This document shows, piece after piece, positions 1 to 64,000 of a stretch of DNA of 64,000 nt. A program made the translations under genes and the position numbers. The stretch comes from Pseudoroseomonas cervicalis. GTDB taxonomy: Bacteria; Pseudomonadota; Alphaproteobacteria; Acetobacterales; Acetobacteraceae. Every line of letters begins with the position of its first letter. The first letter of the stretch is position 1. Below the pieces are notes generated by a model. The model saw only the letters and a list, made by a program, of their open reading frames with translations, searched no databases and had not been told where the DNA came from. Location: assembly GCF_030818485.1 (NCBI RefSeq), contig NZ_JAUTAJ010000002.1, forward strand, positions 248,001 to 312,000. Reading direction: 5' to 3'.

Positions 1-197
1 GCCCGCCCAATGTCTACAAGATCGACAAGCCCACCCATGTGGAGCAGGCCGAGATCGCCCCCTGGTTCGACCAGCCCGGCGGCGGCACCCAGTACAAGCT
101 GGTGCATCCGACCAATGCGACGACCGCCGATGGCAAGCCGGTGCCCTATTCGGTGAAGGACGCCAAGCGCGACGGCTATATGAGCGACGGACCCTGA
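1..197 (+). CDS. TNT-domain toxin, C-terminal fragment (gene starts outside window)
   Basis: The open frame enters from the left edge and ends at a TGA at 195-197, leaving 64 C-terminal residues. The stretch PWFDQPGGGTQYKL is what I know as the C-terminal signature of the TNT (tuberculosis necrotizing toxin, PF14021) fold. The family is named after the NAD+-hydrolysing domain of M. tuberculosis CpnT; the Gln of GGGTQ should correspond to the glutamine reported as essential there (from memory). The tail with YSVKDAKRDGYM also fits the last strand/helix of that domain. The catalytic Arg/His part and any delivery domain lie outside the window. The next gene starts two bases after the stop, as in toxin-immunity pairs. 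Family call fairly sure; toxin activity inferred. Confidence 0.72.
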   Translation, partial: PPNVYKIDKPTHVEQAEIAPWFDQPGGGTQYKLVHPTNATTADGKPVPYSVKDAKRDGYMSDGP

Positions 198-198
198 G

Positions 199-789
199 AT
201 GCTGATCCTTGCCGACTACGTCACCGGGCTGGAGCGCCAGCGCTTCCGCCGGCACGAGGCCTTCAACGCCGCCGCCGGCGCCGCCGACCGCGCCTGCATC
301 GCGCCGCGCGACCAGGGCTGCGGCCGCGCGCATGAGCTGGAGGCGCTCTACGGGCCCGAGGATTTTGCCCGGTTCCTCTACGCCACCGAGCTGACCATGC
401 CCGCCGGGCGGGAACGGCTGGTGCTGCATTGCGCGCTGGACGCCGCCATGCAGATCGTCTCGGTTCTGGCCGACCAGCCGAGCCTGCTGGCGCTGCTCTA
501 CACGCTGGACCCGGCCGGCGGCGATGAGGGGGTTCTGGCCGCCTTCGGCATCGACCCGGCGGAGAGCTGCCGCGCCGAGGTGGCGCCGCGCGAGGCCGGC
601 GCCTTCCTGGCGCCGCATGAGGAAGGCTACGCCTATTTCACCGTGGATGTGCGCGGCGAGCTGCTGCTGCAATCCTGGAGCCGGGCGCTGCCGCCGGTCG
701 CGCTGCATCTGCGCGCCGAGCGGGAGGGCGACCGCACCGATATCTGGAGCCGCATCGGCCGCACGCCCCTGCCGCCCGAGCCGGGCTGA
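199..789 (+). CDS. Small unknown protein, candidate immunity protein for the TNT toxin
   Basis: This 196-aa protein has no signal peptide or membrane segment, and I recognise no family. It begins one base after the stop of the TNT-type gene (TGA-G-ATG), so the two are almost certainly cotranscribed and translationally coupled. Size, cytosolic character, acidic composition and position directly downstream of a NAD+-hydrolase-type toxin fit an immunity protein that blocks the toxin in the producer. The M. tuberculosis antitoxin IFT is of similar size, but I see no obvious likeness to it. The role is inferred from context only. Two strong GC hairpins follow the gene. Confidence 0.6.
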   Translation: MLILADYVTGLERQRFRRHEAFNAAAGAADRACIAPRDQGCGRAHELEALYGPEDFARFLYATELTMPAGRERLVLHCALDAAMQIVSVLADQPSLLALLYTLDPAGGDEGVLAAFGIDPAESCRAEVAPREAGAFLAPHEEGYAYFTVDVRGELLLQSWSRALPPVALHLRAEREGDRTDIWSRIGRTPLPPEPG

Positions 790-805
790 GCGACAGAAGG
801 CAGGT

Positions 806-856
806 GCAGGGGACCCTGTCCCCTGCTGGGGGCGTCCGAGGGGGCAAAGCCCCCTC
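806..856. terminator. Two back-to-back hairpins between convergent genes
   Basis: The first hairpin (806-826) has a 9-bp perfect stem with loop CCT. The second (838-856) has an 8-bp stem GAGGGGGC/GCCCCCTC with loop AAA and runs into the stop codon of the minus-strand ABC gene. Neither has a T-tract. They probably end transcription from both sides, and may belong to a GC-rich intergenic repeat family. Confidence 0.5.
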
Positions 857-1643
857 AGTCCGCTTCTCCGCCGGCATCCGGAAGCGGCGCGAACAGCACC
901 TGCGGCCGGCCATGCAGGGCGGAGACAGTGACGCTGGCGCGCACGCCATAGACCGCCTCGATGCGCTGCGGCGTCAGCACCGCCTCGGGCGGGCCGGCCG
1001 CCACCACGCGCCCGGCCTGCAGCAGGGCCAGCGCGTCGCAATACAGCGCCGCCAGGTTCAGATCGTGCAGCGCCATGATGCTGGTCAGCCCCAGCCGCCG
1101 CACCAGCCCCAGGATCTCCAGCTGGTGGCGGATGTCGAGATGGTTGGTGGGCTCGTCCAGCAGCAGCTCCTCCGGCTGCTGCGCCAGGGCACGGGCGATC
1201 TGCGCGCGCTGCCGCTCGCCGCCCGACAGCGTCTGCCAGCGCTGGCTGCGCAGCCCGAGCAGCCCGGTCTGCCGCAGCGCCGCCTCCACCGCCGCCTGGT
1301 CCGCCGCGCCCCAGGGGGCGAAGGCGCTGCGATGCGGCGTGCGGCCCAGCCGCACCACCTCCTCCACCGTCACCGGCGCCTCGGTCTCGGCATGCTGCTC
1401 CACCAGCGCGACGCGGCGGGCGATGGCAGCGCGGCGCAGCCCGGCCATGGGTCGGCCATCCAGCCGCACCTCGCCCGATTGCGGCCGGCGCAGCCCGGCC
1501 AGCAGCCGCAGCAGGCTCGACTTGCCCGAGCCATTCGGCCCGAGCAGCCCGAGCACCCGCCCCGGCAGCGCCGAAAGGGTGACACCGTCCAGGATCAGCG
1601 TGCCGCCCGCCTCCCAGCGGACGCGCTCCGTCTCCAGGCTCAT
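855..1643 (-). CDS. btuD: ABC transporter ATP-binding protein, BtuD/FecE family
   Basis: This is the cytoplasmic ATPase of a metal-chelate or cobalamin type importer. The 262-aa product has Walker A GPNGSGKS at residues 35-42, the LSGGE signature at 139-143, Walker B ELLLDEP near 159-165, and the NHLD D-loop. It is the last gene of a three-gene minus-strand operon, ten bases after the permease. The operon is led by a cobalamin riboswitch, so B12 or another corrinoid is the likeliest substrate. Sequence alone does not separate BtuD from FecE/FhuC/HmuV, so the symbol rests on the riboswitch. Confidence 0.85.
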   Translation of the reverse strand: MSLETERVRWEAGGTLILDGVTLSALPGRVLGLLGPNGSGKSSLLRLLAGLRRPQSGEVRLDGRPMAGLRRAAIARRVALVEQHAETEAPVTVEEVVRLGRTPHRSAFAPWGAADQAAVEAALRQTGLLGLRSQRWQTLSGGERQRAQIARALAQQPEELLLDEPTNHLDIRHQLEILGLVRRLGLTSIMALHDLNLAALYCDALALLQAGRVVAAGPPEAVLTPQRIEAVYGVRASVTVSALHGRPQVLFAPLPDAGGEAD

Positions 1644-1653
1644 CGCGCGCCCC

Positions 1654-2673
1654 TCACGCCGCGCGCCGGAAGCGGGTCAGCAGCAGGGCGAAGGCCGGGG
1701 CGCCGAACAGCGCGGTGACCACGCCGATCGGCAGCGTCTGCTGCGGCACCAGGGTGCGGGAGAGGATGTCGGCCAGCACCGTCAGGATGGCGCCCAGCAG
1801 CAGGGAGGCCGGCAGCAGCCGCGCATGGCCGGGCCCGACCAGGAAGCGCGCCGCATGCGGCACCACCAGGCCGATGAAGCCCACCGTGCCGGCCAGGCTG
1901 ACCAGCACCGCCGTCATCGCCGCCGTCGCCGCGAAGAGCAGCGCCCGCACCGGCCCGGTGCGGATGCCGAGCGAGGCGGCGGCATCCTCGCCGAAGGTAA
2001 AGGCGTCCAGCGCCCGCGCCTGCGACAGGCAGACGAGGATGGCGAGCCCGACGGCCGGCACCGCCACCGCCAGATCCGGCCAGCGTATGCCGCTGAGATT
2101 GCCGAGCAGCCAGAACATCACCCCGCGCGCCGCCTCGGCATTGGCGGCCAGCGCCACGATGCAGGCGGTGATGGCGCTGAACAGCTGCGCCGCGACGACG
2201 CCGGAGAGGATCACCCGCTCCGCCCCGCCGCCCGCCGCGGCGGAGAGCGCGGCCACCAGGCCGAGCGCCGCCAGCGCGCCCAGGAAGGCGCCGCCCGACA
2301 GCGCCAGCGCGCCGCCACCCAGGCCGAGAATGACCACGGCGACCGCGCCGGTGGAGGCGCCGGCCGAGATGCCCAGCACATAGGGCTCGGCCAGCGGGTT
2401 GCGCAGCAGCGCCTGCAGCACCGCCCCGGCCACCGCCAGCCCGCCGCCGAGGCAGGCCGCCATCAGCGCGCGGCTCAGCCGGTAGTCCCAGACCACGCCC
2501 TGCTGGATGCGCGGCACCTCATAGCCGGCATCGAACAGCCGGTTGGCCAGCGTCCGCAGCACCGCCGGCAGCGGCACCGCCATCTCGCCGATGGAGACGG
2601 CCAGCGCGATGCAGAAGCCCAGCAGCAGCAGCCCGCCCATGGCCAGCGCCAGGCGGAAGGCGGTCCCGCTCAT
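1654..2673 (-). CDS. btuC: FecCD/BtuC-family ABC transporter permease
   Basis: The 339-aa protein is strongly hydrophobic throughout and fits the ten-helix BtuC fold. The family motif YVLGISAGASTGA is present, as is the FIGLVVPHAAR region that contacts the ATPase. Its ATG overlaps the stop of the substrate-binding-protein gene (ATGA), so translation is coupled. It would form the homodimeric inner-membrane channel of the importer. Substrate is inferred from the riboswitch upstream of the operon. Confidence 0.87.
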   Translation of the reverse strand: MSGTAFRLALAMGGLLLLGFCIALAVSIGEMAVPLPAVLRTLANRLFDAGYEVPRIQQGVVWDYRLSRALMAACLGGGLAVAGAVLQALLRNPLAEPYVLGISAGASTGAVAVVILGLGGGALALSGGAFLGALAALGLVAALSAAAGGGAERVILSGVVAAQLFSAITACIVALAANAEAARGVMFWLLGNLSGIRWPDLAVAVPAVGLAILVCLSQARALDAFTFGEDAAASLGIRTGPVRALLFAATAAMTAVLVSLAGTVGFIGLVVPHAARFLVGPGHARLLPASLLLGAILTVLADILSRTLVPQQTLPIGVVTALFGAPAFALLLTRFRRAA

Positions 2674-3752
2674 GGCGCCGCGGGGCGCGCGGCGTCGGGC
2701 AGCGGGCCCAGCCGGCGGATCTCCCCGGCCAGCGCCTCCAGCGCGTCCACCGTGCGCAGCGTCGGGTTCATCGCCTGCGCGTCCATCTCGACCAGCCTGC
2801 CCTCGCGCACGGCGCGCATCTGGCTGGTCACCGGGTCGCTCGCCAGGAAGCGCCGCTTCAGCGCGGCGTCATCGGCGGGGAAGCGGCGCCGGTCCATGCG
2901 GCCGAGCACGATCAGCGCCGGCTCGGCGGCCACCAGCCGCTCCCAGCCCAGGGTCGGCCATTCCTCCTCGCTCGCCACCACATTGCGCAGGCCGAGGGCG
3001 CGCATCATCCAGGCCGGCGCGCCCATGGTGCCGGCGACGAAGGCGTCGCCCTTCACCTCGCGGCTGGAGAACCAGAACAGCACCGGCATGCCCTGCGCCC
3101 GCACGGCGGCGACCGAGGCCGCGGCCCGCGCCTCCCGCGCGCGCAGCCCGGCCACCAGCGCCTCGCCGCGCTCCGGCACGCCGAAGATGCGGGCGAGGTC
3201 GAGGATCTCCTGGTGCAGCATGGCCATGTCGAAGGGCTGGCGCCGCACGCCATCGCCGCTGCCGCTATTGTCCTTGCCCAGGCAATCGGCCGGGGCGATG
3301 TAGGTCGGCACGCCGAGATCGGTGAACTGCTCGCGCCGGCCGACGCGGCCGCGCGGCCCGACATGCCATTCGAACTGCACCACCACCAGGTCCGGATCCT
3401 GGCCGATCACCGATTCGAAGCTCGGGTCATTGTCGGCCAGGCGCGGGATGCGCGCATTGGCCTCGGCATATTGCGGCAGCACCGGGCCGATCCACAGCGC
3501 CGTCGCCGCCACCCGGTCGGCGAGGCCGAGGGCGTAGAGGATCTCGGTGGTGCCCTGGCCGATCGAGACGGTGCGGCGCGGCGGCGCGGCGAAGTGCAGC
3601 GTCTGGCCGCAATTCTCGAGCGTCAGCGGAAAGCCCGGCGCGGCCGGGGGCTGGGCCTGAGACTGAGACTGGGCCTGGGCGGCCAGCGGCGCCAGGGCCG
3701 CGGCGGCGAGCAGCAGGACGGGAAGCGCCCGGCGGGCAAACAAGAACGGCAC
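2670..3752 (-). CDS. btuF: Periplasmic substrate-binding protein of the BtuF/FecB class
   Basis: The 360-aa precursor has a Sec signal peptide (Arg-Arg, then a Leu/Ala core, ending near AQA at about residue 28). It has the class III binding-protein pattern: a first lobe with RRTVSIGQGTTEILYALGL, a long linking helix, and a second lobe with VVASEEEWPTLGWERLV. It starts at GTG 3752, preceded at six bases by AGGAGA on the minus strand. It is the first gene of the operon, about 55 bases after the end of the cobalamin riboswitch, so expression should fall when B12 is plentiful. A cobalt- or siderophore-complex substrate is the alternative. Confidence 0.82.
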   Translation of the reverse strand: MPFLFARRALPVLLLAAAALAPLAAQAQSQSQAQPPAAPGFPLTLENCGQTLHFAAPPRRTVSIGQGTTEILYALGLADRVAATALWIGPVLPQYAEANARIPRLADNDPSFESVIGQDPDLVVVQFEWHVGPRGRVGRREQFTDLGVPTYIAPADCLGKDNSGSGDGVRRQPFDMAMLHQEILDLARIFGVPERGEALVAGLRAREARAAASVAAVRAQGMPVLFWFSSREVKGDAFVAGTMGAPAWMMRALGLRNVVASEEEWPTLGWERLVAAEPALIVLGRMDRRRFPADDAALKRRFLASDPVTSQMRAVREGRLVEMDAQAMNPTLRTVDALEALAGEIRRLGPLPDAARPAAP

Positions 3753-3799
3753 GGATCGTCTCCTGCCTCCGGAACACCCCGCCCGGCGGCATGATGGGA

Positions 3800-4035
3800 C
3801 GACGACGGCAGGTCTCCTGGCTCACGACGCCGGCGCGGGCGGCATGCCCGGGCCGAACCAGCCGCCCTGCCTTCCCGGCGCCGATGGCGCCAGTGGCGGG
3901 CCGGATCCCGGGGGAGCCGGCCGGTGGGCGATGGCCTCGCCGCTGACAGTTGCGGGGGCAGCCGCCGACTGGCCCCCGGACGCGCGGTCCGGCCGGGGCG
4001 CACGGCGTTCCCTTTTCACCCGCTCGCGCGGGACC
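3800..4035 (-). promoter_or_regulatory. Cobalamin (AdoCbl) riboswitch
   Basis: Three hallmark blocks occur in order on the minus strand. GGTGAAAAGGGAA lies at about 4008-4020, CCCGCAACTGTCAGCGG at about 3940-3957, and the B12 box GCCAGGAGACCTGCC at 3807-3821. The blocks span about 230 bases, normal for this RNA. The first downstream gene is the BtuF-like binding protein. I see no T-rich terminator between the aptamer and its ribosome-binding site, so control by hiding the ribosome-binding site is more likely than termination. Confidence 0.93.
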
Positions 4036-4063
4036 GTCGACGGCGCGGTTCTACGCCCTCGCG

Positions 4064-4085
4064 GCGCGGCGGGGAAGCGCCGCGC
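4064..4085 (-). terminator. GC hairpin after the small membrane-protein gene
   Basis: An 8-bp stem (GCGCGGCG/CGCCGCGC) with a 6-base loop lies directly against the stop codon of the gene at 4086. No T-tract follows, so it is a weak intrinsic terminator at best. It would separate that gene from the riboswitch operon downstream. Confidence 0.35.
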
Positions 4086-4454
4086 TCAGACCTCGCGCGA
4101 GATCAGCCGGTTCAGGGTGCGGCAGCCGGCGACGATGGCCAGCAGGGTGATGCCCTGGGTGATCAGCCCGACCGGCGTCCAGACAGTGCCGGCGACCAGC
4201 AGCTGGCTCGGCACGTAATGCAGGAATTGCTGGATCTCGGGCTCCAGATGCAGCGTGCCCACCACCTTCACCACCGCATACCAGGCGAGGCCGCCCAGCA
4301 GCAGCAGCGGCGCCACCCATTCGGCGACCAGCTCGACGAAGGTCAGCGCGAAGCTGACCACCGCCCAGACGGCCAGGCGCACGGCGCGCCAGAGCGGCGA
4401 GGGGCCTTCGGCCTCGTCCAGGTCGTCCTGGTGGGAAGGGGCGTAGCCGGACAT
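4086..4454 (-). CDS. Small membrane protein of unknown function
   Basis: The 122-aa product has a charged N-terminus with many Asp/Glu, then two or three hydrophobic segments (about residues 25-60 and 85-115). It resembles the conserved alphaproteobacterial family annotated DUF6460, a match made from memory. The start at 4454 is preferred over an upstream in-frame one because AGGAGG lies about six bases before it. It stands alone between the riboswitch and the gamma-glutamyltransferase gene, and nothing nearby suggests a function. Confidence 0.7.
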   Translation of the reverse strand: MSGYAPSHQDDLDEAEGPSPLWRAVRLAVWAVVSFALTFVELVAEWVAPLLLLGGLAWYAVVKVVGTLHLEPEIQQFLHYVPSQLLVAGTVWTPVGLITQGITLLAIVAGCRTLNRLISREV

Positions 4455-4571
4455 CCTGTCCTCCTGCCGAGGGGGTGGGGCGGGGTCGTGGCCCCCGGCA
4501 TAGCGCCCCGCGCGCCGCAGCACAAAGTTTCTGCACAGGGCGGGTGGGGCGGCGCGCGGGGGCGGGCCGCT

Positions 4572-6350
4572 TCACCGCCCGACGGCGTAGGCCTGCATCA
4601 GCCGCGGCGTGGCGGCGGCGACGATCATGCCGTCGCGCCGGCCGGCGGCGCAGACCCGGCCCAGCGACCAGGGCGGCTCGATGCGCAGCTCGTGCCCGCG
4701 CTTCAGCAGCCCGGCGATGGCGGCGGTGCCGATCCGCTCCTCCACCAGCAGCCGGTTGGGCGCGAGGCTGCGCGGATAGAAGGATTGCGGGAAATGCTGG
4801 CTGGTGAAGAGCGGCAGGTCGATCGCCGCCTGCAGATCCAGCCCGTGATGCAGATGGCGCAGCAGCACGGCGAGCGTCCACTGGTCCTGCTGGTCGCCGC
4901 CCGGCGTGCCCATGGCCAGCCAGCCCTCGCCATCGCGCGTCACCAGGGTGGGCGTCAGCGTGGTGCGCGGCCGCGCCCCGGCCACCACGGTGGAGGGGTG
5001 GCCCGGCTCCAGCCAGCCCATCTGGCCGCGCGTGCTGATCGAGAAGCCGAGCCCCGGCACGGCGGGCGAGCTCTGCAACCAGCCGCCCGAGGGCGTCGCC
5101 GAGACCATGTTGCCCCAGCGATCCACCACGTCGAGATGCACCGTGTCGCCCCATTCGACCGGCAGCGGCGCGAAGGTCGGCTCGCCATGGCCGAGGCCCA
5201 CCGGGGTTTCGGCGCCGGCCATGGCCAGCACCCGCGCCATGCGCTCGGCAGCCCCCGGCAGCTCGCTGGGCCGCAGCGCGGCCGAGGCGGCCTCGCCGAT
5301 CAGCTTGCGCCGCGCCGCGCCATGCTCGGCCGAGAGCAGCGTCGCCAGCGGCACATCGACCACGTCGGGGTCGCCGTAGAACACCTCGCGATCGGCATAG
5401 GCGAGCTTCATCGCCTCGACCACGGTGTGGATGAAGCGCTCGCCGGAGGGGTCCATCGACGCGAGGTCGATGCCCTCCAGGATGGAGAGCGCCTGCAGCA
5501 GCACCGGGCCCTGGCCCCAGGGGCCGGTCTTGTGCACGGTGACGCCGTGATAGTCGCGGCTGACGGTCGGCTCGTAGCGCGCCTGGTAGCGCGCCAGATC
5601 GTCGCCGGTCAGCAGCCCGCCATTGCGGCGGCCGGTCGAATCCATCAGCTCCGCCGAGCGGTAGAAGCGGTCCACCGCCTCGGCCACGAAGCCGCGGTAG
5701 AAGGCGTCGCGCGCCGCCTCGATCTGGCGGATGCGGTCCGACCCGGCGGCCTCCGCCTCGGCCAGGATGCGGCGATAGGTGGCGGCGATGGCGGGGCTGC
5801 GCAACAGGCTGCGCGGCCGCGGCACCTGCCCGCCGGGCAGCCAGGCCTCGGCCGAGCTCGGCCATTCCGCCTTGAAGAAACTCTCCGCCGCCAGGATCGA
5901 GGAGGCGACGCGCGGCAGCACCGGGAAGCCGTTCTCGGCATAGTCGATGGCGGCCTCCAGCACCTGCGCCGGGTGCCAGGTGCCGTGGTCGCGCAGCAGC
6001 AGCATCCAGGCGTCGAAGGCGCCGGGCACGACGGAGGGCAGCAGCCCGGTGCCCGGCACCTGGCGCAGGCCCAGCGCCGCGAAGCGCTCCGGCGTGGCCG
6101 CCATCGGATAGCCGCCCTGGCCGCAGATCACCTGCGGCGCCTGGCCGGGCCGCTGCAGGATGATCGGCACCTCGCCGCCCGGTCCGTTCAGATGCGGCTC
6201 GACGATCTGCAGCGCGAAGCCGGTGGCCACCGCGGCGTCGAAGGCGTTGCCGCCGCGTTCCAGCACCCCCATGCCGACGGCGCTGGCGATCCAATGGGTG
6301 CTGGCGACGGCGCCGAAGCGGCCGCGGATCTCGGGGCGGGTGGTGAACAT
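4572..6350 (-). CDS. ggt: Gamma-glutamyltransferase family protein (Ntn hydrolase)
   Basis: The family moves or hydrolyses the gamma-glutamyl group of glutathione and related compounds after cutting itself into two subunits. The 592-aa product carries the GGT start region (GNAFDAAVATGFALQIVEPH), the LAYADRE motif, and GDTVHLDVVD, whose Thr403 is the expected self-processing nucleophile. The C-terminal motif ARPRTTLTPTLV with MGTPGGDQQ is also present. No signal peptide is visible, unlike E. coli Ggt, so it may be a cytoplasmic GGT-like hydrolase acting on another amide. It is divergent from a GntR regulator that probably controls it. Confidence 0.88.
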   Translation of the reverse strand: MFTTRPEIRGRFGAVASTHWIASAVGMGVLERGGNAFDAAVATGFALQIVEPHLNGPGGEVPIILQRPGQAPQVICGQGGYPMAATPERFAALGLRQVPGTGLLPSVVPGAFDAWMLLLRDHGTWHPAQVLEAAIDYAENGFPVLPRVASSILAAESFFKAEWPSSAEAWLPGGQVPRPRSLLRSPAIAATYRRILAEAEAAGSDRIRQIEAARDAFYRGFVAEAVDRFYRSAELMDSTGRRNGGLLTGDDLARYQARYEPTVSRDYHGVTVHKTGPWGQGPVLLQALSILEGIDLASMDPSGERFIHTVVEAMKLAYADREVFYGDPDVVDVPLATLLSAEHGAARRKLIGEAASAALRPSELPGAAERMARVLAMAGAETPVGLGHGEPTFAPLPVEWGDTVHLDVVDRWGNMVSATPSGGWLQSSPAVPGLGFSISTRGQMGWLEPGHPSTVVAGARPRTTLTPTLVTRDGEGWLAMGTPGGDQQDQWTLAVLLRHLHHGLDLQAAIDLPLFTSQHFPQSFYPRSLAPNRLLVEERIGTAAIAGLLKRGHELRIEPPWSLGRVCAAGRRDGMIVAAATPRLMQAYAVGR

Positions 6351-6379
6351 GCGGCTTTCCCGGTCTTGGAACCAAAAGG

Positions 6380-6480
6380 GATTGGTCCTTGGCCGCCTAT
6401 CCTAGGCCGGGCATTTTTTGCTGCAAAGCGGCAGAAGGGTGCTTCCGCTGTCGCCAAACCTTCGTATCATGGTCCCATGA
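6380..6480. promoter_or_regulatory. Divergent control region with candidate operators (ggt / GntR gene)
   Basis: The roughly 125-bp gap between the two divergent genes is AT-rich for this genome. It holds two small dyads: ACCAA-N6-TTGGT near 6382-6397, and CATGG-TC-CCATG at 6469-6480, which covers the regulator's start codon. GntR/FadR proteins bind short inverted repeats in such places, so both are plausible autoregulatory sites. This is inferred from symmetry only. Confidence 0.3.
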
Positions 6481-7202
6481 GCAAAGGCGATGACGCGCTG
6501 CGCGCCCTGCGCACCCATCTTGCGGGACTGGAGCTGCCGGACGGCGCCCGGCTGGCGCCGGAACGCGAGCTCTCCTCCCGCCTCGGCATCAGCCGCCGGG
6601 CGCTGCGCGAGGCGCTGTCCCGGCTGGAGCTGGAAGGGCGGATCTGGCGCGGCATCGGCCAGGGCACCTTCCTCGGCCCCCGCCCGCCGGAGGAGCCGGC
6701 GCGCGCCCTGCCGGCCTCGCCGCCCACCGACATCATGGAGGCGCGGCTGGCGCTGGAGCCGCAGCTGGCCGGCCTCGCCGCCACCAAGGCGCGCTCCGAG
6801 CACCTGGCCGCCATCGAGCAGGCGGTGCGCCGCGGCGCCGAGACGGTCGACCTGCAGAGCTGGGGCCGCTGGGACGCCGCCTTCCACCGCGCCGTGGCGC
6901 AGGCGGCGCAGAACCCGCTGCTGCTCGGCCTGTTCGACCAGCTGCAGGCCTGCCGCGCCCGCGCCGAATGGGGCCGGCTGCGCGCCAATGCGGCGACCGA
7001 GGCGATCCGCCGCCGCTCGGTGGCCGAGCATCGCCGCATCCAGGAAGCCATCGCCGGCCGCGACCCGGCCGAGGCGCATGCGGCGATGTGGGACCATCTG
7101 CAATCCATCTCCGCCATGGTGCGGGAGGCGCTGCGCGCCGGCCATGGCTGGTCCGGCGCCACCGCCCTGCCGGCCGAGGATCCGGAACGCCCGGCCGCCT
7201 GA
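6477..7202 (+). CDS. GntR-family regulator, FadR subfamily (FCD domain)
   Basis: The 241-aa protein has an N-terminal winged helix-turn-helix with the GntR hallmark LAPERELSSRLGISRRALREAL (about residues 25-47). An all-helical FCD effector domain follows, with the metal-binding pattern D-x3-H (DAAFHRAV) and later His residues. FCD regulators typically sense small organic acids. It starts at ATG 6477, directly divergent from the gamma-glutamyltransferase gene, and precedes a TctC-like binding protein. Either or both are likely targets. Confidence 0.86.
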   Translation: MSKGDDALRALRTHLAGLELPDGARLAPERELSSRLGISRRALREALSRLELEGRIWRGIGQGTFLGPRPPEEPARALPASPPTDIMEARLALEPQLAGLAATKARSEHLAAIEQAVRRGAETVDLQSWGRWDAAFHRAVAQAAQNPLLLGLFDQLQACRARAEWGRLRANAATEAIRRRSVAEHRRIQEAIAGRDPAEAHAAMWDHLQSISAMVREALRAGHGWSGATALPAEDPERPAA

Positions 7203-7358
7203 ACCGCCGCATCCCGCCGCGCGCCCCGCCCGGCCCCTGAGGGGCAGGGGGCGGCGCGGCGCCGGCCCGGCCACCCCGCTTCCGAGACCCGCCGGCCGCC
7301 GGAGGCCGGCCAAGAACAACGCCGCCACGCCTCTCCATCGATCCGAAGAAGGCCGACC

Positions 7359-8363
7359 ATGACCGAGATTTCCCGCCGCGCCGCGCTGGGGCTGCTGCCG
7401 GGCCTCGCCGCGCTGCCCATCCTGCCCGCCGCCGCGCAGACCGCGCCGGGGACGGGGCCGGGGACGGGCTGGCCCGACCGCCCGGTGACCATCATCGTGC
7501 CCTGGGCGCCCGGCGGCTCCACCGACATCCTGGCCCGCATCGTGGCCGAGCATCTGCGCGGCGCCATCGGCCAGACCGTGGTGGTGGAGAACCGCTCCGG
7601 CGCCTCGGGCAATATCGGCTCGGCCGCGGTCGCGCGCGCCAACCCGGATGGCTACACGCTGCTTTTCGGCTCGATGAGCACGCATGCGATGAACGACGCG
7701 CTGTTCACCAGCATGCCGTTCCACGGCGTCGACGCCTTCTCGCCGATCGCGCTGCTGGCCTATGTCACCAACACCATGGTGATCCACCCCTCGGTGCCGG
7801 CGCGCAACGTGGCCGAGTTCATCGCCTATGCGAAGGCCAATCCGGGCAAGATCACCTATGCCTCGGCCGGCGTCGGCTCGACCAACCATCTCTGCGCCGC
7901 GATGTTCGCCCAGCTCGCCGGCATCGAGATGGTGCATGTGCCCTATCGCGGCGGCGCGCCGGCGGTGCTCGACACCATCGCCGGCCAGACCCAGCTGCTG
8001 TTCAGCGCCGGCACCCAGACCTTCGGCCCGGTGCGCGAGGGCAAGCTGCGCCTGCTGGCGGTGACCGAGGCGCAGCGCAGCGCCCTGCTGCCCGAGGTGC
8101 CGACGCTGGCCGAGACGCTGCCCGGCGCCGTCATGGCGGTGTGGTACGGCGCCTTCGGCCCGGCCGGCATGGACCCGGCGCTGGTGGCGCGGCTGAACAC
8201 CGAGATCAACCGCGTGCTGATGCTGCCGGCGGTGAAGACCCGCATGGCCGAGATCGGCGTCGAGGTGGTCAATGCCAGCCCGGCGGAATTCGCCACCACG
8301 CTGCGCCAGGACGCCGCGCGCTGGGGCGGGCTGATCCGCCAGCTCGGCATCACCGCGGACTGA
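7359..8363 (+). CDS. Tripartite tricarboxylate transporter substrate-binding protein (Bug/TctC family)
   Basis: This is a 334-aa periplasmic solute-binding protein. It has a twin-arginine-like signal (SRRAALGLLPG, cleavage near AAAQT) and the Bug fold markers VTIIVPWAPGGSTDILAR, VVVENRSGASGNIG and HVPYRGGAPAV. Bug proteins bind carboxylates and other small organic molecules. No tctA or tctB membrane genes are in the window, which is usual for the many orphan Bug genes of such genomes. The ligand cannot be told. It lies 156 bases after the GntR gene and two bases before a GAF-domain gene. Confidence 0.88.
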   Translation: MTEISRRAALGLLPGLAALPILPAAAQTAPGTGPGTGWPDRPVTIIVPWAPGGSTDILARIVAEHLRGAIGQTVVVENRSGASGNIGSAAVARANPDGYTLLFGSMSTHAMNDALFTSMPFHGVDAFSPIALLAYVTNTMVIHPSVPARNVAEFIAYAKANPGKITYASAGVGSTNHLCAAMFAQLAGIEMVHVPYRGGAPAVLDTIAGQTQLLFSAGTQTFGPVREGKLRLLAVTEAQRSALLPEVPTLAETLPGAVMAVWYGAFGPAGMDPALVARLNTEINRVLMLPAVKTRMAEIGVEVVNASPAEFATTLRQDAARWGGLIRQLGITAD

Positions 8364-8365
8364 GC

Positions 8366-8866
8366 GTGCCCGCCAGCTCCGCCCGGGCGGATTTCACCGC
8401 CCTCGAACTGGAACGCCTGGAGGCGGCGCTCGCCGCCCCCGGCCAGCCCGAGGCGGCGCTGCGCGCGCTGGAAGCGCTCGCGCGGCCGCGGCTTGACCAC
8501 GCGCTCTGCACCGCCATGCGCTTCGACGCCGCGGCGATGACGGTGCAGCGGCTCTACAGCTCCGACCCGGCCGCCTACCCGCCGGGCGGCAGCAAGCCGA
8601 AGCGCGACACCGAGTGGGGGCGGCAGGTGCTGCTGGAGGGGCGGCCCTTCCTGGGCGAGGGGGAGGCGGCGATCCGCCAGGCCTTCGACGACCATCCGCT
8701 GATCCTCAGCCTCGGCCTGCGCTCGGTGCTGAATTTGCCGATCCGGCTCGGCGGGCGCTGCCTCGGCACGCTGAACTTCCTGTGGCGGGAGGCGGAGGTG
8801 CCGCCCGCCCGCCGCGCCGCGGCGCAGGCCCTGGCGCTGATGGGCAGCGCCGCCTGGGCGGCCTGA
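8366..8866 (+). CDS. GAF-domain protein
   Basis: The 166-aa single-domain protein starts at GTG 8366, two bases after the stop of the Bug gene, so the two are cotranscribed. The order of elements is GAF-like: an N-terminal helix, a variable middle, LRSVLNLPIRLGGRCLGTLNF (the conserved SVL..PI...RxLGTLNxL core) and a final helix. GAF domains bind small ligands or serve as sensor modules. With no output domain it may act by protein contact or as a small enzyme. The function is unknown. Confidence 0.72.
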   Translation: MPASSARADFTALELERLEAALAAPGQPEAALRALEALARPRLDHALCTAMRFDAAAMTVQRLYSSDPAAYPPGGSKPKRDTEWGRQVLLEGRPFLGEGEAAIRQAFDDHPLILSLGLRSVLNLPIRLGGRCLGTLNFLWREAEVPPARRAAAQALALMGSAAWAA

Positions 8867-8888
8867 GGGCTTTCGCTACGGGGCGCGC

Positions 8889-8920
8889 AAAAAAGCCCGG
8901 GGAGCGCGCGCTCCCCGGGC
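8889..8920 (-). terminator. Strong intrinsic terminator after the PRC-barrel gene
   Basis: A perfect 26-base palindrome (8895-8920, GC-rich) is followed on the minus strand by six T residues (A-run at 8889-8894). It is a classical rho-independent terminator for the minus-strand gene at 8942-9298. It may also slow plus-strand transcripts from the GAF gene. Confidence 0.88.
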
Positions 8921-8941
8921 CAGTGCCGGCCTCGCGGCGGC

Positions 8942-9298
8942 TCAGTCGTTGTAGCGGAAGCCCGGCAGCGCCTTGATCTGCGCCTCGGTCATCGGCACCG
9001 TCACGCGCTCATTGCGGGCGGCGGGCACGCGGACCTGGTCATAGGGCACGGCGACATACTTCTCGCGCAGGCCGAGCCGGCCCTCGACCTCGATGATCGC
9101 CAGCACGGCGCGGCCCTGCGCATCCAGCACCACATCCTCGATCTCGCCGATCTCGACATTGTCCGAGCTGTAGACATCGCGGTCGGTGATGGCCTTCACG
9201 CTGCGCTGATTGGCCTCGATCTGCGTCGGCGCCTGGGCCAGCACCGGGGCGGACATCAGCATCAGGGCGGTGCCGGCCAGGATCAGGGGGTTGCGCAT
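8942..9298 (-). CDS. Secreted PRC-barrel domain protein
   Basis: The 118-aa precursor has a Sec signal peptide (about 23 residues, ending VLAQA) followed by a PRC-barrel-like domain: DRDVYSSDNVEIGEIEDVVLDAQGR fits the first strands of the fold. Such exported PRC-barrel proteins are common in Acetobacteraceae and rhizobia and often relate to envelope or stress, but no function is established. The start at 9298 is chosen because the signal peptide begins there and a GAGGA box precedes it. It is a single-gene unit closed by a strong terminator. Confidence 0.82.
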   Translation of the reverse strand: MRNPLILAGTALMLMSAPVLAQAPTQIEANQRSVKAITDRDVYSSDNVEIGEIEDVVLDAQGRAVLAIIEVEGRLGLREKYVAVPYDQVRVPAARNERVTVPMTEAQIKALPGFRYND

Positions 9299-9423
9299 CG
9301 GCTTTTCCTCATGTGTTGCGGGCGGCCCTTGCGGGCCTGCCGGGACAACACGGAGAGGCGCCAGGCGTTGCCTCGGCGCTGCGCGGCCGGCGGCGATCGG
9401 CGCGCCGCCCGCCGCCCGCGGCC

Positions 9424-10848
9424 TCAGCCCTTGGCCATGTCGAGCGGCGGCCCGGCCTCGGCCGGGATCGGGCATTCATAAGGCTGGCCGCCCAGGCGCC
9501 GGGCCAGATCCGCCTTGGCCGCCGCGATCAGCTCCGGCTGCTGCAGCGCGGCGGCGGCCGTCGCCGCCATCACCTTGGCGACATGCACCATGCCCTTATG
9601 CGCGTGCGGGCTCTTGCCCTGCGCCGTCAGCTGCCAGGAATGGAAGGGCGTGCCGATCGCCGCCGTGGCGCCGGAGGCCTGCACCGTCGGCAGCACCCAG
9701 GAGACGTCGCCGACATCGGTCGAACCCAGCGCCAGCACGCGCGGCGTGCCGCGCGGCACCACCTGGTCGCAGAGCGGCGTGTCCGCCGCATAGGGCAGGC
9801 CGGCGGCGGAGAAGGCGGCCTGCAGATCCTCGGGCCGCAGCGTGTCGCGGATCTGCTGCGCATAGGCGCGGTCGGCCGCGTCGAATTCCGGCGGGCCGAG
9901 GCGCTCCAGCTCCGCCTGCATGGCGGCTTCCAGCGGCTCGTTCGGCAGCAGATTGGCGACCGCGCTGAGCACCTTGATCTCGACCTCGGTCTCGGTCATC
10001 AGCGCCGCGCCCTGGGCGATCTTCTTGACGCGCTCGACCAGCGCCGCCATGCCGCGCAGATCCGGATGGCGCACCGCGTAGCGCACCTTGGCGCGGCCCT
10101 GCACGACATTCGGCGCGATGCCGCCGGCATCGAGATAGGCGTAATGCACGCGCGCGCCGCTCTCCATATGCTCGCGCATGTAGTTGACGCCGACATTCAT
10201 CAGCTCGACGGCGTCCAGCGCCGAACGCCCCAGATGCGGCGCCGCGGCGGCGTGGCTGGAGCGGCCGGTGAAGGTGAAGTCGATGCGCGTGTTGGCCAGC
10301 GAGGCGGCCGGCATCACCTCGGCGAAATGGCCGGGATGCCAGGTGATGGCGAGATCGGCATCGGCGAAGAGGCCGGCGCGGGCCATGAAGGCCTTGGCGG
10401 CGCCGCCTTCCTCGGCCGGGCAGCCATAATAGCGCACACGGCCGGCGATGCCCTTCTCGGCCAGCCAGTTCTTCACCGCGGTCGCCGCCAGCATGGCGCC
10501 GGCGCCGAGCAGATTGTGGCCGCAGCCATGGCCGAAACCATTGTGCTTCTCGACCGGCTTCGGCTCGGCGATGCCGGCCTCCTGGCTCAGCCCGGGCAGC
10601 GCGTCATATTCGCCGAGGATGGCGATCACCGGCCCACCCTCGCCGGCCTCGGCCAGCAGCGCGGTGGGGATGCCGGCGACACCCTGCTGCACGCGGAAGC
10701 CCTGGCGCTCCAGCTCCGCCACATGCTCGGCGGCGGAGCGGAACTCGGTGTAGAGCGGCTCCGGCATGTCCCAGACGCGGTCGGAGAGGGCGATCATCTC
10801 CGGCGCCTTGGCATCGACATGGCGCCAGATCTCGGGGGCGTTCTGCAT
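9424..10848 (-). CDS. M20 family amidohydrolase, AbgB-like
   Basis: This is a zinc- or manganese-dependent peptidase/amidase of the M20D class. The 474-aa protein carries GEYDALPGLSQ and GHGCGHNLLGAG, the metal-binding blocks seen in AbgB (p-aminobenzoyl-glutamate hydrolase subunit B) and related indole-acetyl-amino-acid hydrolases. The dimerisation domain is present near GRSSHAAAAPHLGRSALDAV. It starts at 10848; a start 17 codons upstream is possible but lacks a convincing ribosome-binding site. No AbgA partner lies beside it. The substrate, probably an N-acyl amino acid, is unknown. Confidence 0.85.
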   Translation of the reverse strand: MQNAPEIWRHVDAKAPEMIALSDRVWDMPEPLYTEFRSAAEHVAELERQGFRVQQGVAGIPTALLAEAGEGGPVIAILGEYDALPGLSQEAGIAEPKPVEKHNGFGHGCGHNLLGAGAMLAATAVKNWLAEKGIAGRVRYYGCPAEEGGAAKAFMARAGLFADADLAITWHPGHFAEVMPAASLANTRIDFTFTGRSSHAAAAPHLGRSALDAVELMNVGVNYMREHMESGARVHYAYLDAGGIAPNVVQGRAKVRYAVRHPDLRGMAALVERVKKIAQGAALMTETEVEIKVLSAVANLLPNEPLEAAMQAELERLGPPEFDAADRAYAQQIRDTLRPEDLQAAFSAAGLPYAADTPLCDQVVPRGTPRVLALGSTDVGDVSWVLPTVQASGATAAIGTPFHSWQLTAQGKSPHAHKGMVHVAKVMAATAAAALQQPELIAAAKADLARRLGGQPYECPIPAEAGPPLDMAKG

Positions 10849-10937
10849 CGGGGCATCCCGGCTGAGTGACAATCCAGTCGCCACCGGCCTGCCGCGCATG
10901 CGCGCGAGTCCGCCGGGGCGATGTTTTTGTCATAGGC

Positions 10938-11528
10938 CTATGCCGGGGGGCTGGCCAGGGGCGGGGGGTCCGTCATGCGGGCGCGCGTCGCGGCATCGAG
11001 CAACGCGCGCAGCCGCGCCAGCAGCGGATCGGCATCCGTGCGGGCACGGCCGTAATCCAGGTTGAAGCCATAGTCGAAATCCGGCGGGTTCAGGCCCTGG
11101 CTGTGCTGCAGCAGCGTCTCCAGCTTGTCGAGGCCCTTGACCAGCATCGCCTCGCGCGTTGTGCCGGCCTCGTATTCCTCCCACAGCGCCAGGATCTCGG
11201 CGCGCTCGGCCGGCGGCAGGGGCGCGGCGAGGATGGCCAGGTCGCGCCGCTCCGCCTCCGCCTTGCCGCCGGGGGATTGCTGCGGCGCCGGGATGTCGCC
11301 ATGCAGCGCCTCGCCCAGATCATGCACCAGGCAGAGCTTCAGCACGCGCAGCAGGTCGACCGGGGCCAGCCCGCGCGCCAGCACCATGGCCATCAGCGCC
11401 AGGCGCCAGCTGTGCTCGGCGGTGCTTTCCGGGCGGCCACGCGCGCCATGCGCGCTGCGCAGCGTTTCCTTCAGCTGCTCCGCGCCGCGCAGGAAGTCGA
11501 GCACGCCTTCGATTTCGCGATCATCCAT
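10938..11528 (-). CDS. HD-domain metal-dependent phosphohydrolase (YfbR-like)
   Basis: The 196-aa protein shows the HD order: His39 (STAEHSWRLAL), the His69-Asp70 pair (CLVHDLGEALHGD) and a late Asp134 (KGLDKLETLL). This fits the YfbR/HDDC2 group of 5'-deoxynucleotidases that dephosphorylate dNMPs. The Asp-Leu-Gly-Glu after HD is typical of that group. The stop codon sits in a 12-bp perfect palindrome (10931-10942). A nucleotidase role is the best guess from the family. Confidence 0.82.
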   Translation of the reverse strand: MDDREIEGVLDFLRGAEQLKETLRSAHGARGRPESTAEHSWRLALMAMVLARGLAPVDLLRVLKLCLVHDLGEALHGDIPAPQQSPGGKAEAERRDLAILAAPLPPAERAEILALWEEYEAGTTREAMLVKGLDKLETLLQHSQGLNPPDFDYGFNLDYGRARTDADPLLARLRALLDAATRARMTDPPPLASPPA

Positions 11529-11652
11529 GATGTGTGACCCGGACAGAAAAGGGCGGGGAGGGTGCGTCCTTCCCGGCCGGCTTCAGTGCTGGCCAGGATA
11601 GCGCAGCCGGCGCGGCGCGTTGAGCGCCCCGGCACGGCCACCGGCGGGGCCG

Positions 11653-11697
11653 TTGACAGGTGGGCGGCGGGCAGGGGTATGGTTGCATCATACAACC
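11653..11697 (+). promoter_or_regulatory. Promoter with overlapping inverted repeat before the MarR-GNAT gene
   Basis: A -35-like TTGACA (11653-11658) and a -10-like TATGGT (11678-11683) are 19 bases apart. An inverted repeat GGTTG-N7-CAACC (11681-11697) overlaps the -10 and probable start site, where a MarR-type repressor would block transcription. Its position before a MarR-domain gene suggests autoregulation. Confidence 0.5.
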
Positions 11698-11713
11698 TTA
11701 TGGCGCCGCACCG

Positions 11714-12646
11714 ATGCCGCATGCCCCCTCCCCGATGGTCGAGCCCATCCGCACCGCCTCGCGCGAGCTGGTGCGGGCCCTGGGCTTCACCGGCGCGAGC
11801 TTCGCCGGCACCGCCCTGCCGCCCTCCGCCGTGCATGCGCTGATCGAGATCGAGACGGGCGGCGTCACCGCGCGCGCGCTGGGCGAGCGGCTCCGGCTGG
11901 AGAAATCCAGCGTCAGCCGCATGCTGCGCAAGCTGGTCACGCTGCGCCTGGTGCAGGAGGGGCGGGATGAGGGCGATGGGCGGGTCAAGCGCCTGTCGCT
12001 GACGCCGGACGGCCAGGCGCGTGTGGCGGAGATCCATGCCTTTGCCCAGGCGCAGGTGTCGGGCGCGCTGGGCCGGCTGCGGCCGGACCAGGCCGGCACG
12101 GTGCTGGACGGGCTGCGCCTCTACACCGCGGCGCTGGGGCAGGCCGCGCCGCCACAGCCGGTCGAGATCGTGCAGGGATACCGGACGGGCCTGATCGCCC
12201 AGGTCACGCGCATGCACGCCCGGTACTATGCGCGGGTCGCGGGGTTCCGGCAGCGCTTCGAAAGCGTCGTCGCCGGCGGGCTGGCGGAGTTCTGCAACCG
12301 GCTGGGCTCGCCGCGCAACGGCATCTGGATGGCGGTGCAACAGGAAAAGATCCTCGGCTCGGTGGCCATCGATGGCGAGGATCTGGGGCAGGGCCGGGCG
12401 CATCTGCGCTGGTTCATCGTCGAGGACGGGCTGCGCGGCGGCGGGGTCGGGCGCCGGCTGCTGCAGGCGGCGCTGGGCTTCGTCGATGCGCAGGGCTTCG
12501 GGGAGACCGAGCTCTGGACCTTTGGCGGCCTCGTCGCGGCGCGGCATCTCTATGAGGATTTCGGCTTCGTGCTGGCCGAGGAGCGGCCCGGCGCGCAATG
12601 GGGCAGCGAGGTCCTGGAGCAGCGCTTCATCCGCCGGACGCCGTGA
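11714..12646 (+). CDS. MarR-type regulator fused to a GNAT acetyltransferase
   Basis: The 310-aa protein has two parts. Residues 1-150 form a MarR winged helix: TARALGERLRLEKSSVSRMLRKL is the recognition region and DEGDGRVKRLSLT the wing. Residues 165-310 form a GNAT fold: the acetyl-CoA loop is seen at [18 protein letters not shown], with the end strand LWTFGGLVAARHLYEDFGFV. MarR-GNAT fusions are a known family of bifunctional transcription factors and acetylases. The start is ATG 11714; 11735 is an alternative. An inverted repeat over its promoter suggests autorepression. The acetyl acceptor is unknown. Confidence 0.86.
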   Translation: MPHAPSPMVEPIRTASRELVRALGFTGASFAGTALPPSAVHALIEIETGGVTARALGERLRLEKSSVSRMLRKLVTLRLVQEGRDEGDGRVKRLSLTPDGQARVAEIHAFAQAQVSGALGRLRPDQAGTVLDGLRLYTAALGQAAPPQPVEIVQGYRTGLIAQVTRMHARYYARVAGFRQRFESVVAGGLAEFCNRLGSPRNGIWMAVQQEKILGSVAIDGEDLGQGRAHLRWFIVEDGLRGGGVGRRLLQAALGFVDAQGFGETELWTFGGLVAARHLYEDFGFVLAEERPGAQWGSEVLEQRFIRRTP

Positions 12647-12659
12647 CGGCCCGCCGGGG

Positions 12660-12681
12660 GCGGGGAGGGGCTCCTCCCCGC
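12660..12681. terminator. GC hairpin between convergent genes
   Basis: A 9-bp perfect stem (GCGGGGAGG/CCTCCCCGC) with loop GGCT lies between the MarR-GNAT stop and the end of the P-type ATPase gene. There is no T-tract, but the position suits a two-way terminator. Confidence 0.5.
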
Positions 12682-12687
12682 CCGGCC

Positions 12688-14868
<2,181 letters not shown>

Positions 14869-14928
14869 GGCGGCCTCCTTCGGCTCGCCCCCCGCCCGGC
14901 CAGGCTTGCCGGGGGAGGCTCGCCGTCC

Positions 14929-14959
14929 CAGATAGGGTCTGTAGTCACTACAGGGTCAA
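14929..14959 (-). promoter_or_regulatory. MerR-family operator-promoter of the metal ATPase
   Basis: On the minus strand, -35 TTGACC (14954-14959) and -10 TATCTG (14929-14934) are separated by 19 bases, the over-long spacer that MerR activators untwist. The spacer holds the perfect dyad CTGTAG-TCA-CTACAG (14939-14953), close to known ZntR/CadR/PbrR sites. The regulator's own start codon is only five bases beyond the -35. Confidence 0.9.
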
Positions 14960-14964
14960 GCCCC

Positions 14965-15378
14965 ATGGCGCATCTGTCGATCGGCGCGCTCGCCCGCGCC
15001 ACCAACACCAAGGTGGAGACCATCCGCTGGTATGAGCGGGTCGGGCTGCTGCCGCCGCCTTCCCGCACCGAAGGCAATTACCGCGCCTATGGCGAGGCGC
15101 AGCTGGCGCGGCTGAGCTTCATCCGCCGGGCGCGCGACCTCGGCTTCTCGCTGGAGCAGGTGCGGGCGCTGCTCGACCTCGCCGGGCATGGCGACCATTC
15201 CTGCGCCGCCGTGCACGACATCGCGCGCGAGCACCTGGCCGAGGTGGAGCGCAAGCTGGCCGACCTCACCGCCCTGCGCGGCGAGCTGGCCAATCTGCTC
15301 TGCGGGCGGGAGGGCGGCACCATCGCCGAATGCCGCATCGTCGAGGCGCTGTCGCCGCGCGGCGACGCGGCGGCCTGA
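14965..15378 (+). CDS. MerR-family metal-responsive regulator (ZntR/CadR/PbrR-like)
   Basis: The 137-aa protein has the MerR winged helix (SIGALARATNTKVETIRWYERVGLLPPP), a long dimerisation helix and three cysteines, Cys80, Cys113 and Cys123. Their spacing resembles the metal-binding cysteines of ZntR, PbrR and CadR (positions in those proteins recalled). It is divergent from the P1B ATPase across a 96-bp gap holding the operator. It should repress without metal and activate the pump when Zn, Cd or Pb binds. The exact metal cannot be told. Confidence 0.9.
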   Translation: MAHLSIGALARATNTKVETIRWYERVGLLPPPSRTEGNYRAYGEAQLARLSFIRRARDLGFSLEQVRALLDLAGHGDHSCAAVHDIAREHLAEVERKLADLTALRGELANLLCGREGGTIAECRIVEALSPRGDAAA

Positions 15379-15388
15379 GGCGCCGCCC

Positions 15389-15763
15389 TCAGCCCTTCTT
15401 CGGCAGGGCGGTGGGCTGGTAGGCCAGCAGCTGCCAGGCGCCGCCCTCCCGCGCCCAGACGGCGCAGCTGAGGCTGGCGATGCTGCGCTCCGCGCCATGG
15501 CGGGTGATGTCGGCGCGCATGCTGCCCAGCGCCACGACGGCGCCATCCCCGGCCGGCAGCAGGTGGTGCGTCTCGAAGCGGATGCTGCGATAGGCGAGGG
15601 CGCCGCTGCGCAGGCTCTCCAGATAGCTCTCCCGCGTGTCCTGCGTCGCATCCGAATGCGCATAGACCAGGCGGGGTGAGAGCAGCGCCGCCAGCGCGTC
15701 CAGATCGCCCGCCAGCATGGCGGCGTAGCGCGCCGCCTCCAGCGCGCGGATATCGTCCTGCAT
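15389..15763 (-). CDS. NTF2-like (SnoaL/DUF4440-type) protein
   Basis: The 124-aa protein of the cone-shaped NTF2-like fold has an N-terminal helix (ALEAARYAAMLAGDLDALAALL), the strand LVYAHSDA and the C-terminal GGAWQLLAYQPT. The family includes small isomerases, dehydratases and binding proteins. The start at 15763 is preferred because AAGGA lies seven bases before it; an alternative start at 15778 would overlap the dehydrogenase stop. It is the last gene of the Liv operon and might act on the same catabolic substrate. Confidence 0.8.
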   Translation of the reverse strand: MQDDIRALEAARYAAMLAGDLDALAALLSPRLVYAHSDATQDTRESYLESLRSGALAYRSIRFETHHLLPAGDGAVVALGSMRADITRHGAERSIASLSCAVWAREGGAWQLLAYQPTALPKKG

Positions 15764-15774
15764 CGGGTGATCCT

Positions 15775-16665
15775 TCATGGAGCGTTGGCGGCCATCAGCC
15801 GCTCGGGCCAGGTGGCGACGCGGAAGAAATCCAGCCCGCCCTCGCCGCTGGCCTGATAGGCGGCGGCGAATTGCCGGGCCAGCGCCGAGAGCGGCATCGG
15901 CGCGCCGGCGCGGCGGCCGACCTCCAGCGCCAGATCGACATCCTTGGCCAGCAGGTCGATATCGGCGGAGGGCGTCCAATCCCGCGCCTTCAGCATCTCG
16001 ACCTTGTAGGCCAGCAAAGGCGAGCCGGCGACGCTCTGCGCCAGCGCCGCCAGCATCGCCTCCCGCGTCAGGCCGAGCCGGCCGCCAAAGGCCAGCGCCT
16101 CGCCGATGATGGCAGGGGTCAGCGCCACCAGCAGATTGACCATCAGCTTGGTGGCGCGCGCCTCCTCCGCCGCGCCGCAGCGCAGCACCTCCCGCCCCAG
16201 CACGGCGAGCACCGGCTGCAGCCGCGCCGCCTCGGCCTCGGGGCCGGAGAGGAACAGGGTCAGCGCGCCCGCCTCGGCCGTCGCCGTGCTGCCGGAGACC
16301 GGGCAGCGCAGATAGGCGACGCCGAGCGGCGCGAGGATCGCCGCCACCTCGGCCGAGGCGGCGGGGGAGACGGTGCTGAGATCGACCAGCACCTGCCCCG
16401 GCCGCAGCGCCGGCGCCGCCGCGCGCACCACGGCGCGCAGCGCGGCATCATCCGGCACCATGCTCAGCAGCACTTGGACTTCGCTGGCCAGGGCGGCCGC
16501 GTCGGGCGCCACCTGCGCGCCCTCCAGCGCCAGCGGCGCGCAGCGCGCCGGGTCGGCATCGGTGACCCAGAGCGTGGCGCCCGCCCGCAGCAGCCGGCGC
16601 GACAGCGGCGTGCCCATGCGGCCGATGCCGATCCAGCCCAGCCGCCAGCCTGAAAGCGTGGTCAT
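15775..16665 (-). CDS. NAD(P)-dependent beta-hydroxyacid dehydrogenase (3-hydroxyisobutyrate dehydrogenase family)
   Basis: The 296-aa protein has a Rossmann start WIGIGRMGTPLSRRLLRAG, the substrate-binding motif LVDLSTVSPA (family DxSTxSP), CPVSGSTATAEAGALT, and the catalytic lysine in ATKLMVNLL. The family includes 3-hydroxyisobutyrate dehydrogenase, tartronate semialdehyde reductase and glyoxylate/succinic semialdehyde reductases. It begins two bases after the LivF stop, so it belongs to the importer operon and probably handles a hydroxy- or semialdehyde acid made from the imported compound. Confidence 0.87.
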   Translation of the reverse strand: MTTLSGWRLGWIGIGRMGTPLSRRLLRAGATLWVTDADPARCAPLALEGAQVAPDAAALASEVQVLLSMVPDDAALRAVVRAAAPALRPGQVLVDLSTVSPAASAEVAAILAPLGVAYLRCPVSGSTATAEAGALTLFLSGPEAEAARLQPVLAVLGREVLRCGAAEEARATKLMVNLLVALTPAIIGEALAFGGRLGLTREAMLAALAQSVAGSPLLAYKVEMLKARDWTPSADIDLLAKDVDLALEVGRRAGAPMPLSALARQFAAAYQASGEGGLDFFRVATWPERLMAANAP

Positions 16666-16667
16666 GG

Positions 16668-17399
16668 CTACAGCCCCAGATAGAATTTGCGCACCAGCGC
16701 GCTGTCGCCCAGCGCCGCCGGGCTGTCGCCCTGGAATTCCACCCGGCCATGCACCAGCACATAGCCGCGCTCGGCGATGCGGATGGCCTGGTGGAAATTC
16801 TGCTCGGCCATCAGCACGGTCAGGCCGAGCTTCTCCTTCAGCTCGGCGATCTTCTCGATGGTGCGGGCCACCAGGATCGGCGCCAGCCCGACCGAGGGCT
16901 CGTCCACCAGCAGGATGCGCGGCGCGCACATCACCGCGCGGCCGAGCGCCACCATCTGCTGCTCGCCGCCGCTCATGCTGCCGACCGGCTGGTGCCTTCG
17001 CTCGCGCAGGCGCGGGAAGGCCTCGTAGCAGAATTCCAGATGCCGCGGGATGGCGGCGCGCGCGGCGCGGCGATAGGCGCCGAGCAGCAGATTCTCCTCG
17101 ACCGAGAGGCGCGGGAAGAGCCGCCGCCCCTCCGGCACCATGGCGATGCCGAGATCGACGATCGCCTCCGGCGAGAGGCCGACCAGATCGGTGGTCTGCC
17201 CGTCGATGCTGGCGAGGATGCGCCCGCGGCTCGGCTTCAGCAGGCCGAGGATGCAGCGCATCAGCGTGGTCTTGCCATTGCCATTGGTGCCGAGCAGCGC
17301 GACGGTCTCGCCGGCGCGCACCTCCAGCCCCACATCCTCCAGCACCCGCACTGCGCCATAGCCGGCATCGAGCCCTTCGATCCTGAGTTCAGCGCCCAA
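16668..17399 (-). CDS. livF: Branched-chain amino acid-type ABC transporter ATPase LivF
   Basis: The 243-aa ATPase has Walker A GTNGNGKT, signature MSGGEQQ, Walker B ILLVDEP and the LivF ending QAIRIAERGYVLVHGRV. The start is an unusual TTG at 17399, supported by a strong GGAGGAGG six bases upstream; the gene overlaps livG by 11 bases. With LivG it powers uptake through LivHM. Despite the name, such systems in these genomes often carry aromatic acids, amides or short acids, as the nearby ring-cleavage enzyme suggests. Confidence 0.92.
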   Translation of the reverse strand: MGAELRIEGLDAGYGAVRVLEDVGLEVRAGETVALLGTNGNGKTTLMRCILGLLKPSRGRILASIDGQTTDLVGLSPEAIVDLGIAMVPEGRRLFPRLSVEENLLLGAYRRAARAAIPRHLEFCYEAFPRLRERRHQPVGSMSGGEQQMVALGRAVMCAPRILLVDEPSVGLAPILVARTIEKIAELKEKLGLTVLMAEQNFHQAIRIAERGYVLVHGRVEFQGDSPAALGDSALVRKFYLGL

Positions 17400-18102
17400 G
17401 ATAGGCCTCCTCCACTTCGGGCAGGGCCAGCACCTCGGCCGGTTCGCCCTCGGCCACCAGCCTGCCGGCCACCAGCACCGCCAGGCGCTGGGAGAATTCG
17501 GTGACCGCGCGCATCACATGCTCGATCATGATAATGGTGGTGCCGCCCTCGTTCAGCCGGAACAGCAGCGCCAGGATCTGGTCCACCTCGGTGTGCGACA
17601 GCCCGGCCATCGCCTCATCGGCGATCAGCAGCTCCGGCCGCAGCGCGGTCGCGCGGGCCAGCTCCAGCCGGCGCAGCTCCACCTGGGTCAGCTCCGCGGG
17701 GCGGCGATGCGCCTTGCCGGCCAGCTCCACCTGTTCCAGGCAGGCCATGGCCGCCGCATCATCCGCCTGGCCGCGGCCACCATAGGCGAGCGGCACGCGG
17801 ATATTCTCCAGCACCGTCAGGCCGCGAAAGGGGCGCGGCAGCTGGAAGCTGCGCGCCAGGCCGCGCCGCGCCCGCTGATGCGACGACATTCCTTTGAGTG
17901 GCTGACCCTGGAAGGTGAAGGCGCCGTCATGGCTGGCGAAGACACCGGCCAGGCAGTTGGTGAAGGTGCTCTTGCCCGAGCCATTCGGCCCGATCAGTCC
18001 GAGCCGCTCGCCCTTGCGCACCGTCAGGTCGATGCCGGAGAGCGCGGTGAAGCCGCCGAAGCGTTTGCCGACACCTTCGGCGCGCAGGATGATCTCGCTC
18101 AT
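17389..18102 (-). CDS. livG: Branched-chain amino acid-type ABC transporter ATPase LivG
   Basis: The 237-aa ATPase has Walker A GPNGSGKS, the Q-loop region in FQLPRPFRGLTVLENI, a degenerate signature (LTQVELRRLELARA in place of LSGGQ) and Walker B LLIADEAMAGL, where Ala replaces the usual Pro after Glu. The LivG ending with EVLALPEVEEAYLGR is clear. Its ATG overlaps the livM stop (ATGA). The signature is weaker than usual for LivG, so LivF may carry most of the ATP turnover. Confidence 0.92.
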   Translation of the reverse strand: MSEIILRAEGVGKRFGGFTALSGIDLTVRKGERLGLIGPNGSGKSTFTNCLAGVFASHDGAFTFQGQPLKGMSSHQRARRGLARSFQLPRPFRGLTVLENIRVPLAYGGRGQADDAAAMACLEQVELAGKAHRRPAELTQVELRRLELARATALRPELLIADEAMAGLSHTEVDQILALLFRLNEGGTTIIMIEHVMRAVTEFSQRLAVLVAGRLVAEGEPAEVLALPEVEEAYLGR

Positions 18103-19088
18103 GCGCGCCTCCGGAACAGGCCGATGATGCCGTGCGGCGCCAAGCAGACGAAGAGCACCAGCACCACGCCGACGATCATCAGGTTGACGGCGGAGGAGAT
18201 GGTCACGGTTGCCGCCTGCTGCAGCGAGGCCAGCAGCACCGCGCCGATCAGCGGCCCCGCCCAGCTCGCCGTGCCGCCGATCAGCGGCATGGCGATGGCG
18301 TTCACCGCATAGGCCAGGCCGAAGGCCGAGTTCGGCTCGACATAGGAGCCGAGATAGGGCAGGGGCGCGCCGGCCACCGCCATCATCGCGCCGCTGATGC
18401 TGGTGGCGATCAGCTTGAGGCGCAGCGTCGGCACGCCGGCCGCCTCCGCCGCCGCCTCATCGTCGCGCAGCGCCGCCAAACCCAGGCCGAGGCGCGAGGT
18501 CTCGATGCTGCGGGCCAGCGCCACGGCGGCGACGGCCAGCACGACGGCGACGGCGCAGAGAAAGGCGCCGTAGCTTTCGAAGCCGAAAGGAACCTCGCGC
18601 GGGCGCAGCACATAGGCGCCGCGCGAGCCGCCGACATAGTTCCAGTTGGTCACCGCCGTCTGCAGCACCACCGAGAGGCAGAGGGTGGCGATGGCGAAAT
18701 AGGCGCCGCGCAGCCGCAGCGTCAAAAGCCCGGTGCCGAGCCCGAGCGCGCCGCCCACCAGCGCGGCCAGGCCGATGCAGGGCAGCAGGCCGAGCCCCAT
18801 CGCCTTGCCGGCGGCGACCGTGGTGTAGGCGCCGGCGGCGAAGAAGGCGGCGGCACCGAAATTCACATAGCCCGCATAGCCGCCCAGGATGTTCCAGGCG
18901 GTGGCCAGCACGACATATTGCAGCACGAAGGTGGCGGCGAAATAGGCGTATTCGCTGCCCAGCGCGCCGAGCGCCAGGATCAGCAGCGCGCCGAAGGCGA
19001 GGGATGCCAGCCAGAAGCCGGCATGGCCGAGGCGGCGCGGCGGGCGCGGCGCGGGCAGGGCCGGGGCGGGGAGGGTGGTGTCGCTCAT
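18099..19088 (-). CDS. livM: Branched-chain amino acid-type ABC transporter permease LivM
   Basis: The 329-aa inner-membrane protein has about ten hydrophobic segments. The LivM hallmark NILGGYAGYVNFGAAAFFAAGAY region lies near residues 65-90, and the ATPase-contact loop ALRDDEAAAEAAGV near residue 200. It overlaps livH and livG by four bases each, showing a tightly coupled operon. It forms the channel with LivH. Confidence 0.92.
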   Translation of the reverse strand: MSDTTLPAPALPAPRPPRRLGHAGFWLASLAFGALLILALGALGSEYAYFAATFVLQYVVLATAWNILGGYAGYVNFGAAAFFAAGAYTTVAAGKAMGLGLLPCIGLAALVGGALGLGTGLLTLRLRGAYFAIATLCLSVVLQTAVTNWNYVGGSRGAYVLRPREVPFGFESYGAFLCAVAVVLAVAAVALARSIETSRLGLGLAALRDDEAAAEAAGVPTLRLKLIATSISGAMMAVAGAPLPYLGSYVEPNSAFGLAYAVNAIAMPLIGGTASWAGPLIGAVLLASLQQAATVTISSAVNLMIVGVVLVLFVCLAPHGIIGLFRRRA

Positions 19089-19966
19089 GCCATGCGCCCG
19101 AACAGGCCCTGCGGCCGGAAGGCCAGCACCAGCAGCAGGCAGCCAAAGGCGACGGCCGGCGACCAGGAGGGGCCGAAGAAGCTGGCGGTGACATTCTCCA
19201 CCACGCCGAAGGCCAGCGCCGCCATGACGCAGCCGCCGAGCGAGCCCAGCCCGCCCATGATGACGATGGCGAAGACGCGGCCGATGAAGACATGGCCCGA
19301 CCAGGCATCGACCGGCTGCACCACGGCCAGCGCGCCGCCCGCCAGGGCGGCGAAGGCGATGGAGAGGCCGAAGGCGATGCGCTTGATGCGCACCGGGTCG
19401 ATCGCCAGCAGGCGCAGCGCCTCGCGGTCCTGCGCCACGGCGGCGATGGCGCGGCCGATGAAGCTGCGGCGCAGGAACAGCGCCAGCAGCCCGATCGCCG
19501 CCAGCGACACCGCCGCCGGCACCAGCATGCGCAGCGGCAGGTCGATCTCGCCCAGTCGCCAGGTGGTGGACGCGTAAGCCGCGTCGGCGAAGTGCTGCTC
19601 CGGCCCGACCGCCAGCACCAGCCCGACCTCGATGATGAACATCACCCCGAAGAAGAAGGCCAGGCCCTGGATCGCCTCGTCGCCGCGGCGTTCAAAGAAG
19701 CGGTGATAGGCGCTGTACAGCCCCGCCCCCAGGAACCAGAAGGCCGGCGCCAGCAGCAGGGACAGCAGCAGCGGGTCGAGCCCCGTCGAGGCCCAGAGCA
19801 GCGCCACCAGCAGCGCCGCCAGCACCATGAAGGCGGGATGCGCGATGTTGACGACATCGAGCAGCCCGAAAGAGAGCGACAGCCCGGCGGCGGCGGCGGC
19901 GTAGAGCCCGCCCAGCAGCAGGCCGGAGACGATGCCGTTCAGCAGCAGAGCGAGATCGGGGTCCAT
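19085..19966 (-). CDS. livH: Branched-chain amino acid-type ABC transporter permease LivH
   Basis: The 293-aa inner-membrane protein has the LivH pattern NGIVSGLLLGGLYAAAAAGLSL, then FGLLDVVNIAHPAFMVLAAL and AVAQDREALRLLAIDP (ATPase-contact loop). The start at 19966 shares one base with the stop of the binding-protein gene (TGATG). A longer upstream reading lacks a signal and would run through that gene. Confidence 0.92.
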   Translation of the reverse strand: MDPDLALLLNGIVSGLLLGGLYAAAAAGLSLSFGLLDVVNIAHPAFMVLAALLVALLWASTGLDPLLLSLLLAPAFWFLGAGLYSAYHRFFERRGDEAIQGLAFFFGVMFIIEVGLVLAVGPEQHFADAAYASTTWRLGEIDLPLRMLVPAAVSLAAIGLLALFLRRSFIGRAIAAVAQDREALRLLAIDPVRIKRIAFGLSIAFAALAGGALAVVQPVDAWSGHVFIGRVFAIVIMGGLGSLGGCVMAALAFGVVENVTASFFGPSWSPAVAFGCLLLVLAFRPQGLFGRMA

Positions 19967-21231
19967 CACAGCCCCGCCGTGTAGGGCTTGCGCAGCTCGC
20001 CCGACTTGTAGCGGGCGGGGGCCAGGATCACCTGGGTGCCGGCGCGGCGGAACTGGTCGATGCCATTGCCCTGCACGCCCTGATACTGGGTGTAGAGGTT
20101 GCGCTCCTCCACCCATTCGCCCTCGGCGTCGAAGCGCAGCGGGCCGATCACGGTGTCGAAGCTGTTGGCGTGCATGTCGGCGGCGAGCGCCGCCTGGTCG
20201 ATGCGGCCGACGCGGCTCACCGCCTGTTCCAGCACCTGCATCTGCGCATAGGCCAGGGGCGGCACGTAATGGCCCAGCGCATCGGCATTCTCGCGCGCCG
20301 CCAGCGGCTGGTAGCGCTCCAGCAGCGCCTGCATGCCGGGGAACTGCACGGTGGGCTCGGGCGCGTAGACATCCCAGACCACCAGATTGTTCAGGATCGG
20401 CCCCAGCTGCAGCTTCTGCGCGGTGATATGCGGCCCGATCATCGGCCCGCCGAACAGGGAAAAATTCACCCGCAGCTCATTGGCGGCGCGCAGCAGCCCG
20501 GCGCTGTCCGGCGGGTAGGAACCCACGAACACCACATCCGGCCGCGCCGCCTGCACGGCGCGCAGGATCGGCGTGAAATCCACCGTGCTGGGCGGATAGG
20601 CGCGGTCATAGACCACGCGCAGCCGGTGTTCCCGCGCCAGGTGCCGGGCGCTTTCCGCGGTGCGCTGGTGGAAATCGCTGTCGAGATTGACGATGGCGAC
20701 GCTGCGTGGCTTCGGATCCATCGCCATGGCGATGTCGAAGAAGCCTTTTGCAAATGTCTCCTTCACCCGCGAACCGGCGGGGTTGATGGAGAAATAGCGG
20801 TCATACTTGAAATCGGCATTCACGCCGGTGCCGAACAGCGAGACGAAGGCCATTTGCCGCTGCATCACCACCGGCATGGCCGGCGCGATGATCGCCGTAG
20901 CATAGCCGGAAATCACCAGGTCGACCTTGTCGACATCGAGCAGCTTGGTGTAGATGCCCGGCACCTGCGCGCCGGTCGACTGGTCGTCATAATGCACCAG
21001 CTCGACGGGCCGGCCGAGCAGCCCGCCCTTGCGGTTCACCTCCTCGGCCCAGATGCGGTGCGCCAGCAGCGCCGGGCGGCCATTGCCGGCCAGCCCGCCG
21101 GAGAGCGACATCGAATAGCCGATGCGGATCGGCGGCCCGGAGGGCGCCGTCTGCGCCCTGGCCATGGCGGGCACGGTGATGGCCGCCGCCAGCGCCGCGC
21201 GGCCGAGGCCGCGCCTGCTCAAACCCTGCAT
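19966..21231 (-). CDS. Periplasmic substrate-binding protein of the Liv-type importer
   Basis: The 421-aa precursor has a twin-arginine-like signal (LSRRGLGRAALAAAITVPAM, cleavage near ARAQT) and a LivJ/LivK-type type I periplasmic fold: PIRIGYSMSLSGGLAGNG at the N-terminus and GRPVELVHYDDQSTGAQV after it. A hinge region with [30 protein letters not shown] follows. It is the first gene of the Liv operon and sets its specificity. The ligand is unknown; the dioxygenase gene upstream points to an aromatic or its precursor. Confidence 0.9.
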   Translation of the reverse strand: MQGLSRRGLGRAALAAAITVPAMARAQTAPSGPPIRIGYSMSLSGGLAGNGRPALLAHRIWAEEVNRKGGLLGRPVELVHYDDQSTGAQVPGIYTKLLDVDKVDLVISGYATAIIAPAMPVVMQRQMAFVSLFGTGVNADFKYDRYFSINPAGSRVKETFAKGFFDIAMAMDPKPRSVAIVNLDSDFHQRTAESARHLAREHRLRVVYDRAYPPSTVDFTPILRAVQAARPDVVFVGSYPPDSAGLLRAANELRVNFSLFGGPMIGPHITAQKLQLGPILNNLVVWDVYAPEPTVQFPGMQALLERYQPLAARENADALGHYVPPLAYAQMQVLEQAVSRVGRIDQAALAADMHANSFDTVIGPLRFDAEGEWVEERNLYTQYQGVQGNGIDQFRRAGTQVILAPARYKSGELRKPYTAGL

Positions 21232-21300
21232 GAACCCATCCTCCTGTTGCGGCCGGGGTTCTCTGCCCCCTTGGGCCGTACACCTGCCGCCCTTGCGGCC

Positions 21301-22206
21301 TCAGCCTGCTGCGATCTTCGAGGGGTCGGCGCCGACGCGGCCGCTGCTGTCATGCGGCGCGCGGCGGGCGATGCGGAAATCATAGCGCACGCAGGGCAGC
21401 TCCGGCGCCGGCGCGTCCGGCAGGCCGCGCCGCGGCTGCACCACGAGGGATTCCGAGACGCCGAACACCGTGTCGCTGTCGATATGCGGATCATCGCCGA
21501 GATAGAGGGCGGTGATCAGCTCGCGATAGCCCTCGGCGCCGATCAGCATATGGATATGCGCCGGGCGGAAACCATGCCGCTGCTGCGCCCGCACCATGTC
21601 GCCCACCGGCCCGTCCATGGGAATGGAATAGCCCAGCGGCACCAGGGTGCGGATGGCGTAGCGCCCTTCGGCATCGGTGCGGAACTGGCCGCGCATATCC
21701 ATCACCGAGGGGTCGTTGGCCTGCAGGTCATAGGCGCCATCGGCGTCGGTCGACCAGATCTCGACGATGGCGTCCGGCACGCCCTCGCCCTGCTCGTTCA
21801 GCACGCGGCCGAACAGCATCATCTCCGGCCCCTTGGCATGGGTGGCGATGCTCTCGCCATAGCCGAATTTCGGCGCCGCCTCGCGGTAGAAGGGGCCGAG
21901 CAGGCTGGTCTCCGTCGCCTCGCCGATGCGGTTCGCCTGGTCGTCCATCAGATTGACCAGGCGCGACAGGCCGAGCGTGTCGGAGAGCAGGATGAATTCC
22001 TGCCGGTAGGGGGTGCAGGCCTGGCCGACCCGGGTGAGGAAACCGATGGCGGCGAGCCATTCCTCCGGCGTCAGCCGCGTCTCCCGCGCGAAATCATGCA
22101 GGTGGCGCACCAGGCTTTCCATCACCGTCCGCAGCCGCGGATCGGGGGTGGAGGCCATCTGGGCGATCACCGCCTCGGTGACGCTGTTCTGGTCCAAATC
22201 CGCCAT
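21301..22206 (-). CDS. Intradiol ring-cleavage dioxygenase (hydroxyquinol/catechol 1,2-dioxygenase type)
   Basis: This non-haem Fe(III) enzyme opens catechol-type rings between the two hydroxyls. The 301-aa protein has an N-terminal helical dimer domain and then the catalytic beta-sandwich. The expected iron ligands are Tyr159 (ADGAYD), Tyr193 (VPLGYS), His217 and His219 (RPAHIH). The N-terminal part (ESLVRHLHDFARETRLTPEEWLAAIGFLTRVGQ) is typical of the catechol/hydroxyquinol 1,2-dioxygenase group. It lies between a TctC-like gene and the Liv binding protein. Hydroxyquinol is the likelier substrate, by overall pattern only. Confidence 0.88.
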   Translation of the reverse strand: MADLDQNSVTEAVIAQMASTPDPRLRTVMESLVRHLHDFARETRLTPEEWLAAIGFLTRVGQACTPYRQEFILLSDTLGLSRLVNLMDDQANRIGEATETSLLGPFYREAAPKFGYGESIATHAKGPEMMLFGRVLNEQGEGVPDAIVEIWSTDADGAYDLQANDPSVMDMRGQFRTDAEGRYAIRTLVPLGYSIPMDGPVGDMVRAQQRHGFRPAHIHMLIGAEGYRELITALYLGDDPHIDSDTVFGVSESLVVQPRRGLPDAPAPELPCVRYDFRIARRAPHDSSGRVGADPSKIAAG

Positions 22207-22276
22207 TCTTGTCCTCCTCCATCCGGGGCGGATCCTGCTGGCCCGCCTTTGGCACGCGCCGTATCGGGTCAGTGTC

Positions 22277-23272
22277 TCAATCGGGGCGGATGCCGGCGGC
22301 TTCCACCACCGCGCGCCATTTGGCGATCTGCGCCCGGGTGGTCTCGGCCAGCTGCTCCGGCGTGCCGCCGGTGGGCTGCACACCCTGCACGCGCAGATTG
22401 GCCAGCGCCGCCGGGTCGCGCAGCAGCGCGTTGGTGGCCGCGTTCAGCCGCGCCACGATCGGCGCCGGCAGGTTGGCCGGACCGTACAGGCTCCACAGCC
22501 CTTCCACCACGAAATCCGGCACGCCGGATTCCTGCATGGTCGGCGCCGCGGGCAGGATGTCGACACGCTGCGCCGAGGTCACCGCCAGCGCCCGCAGCGT
22601 GCCGGCCTCCAGATGCGGCTTCAGCCCCAGCGGGTGGTAGAACATGGCGTCCACCCGCCCGGCGATCAGGTCGGTGACACCCTGGCCGGCATTGCGGTAG
22701 GGCACATGTTCGGTGCGCAGCCCGGTGCGCAGATTCAGCAGCGCCTGGGACAGATGCCCGGTGGTGCCATTGCCGGCGGAGGCGAAGGTGACCGGCCGCG
22801 TCTTCGCGAGGGCCAGCAGCTCCGCCACGCTGCTCACGCCGAGCGAGGGCGGCACGCCCAGCACCGAGGGCGTGGTGACGAAGGGCGCGATCGGCGTGAA
22901 GTCGCGCACCGGGTCGAAACCCTGATCGGCATAGAGGCTGGCATTGATGCCATGCGTGCCATTGGTGGCCAGCAGCAGCGTGTAGCCATCGCCCGCCGCC
23001 TGGGCGACCGCTTGCGCGCCGAGATTGCCGCCGGCGCCCGGCTTGTTCTCGACCACCACGGGCTGGCCGGCCTCGCGCGCCAGCGCGTCGCCCAGGATGC
23101 GGCCAAGGATGTCGGTGGTGGTGCCGGCGGCGAAGGGCACCACCAGGCGGATCGGCCGGTTGGGCCAGGCGCCGCGGCCGGCGGCGGGCGCCTGCGCCAG
23201 GGCGGGCGCGGCGAGGCCGCCCAGCGCGGCGCCGGCCAAGCCGGCGAGCAGGGGTCGGCGGCGGAGGCTCAT
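22277..23272 (-). CDS. Tripartite tricarboxylate transporter substrate-binding protein (Bug/TctC family)
   Basis: The 331-aa precursor has an Arg-rich signal (LRRRPLLAGLAGAALGG, cleavage near ALAQA) and Bug markers: IRLVVPFAAGTTTDILGR, PVVVENKPGAGGNLG and HVPYRNAGQGVTDLIAG. Its start overlaps the stop of the polysaccharide deacetylase gene (ATGA), so the two are coupled. This is the second of three Bug proteins in the window, none with tctAB. It could deliver an aromatic or organic acid for the ring-cleavage pathway next to it. Confidence 0.88.
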   Translation of the reverse strand: MSLRRRPLLAGLAGAALGGLAAPALAQAPAAGRGAWPNRPIRLVVPFAAGTTTDILGRILGDALAREAGQPVVVENKPGAGGNLGAQAVAQAAGDGYTLLLATNGTHGINASLYADQGFDPVRDFTPIAPFVTTPSVLGVPPSLGVSSVAELLALAKTRPVTFASAGNGTTGHLSQALLNLRTGLRTEHVPYRNAGQGVTDLIAGRVDAMFYHPLGLKPHLEAGTLRALAVTSAQRVDILPAAPTMQESGVPDFVVEGLWSLYGPANLPAPIVARLNAATNALLRDPAALANLRVQGVQPTGGTPEQLAETTRAQIAKWRAVVEAAGIRPD

Positions 23273-23937
23273 GACAGGGTGCTCTCCAATCCGGGGGTGA
23301 CGTAGCCCTCCAGCGGGCGCAGCGGGACGCCGCGCCGCAGCAGCAGGCAGGCTTCGGGGAAGTCCTGGCGGAATGCCGTGCCGCGGTCGCGCAGCAGGCC
23401 GAGGAAACGGTCCAGATGCCGCATCGCGCCATTCGGCAGATCGTGCAGCACCAGAAGCGTCTCGTCCTGCGCGTCGCAGAGCGCGAGCGCGCGGTCCACC
23501 CAGCCATCGGCATCGCGGAAATCGCCGGGCACGGCGTTCCACAGCACCACGCTGTAGCCGCCCTGCCGCAGATGCCGCAGCGCCGCGCCGCTCAGCAGAT
23601 GCGGCCCCAGCGCGCCGCCGCCGCCCTGCGGGCGGAACAGCCTGTCGGCATGCGCCAGCGGGCCGAGCAATTCCTGGGTGCGGCCGATCTCGGCCTCGGC
23701 CTCGGCCTCCGCCTGCTCCGGCGCCACCTGCCCCAGCGGGCGGGTGTGCGACCAGGTGTGGTTGCCGATCCAATGGCCCTCGTCCCGCGCCCGCTCGACC
23801 GGCGCGCGATGCGCGGCGAGCTTGTGGCCCAGCACGAAGAAGGTCGCCTTGAGCCCATGCGCGCGCAGCACGTCCAGCACAAGCGGCGTCACCTCGGGCC
23901 CGGGCCCGTTGTCGAAGGTTAGCGTGACGCTGCGCAT
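23269..23937 (-). CDS. Polysaccharide deacetylase-like (NodB domain) protein
   Basis: The 222-aa NodB-fold protein has motif 1 TFDNGP (Asp9, Asn10), motif 2 NHTWSH (His60, His64), motif 3 around RPQGGGG, and a late LVLHD. In the classical TFDDGP the second Asp binds the metal; here it is Asn. The FDNGP variant recurs in a soluble alphaproteobacterial subgroup, so it need not be dead. There is no signal peptide, so the substrate is likely small and cytosolic. It is cotranscribed with the Bug gene. Confidence 0.82.
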   Translation of the reverse strand: MRSVTLTFDNGPGPEVTPLVLDVLRAHGLKATFFVLGHKLAAHRAPVERARDEGHWIGNHTWSHTRPLGQVAPEQAEAEAEAEIGRTQELLGPLAHADRLFRPQGGGGALGPHLLSGAALRHLRQGGYSVVLWNAVPGDFRDADGWVDRALALCDAQDETLLVLHDLPNGAMRHLDRFLGLLRDRGTAFRQDFPEACLLLRRGVPLRPLEGYVTPGLESTLS

Positions 23938-23996
23938 GCCCGTGCGACCTCCCCCTGCGGCGCTTGTTTGCTGGCCGCTTTGTTCTGGCTTGCCGG

Positions 23997-24020
23997 GCCG
24001 GTGCCCTCGCAGGCACCGGC
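23997..24020 (-). terminator. GC hairpin after the FAH-family gene
   Basis: A 9-bp perfect stem (GCCGGTGCC/GGCACCGGC) with a 6-base loop lies in the 125-base gap downstream of the FAH-family hydrolase. No T-tract follows. It may end that transcript before the deacetylase gene. Confidence 0.45.
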
Positions 24021-24062
24021 AGTCTCGCGGCCCGCTCGGGGCCGCGCGTCAGGGCAGGGTGG

Positions 24063-24926
24063 TCAGCCCTCGTCCTCGACCGAATTGGCCAGGATGCCGA
24101 TGCCTTCGATCTCGATCTCGACATTGTCGCCCGGCGTCATGAAGACCGGCGGCTGGCGCGGATAGCCGACGCCGCTCGGCGTGCCGGTCGCGATCACATC
24201 GCCCGGCTCCAGCGTCATCACCTCGGTCAGGATCGCCAGGATGCGCGGCACGGAGAAGATCATGTCGGAGGTGTTGCTGTCCTGCAGCGTGCGGCCATTG
24301 ATGCGCGAGGTGATGCGTAGCGCGTTCGGCCCCTGCGGCAGCTCGTCCGGCGTGACGATCTCGGGGCCGAGGCCGCCGGTGCGGTCGAAATTCTTGCCCA
24401 TGCTCCACTGGGTCGATTTGCGCTGGTAGTCGCGCACCGAACCTTCGTTCATGCAGGTATAGCCGGCGACGCAGGACAGGGCGTCGGCCTCGGTCAGGTG
24501 CCGGGCGCGGCGGCCGATGACGATGGCCAGCTCCGCCTCATAGTCGAATTTCTGGCTGACGCGCGGCCGCAGCAGCGCCGCCCCCGGCGCCGCCAGCGAA
24601 CTCGCGCCGCGCAGGAACACCGCCGGATAGTCGGGGATCGGGTTGTTCCCTTCCTTGGCGTGCTCGACATAGTTCAGGCCGATGCAGAGGATCTTGCCCG
24701 GGCGCGGCACCACCGGCAGCAGGGTCAGCCCGGCCAGCGGCCGCTTCGGCGCGCCCTCCAGCTTCGCCGCCAGGGCAGGGGCCGAATTGGGCAGGTCCAG
24801 CGCGCCGATCGCCGCATTCAGATCCTGCGGCAGGCCGGGCAGCACATCCTCCAGCGCGACGACCTGGTCGCCGATCCGGGCGCCCAGCCGGGCGCGACCC
24901 TCCTGCTCGAATGCCAGCAGCCGCAT
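24063..24926 (-). CDS. Fumarylacetoacetate hydrolase (FAH) family protein
   Basis: The 287-aa protein has an N-terminal small domain and the FAH core: KILCIGLNYVEHAKE, FDYEAELAIVIG (EAE metal ligands), MNEGSVRDYQR, and the final TGTPSGVG block. The usual NDxSxRD metal-site motif reads NEGSVRD, with Glu for Asp, as in a subgroup seen beside Bug genes. FAH proteins cleave C-C bonds of acylpyruvates or decarboxylate and hydrate products of ring cleavage, which suits the dioxygenase downstream. It is divergent from a GntR/FCD regulator. Confidence 0.88.
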   Translation of the reverse strand: MRLLAFEQEGRARLGARIGDQVVALEDVLPGLPQDLNAAIGALDLPNSAPALAAKLEGAPKRPLAGLTLLPVVPRPGKILCIGLNYVEHAKEGNNPIPDYPAVFLRGASSLAAPGAALLRPRVSQKFDYEAELAIVIGRRARHLTEADALSCVAGYTCMNEGSVRDYQRKSTQWSMGKNFDRTGGLGPEIVTPDELPQGPNALRITSRINGRTLQDSNTSDMIFSVPRILAILTEVMTLEPGDVIATGTPSGVGYPRQPPVFMTPGDNVEIEIEGIGILANSVEDEG

Positions 24927-24954
24927 GCGCGTTTCCCCCGTGGTTGGAGCGATA

Positions 24955-25000
24955 GTTTTGTCGAAATTTTCTGGAGGTCAAATGGATTCGTCGATAAAAC
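24955..25000. promoter_or_regulatory. Divergent promoter region with an imperfect inverted repeat
   Basis: The AT-rich gap between the FAH gene and the GntR/FCD gene holds GTTTTGTCGA (24955-24964) and TCGATAAAAC (24991-25000). They are inverted copies differing at one base, 26 bases apart. They may be half-sites for the regulator encoded next to them, covering both promoters. This is inferred from symmetry. Confidence 0.45.
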
Positions 25001-25007
25001 ACCGGGC

Positions 25008-25739
25008 ATGGATCTGCCGATGCCGCCCAACACCCCGCCCGTGACGCCGGGCGCCGCTGCGGAGGGGGGGGAGCCGACGCTCGCCACCAGCGTGCATCGC
25101 CGGCTGCGCGACGACATCCTGGCCGGCCGGCTGGCGCCGGGGCTGAAGCTGAAGCTGCGCGACCTGGCGGCGCAGTATGGCGCCGGCGCCTCGCCGGTGC
25201 GGGAGGCGCTGTCCAAGCTGGCCGCCGAGGGGCTGGCCGAGCGGCTGGAGCATCGCGGCTTCCGCGTCGCCGGCGCGCAGCCGGAGCAGTTGGCGGGCCT
25301 GATCCGCAGCCGCGTGCTGGCCGAGACGGCGGCGCTGCGCGAATCCATCGCCCGCGGCGATGCCGCCTGGGAGGAAGCCCTGGTGCTGGCCGAGCACCGG
25401 CTGGGCCGCGTGGCGCGATCGCTGGACACCGGCCGCTTCCTGGCCAATCCGGAATGGGAAGCCTGCCACCGCCGCTTCCACCAGGCGCTGCTGGCGGCCT
25501 GCGGCGCGCCGGCGCTGCTGGGCTTCTGTGACCGGCTGCGCGAGGAGGCCGGGCGCTACCGCGCGCTGGCCAACACCCGCGCCTATCCGGACCGCGACGT
25601 GGCGCGCGAGCATGCCGCGCTGGCCCGCGCCGCCCTGGCGCGCGAGGCCGACCGCGCCTGCGCGCTGCTGGCCGAGCATTACGAGCGCACCGGGCAGTTC
25701 GTCGGCTCGGAGATGCAGCGAAGCGTCGTCGCGGAATAA
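25008..25739 (+). CDS. GntR-family regulator, FCD domain
   Basis: The 243-aa protein has an N-terminal winged helix (LKLKLRDLAAQYGAGASPVREALSKLAAEGL, split by the usual turn) and a C-terminal FCD domain. The metal-binding histidines are in CHRRFHQALLAAC and in the late REHAALARAAL and AEHYERT. It is divergent from the FAH-family gene and at the head of the catabolic block, so it probably controls that block in response to a pathway acid. It starts at ATG 25008; no strong ribosome-binding site is seen. Confidence 0.86.
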   Translation: MDLPMPPNTPPVTPGAAAEGGEPTLATSVHRRLRDDILAGRLAPGLKLKLRDLAAQYGAGASPVREALSKLAAEGLAERLEHRGFRVAGAQPEQLAGLIRSRVLAETAALRESIARGDAAWEEALVLAEHRLGRVARSLDTGRFLANPEWEACHRRFHQALLAACGAPALLGFCDRLREEAGRYRALANTRAYPDRDVAREHAALARAALAREADRACALLAEHYERTGQFVGSEMQRSVVAE

Positions 25740-25764
25740 GTGCGCGGCCCAAGCCAAATATTTT

Positions 25765-25794
25765 ACATAATGCTTCTTATGTGGCGTATGTGGC
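25765..25794. repeat. Short AT-rich inverted and direct repeats at the T6SS left border
   Basis: The 66-base gap between the GntR gene and tssG holds ACATAA-N6-TTATGT (25765-25782), overlapping a direct repeat of TATGTGGC (25778-25785 and 25787-25794). This patch is clearly AT-richer than its surroundings. It could be a weak terminator or binding site. Confidence 0.4.
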
Positions 25795-25805
25795 AGGCCG
25801 AACCG

Positions 25806-26741
25806 TTACCCTTCCCGCGCCTCGAACACCGCCTCCGCCGCATCCTCGCGCCGCGCCGGGCCGCCGCCCATCCAGGAGGACCAGCCCAGCCGCGCACCGC
25901 CGCCCAGCGCCGCCTGCGGCACCGCCTCCGCCGCCAGCACCGGGTTGATGGCGAAGCCGATATCCAGCCCGACATGCAGCCGCGTCAGCGCCACCAGCCG
26001 CGCATGCAGCGGGCGCCCGGGCAGCAGCGCCTCGAAGGCCTCGCGCGGCAGCGGGCCGACACGGATGATGAAGCGCGACTGCGCATCCCAGACCTGCGCC
26101 CCCAGCGCCGTGCTGACGCCCAGCGCATTGTGCACGCCGGCCGCGCCCATGCGCGAGCGCTCGCCCTCCGGCAGGCGCAGCCAGCCGCCGGCGAATTCCT
26201 CCAGCGCGACGGGATGCCCCGCCTCCTCCTCCAGCAGCGCCCGCAGCCGCTCGGCCGAACGGCTGCGGGAAGAAAGATGCCCGGCATGGTAGAGCAGCGC
26301 CGCGGGTTCCAGCCCGGCGCGCTCCACCAGATGCGGCGTGCCAAGGCCGATGGCGGCGCCGAGCACCCGTTCGGCCGGCTCGGCATCGCGCAGCGGCCGG
26401 TATTTGCGCCCCGCCGCCGCCCAGAGACCCGCGAAACGCCCGCCCAGCAGGTCCAGGAAGGCATGCAGCGCCTCGGAACGCTTGCGCTTCTCGGCGGCCA
26501 CCTGCGCCGTGTGGTGGCGCGGCAGCACACCGCCCGGCCCGACCAGGCCGAAGGCGCCCAGCGTCAGCGCGCCGGCCTCCGGCTCGGCCGCCACCACCGC
26601 CGCCTCGGCATGCGACAGCCGCGCGGTGGAGCGGTAGGTGACGGCGCGCGGATCGCCGCCCGGCGCCACCAGATCGATGGCCTGGTCGAGCTCGAAGCGC
26701 TCCGGCGCCTCGGCCAGGCGCTGGCGGGGCGGCGTGGTCAC
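25806..26741 (-). CDS. tssG: T6SS baseplate protein TssG
   Basis: TssG (ImpH/VasB) is a cytoplasmic baseplate wedge protein that binds TssF and TssK. The 311-aa product matches the family in length and in the blocks VTYRSTARLSHAEAAVV, VGPGGVLPRHHTAQVA, LDLLGGRFAGLWAAAGRKYRP and the C-terminal RLGWSSWMG. It starts at GTG 26741, overlapping the tssF stop (GTGA). It is the last gene of the tssA-G operon. Confidence 0.92.
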   Translation of the reverse strand: MTTPPRQRLAEAPERFELDQAIDLVAPGGDPRAVTYRSTARLSHAEAAVVAAEPEAGALTLGAFGLVGPGGVLPRHHTAQVAAEKRKRSEALHAFLDLLGGRFAGLWAAAGRKYRPLRDAEPAERVLGAAIGLGTPHLVERAGLEPAALLYHAGHLSSRSRSAERLRALLEEEAGHPVALEEFAGGWLRLPEGERSRMGAAGVHNALGVSTALGAQVWDAQSRFIIRVGPLPREAFEALLPGRPLHARLVALTRLHVGLDIGFAINPVLAAEAVPQAALGGGARLGWSSWMGGGPARREDAAEAVFEAREG

Positions 26742-28568
26742 AGCAGCAGCCTGGTGCCGCTGCGCGGCGCCCAGCGTGCCGCCACCCCGGCGCGGCCGCG
26801 CAGCACCACGGCGGTGCGGGTGAAGGCGTTGACCGAGACCTGCAGCGCCAGGAAGCGCTCCAGCACCGCCGCCAGCAGATGCAGCCCGCCCGCCTGCCAG
26901 GCGGCGGGATCGAAGGCCAGCGTCACGTCGAGCCCGCGCAGGAAGGCGCCGGGCCGCCCGCCCGGCAGCCGCGCCACGCCCGGCTTCGCCTCCACCGCCA
27001 GCAGGGCGGCGATGGCGGCGCGGTTCTCCGCCGTGTCGCGCCGGTCATGCAGGCGCAGCATCTCGCGCAGCGCCAGCGCCCCCTGCTCACCCCCGGTGAT
27101 GCCGAGATGGTTCAGCGCCAGATGCGAGATCAGCTTCCACGCGCTGCGCTCGCCCAAGGCCGGGCGCAGCGTCGGCGTCGGTGCCGAGAGGCATTCGGCG
27201 CCGGCCAGCGACACGCCGCCATCGGCGACGCGCAGCCGCGGCTGGCCGCCGCCGAAGGGCAGCAGCGAGGGCAGGTCGCGGTTGCAGCACAGCGCATCGA
27301 TGGACAGCACGGCATCGGCCGGGCGCGCCGGGTCGAAACCCGCATCGCGCAGCGCCAGCGCCGTCTGCGTGCCGCCGAGCGGCGGCGGCGCCGGGCGGCG
27401 CAGCGGCAGATAGTGGATGGCCGCGGTCTCCGCCGTCTCCTCCGCCCCCTCGCGGCCGAGGCGGTGGAAGGGCAGCACCTCGCGCCGGCTGCCATCGGGG
27501 CCGGCTTTCGCGCACGCGGCTGACCGAATGCACCTCCAGCGCCGCCGGTCGGCGCGCATCCGGCACCACCGGCCATTCGCTGCGCGTGCCGTCCAGCGCC
27601 ACGGGCTCGCAGCGCACCGGAAAGAGATTGATGGCCGGCGTGCAGCCAAGGGCAAAGCTGTCGGCGGAGACGCTGCGCTCCAGCTCCGGCACGGCGCGGC
27701 TGAGCCAGATGAAGATCTCCATCCGCTCGCCCTGCTGCAGCAGGCTGCGCGCCTCCAGCCCGTCCAGGTCGAGATAGAGGAATTTCTCGGGGAAGGCGAA
27801 ATACTCGGAGAGCAGCCGGTGGCCGTCGAAGGCACGCTGCGGCCAGGGCAGCGCCGCCTCCTCCGGCGCGAAGCCGGCGGGCTGCAGGCAGGACGGGCCG
27901 AGCAGCGTCGGCCGCGCATCATTCGGCCCATCCGCCAGCGCGATGGCGAGCACGGATTGCGACAGCAGCTCATGCAGCAGCGCCGCCTGGCTGCCCTGGC
28001 CGCGCAGATGCAGCCGCAGCCGGTCGAGGCCGATCTCGGCGAAGGGCAGGTCCGGCGCCACACTGCGCAGCACCAGCCGCAGGCAGGAGGCGGCGCCGCT
28101 GGCGGCGCGGTTGGGCGGCGCGGCAAAGGGCAGGCCGGAGAGCGTGGCGCGCTCCACCAGCAGCGGCCACAGCGTGACGTCGTGGCAGCTGCGATAGCGC
28201 ACCACCTCGCCGCGCACCGGCTCGCTCTCCACCGACAAGCCGCGCGGGATGTGCAGCTTCGCGCGCAGCTCGGGCGAGGCGCGCAGCCGCAGCGTCGTCA
28301 TCGACGGCACCGGCGCCAGCATCTGCGGCGAGAGCATCTCCAGCAACGCGTCGGACAGTTCCGGCAGTTCGTCATCCAGCCGCTGCTGCGCCCGCGCGGC
28401 GAGGAAGGCGACGCCCTCCAGCAGCCGCTCGACATAGGGATCGTCCGCCGCGTCGCCGGAGAGGCGCAGCCGGCCCGCCACCTTCGGATAGGCCTCGGCG
28501 AAGGCGCCGGCGTCGCGGCGCAAAGCGGCAAGCTCGCGATTGTAGTAGGGCAGCAGCGAATCGCTCAT
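26738..28568 (-). pseudogene. tssF: T6SS baseplate protein TssF, interrupted by a frameshift
   Basis: TssF (ImpG/VasA) is the main baseplate wedge protein. The N-terminal half is typical: MSDSLLPYYNRELAALRRD, AYPKVAGRLRL, DPYVERLLEGVAFLAAR. It runs to about residue 353 (VHSVSRVR). The rest (GPDGSRREVLPFHRL and on to the stop at 26738) is in another frame. The region is 1831 nt, one more than a multiple of three. Removing one base at about 27509 gives a normal gene of 610 codons. It is either an assembly error or a real mutation that would disable the apparatus, since all neighbours are intact. Confidence 0.88.
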
Positions 28569-29047
28569 GTCTCGCGCACCGTCACATCCAGCGTCGCCGG
28601 GCGCAGCACCGTCTCGAAGGCCACCTGCTCCGGCGCCGGGTCGGTGCGCAGGATGGCCTCGACGCGCAGCTTCAGGCTGCGGTCCAGCGCCTCGCGCTGC
28701 GGTTCGGCCAGGCTGACATTCAGCGCCGCGAGGCGCGGCTCGAAGCGGCGCAGCACCGCCTCCACCTCGCGCGCCAGCGCCTCGCGCGCCTCCTCGGTGG
28801 TGAAGCTGCCGGCGGTCGGGTCGGGCACGCCATAGCCGAGCGGCGAGACGGCGAGTTCCGTCAGGCCGGGCGGCAGCGGGCGGCGGCGGCGGCGGGCGTT
28901 CAGCAGCGCCTCCACATCGCGCCGCACCGCGTCGCGCATCACGGCGATGGCCATGGGCTGGGTCAGCGGCGGGTCGGGCGGCCCGTCCGGGTCGCCATCC
29001 AGCAGCCGGTCCAGCAGCGGCAGATGGATGCGCCTGGCCTCGCTCAT
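28565..29047 (-). CDS. tssE: T6SS baseplate protein TssE (gp25-like)
   Basis: TssE resembles phage T4 gp25 and starts sheath polymerisation on the baseplate. The 160-aa protein has an N-terminal LPLLDRLLDGD block, the conserved LAVSPLGYGVPD segment, and the gp25 EPR-like core VLRRFEPRLAALNVSL. It overlaps tagJ and tssF by four bases at each end. Confidence 0.92.
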   Translation of the reverse strand: MSEARRIHLPLLDRLLDGDPDGPPDPPLTQPMAIAVMRDAVRRDVEALLNARRRRRPLPPGLTELAVSPLGYGVPDPTAGSFTTEEAREALAREVEAVLRRFEPRLAALNVSLAEPQREALDRSLKLRVEAILRTDPAPEQVAFETVLRPATLDVTVRET

Positions 29048-29844
29048 ACGAAATCGAGCTGCGCGACCTCGGCCAGCGACAGCGTGTCCTGCGGCAGGCC
29101 ATCGGCCAGGAACAGGCGCAGCCCGGTGCCGGTGACCGGCCCCTCCCCTTCCGACCAGGCGGTCTCGCGGCCCAGGCGCTGCGCGTCTTTCTCCGCGTCG
29201 CGCGCATAGAGCAGGGGCAGGAAGACCAGCCCCTCCGTGCCATCCTTCAGCACCAGCGTGGCGCGGCGAAAGGCCAGGTCGCGCGGCCGGCGGATCGGCT
29301 CCAGCGCCAGGCTGGAGAGCCGCTCCAGCGGCACCCACAGCGCATCGCCGCCGCTGGTCAGCACTTCAAGCTGCGGCGCCAGCAGATCGTCGGCATCTCG
29401 GAAGTCGCTGAAGGGCGCTCCATCGGCCTGGCCCGCGATGCGCGGGCGCAGCGCCTCGGCCTCGGCGGCTGCCTCCGCCGCGCCGGCCAGGTCGCCGGCG
29501 CGCCGCAGGGTCAGCGCCCGCAGCGCGGCACGCTGGGCGGGCGTCGGATCATCGCCCTGGAAGGCGGGCAGACGGCCGGCGGCATAGACATCGCGGCGCT
29601 GCTGCTCGGCGCGCAGCAGGCGGCGGAATTCCAGCACCGCCGGGCCCGGCTTTTCCTCCAGCACGGCGTCCAGCGCGGTGTCGGCCCGCGCGATCTCGCC
29701 GCACAGCACGAGAATCTCGGCCAGCCGCCAGCGCAGCCCGGCATCGCGCGGCGCGGCGCGGGCGGCGGCCATGGCGGCGGCGCGCGCGGCCTGGAGGTCG
29801 CCGGCGCGGAAGGCCTCGCCGACCGGATCCTGGGTGGTGCTCAT
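29044..29844 (-). CDS. tagJ: T6SS accessory protein TagJ (ImpE)
   Basis: TagJ/ImpE binds the N-terminus of the sheath protein TssB and is found in a subset of T6SSs. The 266-aa protein begins with TPR-like helices (GEAFRAGDLQAARAAAM...) followed by the ImpE domain with FSDFRDADDLLAPQLEVL and ALWVPLERLSSL. The place between the second tssC and tssE is the same as in the Agrobacterium imp locus. Confidence 0.9.
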   Translation of the reverse strand: MSTTQDPVGEAFRAGDLQAARAAAMAAARAAPRDAGLRWRLAEILVLCGEIARADTALDAVLEEKPGPAVLEFRRLLRAEQQRRDVYAAGRLPAFQGDDPTPAQRAALRALTLRRAGDLAGAAEAAAEAEALRPRIAGQADGAPFSDFRDADDLLAPQLEVLTSGGDALWVPLERLSSLALEPIRRPRDLAFRRATLVLKDGTEGLVFLPLLYARDAEKDAQRLGRETAWSEGEGPVTGTGLRLFLADGLPQDTLSLAEVAQLDFV

Positions 29845-31313
29845 GCCGCGGCCGCTCCCGGCGCCTGAAGATCGGTGACCAGCCGGAAGGCAGCGCCCAC
29901 CTCGTCCAGCTGGTAATGCGGCTGCAGATGCAGCACGCAGCCATAGGTGCCGGGACGCCCCGGCTGCTCGCGCACCTCGACCCGCGCGCTGCGCAGCGGG
30001 TAGCGGGCCGCCGTCTCGCCCAGCGCGCTGCCCGAGGCGTTGGTGAAGCCGGTCAGCCAGCGCTGCAATTGCCGCTCCACCTCCTCCGGCGTGCGGAAGG
30101 CACCGACCAAATCGCGCCCCATCACCTTGATGCAATGCGCGAAGCGGCTGACGCAGAGGATGGCGTTGAACTGCGCCGAGAGCCGCTGATTGGCCTCCGC
30201 CCCCTCACCCGTCATGCGCGGCGGGCGGTGCAGGCTGGGCGCGGCGGCGAAGCTCGCCTCGGGCAGGGATTCGAGGCCCAGCAAGGGAAGAATACCGGCC
30301 TCCACCAGCTGGCGCTCCTGCAGATCGGTCAGCGCCAGCTCGACCGGCGGGCGCGGCGGCACACCGGGCGGGTCGCCCGAGAGCCGCTCACAGGGCAGCG
30401 CATCGACGACACCGCCACGCGCCTCCTCCGCCACGGTGGCGCCGCGCAGATCGGCCGGCCAGCCATAGAGGGCAAAGGCGCGCAGCACCACGGCGCCCAT
30501 GGCATAGACCGGGCTGCACCAGAGGCGCGGGCCCAGCGCGCCGCGCGGCCGGAAGCCATCGGCGCGCACCGCCTCATCCGCCCAGGGCGGGCGGGCCAGC
30601 AGGCGCGGCAGCAGGACGGAGACGAAGCGCGCATCCTCGCGCGATTGCAGGCGGCGCCAGCGGCGATGATCCTCGGCGCGCAGCGCCTCGGTCAGGTCGA
30701 GCGAGGCGCCGGCCTCGGCAAACTCATCGAGGCCGAACAAAGCCGGATCGGCGGCGATGGCCAGCGGCGCGAAGGCCGCGGCGGCGATGCCGGCCAGCGC
30801 CTCCAGCACCTCGACATCATCGGTCGGGTGGCCGGGCGCCGGGGCGTGGCGCAGCTGGTAATCGGCCAGCAGCAGGCCGAAGGGCTCGCCGCCGGGCCGG
30901 CCGAACTCCTCCTCATAGATGGCGTGGAACAGCGCCGACTGGTCGAACTCCACCGCGCGCTGCACGTCGCGGGACAGCTCGGCCCAGCGCGCGGTGAACA
31001 GCCGCAGCTTGATGCGCGCGGCATAGGGCACGCGCCCCGCCAGCCAGTGCAGCCCGCGCCAGGAGCCTTCCAGGCGCTGCAGCCGCGGATGTTCGAGCAG
31101 CGCCGCCAGCTGCGCATCGATCAGCGCATCGATGGCGGCGATGTCGCGGTCGAGGGCCTCGCGCAGCGCCTCGGCATCGCGGAAGCGGGCAGCCCCGAAC
31201 CAGTCGCGCAGTTGCGGCGCGGCGAGGAAGCCGGCCAGCGCCGAAGCCTCCCCGCCATGGCGGGCGCCGAAGAAGGCGCCCCCCAGCACCGCACCCCGCA
31301 AGCCGTCTTGCAT
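29841..31313 (-). CDS. TssC paralogue (ImpD-like / TssC40-type)
   Basis: This second sheath-large-subunit-like protein of 490 aa directly follows the true tssC. It keeps TssC landmarks: [58 protein letters not shown] and RYPLRSARVEVREQPG. Elsewhere it is diverged. Agrobacterium likewise has tssC40 and tssC41 in tandem. Whether it enters the sheath or only helps assembly is not known to me. ATG 31313 overlaps the tssC stop by one base (TGATG); GTG 31316 is an alternative. Confidence 0.88.
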   Translation of the reverse strand: MQDGLRGAVLGGAFFGARHGGEASALAGFLAAPQLRDWFGAARFRDAEALREALDRDIAAIDALIDAQLAALLEHPRLQRLEGSWRGLHWLAGRVPYAARIKLRLFTARWAELSRDVQRAVEFDQSALFHAIYEEEFGRPGGEPFGLLLADYQLRHAPAPGHPTDDVEVLEALAGIAAAAFAPLAIAADPALFGLDEFAEAGASLDLTEALRAEDHRRWRRLQSREDARFVSVLLPRLLARPPWADEAVRADGFRPRGALGPRLWCSPVYAMGAVVLRAFALYGWPADLRGATVAEEARGGVVDALPCERLSGDPPGVPPRPPVELALTDLQERQLVEAGILPLLGLESLPEASFAAAPSLHRPPRMTGEGAEANQRLSAQFNAILCVSRFAHCIKVMGRDLVGAFRTPEEVERQLQRWLTGFTNASGSALGETAARYPLRSARVEVREQPGRPGTYGCVLHLQPHYQLDEVGAAFRLVTDLQAPGAAAA

Positions 31314-32812
31314 CACACCTTGTGCGGGATGCGCGCCACCATGCGCATGGAGGTGGTCAGCTCCTCCATCTGCAGCCAGGGGCGCATATAGGCCACGGCG
31401 TTGTAGACGCCGGGCTTGCCCGGCACCTCCTTCACCTCGACCTTCGCCTCGCGCAGCGGGTATTTCGCCTTGCTCTCCGGCCCGGCATTCTCATTGGCGT
31501 TGACGTAGTTCTTGATCCAGCGGTTCAGCCAGACCTCGCAATCGCTCGCCTCCATGAAGGAGCCGATCTTGTCGCGCGCCATCACCTTGAGGAAATGCGC
31601 GAAGCGGCCGGTGGCCATCAGATAGGGCAGCCGCGCCGAGATCGCCGCATTGGCCGTGGCTTCGGGGCGGTCATACTTCTTCGGCTTCTGCACCGATTGC
31701 GCGCCGAAGAACACCGCATGGTCGCTGTTCTTGTAGTGGCAGAGCGGCAGGAATCCGAGTGCCGAGAGCTCCGCCTCGCGCCGGTCGGTGATGCCGATCT
31801 CGGTCGGGCATTGCGCGTCGATATCGCCATCGTCGGAGACGAAGGTGTGGTTCGGCAAGTTGGAGACCTTGCCGCCGCCCTCGGCGCCGCGAATGGCGAC
31901 GCAGAAACCGTGCTGGGCGAAGGCATCGGTCAGCCGCGCGCCCATCACATAGGCGGCGTTCATCCAGCAATAATCGCCATGCGCCATCTGCTGCGGCCGG
32001 CCGGCGGCGTCGGTCGGCGCCTCCTCATAGCCGAACTCGTCGACGGGCACGGTGCCGGCGCCATAGGGCAGGCGGGCAATGACACGCGGCATCACCAGGT
32101 TGACGAAGCGGCTATCCTCCGTCTCGCGGAAGGCGCGCCATTTGGCGTATTCGGCGGTGTCGAAGATCTTGGCGAGGTCGCGCGGCTTGGACAGCTCGCG
32201 CCAATCGTCGAAGCCGAACATGCCGGCGCCGGCCGCCGAGATGAAGGGCGCGAAGGACGCCGCCGCGACATTCGAGACCAGCCGCAGCGTCTCGACATCA
32301 TCCGGATGGTTGGTCCATTCGTAATCGCCGATCAGCGCGCCATAGGGCTCGCCGCCCGGCATGCCGAACTCGTTCTCATAGAGCTTCTTGAACAGCTGCG
32401 ACTGGTCGAATTCGGTGGCGCGCTGCAGGTCGCGCGACAGCTCGCGCTTCGAGGCCTGCAGCAGGCGCAGCCGCAGCGAGGTGCCGGTCTCGCTGTTCTT
32501 CACCAGATAGTGCAGCCCGCGCCAGGAGCCTTCCAGCTTCAGGAAACGCTCATGATGCATCACCGCGTTCAGCTGCTCGCTGACCTTGCGGTCGATCTCG
32601 GCGATGGCGCGGTCGAAGGTCTGCTGCAGGTTGCGGTTGAAGGTGACGGTGCCCTTCAGCGCCTCCTCGGTCAGCGCCTTGATCAGCTCCTGGGCGCGGT
32701 CGCGCTCGGTCTGGCGCGTCGCGCCCAGCACCTGGTCGAGCAGCCCGCCGCCGGCTTCCGCCTCGGTCGTCGTCGCACCGGCGCTCGCCGGCGCGTTCTG
32801 GGTGCCGCTCAT
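31313..32812 (-). CDS. tssC: T6SS contractile sheath large subunit TssC
   Basis: TssC (VipB/ImpC) makes up most of the contractile sheath with TssB. The 499-aa protein has [55 protein letters not shown], and the C-terminal [18 protein letters not shown] with [19 protein letters not shown]. It overlaps tssB by four bases. The gene is complete and typical in length. Confidence 0.95.
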
Positions 32813-33324
32813 GCCGCGCTCCCCTTGCCGCCAAGCCCGAGCTCACCCGAGAGCCTGTCGAGCTTGGCCTTGTCTTGCAGCACCTCCTCGAGCAGCGTCT
32901 CCAGCTCCTCGGAGCGGTCGACCTTGCTCATCAGGTCGCGCAGCTTGGCGCGCGTCTCGAGCAGCGCCTTCAGCGCCGGCACCTGCTCGGCCACCTTCGC
33001 CGGCTCGAAATCCTCCATCGAGCGGAATTTCAGGTCGACCGCCATCTCGCTGCCATCGCCGGCCAGCGTGTTGGCGACGCGCAGCTTCAGGCCCGGTTGC
33101 ACGCGGGCCATCACCTCGTCGAAATTGTCGCGGTCGATCTGGACGAATTTGCGCTCGGCCAGCGGCTTCAGCGGCTCCGCCGGGTCGCCGGCGAAATCGC
33201 CCATGATGCCGAGCACGAAGGGCAGCTCGCGCTCGATCTCGGCGCCCTCGGTCTCCACCTGATAGGTGATGTGGACGCGCGGCTTGCGCACACGCGCCAG
33301 CTTGTCGTGAACGCTACCGCTCAT
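32809..33324 (-). CDS. tssB: T6SS contractile sheath small subunit TssB
   Basis: TssB (VipA/ImpB) pairs with TssC in the sheath; its C-terminal helix is usually the ClpV-exposed partner region. The 171-aa protein has [31 protein letters not shown] and [18 protein letters not shown], all family hallmarks, and a helical C-terminus. The start at 33324 has GAGGAAG upstream. There are 72 bases between the tssA stop and this start, the largest gap within the operon. Confidence 0.95.
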
Positions 33325-33396
33325 GCAGGCGATCTTCCTCTTCGGCTCGACAACGCTTCTGACGGACAGGATGGGGCGGCCATCCCGCCCCCGCAA

Positions 33397-34632
33397 CTAC
33401 CAGACGATGCCCTTCGCCTCGCCCGCCGGCGCTGCCGCCGGCTCCGCGGCCGGCACCGGCGCCTGCGGCGAAGGCTGCGCCGCCGGCGGCGGTGATGCCA
33501 GAGACTGGATGCCAAGCATGCTCAACATCGCGTGACGCGCGGCCTTGTCAGGCAGCACCTCCTCCAGCAGCGCCGGCAGCGGCATGCGGGCGCGGCGCGC
33601 CAGCGTCTCGATCGAATAGGCGATCGGCGAATGCGGCTCGGTGGCGCGGAAATAGGCGGCGATGTCCTCCAGCCGGCGGATGGCGTCCTCGCGCGAGGCG
33701 GGGGCGCCGCCCGAGGCCGGTGGCAGCGCGGCCGTGGCCGCAGCCATGGTTGGGGCGGGCGCCGCGACCGGCACGGCCGCCGCGGCCAGGGGCGCGGCGG
33801 GCGGCGGGACGTCCGCCGGCGTCGCGGCCGGGGCCGGGGTGGTGGCCCCGCCGAAGCGCGTCGCCAGCTCCTGCATGCGGGTCAGCAGCTCGGCCACACG
33901 CCGTGTCGGCGGCGCGGCATCGCCGAAGCGGGCGGTGCATTGCGCGTCGAAGGCGTCCCAGGCGGAGAGCGCCGCACCGGCCGCCTCGCCAAGCGCCTGC
34001 CATTGCGGCGCGGCGGCGGCGGCCTCGCGCTCCAGCACCGACAGATCGGCGATGCCGGATGCCAGCCGCGCCTCGCGCCGCTTCGCATCCGCCAGCGCCG
34101 CCGTCTCCTCGGCCAGGGTCCACTGGTAGAGCGAGACGCCGCTGCCATCGGCGCGGCGGAACAGCGCCAGGCGGCGCAGCGGCTGCATCAGCGTGCCATC
34201 GGCGCTGCTGCCGGCGAGCCCCGCCAGCGGGGCGGCCCGCCCTTCCAGCCCATCCTCGTCGGGGCGCGGGTGCAGCGCGTCCCAGTACTGCTCCATCAGC
34301 CCCGCCAGCAACTGCGCCGCGTCGCGCAGCCCCGCCAGCCCGTCGAGCCGCACCAGCGCCTCGGCCAGCCAGGCGGCGATCTCGATGTCGCGGCTGCGCT
34401 CGGCGAGGCAGAGCTGGCCCAACCGCTTCACCTCGCGCCAGGGCAGCGGCACGGCCTCCTCGCCGCCCGCCGCATCCTGCGCGCGCTCCTCGGCGCGCGC
34501 CTCGGCCCGCGCGTCGCGCAGCTTCTGATAGGGCGAGGCGGGCGAGTAATCCTCGCGCAGATCGACACCCGCGCCCCCCTCGCCCTCGGCCAGGGGGGTC
34601 AGCAGCTTCTCCAGCTCGACGGCAGCGCTCAT
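33397..34632 (-). CDS. tssA: T6SS protein TssA (ImpA)
   Basis: TssA primes or caps tail-tube/sheath growth. The 411-aa protein has an N-terminal ImpA_N region (SPYQKLRDARAEARAEE, WREVKRLGQLCLAERSRDIEIAAWLAEALVRL around residues 40-105). An Ala/Pro-rich linker follows near residue 275, then a C-terminal helical part with SREDAIRRLEDIAAYFRATEPHSPI. ATG 34632 is preferred over an in-frame GTG five codons earlier. It heads the minus-strand operon, divergent from clpV. Confidence 0.9.
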   Translation of the reverse strand: MSAAVELEKLLTPLAEGEGGAGVDLREDYSPASPYQKLRDARAEARAEERAQDAAGGEEAVPLPWREVKRLGQLCLAERSRDIEIAAWLAEALVRLDGLAGLRDAAQLLAGLMEQYWDALHPRPDEDGLEGRAAPLAGLAGSSADGTLMQPLRRLALFRRADGSGVSLYQWTLAEETAALADAKRREARLASGIADLSVLEREAAAAAPQWQALGEAAGAALSAWDAFDAQCTARFGDAAPPTRRVAELLTRMQELATRFGGATTPAPAATPADVPPPAAPLAAAAVPVAAPAPTMAAATAALPPASGGAPASREDAIRRLEDIAAYFRATEPHSPIAYSIETLARRARMPLPALLEEVLPDKAARHAMLSMLGIQSLASPPPAAQPSPQAPVPAAEPAAAPAGEAKGIVW

Positions 34633-34775
34633 GCCCGTGGTTTTCACCGCTTTCGCGCATCATGCAAGAGCGCGTGATCCGCACTCACGTGATGGTTCGC
34701 GACCGGCCGGGCCGGTTGCCGCGCTGCAGCCTTCTGAATATGGAAGACGCGGTAGCGGGGAGCGCAGGCACGGGC

Positions 34776-37400
<2,625 letters not shown>

Positions 37401-37435
37401 GGCCGCCGCTTCGGCAGAGGGCAAGGAGACCCATC

Positions 37436-37912
37436 ATGGCGATCTACATGAAGTACCAGGGCGTGGACGGCGAGAGCACCACCACGGGCTTCGAGAAGCA
37501 GATCGAGCTGCAATCCTTCCAGGTCGGCGTCGGCCGCGGCATCTCGACCGCGCGCGGGACCTCGACCCGTGAATCCTCCGAGGCCAGCGTCAGCGAAGTC
37601 ACGCTGACCAAGCTGACCGACGGCTCCTCGCTGAAGCTGTTCGAGGAGTCGCTCTACGGCAAGCTGGACCATGAGGTGGTGATCACCTTCGTCCGCACCC
37701 AGACCGGCGGCGGCGTGCAGCCCTATCTGCGCTACACCCTGACCGGCGCCGGCGTCAGCGGCTTCTCGCTGAGCTCGGGCGGCGAGCGCCCGGTGGAGAG
37801 CATCAGCCTGAACTTCGACAAGATCGAGATGACCTATGGGGTCATCGGCGACGACCAGTCGGGCAGCAACTCCTCGACCAGCTACGATCTGGCGACCGCC
37901 AAGCGCGCCTGA
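37436..37912 (+). CDS. hcp: T6SS tube protein Hcp (TssD)
   Basis: Hcp forms hexameric rings that stack into the inner tube and carry small effectors. The 158-aa protein has the family start AIYMKYQGVDGEST, the core ESSEASVSEVTLTKLTDGSS, VVITFVRTQ and the end SISLNFDKIEMTYG. A good AAGGAG lies seven bases before the ATG. It follows clpV by 35 bases and is closed by a strong terminator, fitting a protein made in quantity. Confidence 0.95.
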   Translation: MAIYMKYQGVDGESTTTGFEKQIELQSFQVGVGRGISTARGTSTRESSEASVSEVTLTKLTDGSSLKLFEESLYGKLDHEVVITFVRTQTGGGVQPYLRYTLTGAGVSGFSLSSGGERPVESISLNFDKIEMTYGVIGDDQSGSNSSTSYDLATAKRA

Positions 37913-37935
37913 TCGCGCCAAGCGGCCCACGCAAG

Positions 37936-37967
37936 GCGGCGCGGCGGGGAGACCCGCCGCGCCGTTT
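37936..37967. terminator. Strong terminator between hcp and pppA
   Basis: A 12-bp perfect GC stem (37937-37948 with 37953-37964) has a GAGA tetraloop and is followed by TTT on the plus strand. It serves the convergent hcp and pppA genes. Confidence 0.82.
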
Positions 37968-37973
37968 CGCATG

Positions 37974-38732
37974 TCAGCGGGCGGGCGGGCGCGGCAGGCC
38001 GGGCAACGTGTCCTCGGCGCCGTCCTGGCGCAGCACCACGGCGCTGACATTGTCGCGCGCCCCGGCGGCGACGGCGCCCTGCACCAGCGCCGCCGCATCG
38101 GCGCCCTGGCGCAGCAGCCGCGCGATCGCCTCCTCCGGCAGCGCCTTGAACAGCCCGTCGCTGCACAGCAGGAAGACATCGCCCGGTTGCACCGCATCCG
38201 ACACCTTGTCGAGCAGCAGCGGCGCGTCGCCGCCGCCCACCGCGCGCAGGATGATGTTTGCCTGCGGGTGGCGCTCCGCCGCCTCGGCCGCCAGCTCGCC
38301 CCGGTCGACCATCTCCTGCACCAGGGAATGGTCGCGGGTCAGCATCTGCAGCACGCCCTCGCGCAGCCGGTAGGCGCGGCTGTCGCCGGCCCAGAGGCAG
38401 GCGAAATGCCGGCTGCGCAGCAGCAGGGCGACGACGGTGCTGGCCATCACCCGGCCCTGCCCCTGCTCCGCCGCGCGGCGGCGCAGCGCCTCATGCGTGG
38501 CGCTCAGCCGCAGCCGCAGCTGCGCCAGCATCTCGGCCGCCGAGAGGCCGGGCGGGATGCCCTCCAGCGCGCTGGCGACGGCGGCGGCCGCCACATCGCC
38601 GCCGCCATGCCCCCCTGCCCCATCGGCCACCGCCCAGAGGCCGAGATCGGGGCGGTGCACCACCGCATCCTCGTTCCTGGACCGCACCGTGCCGACATGG
38701 GTGCGCGCATCGGAGCGCAGACCGGGGATCAT
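37974..38732 (-). CDS. pppA: PP2C-family Ser/Thr phosphatase PppA (T6SS regulator)
   Basis: PppA removes the activating phosphate from the FHA protein or TssL in threonine-phosphorylation-controlled T6SSs. The 252-aa protein has the PP2C metal-site motifs: THVGTVRSRNEDAV, LWAVADGAGGHGGGD, CLWAGDSRAYRL, FLLCSDGLF and GARDNVSAVVL. The ATG overlaps the tagF stop (ATGA). It is the last gene of the vgrG-pppA operon. Its opposing kinase PpkA is not in the window. Confidence 0.92.
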   Translation of the reverse strand: MIPGLRSDARTHVGTVRSRNEDAVVHRPDLGLWAVADGAGGHGGGDVAAAAVASALEGIPPGLSAAEMLAQLRLRLSATHEALRRRAAEQGQGRVMASTVVALLLRSRHFACLWAGDSRAYRLREGVLQMLTRDHSLVQEMVDRGELAAEAAERHPQANIILRAVGGGDAPLLLDKVSDAVQPGDVFLLCSDGLFKALPEEAIARLLRQGADAAALVQGAVAAGARDNVSAVVLRQDGAEDTLPGLPRPPAR

Positions 38733-39232
38733 GCCGGCGCCTGGCCCAGCAGGCGCAGCGCATGCGGCAGCGGCGGCAGGGCCGGCACCGCCCATTCCAG
38801 CGCCGCATTCCACCAGCCGCGCGGCGCGCCGCTGCCCTCGGGCGGCGGCAGGCTGGCCAGCAGCGCATCGGCGGGGCTGGCGGCGGCGATGGCCATATGG
38901 GCCGCCTCGGCCAGGGCGGCGAACCAGCCCTCCGCCGCATCGGCCACGGGGGCGGCCAGCAGCAGCGGGAAGCGCCGCCCCACCGCATCGCGCGAGGCCG
39001 CCATCACGCCGCAGAGCGGCGCCGCGCCGCAGGCGCCCCCGGGTAGCGACAGGCACCAGCAGGGCATCGCATCCCAGGCCGCGGCGAAGGGCTGCGCGCC
39101 CAGCCGCGCCGGCCCCGCCTGCAGCAGCGACGCCGCCCAGCCATCCCAGGCGGCGACGGCATCGCCCGGCAGGTTGCGGCGGATGAAATCGCCATGCGCC
39201 GGCAGCTTGCCGTAGAGGCCGGTCGCGCTCAC
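38729..39232 (-). CDS. tagF: T6SS-associated protein TagF (ImpM)
   Basis: TagF is a post-translational repressor of T6SS assembly. The 167-aa protein shows the ImpM start GLYGKLPAHGDFIRRNLP, then a tryptophan-rich SciT-like body (AAWDGWAASLLQAG, AWDAMPCWCLSL). It starts at GTG 39232, overlapping the tssM stop. In Agrobacterium TagF is fused to PppA; here the two are separate but overlapping genes. The length is that of short single-domain ImpM proteins. Confidence 0.9.
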   Translation of the reverse strand: MSATGLYGKLPAHGDFIRRNLPGDAVAAWDGWAASLLQAGPARLGAQPFAAAWDAMPCWCLSLPGGACGAAPLCGVMAASRDAVGRRFPLLLAAPVADAAEGWFAALAEAAHMAIAAASPADALLASLPPPEGSGAPRGWWNAALEWAVPALPPLPHALRLLGQAPA

Positions 39233-42200
39233 GGCGCCAGCACGGGGCAGCGGAAGCGCGACAGCTCCGCCAGGTTGAAGGGGTTGGTGCTGCTGCCCGG
39301 CCGCAGCTCGAAGATCGCGCCGCGGTCGCCATGGGCGATGGTCAGGCGGTAGCGCTCCCCGGCCAGGCGCTGCAGTGTGGCATGCGGGCCCATCACCAGC
39401 CGCAGCGAGGACCAGCCGCCATCCAGCGTCAGGCTGCCGGCATAGCCGGGCGGGGTGAAGACCAGGCTGACATTGCCCCGCGCCGGCCAGGAGAGCAGCA
39501 CGGGACGGCCGGTGCCGGTCGGCGGCAGCTCGTTGCGCACCCCATCCGCCTCCAGCACCGCGCTGTTGGAGTTGAGGTCGAGCCCCTGCGGGATCAGCTC
39601 GAAGCGCAGCCCGGTGCCGGCGACACCCGGAAAAAACGCGTCGCGGATCGCCTGGGCGCGCTGGAACTGCGCCAGATCGGCCGCCGTCACCGGCGGCGCC
39701 AGCCCGTCGGTCGCCATCGGCCGCCAGGGATTCTGCGTGGTGTCGGCATAGGGGCGGATATTCTGGGCGAAGAACTGCTCCAGCACGCCGCCGGGGGCGA
39801 AGAGCCGGGCGAAATCATCCACCGGCACATCGGCACCGTCGCGGCGCAGCGGGAAACGGCCCTCCACCGCGCGGCAGAGCGGCGCGATCTGCTGCTGCGC
39901 CGCGGCGGCGATCGCCGCCTTGGCGCCGCCGGCCCGCGCCTGCTGCGTCGATTGCGCCAGAGCGCGCAGCCATTTCGCCAGGGGCTCGGGCTGGCGCGCC
40001 GCCTCGGCCAGCAGGCGCTGGCCGGGGTCCAGCGTGCCGCCCGCCGGCGGCGGCAGCGCCGTGCCCGGCGGCAGCGAGGCCAGCCGCGCCACCTGCACAT
40101 ACAGCTCGCTGACGCTGCGCAGGATGTCTTCCAGCGGCGCGCCGGCGGCTTCGCGCAGGGCGGCGAAACGCGGCTCGACGATGCCGCCCACCATCGCCGC
40201 CGGCCCGACCGGCTGCGGCGCGCCGCCGCCGGCCGGCGCCACCTTCTCGGCCACGGCCGAGGGGGTGAGCTGCGCGGTGATGCCCTGCAGCAGCCCGCGC
40301 AGCGGCGAGTTGGGCGCGCCCAGGATGTTCAGCCCCTCCGCCGCCGCCGGCAGGCCGGCGAAGGGCGGCAGCACCAGATCGTCCAGCAGCGCCTGCCAGG
40401 CATCGCCATAGTCGCGGGCGTAGAGGGCCAGCACCTCGGCCTCCAGCCGCGCCGGGTCCTCGGCGCCGGTCTGGGCGGCCTCGGGGCCCAGCACCCAGCC
40501 CTCGGCGGCGGCGGCGCGCACCGCCCCGGCCAAATTGGGCAGCAGCGCCTGGCGCAGCCCGTCCAGCGTGTAGAGGCCGGGCACGCCCTCGGTCAGCGGC
40601 CGGCTGGAGGCCCGCACGAAGTAGCGCTGCCCGGCGGCGCCCAGCGCATCAGCCGGGCGCCAGGGCGCCAGCGCCTCGCCCGCCGGGCGCAGCCGCGAAT
40701 AGACGCGGCCGGCCATGGGCAGGCGGGAGAAGACGCGCCGCGCCGTGTCCACCAGCGCGCCATCGATCGGGTAGCGGGCGAAATCCTGCGCCAGCAGCGC
40801 GTCCAGATGGCGCGCCAGTGCCTCGCGCGCCGGAAGGTGGATGGCGCCGGGGTAGAGCACCGCCCAGTCGGCCAGCACCCAGCGGCGCAGCAGCGCGGCA
40901 TCCAGCGGCCCTTCGCGGCCCAGCATCAGATAGGCGCGGGTGGTCTCGTACAGCGCCTCCTGCTGGGTCAGCTCGGCGCGCATGCGGCTCTCCATGCGGG
41001 CCAGCAGGCGCGGCAGCAGGGTGCGGTCCAGCGCGTGGCGATAGGCGATGCGGCCGCCGGCCGCCAGCTTCTCCGCCTGGTCGAGGCCGAGCAGCCCCTC
41101 CTCCCGCCCCGCCGCATCCGGCAGGTCGCGCGCGGCGTCGAGAGAGGGCAGCACGCGCAGGAAATCGGCCTCGGTCACCGGGTCGAAGGGGATGCCCTGC
41201 GCGGCCTCCTCGGCCTTGGCGACGGCCTGCTGCACCGCCTCGGCGCGGCGCTGCTCCGCGGCGCGGCTGGACCAGCCCCAGATGCCACCCCCCAGCAGCA
41301 GCAGCAGCGCCAGCCCCCAGGCGGTGGCGGCCAGGATGCGGCTGCGCCGCTCGGCGCGGCGGTCGCGCGCGGCCAGCCGTGCCTCGCGGAACACCACATC
41401 CCGCAGCAGCCGGCCGAGGAAGAAGCTGCGCCCCTGCTGGCCGCCGGCGCGCGCCACGCGCTGCCCGTCCAGGCCGAAGCTGCGCGACAGCGCGCCGGCC
41501 AGCCGGTCGATCGGCGAACCTTCCTGGGTGCCGGAGGTGAAATAGACGCCGCGCAGAAACAGCGCCGGATCCATCCGTGTGCCGCCGAAGGCGGCCTCGG
41601 CGAAGTCGCGCACCGGCTGTTCCAGCGAGGCGAATTGCGCCGGGAAGCCGGCGATGGCGGCGCGCTGGGCCGGGCCGCGCTCGGCCTGCAGGCGTTCCAG
41701 CAGCCGGTCCTCGAGCCGCCCCAGCAGCGCCTGGAATTCGGCGCCGAAGCGGGCCAGCGGGCCCTCCGGCCCGGTCTGGGCGGGAAAGGTGAAGCCCCAG
41801 ACCTGGGCGCGGCTGTCACGGTCCAGATCGTCGAAGCTCTCGGTGAAGCCGGGCAGCAGGTCGGCCTTGGTGACCAGCAGATAGACCGGCAGGCGCTGGC
41901 CAAGCTTCTCTTCGAGTTCGCGGATGCGGCGGCGGACGGTGCGGGCATGCGCCTCACGCCCGGCGGCGTCCAGGCTGGCCAGGAGGTCGGTGCCGAAAGC
42001 CACCAGCACGCCATTCAGCGGCTGGCGGGGCCGGGTGCGGCGCAGCAGGCCGAGAAAACTCTCCCAGCCCGCGCGGTCGGCGGCGGCGTCGGAATCCTGG
42101 GTGGTGTAGCGGCCGGCGGTGTCGAGCAGCACGGCGCGGTCGGAGAGCCACCAATCGCAATGCCGCGTGCCGCCGATGCCGGGCAGCTTGCCCTCGGCCA

Positions 42201-42645
42201 CCGGGAATTCCAGGCCGGAGCGGGCGATGGCCGTGGTCTTGCCGCTGCCGGGCGGGCCGATCAGCACATACCAGGGCAGCTCGTACAGGTAATTGCCCTG
42301 GCGCGCGGCGGAGCGGCGCAGCACCTCCAGCGCCCGGCCCAGATTCTCTTTCAGCGCCGCCTGTTCCTCGGCGGCGCGGCCGTCCTGCGCCTCGGTGCTG
42401 GTCACCGCCTCCGTCAGCGCGCGGTCGCGGGCGCGGCGGGCGCGGGCGCGCCAGAACATCAGGCCGAGATAGATAGCCAGCACGAGGGCGGCGATGATGG
42501 CGCGCGACCAGGGATCCTCGAAGGGCCGCGTGCTGCCGAAGCCGAGCAGCGGCAGGAACAGCCAGATCACCGGCAGCAGCAGCAGGATGACGGCCAGGCC
42601 GGCCAGCGCCGGGATGGTGGCGAAGGCGGAGATCAGGCTCCCCAT
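39229..42645 (-). CDS. tssM: T6SS membrane-complex protein TssM (IcmF/ImpL)
   Basis: TssM spans the inner membrane and reaches across the periplasm. The 1138-aa protein has two N-terminal transmembrane helices (about residues 10-35 and 50-66), a cytoplasmic GTPase-like domain with Walker A GPPGSGKT (about 130-137), a third helix near 440-460, and a long periplasmic part ending in a beta-rich domain. ATG 42645 overlaps the tssL stop (TGATG); GTG 42648 is possible. No TssJ lipoprotein is encoded nearby, so the outer-membrane anchor must differ, as in Agrobacterium. Confidence 0.93.
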   Translation of the reverse strand: MGSLISAFATIPALAGLAVILLLLPVIWLFLPLLGFGSTRPFEDPWSRAIIAALVLAIYLGLMFWRARARRARDRALTEAVTSTEAQDGRAAEEQAALKENLGRALEVLRRSAARQGNYLYELPWYVLIGPPGSGKTTAIARSGLEFPVAEGKLPGIGGTRHCDWWLSDRAVLLDTAGRYTTQDSDAAADRAGWESFLGLLRRTRPRQPLNGVLVAFGTDLLASLDAAGREAHARTVRRRIRELEEKLGQRLPVYLLVTKADLLPGFTESFDDLDRDSRAQVWGFTFPAQTGPEGPLARFGAEFQALLGRLEDRLLERLQAERGPAQRAAIAGFPAQFASLEQPVRDFAEAAFGGTRMDPALFLRGVYFTSGTQEGSPIDRLAGALSRSFGLDGQRVARAGGQQGRSFFLGRLLRDVVFREARLAARDRRAERRSRILAATAWGLALLLLLGGGIWGWSSRAAEQRRAEAVQQAVAKAEEAAQGIPFDPVTEADFLRVLPSLDAARDLPDAAGREEGLLGLDQAEKLAAGGRIAYRHALDRTLLPRLLARMESRMRAELTQQEALYETTRAYLMLGREGPLDAALLRRWVLADWAVLYPGAIHLPAREALARHLDALLAQDFARYPIDGALVDTARRVFSRLPMAGRVYSRLRPAGEALAPWRPADALGAAGQRYFVRASSRPLTEGVPGLYTLDGLRQALLPNLAGAVRAAAAEGWVLGPEAAQTGAEDPARLEAEVLALYARDYGDAWQALLDDLVLPPFAGLPAAAEGLNILGAPNSPLRGLLQGITAQLTPSAVAEKVAPAGGGAPQPVGPAAMVGGIVEPRFAALREAAGAPLEDILRSVSELYVQVARLASLPPGTALPPPAGGTLDPGQRLLAEAARQPEPLAKWLRALAQSTQQARAGGAKAAIAAAAQQQIAPLCRAVEGRFPLRRDGADVPVDDFARLFAPGGVLEQFFAQNIRPYADTTQNPWRPMATDGLAPPVTAADLAQFQRAQAIRDAFFPGVAGTGLRFELIPQGLDLNSNSAVLEADGVRNELPPTGTGRPVLLSWPARGNVSLVFTPPGYAGSLTLDGGWSSLRLVMGPHATLQRLAGERYRLTIAHGDRGAIFELRPGSSTNPFNLAELSRFRCPVLAP

Positions 42646-44042
42646 CACTCGGGTCTCCGGTTCAGCACCACCACCTCGATGCGGCGATTGGTCTCGCGCC
42701 CCTCGGCCGTGCGGTTGTCGGCCACGGGCTCGGCATCGCCGCGGCCCTCGGCATGGAAGCGCGTGGCGTCCAGGCCGGAGGCGCGGCGGATCACCTCCAG
42801 CGCCGCCTCGGCCCGCGCCTGGGACAGGTGGAAATTCGACGGGAAGCGCAGGGTGCGGATCGGCTGGTTGTCGGAATGGCCGAGAATGTCGGTGCGCGCC
42901 GCATCCTCCTCGCGCACCGCCTCGCCGATGCGGGTCAGCAGCGGCACGAAGCGCTCATTCAGCGTGGCCGAGCCGGAGGCGTACATGCCGCTGCCCTGGA
43001 TGCGCACCATGGTGCGCTGGACATCGCCGGTGACGGTGACCAGGCCCTGCGCGATCTCGGGCGCCAGGAATTCGCGCAGCCTGGCGGCCAGCGTCGGGCG
43101 CGGCGGCACGGCGGCGGCGGGGGGCGGTGGCGGCGGGGCCGGCGGCACGGGCGCGGCGCTGCGGGCGATGGCCGGCTGCGTCGCCGGCGGCAGCGCCGCC
43201 AGCCGCGCATAGAGATCGTCCGAGCCGCGATTGAGGTCCCAGGACAGCCAGGCATAGAACAGGCCGAGCAGGGCGGCCGCCAACGGCAGGGCGATCCAGC
43301 CGGGGATGCGGCGCCGCGCCGGGCGGTGCGGCGCATCCACCCCCTGCCAATGCGGCGACAAGCCGCGCTCCCACGGGCCGCGCAGCTGGGCCAGCAGCTG
43401 GTAGAGCCCCTCGCGGATGCGGTCCAGCTCGCTGCCGCCGCCGCGCGCCAGCCGGTAGCGGCCCTGCATGCCCAGCGCCAGCGCCAGATAGGCGATCTCC
43501 AGCGCCTCGCGATAGCGCCCCGGGTCGCGCTGCATGCCGGCCAGCAGGTCGAAGAAGCGCTCGCCCGAGCGGACCTCCTGATGGAAGCTGGAGACCAGGG
43601 ATTGCGCGCCCCAGGCGCTGGGCGGGCCCCAGGGGGTGGCCAGCGCCACATCATCCAGCGCGGCGCAGAGCGCGTAATGCGCGGCGCGCAGCTGGTCGGG
43701 GGAGACATCGGCCGCGCGCGCCTCGGCCTCGAACTGGCGCAGCGCGCGGATGGCGCGCTCGCGCAGCTCGTCCGGGCGGTCGATGCGCGCGCCGCCCGAA
43801 AGCTGCGCCAGCAGCTCCAGCAGCGGCGCGGCGGCGGCGGCGAGCGGCGAGAGGCCGATGCGCGGCAGCGCCTCGATCTCCGCCGCCGCGGCGCCGGCCG
43901 GCACGGCATAGAAGGTGGGCGCGGCGGCGGGCGGCATCGCCCCCTGCGGCGCGCGCGGCGGCTGCGCGCCGGCGCGCGGCTGCGGCCCCTGGATGATGGT
44001 GCGGTCCGAATCCTCCGGCTCGGAGAAAGGATTGTCGCTCAT
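42645..44042 (-). CDS. tssL: T6SS membrane-complex protein TssL with OmpA-like domain
   Basis: The 465-aa 'extended' TssL has a cytoplasmic DotU domain (about residues 60-250, with YALCAALDDVALATPWG and HQEVRSGERFFDLLAG), one transmembrane helix near 262-280 and a Pro-rich linker. A C-terminal OmpA-type peptidoglycan-binding domain follows (DILGHSDNQPIRTLRFPSNF, NRTAEGRETNRRIEVVV). The OmpA domain can anchor the complex to the wall, which fits a system without TssJ. The Thr-rich N-terminus (DRTIIQGPQ) resembles the region phosphorylated in Agrobacterium TssL. Confidence 0.93.
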   Translation of the reverse strand: MSDNPFSEPEDSDRTIIQGPQPRAGAQPPRAPQGAMPPAAAPTFYAVPAGAAAAEIEALPRIGLSPLAAAAAPLLELLAQLSGGARIDRPDELRERAIRALRQFEAEARAADVSPDQLRAAHYALCAALDDVALATPWGPPSAWGAQSLVSSFHQEVRSGERFFDLLAGMQRDPGRYREALEIAYLALALGMQGRYRLARGGGSELDRIREGLYQLLAQLRGPWERGLSPHWQGVDAPHRPARRRIPGWIALPLAAALLGLFYAWLSWDLNRGSDDLYARLAALPPATQPAIARSAAPVPPAPPPPPPAAAVPPRPTLAARLREFLAPEIAQGLVTVTGDVQRTMVRIQGSGMYASGSATLNERFVPLLTRIGEAVREEDAARTDILGHSDNQPIRTLRFPSNFHLSQARAEAALEVIRRASGLDATRFHAEGRGDAEPVADNRTAEGRETNRRIEVVVLNRRPE

Positions 44043-45376
44043 CCGCGGATCGCCCAGAGCTCCATCTGCAGCGCCGGGAAGTCACCCGAGACATGCAGGG
44101 CGAAGCCGCCCGAGGATTGCATCTGCTGCCAATGCGGGCTGCCGCGATCCAGCTCGAAATAGACCGCGCCGGCATGGAAGGGAATCTGCCGCGGCGCCAC
44201 GGGCAGCGGCCGCACCGCGATGCCGGGCAGCGCGACATTGACCAGCTCGCGGATATGCTCGACCGCGCCGATCTTCACCTGGTTGGGGAAGAGGCGGCGC
44301 AGCTGCTCGCCCGGCATCTCCGCCTGCACCGTCAGCACGAATTGCGCGGCGCGCAGCAGGGAGCGGTCCATCAGCGGGCCGACGCGCACGCCGTGGCGAC
44401 GCTCCTGCAGCGGGATGGCCACCGCATTGGTCTCCAGCACCATCGACAGCGCGCGGCGCAGATCGGCGACGACGGGGGCGAAGGCGCGCTGCAGATCATC
44501 ATGCCGGTAGGCGGGATAGGGCCGCGCGCGGCGGCCGGGATCGGTGAAGGTGGCAAGCTCGCCGGCCATCTGCACCAGCACCGAGAACAGCGCCTCGGGG
44601 TGGATATTGCCGGCATCCGACCAGTGCGACAGCAGCGGCAGCCAGCGGTTCAGCGTCTGCAGCAGCAGGAAGTCGGAGACCTCGGCGACGCCGCGCGCGC
44701 CGGGGGCGGAGAGCCGCGCCGCCAGCGCCTCGGCCCGCTGGCCGAGCATGCCGGTGAGCTCCGGCGCCAGATTGCCGATGGCCGGCCAGGCGGAGACGCG
44801 CAGGCAGGGCGGGATGAAACGCTCATCCACCACCACGCGGCGGTCGGCCTGCACCTCGACGATGCGGGCGAGGCCGAGGCAGGTGAAGCCGGCGCGCTCC
44901 TCGCTCTCCAGCAGGAAGCGCAGCCGCGGGCGGCCGACCTGCAATTCGGCCGGCTGGGTGCTGTCGGAATGGGTGTCGAAGGCCTCGAAGGGCCGCAGCC
45001 CGTAACGCGCGCCGGAGAGCTCCGGCATCTCGCCGAAGGCGACCTCCGGGCTGCCGGGCTGGCGCAGCGGCGCCGCCAGATAGACGATCTGGTTGCGCGT
45101 GCCCTCCGGCAGGTCGAGCGGCAGCGGCTGGTCGGCGCTGCCGGGGATGGCGAAGGGCGTGCCATCCTCCAGCACGCCGGCGGCGCTGGCCAGCGCGAAC
45201 TTCCCCGCCGCCAGCAGGTCGCGGTCCAGCGACAGCTCGGTCAGCCCCCAGGGATGCGGGCGCAGCGGCGCGGTGCGCGCCTGCAACTGGTGCTCGTGAT
45301 AGCGGTCCTGCTGCTGGAAATGCTGCGCGCGCAGGAACATGCCTTCCTGCCAGACGACCTTGTCGGTCCAGACCAT
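44039..45376 (-). CDS. tssK: T6SS baseplate protein TssK (ImpJ)
   Basis: TssK links the baseplate to the membrane complex. The 445-aa protein has the hallmark start VVWQEGMFLRAQHFQQQDRY, LVEVQADRRVVVDERFIPP-like central strands and the receptor-like C-terminal end. ATG 45376 is two bases after the tagH stop. Its stop overlaps the tssL start (ATGA). Confidence 0.95.
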   Translation of the reverse strand: MVWTDKVVWQEGMFLRAQHFQQQDRYHEHQLQARTAPLRPHPWGLTELSLDRDLLAAGKFALASAAGVLEDGTPFAIPGSADQPLPLDLPEGTRNQIVYLAAPLRQPGSPEVAFGEMPELSGARYGLRPFEAFDTHSDSTQPAELQVGRPRLRFLLESEERAGFTCLGLARIVEVQADRRVVVDERFIPPCLRVSAWPAIGNLAPELTGMLGQRAEALAARLSAPGARGVAEVSDFLLLQTLNRWLPLLSHWSDAGNIHPEALFSVLVQMAGELATFTDPGRRARPYPAYRHDDLQRAFAPVVADLRRALSMVLETNAVAIPLQERRHGVRVGPLMDRSLLRAAQFVLTVQAEMPGEQLRRLFPNQVKIGAVEHIRELVNVALPGIAVRPLPVAPRQIPFHAGAVYFELDRGSPHWQQMQSSGGFALHVSGDFPALQMELWAIRG

Positions 45377-45378
45377 GA

Positions 45379-46905
45379 TCAACCCCGCCCGCCGCGCAGC
45401 GCGTCTTCATAGGCCCGGGCGAAGGCCTTGCCGAAGGCGCTGTCGAAATCATCGTCGAACTGATCGGAGGTGGCGCGGTGCAGCGCCTTGTAGCGATCCC
45501 ACAGCCGCTTCTCGCGCGCGCCGGGCATCAGCCCGCCGCCCTGGTCCTCCGCCTCCAGCCGCGCGGGTGCGAGGCGGTCGAGCAGCGCGCGCGCCGCCGC
45601 CTGCGTCGCCGCCAGGCCCGCCGCCTGATGCGCGGCGAGGTCGGTCACGATCTCCTGCACCGCGGCGGCGGCGTCGGGCGCGCTCAGCAGCCCCTGCAGC
45701 GCGGCGGCGTCGGAGGCGGCGAATTTCACCGGGTTGTTGCCGCTGGCGCGCAGCATGGTCTGCTCGATGCGGAATTCCCGCTTGGCGTCGGCGCGGGCGA
45801 TCAGCAGGGCGCGCAGCCCGGCCAGGGCGAGGCGGCTGAGCTGGCCGGCGGCGTGCAGCGCGGCCTCCGGCGCGACGCCCGCCAAAGCATGCGGCGGCAG
45901 GGCCGCGCCTTGCAGGAAGGCGGCGAGCAGCGCGTCCGGCGCGCCGGGCTGGGGCGGCGCGGCCGGATAGGCCATGGGCGCCGGGGCGGCGGCGAAGGGC
46001 GCCACGGGCGGCGGCATGGGGGCCGGAGATGGAGCCGGGGCCGGGGCCGGGGCCGGGGCCGGGGCGGGCGCGAAGGGCAGCGCGGCAGCGGCGGGCGGCG
46101 GCACGGGCGCGGGCGCGGGCGGCACGGAAGCCGGTGGCGGGTCGAAGGGCAGGCCCGCATCGGCCGCTGGCGGCGGCGGCGCGACCGGCGGGGCGGGCGG
46201 CGGCGCGAAGGGCGCCTGCGCCGGAAGTGGGGGCGCGGGCGGCGGCGGCGCGGCGCCCGGCAGGTCCAGATCCCAATCCTCCGGGATGGTGGCGGCCGCA
46301 TGGGCGGAGGGCGGGCGGAAGGCGTCGTTCGTCGAGGGGCGATGGTCGGGCATCGGCGCCTCGCCCTCGCCGAAGGGGTCGAGCGGCGCGGGGCCGGTCT
46401 CGCCGAAGGGGCGGTGCGGCGGCGGCGGCGGCGCCATCGGGTCGAAGAGCGGGTCCAGCGCCGCGCCGGGCGGGGCGGCGAAGGGATCGGCGCCGCGCCA
46501 GGGCTCGGCGCTGGCGCCGGCCGGCGGCGCGCTTTCGGGCGCCATCGGCAGGCTGCCCTGCAGCAGGCTGCTCTCCGCCGCCGGGCGCGCCGCCTGGGCC
46601 AGGCGCAGCTCGATCTCCCAGGCGCCGAAGCGCAGCCGGTCGCCATCCGAGACCGGCACGGCTCGGTCGCGCCCGACCGGCGCCCCGGCCTGGTTCAGAT
46701 AGGTGCCATTGGTCGAGAGGTCGCGCAGCTGCCAGCCGCCGGCGCGGAACTCCAGCACGCAATGACGCTTGGACAGCACCCGGTCCGGGTCCGGCAGCAC
46801 CCAGTCATTGCCCGGGCCGCGGCCGATCGAGAAATCCCCCCGCGCCTGCCGCGTCTCCGGCACGGCACTGTCGGGGCAGCGCAGCACCGCCAGGGTCAGT
46901 TCCAT
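45379..46905 (-). CDS. tagH: T6SS FHA-domain protein TagH (Fha/ImpI)
   Basis: The 508-aa protein has three parts. An N-terminal FHA phosphothreonine-binding domain (about residues 20-100) shows FSIGRGPGNDWVLPD, SKRHCVLEF and LSTNGTYLN. A long Ala/Pro linker (about 115-330) is probably disordered. A C-terminal TagH/VasC domain has LIARADAKREFRIEQTML, GNNPVKFAAS and FDSAFGKAFARAYEDAL. It is the phospho-sensing switch of threonine-controlled T6SSs. GGAGGAG precedes ATG 46905. The linker has strong strand asymmetry from repeated Pro codons. Confidence 0.93.
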   Translation of the reverse strand: MELTLAVLRCPDSAVPETRQARGDFSIGRGPGNDWVLPDPDRVLSKRHCVLEFRAGGWQLRDLSTNGTYLNQAGAPVGRDRAVPVSDGDRLRFGAWEIELRLAQAARPAAESSLLQGSLPMAPESAPPAGASAEPWRGADPFAAPPGAALDPLFDPMAPPPPPHRPFGETGPAPLDPFGEGEAPMPDHRPSTNDAFRPPSAHAAATIPEDWDLDLPGAAPPPPAPPLPAQAPFAPPPAPPVAPPPPAADAGLPFDPPPASVPPAPAPVPPPAAAALPFAPAPAPAPAPAPAPSPAPMPPPVAPFAAAPAPMAYPAAPPQPGAPDALLAAFLQGAALPPHALAGVAPEAALHAAGQLSRLALAGLRALLIARADAKREFRIEQTMLRASGNNPVKFAASDAAALQGLLSAPDAAAAVQEIVTDLAAHQAAGLAATQAAARALLDRLAPARLEAEDQGGGLMPGAREKRLWDRYKALHRATSDQFDDDFDSAFGKAFARAYEDALRGGRG

Positions 46906-47561
46906 GCGAGCTCCTCCACGGCCATGCGGCCGGCGCCGCCGCGCGCGATGTCGCGCAGCGCGGCCAGATAGCGGGCATAACGCTGCGGCGCGCGGGCGGG
47001 ATCATCGCGCAGCGCGGCCAGGCTGATCGCCCCGGTCACCGCCACGCCGGTCAGCTGCGCGGCGGGCGGCACCGGCGCGGCGCCGGGCGGCGCGAGCGAC
47101 GGGCCGGACCAGAAGGCAGCCACCGCCGCCCAGGCCTCCGGCCCGCGGCAGCCGGCCTCCAGCGCCAGCGCCATGCAGCGATGGCGCAGCGCCTCCTCCG
47201 GCCGGCGCACCCATTCCTCGGCCGCCTCCAGCGCCTGGCGCTCCAGCGGCGTGGCGTGGCGCGGTGGCGTGGCGCGGGCGGCCATGCAGGCCCACCACAC
47301 CGCCTCGCGCTTCGGCAGCGCATGGGCGGCCAGCCGCACGGCCTGCAGCGGTCGCCCCTCGCGCTCCAGCCGCCGCACGCCCTCACCCGCGTCGGGCGCG
47401 CCCTGCAGGCAGGCCAGGCCCGGCGGGTCCAGCTCCAGCAGCGGCAGCAGCGGCGGCAGGGCGACCGCCAGCTTGCCGGCGGGCGGGACGGCCAGCGCCG
47501 GCGGCGGGCCGCCAGGGACAGGCGCGGAGGCGGCGGGCGCGGCGATGCGGGGGTCGGACAT
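46896..47561 (-). CDS. T6SS-locus protein of unknown function (DUF6931-like)
   Basis: The 221-aa protein lies between vgrG and tagH, starting two bases after the vgrG stop (TGAGCATG) and overlapping tagH by ten bases. It has a Pro/Ala-rich N-terminus and a helical middle with LEAAEEWVRRPEEALRHRCM. A conserved-looking WAAVAAFWSGPSLAPPG is followed by PPAAQLTGVAVTGAISLAAL and a final helix. I believe this matches the family called DUF6931, seen in T6SS loci (from memory). It has no signal peptide. Given its position it may be a VgrG- or effector-loading adaptor. Confidence 0.7.
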   Translation of the reverse strand: MSDPRIAAPAASAPVPGGPPPALAVPPAGKLAVALPPLLPLLELDPPGLACLQGAPDAGEGVRRLEREGRPLQAVRLAAHALPKREAVWWACMAARATPPRHATPLERQALEAAEEWVRRPEEALRHRCMALALEAGCRGPEAWAAVAAFWSGPSLAPPGAAPVPPAAQLTGVAVTGAISLAALRDDPARAPQRYARYLAALRDIARGGAGRMAVEELAWN

Positions 47562-47563
47562 GC

Positions 47564-49372
47564 TCAATTGATGCGGACGATGCCGCCCTGCAGGATCATG
47601 GTGCCGGCGGCCTCCTCCTGGATCAGCGGCGCCTCGACCTTCACCGACCCGCCGGCCTTGGCGTGGATCAGCGTGCCCTCGATGGTGACGCCGGAGGGGT
47701 CGATGGTGATCTTCGAGCCACCCACCGTCAGGGTGATCGACTGCATCGCCTCGATCTCGATCTTGCCCTGCTCGGCGCTGACAGAAATGTTGCCCTTCTC
47801 GACCACCAGGCTGTCATGGCCCTTCTGCAGCCGGGCGCTGCGATTGTCGCGCACCAGGAGGTTCATGTCCTTCTCGGCCTGGAGATAGACCTCCTCCGAC
47901 CCGGCCTTGTCCTCCATGCGCAGGATGTTGGCGTTCTCCGGCCCGCCGCCCTTGGAGGAGCGGGTGGAGATCCAGCTCTGCGTCATGTTGCCGGGCAGCG
48001 CCTGGGCGTGGCGCGCCGGGTCGTTGTACAGGCTGCCGATGACCACGGGCTTGTCCGGGTCGCCATCCATGAAGCCCACCAGCACCTCGTCGCCGACGCG
48101 CGGCAGGAACCAGGTGCCGCCCCAGCTGCCGGCCCAGGGCTGCGCCACGCGCACCCAGCAGGAGGAGCCGTCATGCCGCGGCCCGGCGCGGTCCCAGTGG
48201 AAATGCACCTTCACCCGGCCATGCTCGTCGCAATGGATCTCGCCGCCCTCGGGGCCGGTGACGATGGCCGATTGCAGGCCGGGGATGGTCGGGCGCGGCC
48301 AGGCGGTGGGGCGGCGCCAGCTGCGCGCGGCCGGGATCAGCGTCAGGCTGTTGCCGTAATGCGTGCCGCCGCCGCCCACCATGTGGCTGTCATCGACGGC
48401 GTTGTGGGTGATGCCGGTGACCAGCCAGGGCACCGGCGCGGCACCCAGGGCGGGCGCCACCATGACGCGGCCGCCGGCGAACAGGGCCGGTTCGGCACCC
48501 TGGGCGCGCACCGTCTCCGCCGCCGCCTCCTCGCGCTCCATGGCCAGCCGCGCCGGATCGGCATCCGGGCGCGGCGCCTGCTGGCCGGGCCAGGAGAACA
48601 GCTCGGCCTCGGCCCTGGAACTGGCCAGCATGGTGCTGGAATTGGCGTTCAGCAGCGCGCCGGGGCGCAGCAGATCGTAATCCAGCGCCGCCGCCTTGCC
48701 GGGCCGCTGCTGGGTGGAGGCGGCCCAGTCCCACAGCGTGTCCGGCCCGCCATTCTCGGCGCCCGGGCGGCTGGTCAGCGGCGGGCAGGGAATGGAAGGG
48801 AAATCGGCATTGGCGCCGGTGATGTGCAGCGTGTGCTCGCCCATCTCGTGGCGGAAGAAATAGCCGCCGCCGACCTCGTCGATCAGCCGCTGCACGAAAT
48901 CGAGATCCGTCTCGTTCCACTGCACGCAGTAATTGCGCGGTGCGCCGGGCAGGCTGCCGAAGCGCACCGGGCTGACCTGCCCTTCCTCCAGCACCGTCTG
49001 CACGATCTGCTTGGCGCTCTGGCTCTGGAAGATGCGGCAATCCGAAGTGCGGGTGAGCTGCCAGAGCCGCGGCAGCGCCACCATGCGATAGCGGCTGAAG
49101 CCGCGCTCGTAATCGCCGGTGCGGCTGAAGGCCTGCACCATGCCGTGGAAATGCCGCGGCGGCCGGCCGGGCGGCGCCACGGTGCAGGTGATGCCGCGGC
49201 CGATCATCTCATCCGGCGTGATGTCCGGGCGCAGCGACACCGCCTCCGCCTCGATGCTGTAGAGGGCGCCGATCTGCTCGCTGACATGCAGCGCGCGCAG
49301 CACCAGCACATCGGGGCCGAGCGGCGTCGTCATCTGCAACAGGCGATCCGCCTGCACCAAGCCGGACGACAT
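47564..49372 (-). CDS. vgrG: T6SS spike protein VgrG (TssI)
   Basis: The 602-aa spike protein has a gp27-like N-terminal half with IFQSQSAKQIVQTVLEE and YCVQWNETDLDFVQRLIDEVGGGYFF. The gp5 OB-fold has GEIHCDEHGRVKVHFHWDR, WVRVAQPWAGSWGGTWFLPRVGDEVLVGFMDGDPDKP and VIGSLYN, followed by a beta-needle. It ends at the needle with no C-terminal effector domain. ATG 49372 is preferred because AAGGGA precedes it. It heads the minus-strand operon. No PAAR gene is in the window. Confidence 0.94.
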   Translation of the reverse strand: MSSGLVQADRLLQMTTPLGPDVLVLRALHVSEQIGALYSIEAEAVSLRPDITPDEMIGRGITCTVAPPGRPPRHFHGMVQAFSRTGDYERGFSRYRMVALPRLWQLTRTSDCRIFQSQSAKQIVQTVLEEGQVSPVRFGSLPGAPRNYCVQWNETDLDFVQRLIDEVGGGYFFRHEMGEHTLHITGANADFPSIPCPPLTSRPGAENGGPDTLWDWAASTQQRPGKAAALDYDLLRPGALLNANSSTMLASSRAEAELFSWPGQQAPRPDADPARLAMEREEAAAETVRAQGAEPALFAGGRVMVAPALGAAPVPWLVTGITHNAVDDSHMVGGGGTHYGNSLTLIPAARSWRRPTAWPRPTIPGLQSAIVTGPEGGEIHCDEHGRVKVHFHWDRAGPRHDGSSCWVRVAQPWAGSWGGTWFLPRVGDEVLVGFMDGDPDKPVVIGSLYNDPARHAQALPGNMTQSWISTRSSKGGGPENANILRMEDKAGSEEVYLQAEKDMNLLVRDNRSARLQKGHDSLVVEKGNISVSAEQGKIEIEAMQSITLTVGGSKITIDPSGVTIEGTLIHAKAGGSVKVEAPLIQEEAAGTMILQGGIVRIN

Positions 49373-49579
49373 GCGTTTCCCTTCGCCATCGGCGCGCCGG
49401 ACGCAGCTCGATCCTGCAGGGCGCCAGTTCAACGCTGCATTTTCTCACGATCACGCCCCGCGCGGTAGGGGCGCAGCCCCGCCCCGGGCCAAACGCTTTC
49501 TTGATCGGCGCGCTGCTTGCGCCGGATCGCCGCGACCGGCAGCCAGCCAGGGCGGATCGACAAGGGAGCGGAACCGCCC

Positions 49580-50173
49580 ATGACCCAGGCATTGAACGAG
49601 GAGGCGTTCTCGCAGTCGCATTGGCTGCTGCTCGCCAAGGGCTTCAACCTGCAGGATTGGTATGGCAGGCCGCAGCACGGCACGGCGGTGGAGCGCAATG
49701 GCGGGATCGAGAACCCGAACCGCACGCGGCTGCATGCGCGGCGCACGCTGTATTACCGCTTCGCCGATTCCCGCTATGGCGAGGATGGCCAGCAGGGCGG
49801 CGGCTGGTGGCTGGAATATGAGCAGCTGGAGAAGGTGATGCGCGGCTGCGCGGCGCGCGGCCTCAATCTCGGCCAGATGGCGCGGCATTTCCTGGCCGTG
49901 CCCTGGGAGTGGAGCCATATCGACCGCGTCATCTCGGCGGTGTTCGAGCAGCCGATGGACGCCTATGAGGGGCGCGGCCGGCCGGTTGAGCTGACCGGGC
50001 GCTATGGCGGGCGCAACAGCGTCGATGACGGCCAGGGCTATGGCGGCGACCGCAATGTGATCCAGCTTTTCATCCCGGCGATGCGCCAGCATTGGCGCCA
50101 GGCGCTGGGCCAGGTGCGGGTGCAGGACATCCGCGATTTCGCGCGCGGCCACCGCGACCTGATCCGCGTCTGA
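49580..50173 (+). CDS. Unrecognised 197-aa protein beside the T6SS
   Basis: The gene is divergent from vgrG across 207 bases. The 197-aa protein has no signal peptide or membrane segment and is rich in Arg, Gly, Tyr and Trp, for example FNLQDWYGRPQHG, TLYYRFADSRYGEDG and GGGWWLEYEQLEK. I recognise no family. Soluble, aromatic-rich proteins next to vgrG can be effectors, chaperones or immunity proteins, but nothing here decides. Codon use looks like the neighbours, and conserved-looking aromatic blocks argue for a real gene. Confidence 0.6.
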   Translation: MTQALNEEAFSQSHWLLLAKGFNLQDWYGRPQHGTAVERNGGIENPNRTRLHARRTLYYRFADSRYGEDGQQGGGWWLEYEQLEKVMRGCAARGLNLGQMARHFLAVPWEWSHIDRVISAVFEQPMDAYEGRGRPVELTGRYGGRNSVDDGQGYGGDRNVIQLFIPAMRQHWRQALGQVRVQDIRDFARGHRDLIRV

Positions 50174-50205
50174 GGGCGCGCCGCGCCGGATGTCCCAGGG
50201 CGCTC

Positions 50206-50231
50206 CGCGCCGCGCTTCTCAGCGCGGCGCG
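50206..50231. terminator. GC hairpin between convergent genes
   Basis: A 10-bp perfect stem (CGCGCCGCGC type arms at 50206-50215 and 50222-50231) with loop TTCTCA contains the stop codon of the minus-strand caspase gene. It probably ends both convergent transcripts; there is no T-tract. Confidence 0.45.
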
Positions 50232-53200
50232 ATGCCCAGCGGGAAGCTGCGCAGGTCGCGCGTCGCGGTGCGGAACACCGCGTTCTGCCGGTGCTGCTTC
50301 TCGCTGGCCAGTTCCGGCACGCGGCGCGAGACATATTCGCCGAGCGCCAGCGCGCTGATCCGCCCATCGCTGTCCTTGGCCGCGCGCCCCGCCAGCCCCT
50401 CGCGCAGCGCATAGGCGAAGACGCCATTGCGGTCGTCATAGCTGTCCAGCGCCTCCTGCACCGAGGAGGAGGCGGCGAGCAGATAGCGCCCCGTCTCATT
50501 GCCCAGCGCCGAAAGGCTGTCCAGCGCCACCTGCCCCGCATAGCAGGTGTCGATCAGCAGAAAACCGTCACGGGCGCGGATGCGGGCCAGCGCCGAGATC
50601 AGCGCGTCATCATCCAGCGCCCGCCGCGCCGCCTCGGTCATCGAGCGCGGGCGGCCGATATCGGCGGGCAGGAACAGGAAGCGCCCATTCTCCTCCACCC
50701 GCACGCCATGGCCGGCGATGTAGAAAACGAAAGTGTCCTCCGGCCGCACCCGGCGTGCCGCATCGTCCAGCGCGCGCAGGATGCCCTCGCGCGTCGCATC
50801 GGCATCCAGCAGCAGGGTGGTGTCGACGCCCTCGAACAGCCCGACGCTGCCGGCGCGCAGCGTGTCGACCACGGTGCGCGCATCCGGCACGGCGAAGCGC
50901 AGATCCATGTCCGGCACGCCGTAATTGTTGACGCCGACGGCCAGGATCACCAGCCGCCCCGCCCCGGGCGGCGGCGCCGCCTGGCCCTCGCGCCGCAGCT
51001 CCAGCCCCGGCCCTTCCGAGAACAGCCCCCGATCGGCGGCGTAGAGCCGCGTCGCGATGGTGTTGGGCCCGGGGTCGAGCGGGATCTCCGCCTGGAAGGG
51101 CGCGTCGCCGCGTGCCTCGCCGCTGCCGCGCGGCGCATCGATGCGCGCGGCGATGCGGCCATTCAGCAGCACGTCGAGCGGGCCGAGGCCGAGGCCGCGA
51201 TCCTGCGGCAGCACGGTGAAGCGCAGCGCCGTCGCCTCGGCCGGCAGCGAGGCCTCGGTCCAGCTCAGCACCGGGCAGGTGCCGTCGGGCATCACGGCGC
51301 AGATCTCGCCGGGCCGCGCCAGCGGCGTGTGGCCGATGCGGGCGCGCAGATCGGCCAGCCGGCCCGCCTGCGGCAGCACGCCGCCGATGCGCGCGCGCAC
51401 CGCCTGCGGCGCGTAGAGCGCGCGATAGGCCTGCTGGAAGCTGGCCCATTCCGGCGTCGCCGCGCGGCCCTCATTCAGGTGCACGCCGACCAGCTCCTGC
51501 CCGCCGGAGGGCGCGTGGTCGAACAGCCCTTCCGGTGTCCACAGCGCCCAGCGCTGCGTGTCGGGCTGGATGAACAGGGCGGCGCGCTCGGTGATGCGGT
51601 TCTCCGCCAGACCGTACCAGCGCAGCGTGCCATCGGCATGGGCGGCGACCAGCAGCGAGCCATCCTGGGTCAGCGCCAGACCCCAGCTGGCACCGGGGCC
51701 GGTCACCGCATCCAGCTGGTTGCCGCGCGCGTCGTAGAGCCGCAGATGCGTGTCGGTGCCGAGCACGAAGCCAAGCCCGCCCGGCAGCACCGCGGCGCTG
51801 CGGGCGAATTCGCCCTGGCCCAGCGCCAGCGGCCGGCCATTCAGCCGCGGCTGGGTGGAGTTGCGCCATTGCGTCAGGCTGATGCCGCCCTCGCTGTCGC
51901 TGGCCGGGCGCAGCCCGTCATTCTCCATCGGCTTGGTCGGGCGCAGCTCGCCGCGCGCCACGTCGAAACCCAGCGCCGGCAGGCCGGGGCGCGGCACCAC
52001 GCGCAGCCGCATGCCGTCGGCGCTCAGCGCCAGGCTGTCGCCCGTGGCGCGGAACTCGGCGGTGCCGGAGCGCGGGGCGAGGGCCAGCCTGCCATCGGGC
52101 GCCAGCCTGCCCCAGCCGGGATCGGCGGCGGCGAAGGCCAGGCCGCCCTGCGGCAGCGGCAGCAGCTGGGCGATGGAATCCCGCGCGGCGCCGATATCGG
52201 TGGCCGGGCCCAGGCCGAAATCCGCCCAGCGGCGGATGACGAAGCGGCGCGGCACGGCGCTGTCGGCCGGGCGCGCCTGCGGCGGCGCGGCGGCGGCGGG
52301 GACAGAGGGCTCCGGCGAGGGCGGGCGGATGCCACGGCCGCCTTGTGTGGCAGCATTGGCGGGGGTGCCACCGCCCGGCTGCGGCGCCACGCTGGCACCG
52401 CCGGCGGCGCGGCCGGGCGCGCTGGGCTCGCCCCGCGCATAACCTGCGGCGTAGAGCTGCACGCCGCCGCGGCCATCGCTGGCCCAGGCGACCGCCGGCA
52501 GCCCCTCCCCCTGCAGGCCGGAGGCATCGGGCAGCGCGACGCTGCGCAGATCGGGCAGCGCCAGGATCTCGACCCGCAGCCGGTCCTCATAGCCCACCGC
52601 CAGCAGCGTGCCATCGGGCGAGAGGGCGATGCCGAAGGGCCGCGCATTGGCCAGCGGCGCGCGCTCGGCCAGCTTGCGGCCGCGCGGGTCGTAGAGGCGC
52701 AGCTTCCCATCGGCGCTGCTGCTGGCCAGCCTGCCCTCGCGGTCGAAGGCGACCATGCGGGCCGGGCCGGCATAGGCCGTGTCGTCGAACACGGCGCGGC
52801 CGGTGCGCGCATCCCAGACCCGGATGCCGGCGCGGCCGCCAAGGGCCGCCGCCAGCCGCGTGCCATCGGGCGAGACCGCCAGATGCTGCACCGGCGCCGG
52901 CAGGCCCGGCAGCCGCGCCGCCAGCCGCCCGGTGCCGGTGTCGAAGACATAGATGCAGAAACTGCCATCCCAGGCGCGGCAGGTGTTGCCGGCGGCGAAG
53001 GCGCGGCTGCCATCGGGGGAGAGGGCGACGGCGTAGAGCTCGCCTTCCTCCGCCTCGCCGATCGGCGGGCGCAGCACGCCGCGCGGCGTGCCATCCGGCA
53101 GCGACCACAGGCGCAGCGTCTTGTCGTCGCTGGCGCTGGCCAGCAGCCGTCCGGCGGCATCGGTCGCCAGACGCGCGACGGGGGCGGTGTGCGCCCCCGT

Positions 53201-53338
53201 CTCGATGCGCAGGATGGGCTGCTGCGGCGGGTCCTGCAGCGCCTGCCCCAGCACGGGGGAGGCCAGCAGCAGGGCCAGGCCAATGGGCAGGCCCGTGGAC
53301 AAGCCCGTGGCCAGGCCCCGCAGCATCCTGCGCATCAT
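50219..53338 (-). CDS. Exported WD40-repeat protein with C-terminal caspase-like (C14) peptidase domain
   Basis: The 1039-aa protein has an N-terminal signal peptide (hydrophobic to about residue 32, ending VLGQA). A WD40-type beta-propeller covers about 45-310 and 370-620, with repeats such as LASASDDKTLRLWSL and LAVSPDGTRLAAALGG, split by an Ala/Pro insert. A bacterial caspase domain covers about 800-1039. The dyad is His877 (YIAGHGVRV) and Cys932 (LLIDTCYAGQ). Propeller-caspases are usually sensor-protease pairs; this one appears periplasmic. It lies next to the T6SS and seven bases after a lipoprotein gene. The exact start among neighbouring Met codons is unsure. Confidence 0.88.
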   Translation of the reverse strand: MMRRMLRGLATGLSTGLPIGLALLLASPVLGQALQDPPQQPILRIETGAHTAPVARLATDAAGRLLASASDDKTLRLWSLPDGTPRGVLRPPIGEAEEGELYAVALSPDGSRAFAAGNTCRAWDGSFCIYVFDTGTGRLAARLPGLPAPVQHLAVSPDGTRLAAALGGRAGIRVWDARTGRAVFDDTAYAGPARMVAFDREGRLASSSADGKLRLYDPRGRKLAERAPLANARPFGIALSPDGTLLAVGYEDRLRVEILALPDLRSVALPDASGLQGEGLPAVAWASDGRGGVQLYAAGYARGEPSAPGRAAGGASVAPQPGGGTPANAATQGGRGIRPPSPEPSVPAAAAPPQARPADSAVPRRFVIRRWADFGLGPATDIGAARDSIAQLLPLPQGGLAFAAADPGWGRLAPDGRLALAPRSGTAEFRATGDSLALSADGMRLRVVPRPGLPALGFDVARGELRPTKPMENDGLRPASDSEGGISLTQWRNSTQPRLNGRPLALGQGEFARSAAVLPGGLGFVLGTDTHLRLYDARGNQLDAVTGPGASWGLALTQDGSLLVAAHADGTLRWYGLAENRITERAALFIQPDTQRWALWTPEGLFDHAPSGGQELVGVHLNEGRAATPEWASFQQAYRALYAPQAVRARIGGVLPQAGRLADLRARIGHTPLARPGEICAVMPDGTCPVLSWTEASLPAEATALRFTVLPQDRGLGLGPLDVLLNGRIAARIDAPRGSGEARGDAPFQAEIPLDPGPNTIATRLYAADRGLFSEGPGLELRREGQAAPPPGAGRLVILAVGVNNYGVPDMDLRFAVPDARTVVDTLRAGSVGLFEGVDTTLLLDADATREGILRALDDAARRVRPEDTFVFYIAGHGVRVEENGRFLFLPADIGRPRSMTEAARRALDDDALISALARIRARDGFLLIDTCYAGQVALDSLSALGNETGRYLLAASSSVQEALDSYDDRNGVFAYALREGLAGRAAKDSDGRISALALGEYVSRRVPELASEKQHRQNAVFRTATRDLRSFPLGIAPR

Positions 53339-53345
53339 GCGCGGA

Positions 53346-54338
53346 TCAGCTCGCCGCCAGCTCGAAGCCGGTGGCGGCCGCGCTCTGCGCCTGCGTCACG
53401 CTCTCCGCGAAATTGTCGCGGCGGGCGATGTTGCTGGCGGCCAGCGAACGCGCATCGCCCGACACGCCGGTCGGCGTCACGCGCGGCGTGCCGAGATTGC
53501 GGCGATTGGCGAAGGAATCGGTGGTGACATAGCCGCGCTGGCCGCTCGCCGTCTCCACCAGCGCATAGCTGCCGCTGGCCGGGCGCGCCTGCACCGCGCT
53601 GCGCGCCGCCACCTTGCCGATCTCGGGCGAGGCCGGATCCGGGCGCAGCCGCAGCACCGCCTCGCGGCTCACCTGCACCTGGCGCATCGGCGCCTGGCGC
53701 GCCGCCAGGGTGGTCTTGGTGGTGCCGGGGGCGACGCTCTCCACCGCCGTGTCGAACTCGGCGCCGCGCTTGCTGATGTTCTGGCTGATGGTCTGCGCCA
53801 GCGCGATCTCGCGCTGGGTGCGCTCGCGCAGCTGCGTCATGCGCGCCTCGGCCGTCGGGCGGTCCAGGCTGCCATTGGCGACCGCGGCACGGATCTCCTG
53901 CGCCTGGCGGAAGCGGCAATCCATCAGCTGGTCGAAGGCGAGCTGGGTGCGGTCGAGCTCGGCATTCTCGCGCTCCAGATCGGAGGCGAGCGAGGCGCGC
54001 AGCCCGGCCTGGTCCTGGTTGCGCTGCTGCAGCGCGTAGAGATAGCCGCCCGCCGCGCCGGCCACGGCGCCGGTGGCCGCACCGATCGCGGCACCGCGCC
54101 AGTTCTGGCCGATGGCGCCGCCCAGCAGCGCGCCGCCCACGGCGCCGAGCGCCGCGCCCTTTAGGATGTCCTCGGCGAAGAAATTGCCGGTGCTGTCGAG
54201 AGCGACCAGCTGCGCGCGGCAGGAATCGGTGCCGTCATCCGCGCCGATCCGCCCCTCGCGCGTCAGCGGCGTGGCGCAGCCGGCGAGCAGGCTGAGGGAG
54301 GTGACGAGGGCGACGGCACGCCGCGCTTGGACTGGCAT
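53346..54338 (-). CDS. Glycine-zipper lipoprotein with coiled coil and SH3-like C-terminus
   Basis: The 330-aa precursor has a lipoprotein signal with lipobox LLAGC near residue 21. A glycine zipper (GAALGAVGGALLGGAIGQ and GAAIGAATGAVAGAAGGYL, about 60-98) can insert in or span a membrane. A helical stretch (about 105-200) is followed by a bacterial-SH3-like part (VLRLRPDPASPEIGKV, GSYALVETASGQRGYV). It is cotranscribed with the caspase gene seven bases downstream and could tether or signal to it. An outer-membrane place is likely. Confidence 0.82.
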   Translation of the reverse strand: MPVQARRAVALVTSLSLLAGCATPLTREGRIGADDGTDSCRAQLVALDSTGNFFAEDILKGAALGAVGGALLGGAIGQNWRGAAIGAATGAVAGAAGGYLYALQQRNQDQAGLRASLASDLERENAELDRTQLAFDQLMDCRFRQAQEIRAAVANGSLDRPTAEARMTQLRERTQREIALAQTISQNISKRGAEFDTAVESVAPGTTKTTLAARQAPMRQVQVSREAVLRLRPDPASPEIGKVAARSAVQARPASGSYALVETASGQRGYVTTDSFANRRNLGTPRVTPTGVSGDARSLAASNIARRDNFAESVTQAQSAAATGFELAAS

Positions 54339-54648
54339 GGCTGGCTTTCCTTTGCAGTAGGCGGGCGGACCCTAACGGCCGCGCTTGTTCATTGCCAAGC
54401 CACGCACGGGCATGGAGCGCAACTTCGCCGTCGCTCTCTCGATCATGTGACGAAGTTTTGCGGCGCACACCGCGCTTTGGCATGGGATGTGGCTGTCACG
54501 CATCAGTTTCAAGCCGGCTGTCATCACATTCGTTTCAGCAGCGCACTGCAATCTCGCCGGCGCTGTCACGCGGCGTTGAAGCGGCGTGGCCTGGACAGCG
54601 GCCGCCCGGACGGCGCCTGTTCGCGCTCTCGGCGCAAGGGGCGCGATC
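54339..54648. promoter_or_regulatory. 310-bp divergent gap, promoters expected
   Basis: The gap lies between the lipoprotein gene (minus) and the M48 protease gene (plus). About 54400-54560 is AT-richer than its surroundings, as expected for back-to-back promoters. I see no convincing ORF, RNA or clear -35/-10 pair in it. Confidence 0.35.
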
Positions 54649-57015
54649 ATGCGAACGGACAAGCCAGGATCGGGAATTCTGCGCGGCGCGAAGCTGCTCG
54701 CCATCACGGTGCTGCTGCCGCTGCTGCTGGCCGGCATCGGCCATTGGCAGGGCCAGCGCGCCATCGAGGCGCGCGACGCGCTGCGCTCCGAGCAGGCGGC
54801 GATGCAGCAGGAGCTGGCGCGGCTGCAGGATTACGCGGCGCGCAACCCGCGCGGCACCGTCCGCATGGATGGGCGGTCCTATGCCGCGCCGCTGGCCATC
54901 GGCATGCTGCAGGGGCGGCAGGATTCGCTCGCCGGCGTCGTCACCGTGGCCGAATACCGCAGCCTGCTGCCGCCGGCGACCCAGGCCATGGCGCTGGCGG
55001 CGGCGGCGCTCAGCGCCCTCGGCCTGCTGGCGGCGCTGCTGCTGGGCCGGCTCGGCCGCGCCTCGCGCGCCTGGCTGCTCACCGCCTTCGGCATCGTCCG
55101 CCGCGCTCTGCCCTTCCACATGGCGCTGCAGCTGCTGCTGCTGACCGGCGCAGTGCTGGCGGCGATGGGCTTCGAGGTGGCCGGAATCTGGCACCAGGGC
55201 CGGCTCGGCCAGGGCGAGGTCAAGCTGGCGGTCTGGGCCGGGCTGCTCGGCCTCGGCGCGCTGGTGATGCTGGTGCAGGCGCTGCGCCAGCTGCGCACCG
55301 CGCTGACCCTGTTCACGCCGGAGCCGCTGCCGCTGCTCGGCCGCTGCGTCGATGAGGGGGCGGCGCCCGGCCTGTGGCGCGATTTGCGCGGCCTGGCCGG
55401 CCGCGCCGGCGCGGCGGTGCCGGACCAGCTGGTGCTGGGCCTGACCGACGGCTTCTTCGTCACCTCGGGCGAGATCCTGCTGCTGCCGGAGCAGCGCCGG
55501 TTGCGGGGCCGCACCCTGCATGTGCCGCTGCCGCTGCTGGCCAGCCTGGACCGCGAGGAGGCGCTGGCCATCATCGGCCATGAGCTCGGCCATTTCTGCG
55601 GCGAGGACACCGAATACAGCCGCCGCTTCGTGCCGATCTATGCCGGCGTGGCGCGCAGCCTGGAGGCGGTGGCGCAGCACCAATCGGGCAGTTTCGGCCT
55701 GCTGACGCGGCCGGCGCTGATGCTCGGCGAATTCGTCATGCGGCAATTCGACCACGCGGTGCATCACTGGAGCCGGCAGCGCGAATTCGCCGCCGACGGC
55801 GTCGGCGCCTGGCTGTCGACCCCGCAGGCCGCGGCCAGCGCCCTGCTGCGCAGCGGCGCCCTGGCGGCGCCGCTCAACCAGGGCCTGGCCCGGGCGGTGG
55901 AGGCCGGCCCCGCCGCCGCGCCCGACCTGCTGGCGGCCACGCTGCAGCATGCCGAGGCTGCCGGGCCCGGCGATCCGCTGGAGCATCTGGAGGAGCGCCA
56001 GCCGCACCCGACGGACACCCACCCGCCGACCAGCCAGCGCCTCGCCGCGCTGGGCGAGGCGGTGACACCCGCCCTGCTGGCGCGCGCCACGCGGCCGGTG
56101 CAGCCGGCGGCCTCGCCGCTGGCCGCCTGGTTCGCCGATCCGGCGGGGCTGGCGCGCGCGCTCAGCGCCGATCTGCGCCAGGACATCGCGCGCGAGGAGG
56201 AGGCGATGGCCGGCGTGCTGCGCGCCGCGGCCGAGGCGGTGCAGGCGGGGGAGCGGCCGCTCTACCCCGGCACCCGCCGGCTGGGTCTGTTCTTCCTCGG
56301 CCTCGCCGCGCTGGCGCTGCTGGGCGGGCTCGGCACCGCCGCCTATCTGGCGCTGCAATTCCCCGGGGTGGAGCGTGCCGCCTGGATCGCCACGCTCGGG
56401 GTGCTGCCGATCCTGGCGGCGATCCTCGGCCTGACCGGCTGGCTGCAGCTGCGCCGCGCCCGGCATGCCTTCCTGGTGCTGTCGCCGGAGGGTTTCTCGC
56501 ATCCCGCCCTGGCCGCGCCGGTGCCCTGGCGCGATCTGGCGGACATCGCCGTCACCCAGGCGCAGATGAACCTGATCACCGAGTTCCGCCTGCATCGCGG
56601 CCGGCCGATGCCGCAGCTGCGGGAGAAGCGCCGGGTGCTGCGCATCGACCTGCCGGCCAAGCGCATCACCCTGCTCTCCCCCGCGGCGGAGGGGCTGAAG
56701 CCGCAGGCCTATCTGGACCTGCTGATGACCTATTGGCACGCCGCCCTGGCGCGCGAGGAACTGGCCGAGCGCGAAGCGGCCGCCGCCGCCGTCGCGCCCG
56801 AGCCGGCGCTGGCGGAGGAGGATCCGGACGCCACGCTGCGCCAGACGGCGCCGCCCGCCGGCCCCTGGGGGACCGCCGCTGGCCCTGACACTGGCCCTGG
56901 CGCTCGCCCCTGGGGGGTCGCCGCCGTAACGGCGCGCCCGGGCGCGGCGGCCGCGGCGTCGGGCGCCGCATCCCAGGCCCCGGCACCGCCGCCGGCGCGC
57001 CCGCCCGGCCCCTGA
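54649..57015 (+). CDS. Membrane-bound M48-family metalloprotease
   Basis: The 788-aa protein has an N-terminal transmembrane helix, then hydrophobic segments near 105-130, 158-185 and 200-220. The zinc site HELGH is at His311-Glu312-His315, with a third ligand Glu379 in REFAADGVG. Two more helices lie near 545-610, and an Ala/Pro-rich tail ends it. The catalytic order fits M48 (HtpX/Ste24-like) peptidases, which cut membrane or periplasmic proteins. AAGGGG precedes the ATG. It is divergent from the lipoprotein-caspase pair and may belong with it. Confidence 0.87.
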   Translation: MRTDKPGSGILRGAKLLAITVLLPLLLAGIGHWQGQRAIEARDALRSEQAAMQQELARLQDYAARNPRGTVRMDGRSYAAPLAIGMLQGRQDSLAGVVTVAEYRSLLPPATQAMALAAAALSALGLLAALLLGRLGRASRAWLLTAFGIVRRALPFHMALQLLLLTGAVLAAMGFEVAGIWHQGRLGQGEVKLAVWAGLLGLGALVMLVQALRQLRTALTLFTPEPLPLLGRCVDEGAAPGLWRDLRGLAGRAGAAVPDQLVLGLTDGFFVTSGEILLLPEQRRLRGRTLHVPLPLLASLDREEALAIIGHELGHFCGEDTEYSRRFVPIYAGVARSLEAVAQHQSGSFGLLTRPALMLGEFVMRQFDHAVHHWSRQREFAADGVGAWLSTPQAAASALLRSGALAAPLNQGLARAVEAGPAAAPDLLAATLQHAEAAGPGDPLEHLEERQPHPTDTHPPTSQRLAALGEAVTPALLARATRPVQPAASPLAAWFADPAGLARALSADLRQDIAREEEAMAGVLRAAAEAVQAGERPLYPGTRRLGLFFLGLAALALLGGLGTAAYLALQFPGVERAAWIATLGVLPILAAILGLTGWLQLRRARHAFLVLSPEGFSHPALAAPVPWRDLADIAVTQAQMNLITEFRLHRGRPMPQLREKRRVLRIDLPAKRITLLSPAAEGLKPQAYLDLLMTYWHAALAREELAEREAAAAAVAPEPALAEEDPDATLRQTAPPAGPWGTAAGPDTGPGARPWGVAAVTARPGAAAAASGAASQAPAPPPARPPGP

Positions 57016-57027
57016 GCGGGCGCCGCC

Positions 57028-58779
57028 TCAGGCCGCCTGGCTGCTATCCTCGGCCGGCAGCGGCCGGCGCTCGGCGCTGAGCGGGATCTCGATGTCGCAG
57101 ACCAGCCCGCTCTCCGGCCAGGAGAGCAGCAGGCTGCCGCCGAGCTGGCCGCGCACCACCGAGACCAGCACGCGCGAGCCGAAGCCGCGCCGCTGCGGCG
57201 GGCCCTTGGCGCGCGGCCCGCCCAGCTCGCGCCAGCGCAGCGCCAGCGTGTCGCCGGCGACGCCGTCGCGCGCCGTGCAGCGCCAGCACACCTCCACCCG
57301 GCCGCCCGGCTGCGACAGCGCGCCATGCTTCAGCGCATTCGTCGCCAGCTCATGCATCGCCATGGCCAGCGGCTGCGCCGCGGTGGGCGGCAGCAGCACC
57401 GGCGGCCCCTCCAGCTCGGCACGTGGGCCATGGATGTCGCCATCCAGCGCCACGAAGGGCGCCAGCTCGGCGCGCAGCAGCGCGGTCAGGCTGGCGCCGC
57501 GCCAGCGATCCTCGGCCAGAAGGGTCTGCACCCGGGCCAGGGCGGCCACCCGCCCCTCCACCGAGGCGGCATAGGCCACCGGATCGTCCTTCGGCGTCAG
57601 CCGCAGCGCCGCCTGCACCACCGCCAGGGCGTTCTTGCAGCGATGGTCCACCTCCCGCGCCAGCAGGCGCTGGCGGGCCTCGCTGGCCTGCAGCGCGGCG
57701 GTGCGCTGCGCCACACGCCGCTCCAGCCCGGCGTTCAGCTCATGCAGCGCCTGGCTGCGCCGCCGCACCAGCAGGCCGAGGCCGAGCAGCGCCGCCGCTG
57801 CCGCCACGGCGAAGGCGCCATAGACGAAAAGCCGGCCGCGCCAGGGCGCCAGCACCGCATCCCAGGGCACGCCATAGACCATCCGCACCGGGAAGCCTTG
57901 CAGCTTGCGCACCACCAGCAGCCGCTCGATCCCGTCGATGCGCGAGGCGATGCGCACCGCGACCCCCTCCGGCACAGCGGCGGTGAGCTGCGCCACCACC
58001 GGCGGCGGCGGCTGCTGCGGCACATTCTCGGGCAGCGCCGGGCGGCGCACCAGGATCACCCCATCCTCCCGCTGCAGCGAGACCACCACGTCGCGCCCCG
58101 GCACCGCGCGGTCCCAGAAGCTGGTGAAGGTGCTCTGCCGGATGCCGGCGGCGACGATGCCGAGGAAGCCGCCCTGCGCCGTGCTGCGGCGCTGGCTGTA
58201 GAACAGCACCGGCGAGCCATCGGCGCGGCTGCGCACCGGGGCGCCGAGATGCGGTTCCGACTGCGCCCGGCCGGCATGCCAGGCGAAGTATTCGCGGTCG
58301 GAGGCGTCGATGCCGGGGGGCGGCACGGGGCGGTCGCTCTCCACCAATGGCCGGCCGGCGGCGTCGAAGACGACGATGCCGAGCGCGCCGCGCGCCTGGC
58401 GCCGCAGCGCCGACAGGAAGCTGTGGTGCCGCTCCTGGTCGGCCAGGATCTCCGCCGGGGTCAGCGTGCCCAGCCATTGCTCGGCGGCGCCGAGCGCCAG
58501 GCGCTCGAATTGCAGCAGGTTCTCGGCATGGCCGCGCAGCGTCTCCGAGGTGCTGAGCAGGTCATGCCGCGCCGCCGCCACGGTCTGCTGGCGGTCATAG
58601 CCGGCCACCGCGCCGAACAGCAGCAGCGGCAGCACCAGGGAGGCGGCCAGCAACAGGTCGATGGCGTGCGGCCGGCGCCAGGAGGCGCCGCGCAGCGCGC
58701 CCCGCCGGCGGCGCCGTGCCACCTGGGGTGCCAGGCCCGGCCCGGCCGGGCCGCTCGCCGCCGAAATCTCACCAGCCAT
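57028..58779 (-). CDS. HWE/HisKA_2-type sensor histidine kinase with periplasmic sensor
   Basis: The 583-aa inner-membrane kinase has a transmembrane helix near 40-60 and a periplasmic dCACHE-like sensor (about 65-310, with DREYFAWHAGRAQSEPHLGAPV). A second helix lies near 318-340, and a short coil leads to the kinase core: phospho-acceptor His near residue 379 in REVDHRCKNALAVVQ, N-box HELATNALKHGALS, and the W-x-E block WRELGG. This HWE-type set suggests general-stress or light/chemical signalling. ATG 58779 has GGGGA six bases upstream. No response regulator gene adjoins it. Confidence 0.88.
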   Translation of the reverse strand: MAGEISAASGPAGPGLAPQVARRRRRGALRGASWRRPHAIDLLLAASLVLPLLLFGAVAGYDRQQTVAAARHDLLSTSETLRGHAENLLQFERLALGAAEQWLGTLTPAEILADQERHHSFLSALRRQARGALGIVVFDAAGRPLVESDRPVPPPGIDASDREYFAWHAGRAQSEPHLGAPVRSRADGSPVLFYSQRRSTAQGGFLGIVAAGIRQSTFTSFWDRAVPGRDVVVSLQREDGVILVRRPALPENVPQQPPPPVVAQLTAAVPEGVAVRIASRIDGIERLLVVRKLQGFPVRMVYGVPWDAVLAPWRGRLFVYGAFAVAAAAALLGLGLLVRRRSQALHELNAGLERRVAQRTAALQASEARQRLLAREVDHRCKNALAVVQAALRLTPKDDPVAYAASVEGRVAALARVQTLLAEDRWRGASLTALLRAELAPFVALDGDIHGPRAELEGPPVLLPPTAAQPLAMAMHELATNALKHGALSQPGGRVEVCWRCTARDGVAGDTLALRWRELGGPRAKGPPQRRGFGSRVLVSVVRGQLGGSLLLSWPESGLVCDIEIPLSAERRPLPAEDSSQAA

Positions 58780-58939
58780 GGTCATTCCCCACGGGCCGGC
58801 CGGCCTTCTGCCGGCGCCGCCCGCTGGACGGGTCCCGATTCACGGAACGGACACGGCTCAGGCTAGGCGGCGCGGCGGCGCCAGGGGAAGCAATGCGGTG
58901 CCGCAAATCGCGGCGGCGCGAGCGGGGCGGAAGACCGGC

Positions 58940-61306
58940 TCAGCCGGGCAGGCGGTCGGCCGGCAGCTCGATGCGCACCAACAGCCCCTCGGGCCGGCTC
59001 CAGTCGAGGCTGAGCTGGCCGCCCAGCTGGCCGCACAGCGTCTGCCGCACCAGGGTGGTGCCGAAGCCCTGTCGCGCCGGCGGCCCGGAGACCGGCGGCC
59101 CGCCGCTTTCCACCCAGCGCAGCCGCAGCAGGCCGGGCGGCACCTCCCAGGCGATCGCCACCCGTCCCTGCGGGCGCGACAACGCGCCGTGGCGCGCCGC
59201 GTTGGTGGCCAGCTCGTGCAGCGCCAGGGCCAGGGCGGCGGCGGCGGCCGGGCCGATCTCCACCGCCGGCCCGGACAGCCGCACCCGGCCCTCGCCGGCC
59301 TCCGCCCCCATCCCTGGCCCCGTCCCTGGCGCCGTCTCCGGCCCCGTCACCGCCGCGGCCTCCGCCGCCGGCCCGGCCGGGCCGGCCGGCACCGGCGGGG
59401 CGGTGCCGAAGGGGCCGAGCACCGCCTGCACCAGCAAATCCAGCCGGGTCGGGCGCAGGCCGCGCGCCACGCCGCTGCCGGCGGCCTCGCGCACCAGGTC
59501 ATGCGCGGCGCCCAGCGCCCGCACCCGGCCGCGCAGCGTCGCCGCCATCGAGGCGGTGTCGGCGGCGGTGCGGGCGGTGAACTGCACCAGGCTGTCGAAG
59601 ACGGCGAACTGGTTCTTCACCCGGTGGTCCAGCTCGCGCACCAGCAGCTCGAGCGCCCGCTCGGTGCGGCGGCGCTCGGTGACGTCCTCGACGATGCCGG
59701 CCTGGCGGTGGGCGCCCCGCGGCATGCCGCAGGCGTCACGCAGCGGCGCGCCGCGCAGCGCCACCCAGCGCTCCGCCCCGTCATCGACGCGGCGGATGCG
59801 GCATTGCAGCTGCCATTCGGCGGCCTGCCGCCCGGCCTCGCGCAGCACCGCCAGCACCGCGCCGCGCTCCTCCGGCGCCACCTGGCGCAGGAGGCGGGCC
59901 GGGCTCCAGGGCGCGCCGGGGGCCAGGCCGAAGATCGCGTCATGCCGGGGCGAGCGCAGGCTGATGCCGGCCTCGGGGTCGTATTCCCAGGCGCCGATGC
60001 CGGCGCCCTCGGTCGCCAGGCGCAGCCGGGCGGCGCCGCGGTGCAGCGCCGCCTCGCGGCTGCGCACCGCCTGCACCAGGCCGGACAGGGCGGCGGAGAG
60101 CGCCGCCACCTCGCGCGGGCCGCCGACCGGCGGCAGGGGCGCCGCGGCCGGGTCGCGCTCCAGCGCCGCGGCGGCGCGGCCCAGCCGCGCCAGTGGCGCG
60201 CTGATGATGCCGGCCAGTTGCCAGCCCAGCAGCGCCGCCAGCGCCGCGGCCCCGAGCCCCCACAGCATCACCTCCCGCGCCAGGGCGCCGGCCGGGGCGA
60301 AGGCGGCGCCGGCCGGGCGGCGCACCAGCACCTGCCAGCCCAGGCCGGAGGTGCCGCGCCAGCCGCGGGTGGGGGCATAGCCCACCAGATAGCGCTCCGG
60401 CTCGCCGCGCGGCGACAGGCTCTGCTCCACCCGGCTGCCGCCGCGCCCGGCGGCCAGCTCGGCGGCGGCGCCCGGGGCCAGCGCCGGCAGCCGCGCCTGG
60501 CGCAGCGCGGGCGGGCCGATCAGCACCTGCCCCTCGGCCGAGAGCAGCAGCGCCTCCGCCCCCGGATGGCGCTGCAGCACGGTGGCCATCACATGCCGTT
60601 CGATATCCTCGGCCCATTCCCAGTAGAGATGCGCCGCCAGCACGCCGCGCAGCTTGCCGGCCTCGTCCACCACCGGGGCGGCGACATCGACGAAGCGCGC
60701 CGGATTCTCGGCCGAGCGGCCGAGCAGCGGGCTCATCAGGATGGCGTCGTGCACATCGACCAGCAGCGGCCCGTCGCGGGCGGCGCGGAAATAGTCGCGA
60801 TGCGCGACGTCGCTGCCCTCCAGCACGCCGCGGCTGGTCTCCAGCACCCGCCCCTCGGCGCTGATGAACAGCAGGATGGCGTATTCGGGATAGGTGTGCT
60901 GCAGCCAGGCCAGCAGCTCGCGCCGCTGCGCCGGGCGGGATTCCGGGTCGCGCAGCGGCTCCAGCGTCGCCGCCATGCGGATCTCGCGCAGCCGGTCATG
61001 CAGGCCGCGATCCAGCAGGTCGGCGGTGCGCTCGGCGATGGCGGCCAGCTCGGCGCCGATATCGGCGCGCAGCCGGCGATTCGCCATCTCCCCCGCCGCC
61101 CAGGAGGAGGCCAGCGCGGCCAGCAGGCCGAGCCCGCCAAAGGCGGCGGCCAGCACGCTGCGCAGGCCGGGCCGCCAGGGAGGGGCGCCGGGCGGGCGGG
61201 GGGCGACGTTCGGCAGGGCCGGGGCGGCCTCCGTCACGGCCGGCCCTGGCCCCGCAGGCGCAGCGCCGGTGGCGGCCTGCGGGCGAGACGCGTCATTGCC
61301 ATCCAT
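58940..61306 (-). CDS. HWE-type sensor histidine kinase with dCACHE, HAMP and PAS domains
   Basis: The 788-aa kinase has a helix near 48-70, a large periplasmic dCACHE sensor (about 75-340, with HRDYFRAARDGPLLVDVH), and a second helix near 345-365. A HAMP linker (ISAPLARLGRAAAALERDP), a PAS domain (about 435-545) and the kinase core follow: RELDHRVKNQFAVFDSLVQF with the acceptor His, HELATNAARHGALS, RWVESGG. The order matches the kinase gene downstream of it on the same strand, so the two may have arisen by duplication and divergence. Ligand and partner are unknown. Confidence 0.88.
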   Translation of the reverse strand: MDGNDASRPQAATGAAPAGPGPAVTEAAPALPNVAPRPPGAPPWRPGLRSVLAAAFGGLGLLAALASSWAAGEMANRRLRADIGAELAAIAERTADLLDRGLHDRLREIRMAATLEPLRDPESRPAQRRELLAWLQHTYPEYAILLFISAEGRVLETSRGVLEGSDVAHRDYFRAARDGPLLVDVHDAILMSPLLGRSAENPARFVDVAAPVVDEAGKLRGVLAAHLYWEWAEDIERHVMATVLQRHPGAEALLLSAEGQVLIGPPALRQARLPALAPGAAAELAAGRGGSRVEQSLSPRGEPERYLVGYAPTRGWRGTSGLGWQVLVRRPAGAAFAPAGALAREVMLWGLGAAALAALLGWQLAGIISAPLARLGRAAAALERDPAAAPLPPVGGPREVAALSAALSGLVQAVRSREAALHRGAARLRLATEGAGIGAWEYDPEAGISLRSPRHDAIFGLAPGAPWSPARLLRQVAPEERGAVLAVLREAGRQAAEWQLQCRIRRVDDGAERWVALRGAPLRDACGMPRGAHRQAGIVEDVTERRRTERALELLVRELDHRVKNQFAVFDSLVQFTARTAADTASMAATLRGRVRALGAAHDLVREAAGSGVARGLRPTRLDLLVQAVLGPFGTAPPVPAGPAGPAAEAAAVTGPETAPGTGPGMGAEAGEGRVRLSGPAVEIGPAAAAALALALHELATNAARHGALSRPQGRVAIAWEVPPGLLRLRWVESGGPPVSGPPARQGFGTTLVRQTLCGQLGGQLSLDWSRPEGLLVRIELPADRLPG

Positions 61307-61357
61307 GACCAGGGCCGCCGCGATGCTCCCTTCCCCGCCCGCGGCCGCGCCGGGGCC

Positions 61358-62377
61358 TCAGGTCACGACAATGTTGAACTGCCGAGCCACCGCCGTCCAG
61401 CTTGCGATCTGCTCGCGCATCAGCGCGGTGAAGTCGCTGCCCAGCACCGGCGTGCTGCGCGGCAGGGTCTGCAGCTCCTCCAGCCGCTGGCGCAGCTCGG
61501 GCCGCGCCATCAGGGCGGGGACCAGGCCGGTCAGCCGCTCGGCGATCGGCGCCGGCAGGTTGCGCGGCGCCGAGAGGCCGAGCCATTGCGCCGAGGTCAG
61601 CTGCGCGAAGCCCTGCTCGGCGAAGGTCGGCACATTCGGGAAGGCGGGCAGCCGCGCGGGGGAGGAGACGCCGAGGCAGCGCAGCGTGCCGTCCTTCATC
61701 ATCTGCACATTGGTGGTGATGGGGTCGAACATGCTCTCGATCTGCCCGGCCATCAGGTCCTGCAGCGCCGGGGCGCTGCCGCGATAGGGCACATGCTCCA
61801 GATTGGGCAGCCGCGCCTCATGCGACATCATGGCGCCCAGCAGATGCGGGGCGGAGCCGATGCCGGAGGAGCCGTAATGCACCGGCCGGCTGCGCGCCGC
61901 GGCCAGGTAGTCCTCCAGCGTGCGGAACGGACTGTCGGCGCGCACCATCAGGACGTTGGGCGCCTCGACCAGCATGCCGATATGGGTGAAGTCGGTGACC
62001 GGGTCGAAGGGCAGGCTCGGCATGGTGGCGGCCGAGAAGACATGCACCGAGGCGTGGCTGACCAGCAGCGTGTAGCCATCGGCCGGCTGCTTGGAGACAT
62101 AGTCGGTGCCGATGACGCCGCCGGCGCCGGCGCGGTTCTCCACCACCACCGTCTGGCCCAGCGCCTGGGAGAGCGCGGGCGCCATCAGCCGGCCGACCGT
62201 GTCGACCAGCCCGCCGGGCGGGAACTGGGCGATCAGGCGGATGGAGCCGCGGCTCGGCCAGGCGCCGGGCTGGGCGCCGGCCTGGGCGCGCGCCAGGCTG
62301 GGCGCGGCGAGGGGCGCCAGGGCGGCGGCGGCGAGGCCGAGCAGGTGGCGGCGCGGAACGGGGCGAAATTGCCTCAT
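61358..62377 (-). CDS. Tripartite tricarboxylate transporter substrate-binding protein (Bug/TctC family)
   Basis: The 339-aa precursor has a twin-arginine-like signal (PRRHLLGLAAAALAPL, cleavage near ARAQA) and Bug markers IRLIAQFPPGGLVDTVGR, QTVVVENRAGAGGVIG and HVPYRGSAPALQDLMAG. GGGAG lies seven bases before ATG 62377. It is the third orphan Bug protein in the window. It stands just upstream of, and in line with, the PAS-kinase gene. A sensor role for the pair is possible, but unproven. Confidence 0.88.
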   Translation of the reverse strand: MRQFRPVPRRHLLGLAAAALAPLAAPSLARAQAGAQPGAWPSRGSIRLIAQFPPGGLVDTVGRLMAPALSQALGQTVVVENRAGAGGVIGTDYVSKQPADGYTLLVSHASVHVFSAATMPSLPFDPVTDFTHIGMLVEAPNVLMVRADSPFRTLEDYLAAARSRPVHYGSSGIGSAPHLLGAMMSHEARLPNLEHVPYRGSAPALQDLMAGQIESMFDPITTNVQMMKDGTLRCLGVSSPARLPAFPNVPTFAEQGFAQLTSAQWLGLSAPRNLPAPIAERLTGLVPALMARPELRQRLEELQTLPRSTPVLGSDFTALMREQIASWTAVARQFNIVVT

Positions 62378-62594
62378 GTTAATGCTCCCAGCGGTCGAAG
62401 GCGGTGCTGTTGCCTGATTTTTCGGCGTCCTGCGCATGTGGCGGGCCACGGGCGCGGGAACCGTTGCGTCACAGCAATCAGCATGCCAATCGCCTGGGCA
62501 GCGCCGGCCGGCCGCTGGAGCGCGGCGCTGGGGCTTCCCAGATGCGGGGCGGGGAGGCTTCGCCCCTCGAGACGCCATCGGAAGGAAGGACGCC

Positions 62595-62828
62595 ATGACC
62601 CTGACTTCGAAGGACATCACCGCCATTCTGGGCCCGGTCGACGAGACCATGATGGCCGAGCTCCTGCGCAGCGGCGCCAGCCGCGAGGAGCTGGCCGAGG
62701 CCTGGGCCTGGGCGCAGAATGACGAGGCGCTGGTCAATGCCGGCCGCCCCTTGCCCTCGGGCCGGGTGGCGCAGCTGATGGCGCTGATCGCACCCGCCGA
62801 GGATGACGAGGCGGCGTCGCCCGGCTGA
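62595..62828 (+). CDS. Small 77-aa protein of unknown function
   Basis: The 77-aa acidic protein starts at ATG 62595 behind a strong AAGGAAGGA. It is predicted helical, with GPVDETMMAELLRSGASREELAEAWAWAQ followed by a short loop and an acidic tail, and has no signal peptide. I recognise no named family, though it looks like a conserved small cytosolic protein of this group. It stands alone, divergent from the Bug gene and followed by a hairpin. Confidence 0.68.
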   Translation: MTLTSKDITAILGPVDETMMAELLRSGASREELAEAWAWAQNDEALVNAGRPLPSGRVAQLMALIAPAEDDEAASPG

Positions 62829-62885
62829 GCCGGCGCCATAGCGGGGCCACAGAAAAGGCTGTTTCTGCGGCATTGATCGTCGGGC

Positions 62886-62920
62886 GGCCGGGCCGGGAAC
62901 GCATCCCGCCCGGCCGCGTT
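62886..62920 (+). terminator. GC hairpin after the 77-aa gene
   Basis: A 12-bp stem with one bulged base (62886-62898 with 62904-62915) and a 5-base loop lies 57 bases after the 77-aa gene. It has only a short GTT after it. It is a candidate terminator. Confidence 0.4.
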
Positions 62921-62982
62921 CAGGCCGGTGCGGCCGCCCGGCGGATGCGGGCGCCGCCGCCGGAGGAAGCCGAGGAGCCGCC

Positions 62983-63540
62983 ATGACCGACCGATCCGCC
63001 CTGCCCCGCCGCCTGCTGCCGCTGCTGGCCCTCGGCCTGGCCTGCGGCGCCGCCGCCCCGGCTGCCGCGCAGCCCTGGCCGGGCGAGGCGCAGCGCCAGC
63101 AGGAAGAGGAGCAGCGGCGCTGGGAGGAGATGCAGCGCCGCGCCGCCGAGGAAGGCCGCCGCCAGGAGGAGGAACAGCGCCGGCAATGGCGCGAGGGCCA
63201 GCGCCAGCAGGAGGAGGCCGAGCGCCAGCGGCAGGAGGCGGAGCGCCGCCGCTGGGAGGAAGGCCGCCGCCAGGACGAGGAGCGCCGGCGCCACGCGGCG
63301 GAGGCCGAGCGCCGCGAGCGCGAGCAATGGCACCGGCACCGCGAGGCGGCCGAGCGCCGGCAGGAGGAGGAACGGCGCCGCATGCTGGAGCGGCACCGCC
63401 AGGACAGCGAGCGGGCGCGGCAGGAGATCGAGCGGCAGCGGCAGCGCCAGGAGGTGGAGGCGCAGCGCCGCCAGGTGGAGCGCGAGCGCCGGCGCATCGA
63501 GGAGGAGCGGCGCCGCCTCGAGCAGCAGCGCCGCCACTGA
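62983..63540 (+). CDS. Secreted Arg/Glu/Gln-rich single-helix or coiled-coil protein
   Basis: The 185-aa precursor has a Sec signal peptide of about 28 residues (ending AAAQP). The rest is almost wholly Arg, Glu, Gln and Ala with Trp or His at intervals, for example RRWEEMQRRAAEEGRRQEEE. There is almost no proline after the first few mature residues, and imperfect repeats are visible. This fits a long coiled coil or a stable single alpha-helix. Low-complexity composition makes homology misleading. A structural periplasmic role is a guess. The opposite strand shows long false frames through it. Confidence 0.75.
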   Translation: MTDRSALPRRLLPLLALGLACGAAAPAAAQPWPGEAQRQQEEEQRRWEEMQRRAAEEGRRQEEEQRRQWREGQRQQEEAERQRQEAERRRWEEGRRQDEERRRHAAEAERREREQWHRHREAAERRQEEERRRMLERHRQDSERARQEIERQRQRQEVEAQRRQVERERRRIEEERRRLEQQRRH

Positions 63541-63550
63541 GGCCGAGCGG

Positions 63551-63597
63551 CCGGGCGCGGCGCCCGGTCAGGGGCGGCGGCGACGCCGCCCTGCCCC
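63551..63597 (+). terminator. Two GC hairpins after the helical-protein gene
   Basis: One hairpin (63551-63567) has a perfect 7-bp stem CCGGGCG/CGCCCGG with loop CGG. A second at 63571-63597 pairs GGGGC...GCCCC around GGCGG-CGACG-CCGCC. They probably end transcription of the gene stopping at 63540. Confidence 0.45.
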
Positions 63598-63645
63598 CGT
63601 CAGGCCGGGCATCGGCCGGGCCTGCCCTGCCCACCCGCCCCGGGC

Positions 63646-63717
63646 GGCGACAGCGTCGCCGCCCAACCGACAGCATCAAGCGGCGACAGCGTCGCCACCC
63701 AACCGAGAGAATCAGGC
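63646..63717. repeat. Two tandem 36-bp repeats
   Basis: Two head-to-tail 36-base units (63646-63681 and 63682-63717) differ at four positions. Each begins with the perfect dyad GGCGAC-AGC-GTCGCC. They lie in the gap between the helical-protein gene and the chemotaxis-receptor gene and run into the receptor stop codon. Confidence 0.75.
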
Positions 63718-64000
63718 GGCGCGGACGCCGGTGACGAAGCCGTCCACCGTCCGCGTCAGCTGCTCCGCCTGGCGCGACAGATCGGTGGCCGAGGCCAGCA
63801 CCTGGGTCGAGGCGGCGCCGGTATGGCTGGCGCCGCTGCTGACGGTGGCGATGTTCAGCGTCACCACCTCGGTCGCGCGCGCGGTCTGCTGCACGGTGCG
63901 GGCGATCTCGCTGGTGGCGGCGCTCTGCTCCTCCACCGCAGCGGCGATCGCCATGGTGATGCGGCTGACCTCCTCGATGGTGGCGGCGATGCCGCTGATG
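63712..64000 (-). CDS. Methyl-accepting chemotaxis protein, C-terminal end (partial)
   Basis: The frame is open from the right edge (N-terminal part outside the window) to the stop at 63712, leaving 95 residues. The helical signalling-domain end ITMAIAAAVEEQSAATSEIA with ARTVQQTARATEVVTLNI is typical of methyl-accepting chemotaxis receptors just after the hairpin tip. The EEQSAATSEIARTVQQT methylation-helix pattern is clear. The C-terminus lacks a CheR-tethering pentapeptide. The sensed ligand and membrane part are not visible. Confidence 0.88.
   Translation of the reverse strand, partial: ISGIAATIEEVSRITMAIAAAVEEQSAATSEIARTVQQTARATEVVTLNIATVSSGASHTGAASTQVLASATDLSRQAEQLTRTVDGFVTGVRAA

Follow-up and report, generated by a model that had tools for sequence, protein, structure and literature searches.

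Introduction

Among the closest described counterparts of the locus analyzed here is one found in Pseudomonas where, in the account given in PMC11881912, damage to the outer membrane triggers T6SS assembly via the TagQRST-PpkA pathway, with the outer-membrane lipoprotein TagQ, the periplasmic protein TagR and TagST acting upstream of PpkA. For A. tumefaciens, regulation by PpkA, PppA and Fha is described as present and orthologs of TagQRST as absent (PMC3953482). TssW from Acidovorax citrulli is reported to bind both PpkA and T6SS membrane proteins, and is described as an outer-membrane accessory that sets the place and time of T6SS assembly, a description that likens it to the pair of proteins considered below; the main text of that report names no caspase, the word occurring 0 times (PMC12607579). 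Prokaryotic metacaspases that combine C14 and WD40 domains, as here, have also been described, WD40 being the commonest accessory domain in the survey of PMC3501461, whose main text uses the terms "type VI" and "periplasm" 0 times. The caspase reported here differs from the surveyed WD40 metacaspases in its predicted export, its fixed lipoprotein partner and its association with a T6SS. Among the titles and abstract openings listed in searches of open-licence papers, we found no link between a caspase gene and a T6SS locus.

Results

The window, by which we mean the whole 64,000-nucleotide stretch of Pseudoroseomonas cervicalis DNA that was analyzed, carries at 50219..53338 (minus strand, ATG start) a gene for a 1039-aa WD40-propeller caspase (C14) that is predicted to be exported. 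Residues 1-33 (53240..53338, minus strand) form a predicted Sec signal peptide, recognized by eye from the sequence, and a Sec-type signal peptide is also present in most caspase relatives with a clear start. Pfam identifies WD40 (74.2 bits) and a caspase domain at residues 799-1019 (50282..50944, minus strand; PF00656 Peptidase_C14, 37.7 bits, cut-off 21.4), whose catalytic dyad, His877 (50708..50710, minus strand) and Cys932 (50543..50545, minus strand), is intact in 85/85 copies, counted by alignment over the 85 alignable caspase copies of a redundant set. The caspase gene and the intact His877/Cys932 pair that had been described in the original prediction are confirmed, and export of the product is predicted. 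The protein has the caspase domain and His-Cys dyad of C14 caspases and metacaspases and is a putative protease. The profile of its family hits GSU0716 (E 5e-5) as well as structures of metacaspases, and residues 620-1039 are 99% identical to a P. cervicalis "caspase family protein"; the window's genome gave a single C14 match. For the mature caspase, the AlphaFold model has a mean pLDDT of 79.5 and a pTM of 0.49, which leaves the packing of its domains uncertain, and the matches listed in a fold search with it are propellers or propeller-bearing chains, in agreement with the WD40 and C14 architecture. Assignment to the EACC1-associated caspases (NF047832) was rejected at 73.4 bits against a cut-off of 140. 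An anti-phage defence reading was not favored: a PADLOC scan of the pair and the M48 gene gave only partial or weak matches, to PDLC02987 for the caspase (39.5 bits, partial, positions 6-158 of 453) and to LeoBC for the lipoprotein described next (14.7 bits, weak), and no match for the neighboring M48 gene.

The caspase start lies 7 nt past the stop of a second minus-strand gene (53346..54338), which encodes a 330-aa lipoprotein, probably of the outer-membrane type. Its features are a signal peptide, a lipobox with Cys21 in the motif LLAGC (54276..54278, minus strand; assigned from the sequence), conserved Cys40 and Cys141, a glycine zipper, long helices and an SH3b-like domain. Ala follows LLAGC, Asp is absent at +2, and the lipoprotein is predicted to be sorted to the outer membrane. 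The zipper and the SH3-like end had both been proposed in the original prediction. The zipper, at residues 60-99 (54042..54161, minus strand), stands, as Pfam Gly-zipper_YMGG scores 35.6 bits over a cut-off of 28.9. The case for the SH3b-like domain, at residues 229-273 (53520..53654, minus strand), is weaker: SH3_3 reaches 16.8 bits, under the Pfam cut-off of 27, and strands 199-252 of the mature lipoprotein model resemble bacterial SH3-type domains through weak structural matches. The model (mean pLDDT 85.6) shows a low-confidence zipper, long helices, the SH3b-like domain and a final helix; a fold search with it returned no match at E<=0.001, the best among the matches listed being mostly SH3-type domains.

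Since the gap between them is only 7 nt and both lie on the minus strand, the two genes are probably cotranscribed. Their association was followed in a sample of 100 genomes, from 99 genera, of the window's own family. The C-terminus of the caspase matches 27 of these genomes, 22 of them at E<1e-30 (the carriers), the remaining matches being weaker and to distant caspases, while the lipoprotein matches 35/100, many through the zipper alone. The lipoprotein adjoins the caspase in 21/22 carriers, on one contig and strand. The copy in G072 is divergent (E 2e-10 in one search, missed at 1e-5 in another) and falls into the same protein cluster, and the link in G004 is visible via the N-terminus of the caspase. 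No lipoprotein was found in G069, a draft of 720 pieces in which the caspase match starts about 1 kb into a contig. Lipoprotein matches without such a caspase also exist, the strongest in G039 (8e-26) and G041 (5e-23). Flanks of the pair are otherwise scarcely conserved among the family genomes, and the orthologs of the pair itself, about 40-65% identical to the window's, are kept across many genera.

A separate scan with the lipoprotein alignment gave 129 relatives, of which 80 were kept as named loci, mostly titled Acetobacteraceae, Rhodospirillales or genera thereof, with one from Competibacteraceae. A caspase match follows the lipoprotein on the same strand in 77/80, mostly within about 200 nt; the three loci in which none was found are L107, at a contig end, and L125 and L129, which are second copies. 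By these genome comparisons the lipoprotein and the exported caspase form a conserved two-gene unit.

Variants of the unit were also seen. The second lipoprotein copies of L125 and L129 (Neoroseomonas) are N-terminally shortened and have no caspase match within 10 kb, and a similar extra copy, lacking the zipper, occurs in G028 (L156). Proteobacteria of other families also have the pair (L128 of Competibacteraceae, L189, L190 and L192). The lipoproteins of L189, L190 and L192 have a different C-terminal part and a WD40-caspase downstream on the same strand, L193 has a caspase-domain protein upstream of the lipoprotein, and L191 stops at a contig edge. When the zipper is masked, these lipoproteins from other families can be aligned with those of the window's own family at E 5e-38.

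The original prediction had drawn a third gene into the module, a divergent M48 metalloprotease (54649..57015, plus strand; Peptidase_M48, 46.7 bits, cut-off 20.3). The ORF has a GTG start at 54586 and an in-frame ATG at 54649, and ends at 57015 on the plus strand; its HELGH motif begins at residue 332 in the numbering from the GTG, and the Glu312 that had been named is indeed the Glu of this motif in the numbering from the ATG. The gene is a divergent neighbor of the pair in the window, which speaks for a three-gene module, but relatives of it are found in just 5/100 family genomes, in a search that scored <=10 candidates per genome and could miss distant relatives; they occur together with the caspase only in G000 and G028, and in G028 they lie on different contigs, such that linkage is confined to the window's own genome. 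None was found at the 80 named lipoprotein loci. The original prediction had itself chosen co-occurrence as its test, and under that test the M48 gene drops out (5/100 genomes, 0/80 loci) and the pair stays (21/22 carriers, 77/80 loci). We accordingly reject the M48 protease as a member of the unit, and a three-gene module that includes it is very improbable. Next to the M48 gene stand two tandem HWE histidine kinases whose sensor regions are dCache-like (57028-58785 and 58940-61306 of the window).

Among NCBIfam models the lipoprotein is matched best by TagQ (NF041250), which it resembles in its N-terminal half. At 59.2 bits against a curated cut-off of 300, full membership of that family was rejected; the TagQ model nevertheless matches 15/15 relatives at E<=0.01, with listed scores that are all far below 300. 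Six other glycine-zipper lipoproteins served as controls: four score 12.9-34.4 bits, L158 is not matched at E<=1, and the best 25 of 46 families for L149 do not include TagQ. Three lipoproteins from pairs score 39.1-51.6 bits, and the zipper-less copy L156 gives no match. The lipoproteins of L189-L193, from other families of the phylum, match the model over 169-270 positions. A true TagQ is present in six of 398 genomes from the phylum, and the window's protein ranks first among the remainder, with zipper-only proteins reaching 54 bits. A profile comparison with TagQ gave 162 collinear columns with both cysteines aligned and a score of 115.7 versus 56.6-80.2 for five control lipoproteins. The comparison is uneven, since each control profile consists of one sequence and the six rows for TagQ come from close relatives. 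Once the zipper is masked, significance is lost (E 0.053; controls 0.003-0.075), although the register stays the same and the second cysteine pairs.

A common origin of the lipoprotein and TagQ is thus likely but not proven. Like TagQ of the Pseudomonas H1-T6SS, the window's lipoprotein has a lipobox, a glycine zipper followed by a helical stretch in which conserved cysteines align, and an association with a T6SS, and by analogy it may act from the outer membrane, upstream of a kinase of the PpkA type. Unlike TagQ, it has a C-terminal SH3b-like domain, which is not visible by eye in the TagQ rows, and its partner is a WD40-caspase, whereas that of TagQ is TagR.

The T6SS genes that the original prediction placed beside the pair were identified in the window. 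The neighbors are VgrG, DUF6931, Fha, TssK, TssL, TssM, TagF, a PP2C phosphatase, TssA/B/C/C2/E/F/G, ClpV and Hcp. VgrG (TssI) lies at 47564..49432 (minus strand; TIGR03361, 472 bits), the T6SS Fha protein at 45379..46905 (minus strand; FHA 60 bits, T6SS_FHA_C 156.6 bits) and TssK directly after Fha at 44039-45382 (minus strand; TIGR03353, 524 bits). A PppA-like PP2C phosphatase ORF occupies 37974..39332 (minus strand; PP2C_2, 45.6 bits) and is overlapped, in a different frame, by TagF (38729-39232; TagF_N, 101.7 bits). Parts of the TagQRST-PpkA pathway are therefore present: Fha, the PP2C phosphatase and TagF in the window, and a kinase in the same genome outside it. TssF (26738-29243) is divided between two ORFs that overlap but differ in frame, one covering model positions 1-360 and the other 361-608, which reflects either an assembly frame shift or a broken gene. 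Between vgrG and the caspase, a plus-strand ORF of 218 aa (orf218; 49517-50173) gave no Pfam match; among the 80 named loci it occurs only in L051-L053.

T6SS genes, counted by tblastn, lie inside the fetched flanks of 19/80 named loci, and their arrangements are of at least three kinds. Chance would give 0.7/80; this figure takes the T6SS as 30 kb long, the flanks as complete and the loci as independent and, as the loci are related, is only a guide. In the first arrangement the pair stands before vgrG-DUF6931-fha-tssK, either with orf218 between, as in the window (L051, L052 and L053, which ends past vgrG), or without it (L065, L069, L074, L076, L087, L104 and L105, and L086 with vgrG only). 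In the second, the pair lies between an opposite-strand block running from vgrG to fha or to tssM and clpV/tssA/tssB/tssC (L060, L070, L072, L075, L077, L097 and L114), and in the third it follows fha-tssK-tssL-tssM (L059). The vgrG-linked arrangements, with and without orf218 and clpV-flanked, may represent one ancestral neighborhood, because the pair is upstream of vgrG in one direction in the forms with and without orf218 and divergent from vgrG in the clpV-flanked form; L059 and the kinase loci described below differ.

On the contig that carries TssK, a Ser/Thr kinase is encoded about 19-26 kb away in the carriers G005, G028, G036, G055, G067 and G072 and in the non-carrier G051, in a search of 21 chosen genomes (20 with a match at E<=1e-10) that yields no rate. 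In three loci the kinase is beside the pair itself. Siccirubricoccus phaeus (G063; L034/L058) has lipoprotein, caspase and kinase on the same strand, the kinase following the caspase on contig C32 and TssK being on contig C23; its kinase domain shares 77% identity with the one in the T6SS-cluster kinase of G028, and the only other kinase found in this species scores far lower (128 versus 200 bits). In L093 the kinase is about 2 kb beyond the caspase, and in L081 it is divergent and precedes the lipoprotein. In the window's genome the kinase precedes the window by about 38 kb; its neighbors there, an OmpA-domain gene and a further protein, mark the end of the T6SS cluster in other genomes. By eye, this kinase (L131:6833-9806) seems to run out of frame C-terminally, through either assembly error or decay.

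These neighborhoods bear on the idea that the pair serves self-protection and guards the periplasm, the caspase degrading effectors that rivals deliver or that escape from the cell's own VgrG. In its favor, the pair is associated with the T6SS, it adjoins vgrG in the two commonest T6SS-linked arrangements, and its caspase is an exported putative protease with an intact dyad. Immunity proteins, however, usually diversify quickly and adjoin one effector, whereas this is one orthologous pair, at about 40-65% identity, across many genera and often with no vgrG nearby; self-protection would also leave the kinase neighbors and the TagQ resemblance unexplained. We consider it unlikely.

Co-occurrence with the T6SS was examined by searching for TssK, then TssC, in the same 100 family genomes. 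TssC is present in 54/100, in 21/22 carriers versus 33/78 non-carriers (Fisher p 4.5e-6, with kinship ignored); among the carriers, 19 are over the family cut-off and two drafts, G069 and G091, have partial matches below it. Because 33 genomes of the sample have a T6SS without the pair, the T6SS does not require the pair. TssK is absent from the carriers G035, G045, G087 and G091, three of which have TssC. The exception, G045, is a single contig with neither gene and the only TssC-negative carrier, and in it the caspase is split, the N-terminus falling in a 477-codon ORF and the C-terminus in a 581-codon ORF, and the lipoprotein frame is interrupted by a stop. A T6SS type with tandem TssC, distinguished from others by eye with contig-edge cases judged by hand, is found in 18/22 carriers versus 17/78 non-carriers. 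TssC was also sought in 50 of the 78 named genomes and is over the cut-off in 49/50, including the divergent L127 and L128; it was missing from one, L130, which has a divergent lipoprotein.

It could be argued from the same data that the pair is a general envelope quality-control or cell-death unit that has no direct T6SS role and shares lineage and lifestyle with the T6SS. The co-occurrence statistics ignore kinship, the divergent carrier L130 has no TssC, and among the 20 loci of the pair that were retrieved for the 22 carriers, 18 have no T6SS structural gene within the fetched stretch, such genes being seen only in G000 and G044, with the kinase in G063. Against this, TssC accompanies the pair in 49/50 named genomes, the divergent L127 and L128 among them, the pair is found beside T6SS or kinase genes in several arrangements, and it has decayed in G045, the sample's sole TssC-less carrier. 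We therefore regard a general envelope unit as somewhat unlikely.

Discussion

These genomic data, in which kinship is ignored, support the T6SS link well: the pair is probably a T6SS-associated unit, and it is predicted to lie in the envelope. A more specific reading, to which we give about an even chance, is that the pair is an accessory unit of a T6SS controlled by threonine phosphorylation, acting as an envelope-damage sensor or protease switch that feeds PpkA/PppA/Fha; for a sensing or regulatory role as such, we likewise see the balance as level. Sensing is favored over self-protection because of the resemblance to TagQ and the kinase neighbors.

We infer the following scheme, including location, binding, signal, substrate and any need for proteolysis. 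The N-terminal lipid would anchor the lipoprotein in the outer membrane, the zipper and helices would keep it there, and its SH3b end may contact peptidoglycan. Propellers often bind proteins, and the exported caspase would be kept beside the lipoprotein via its WD40 propeller. Envelope damage would then alter the lipoprotein-caspase complex. In a bolder form of this sensing scheme, which we put forward tentatively and think rather doubtful, T6SS firing would be switched by proteolysis: the TagQ-like lipoprotein would keep the periplasmic caspase at the outer membrane, and upon an envelope hit the presumed cut by the caspase would fall in the presumed target, namely the outer part either of a PpkA-type kinase or of the T6SS membrane complex.

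For the question of how the T6SS is started in alphaproteobacteria that have PpkA, PppA and Fha but no TagQRST, the pair is a direct candidate, and it would define an envelope task for a bacterial caspase homologue. The switch, if true, would fill the seemingly empty sensor slot of alphaproteobacteria with a threonine-phosphorylation T6SS and no TagQRST.

Two further protein families were observed near the T6SS kinase. One is encoded in the window's genome about 41 kb before the window (L131:5723-6973) and has nine relatives; an HExxH motif is present in 10/10 copies, and the two copies scanned gave no Pfam match. It is a possible T6SS-linked metalloprotease, and a better candidate for that than the M48 protein. 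The other is a TPR-CHAT protein (L135:10963-19998; Pfam, L135 only) in which a lipoprotein signal is visible. TPR-CHAT proteins also occur in L140, L141, L143, L144 and L148, often with a giant repeat protein, and none was noticed in the further stretches fetched from carriers. Because five of the six TPR-CHAT genomes are without the WD40-caspase pair, the two caspase-clan proteins may alternate at the T6SS.
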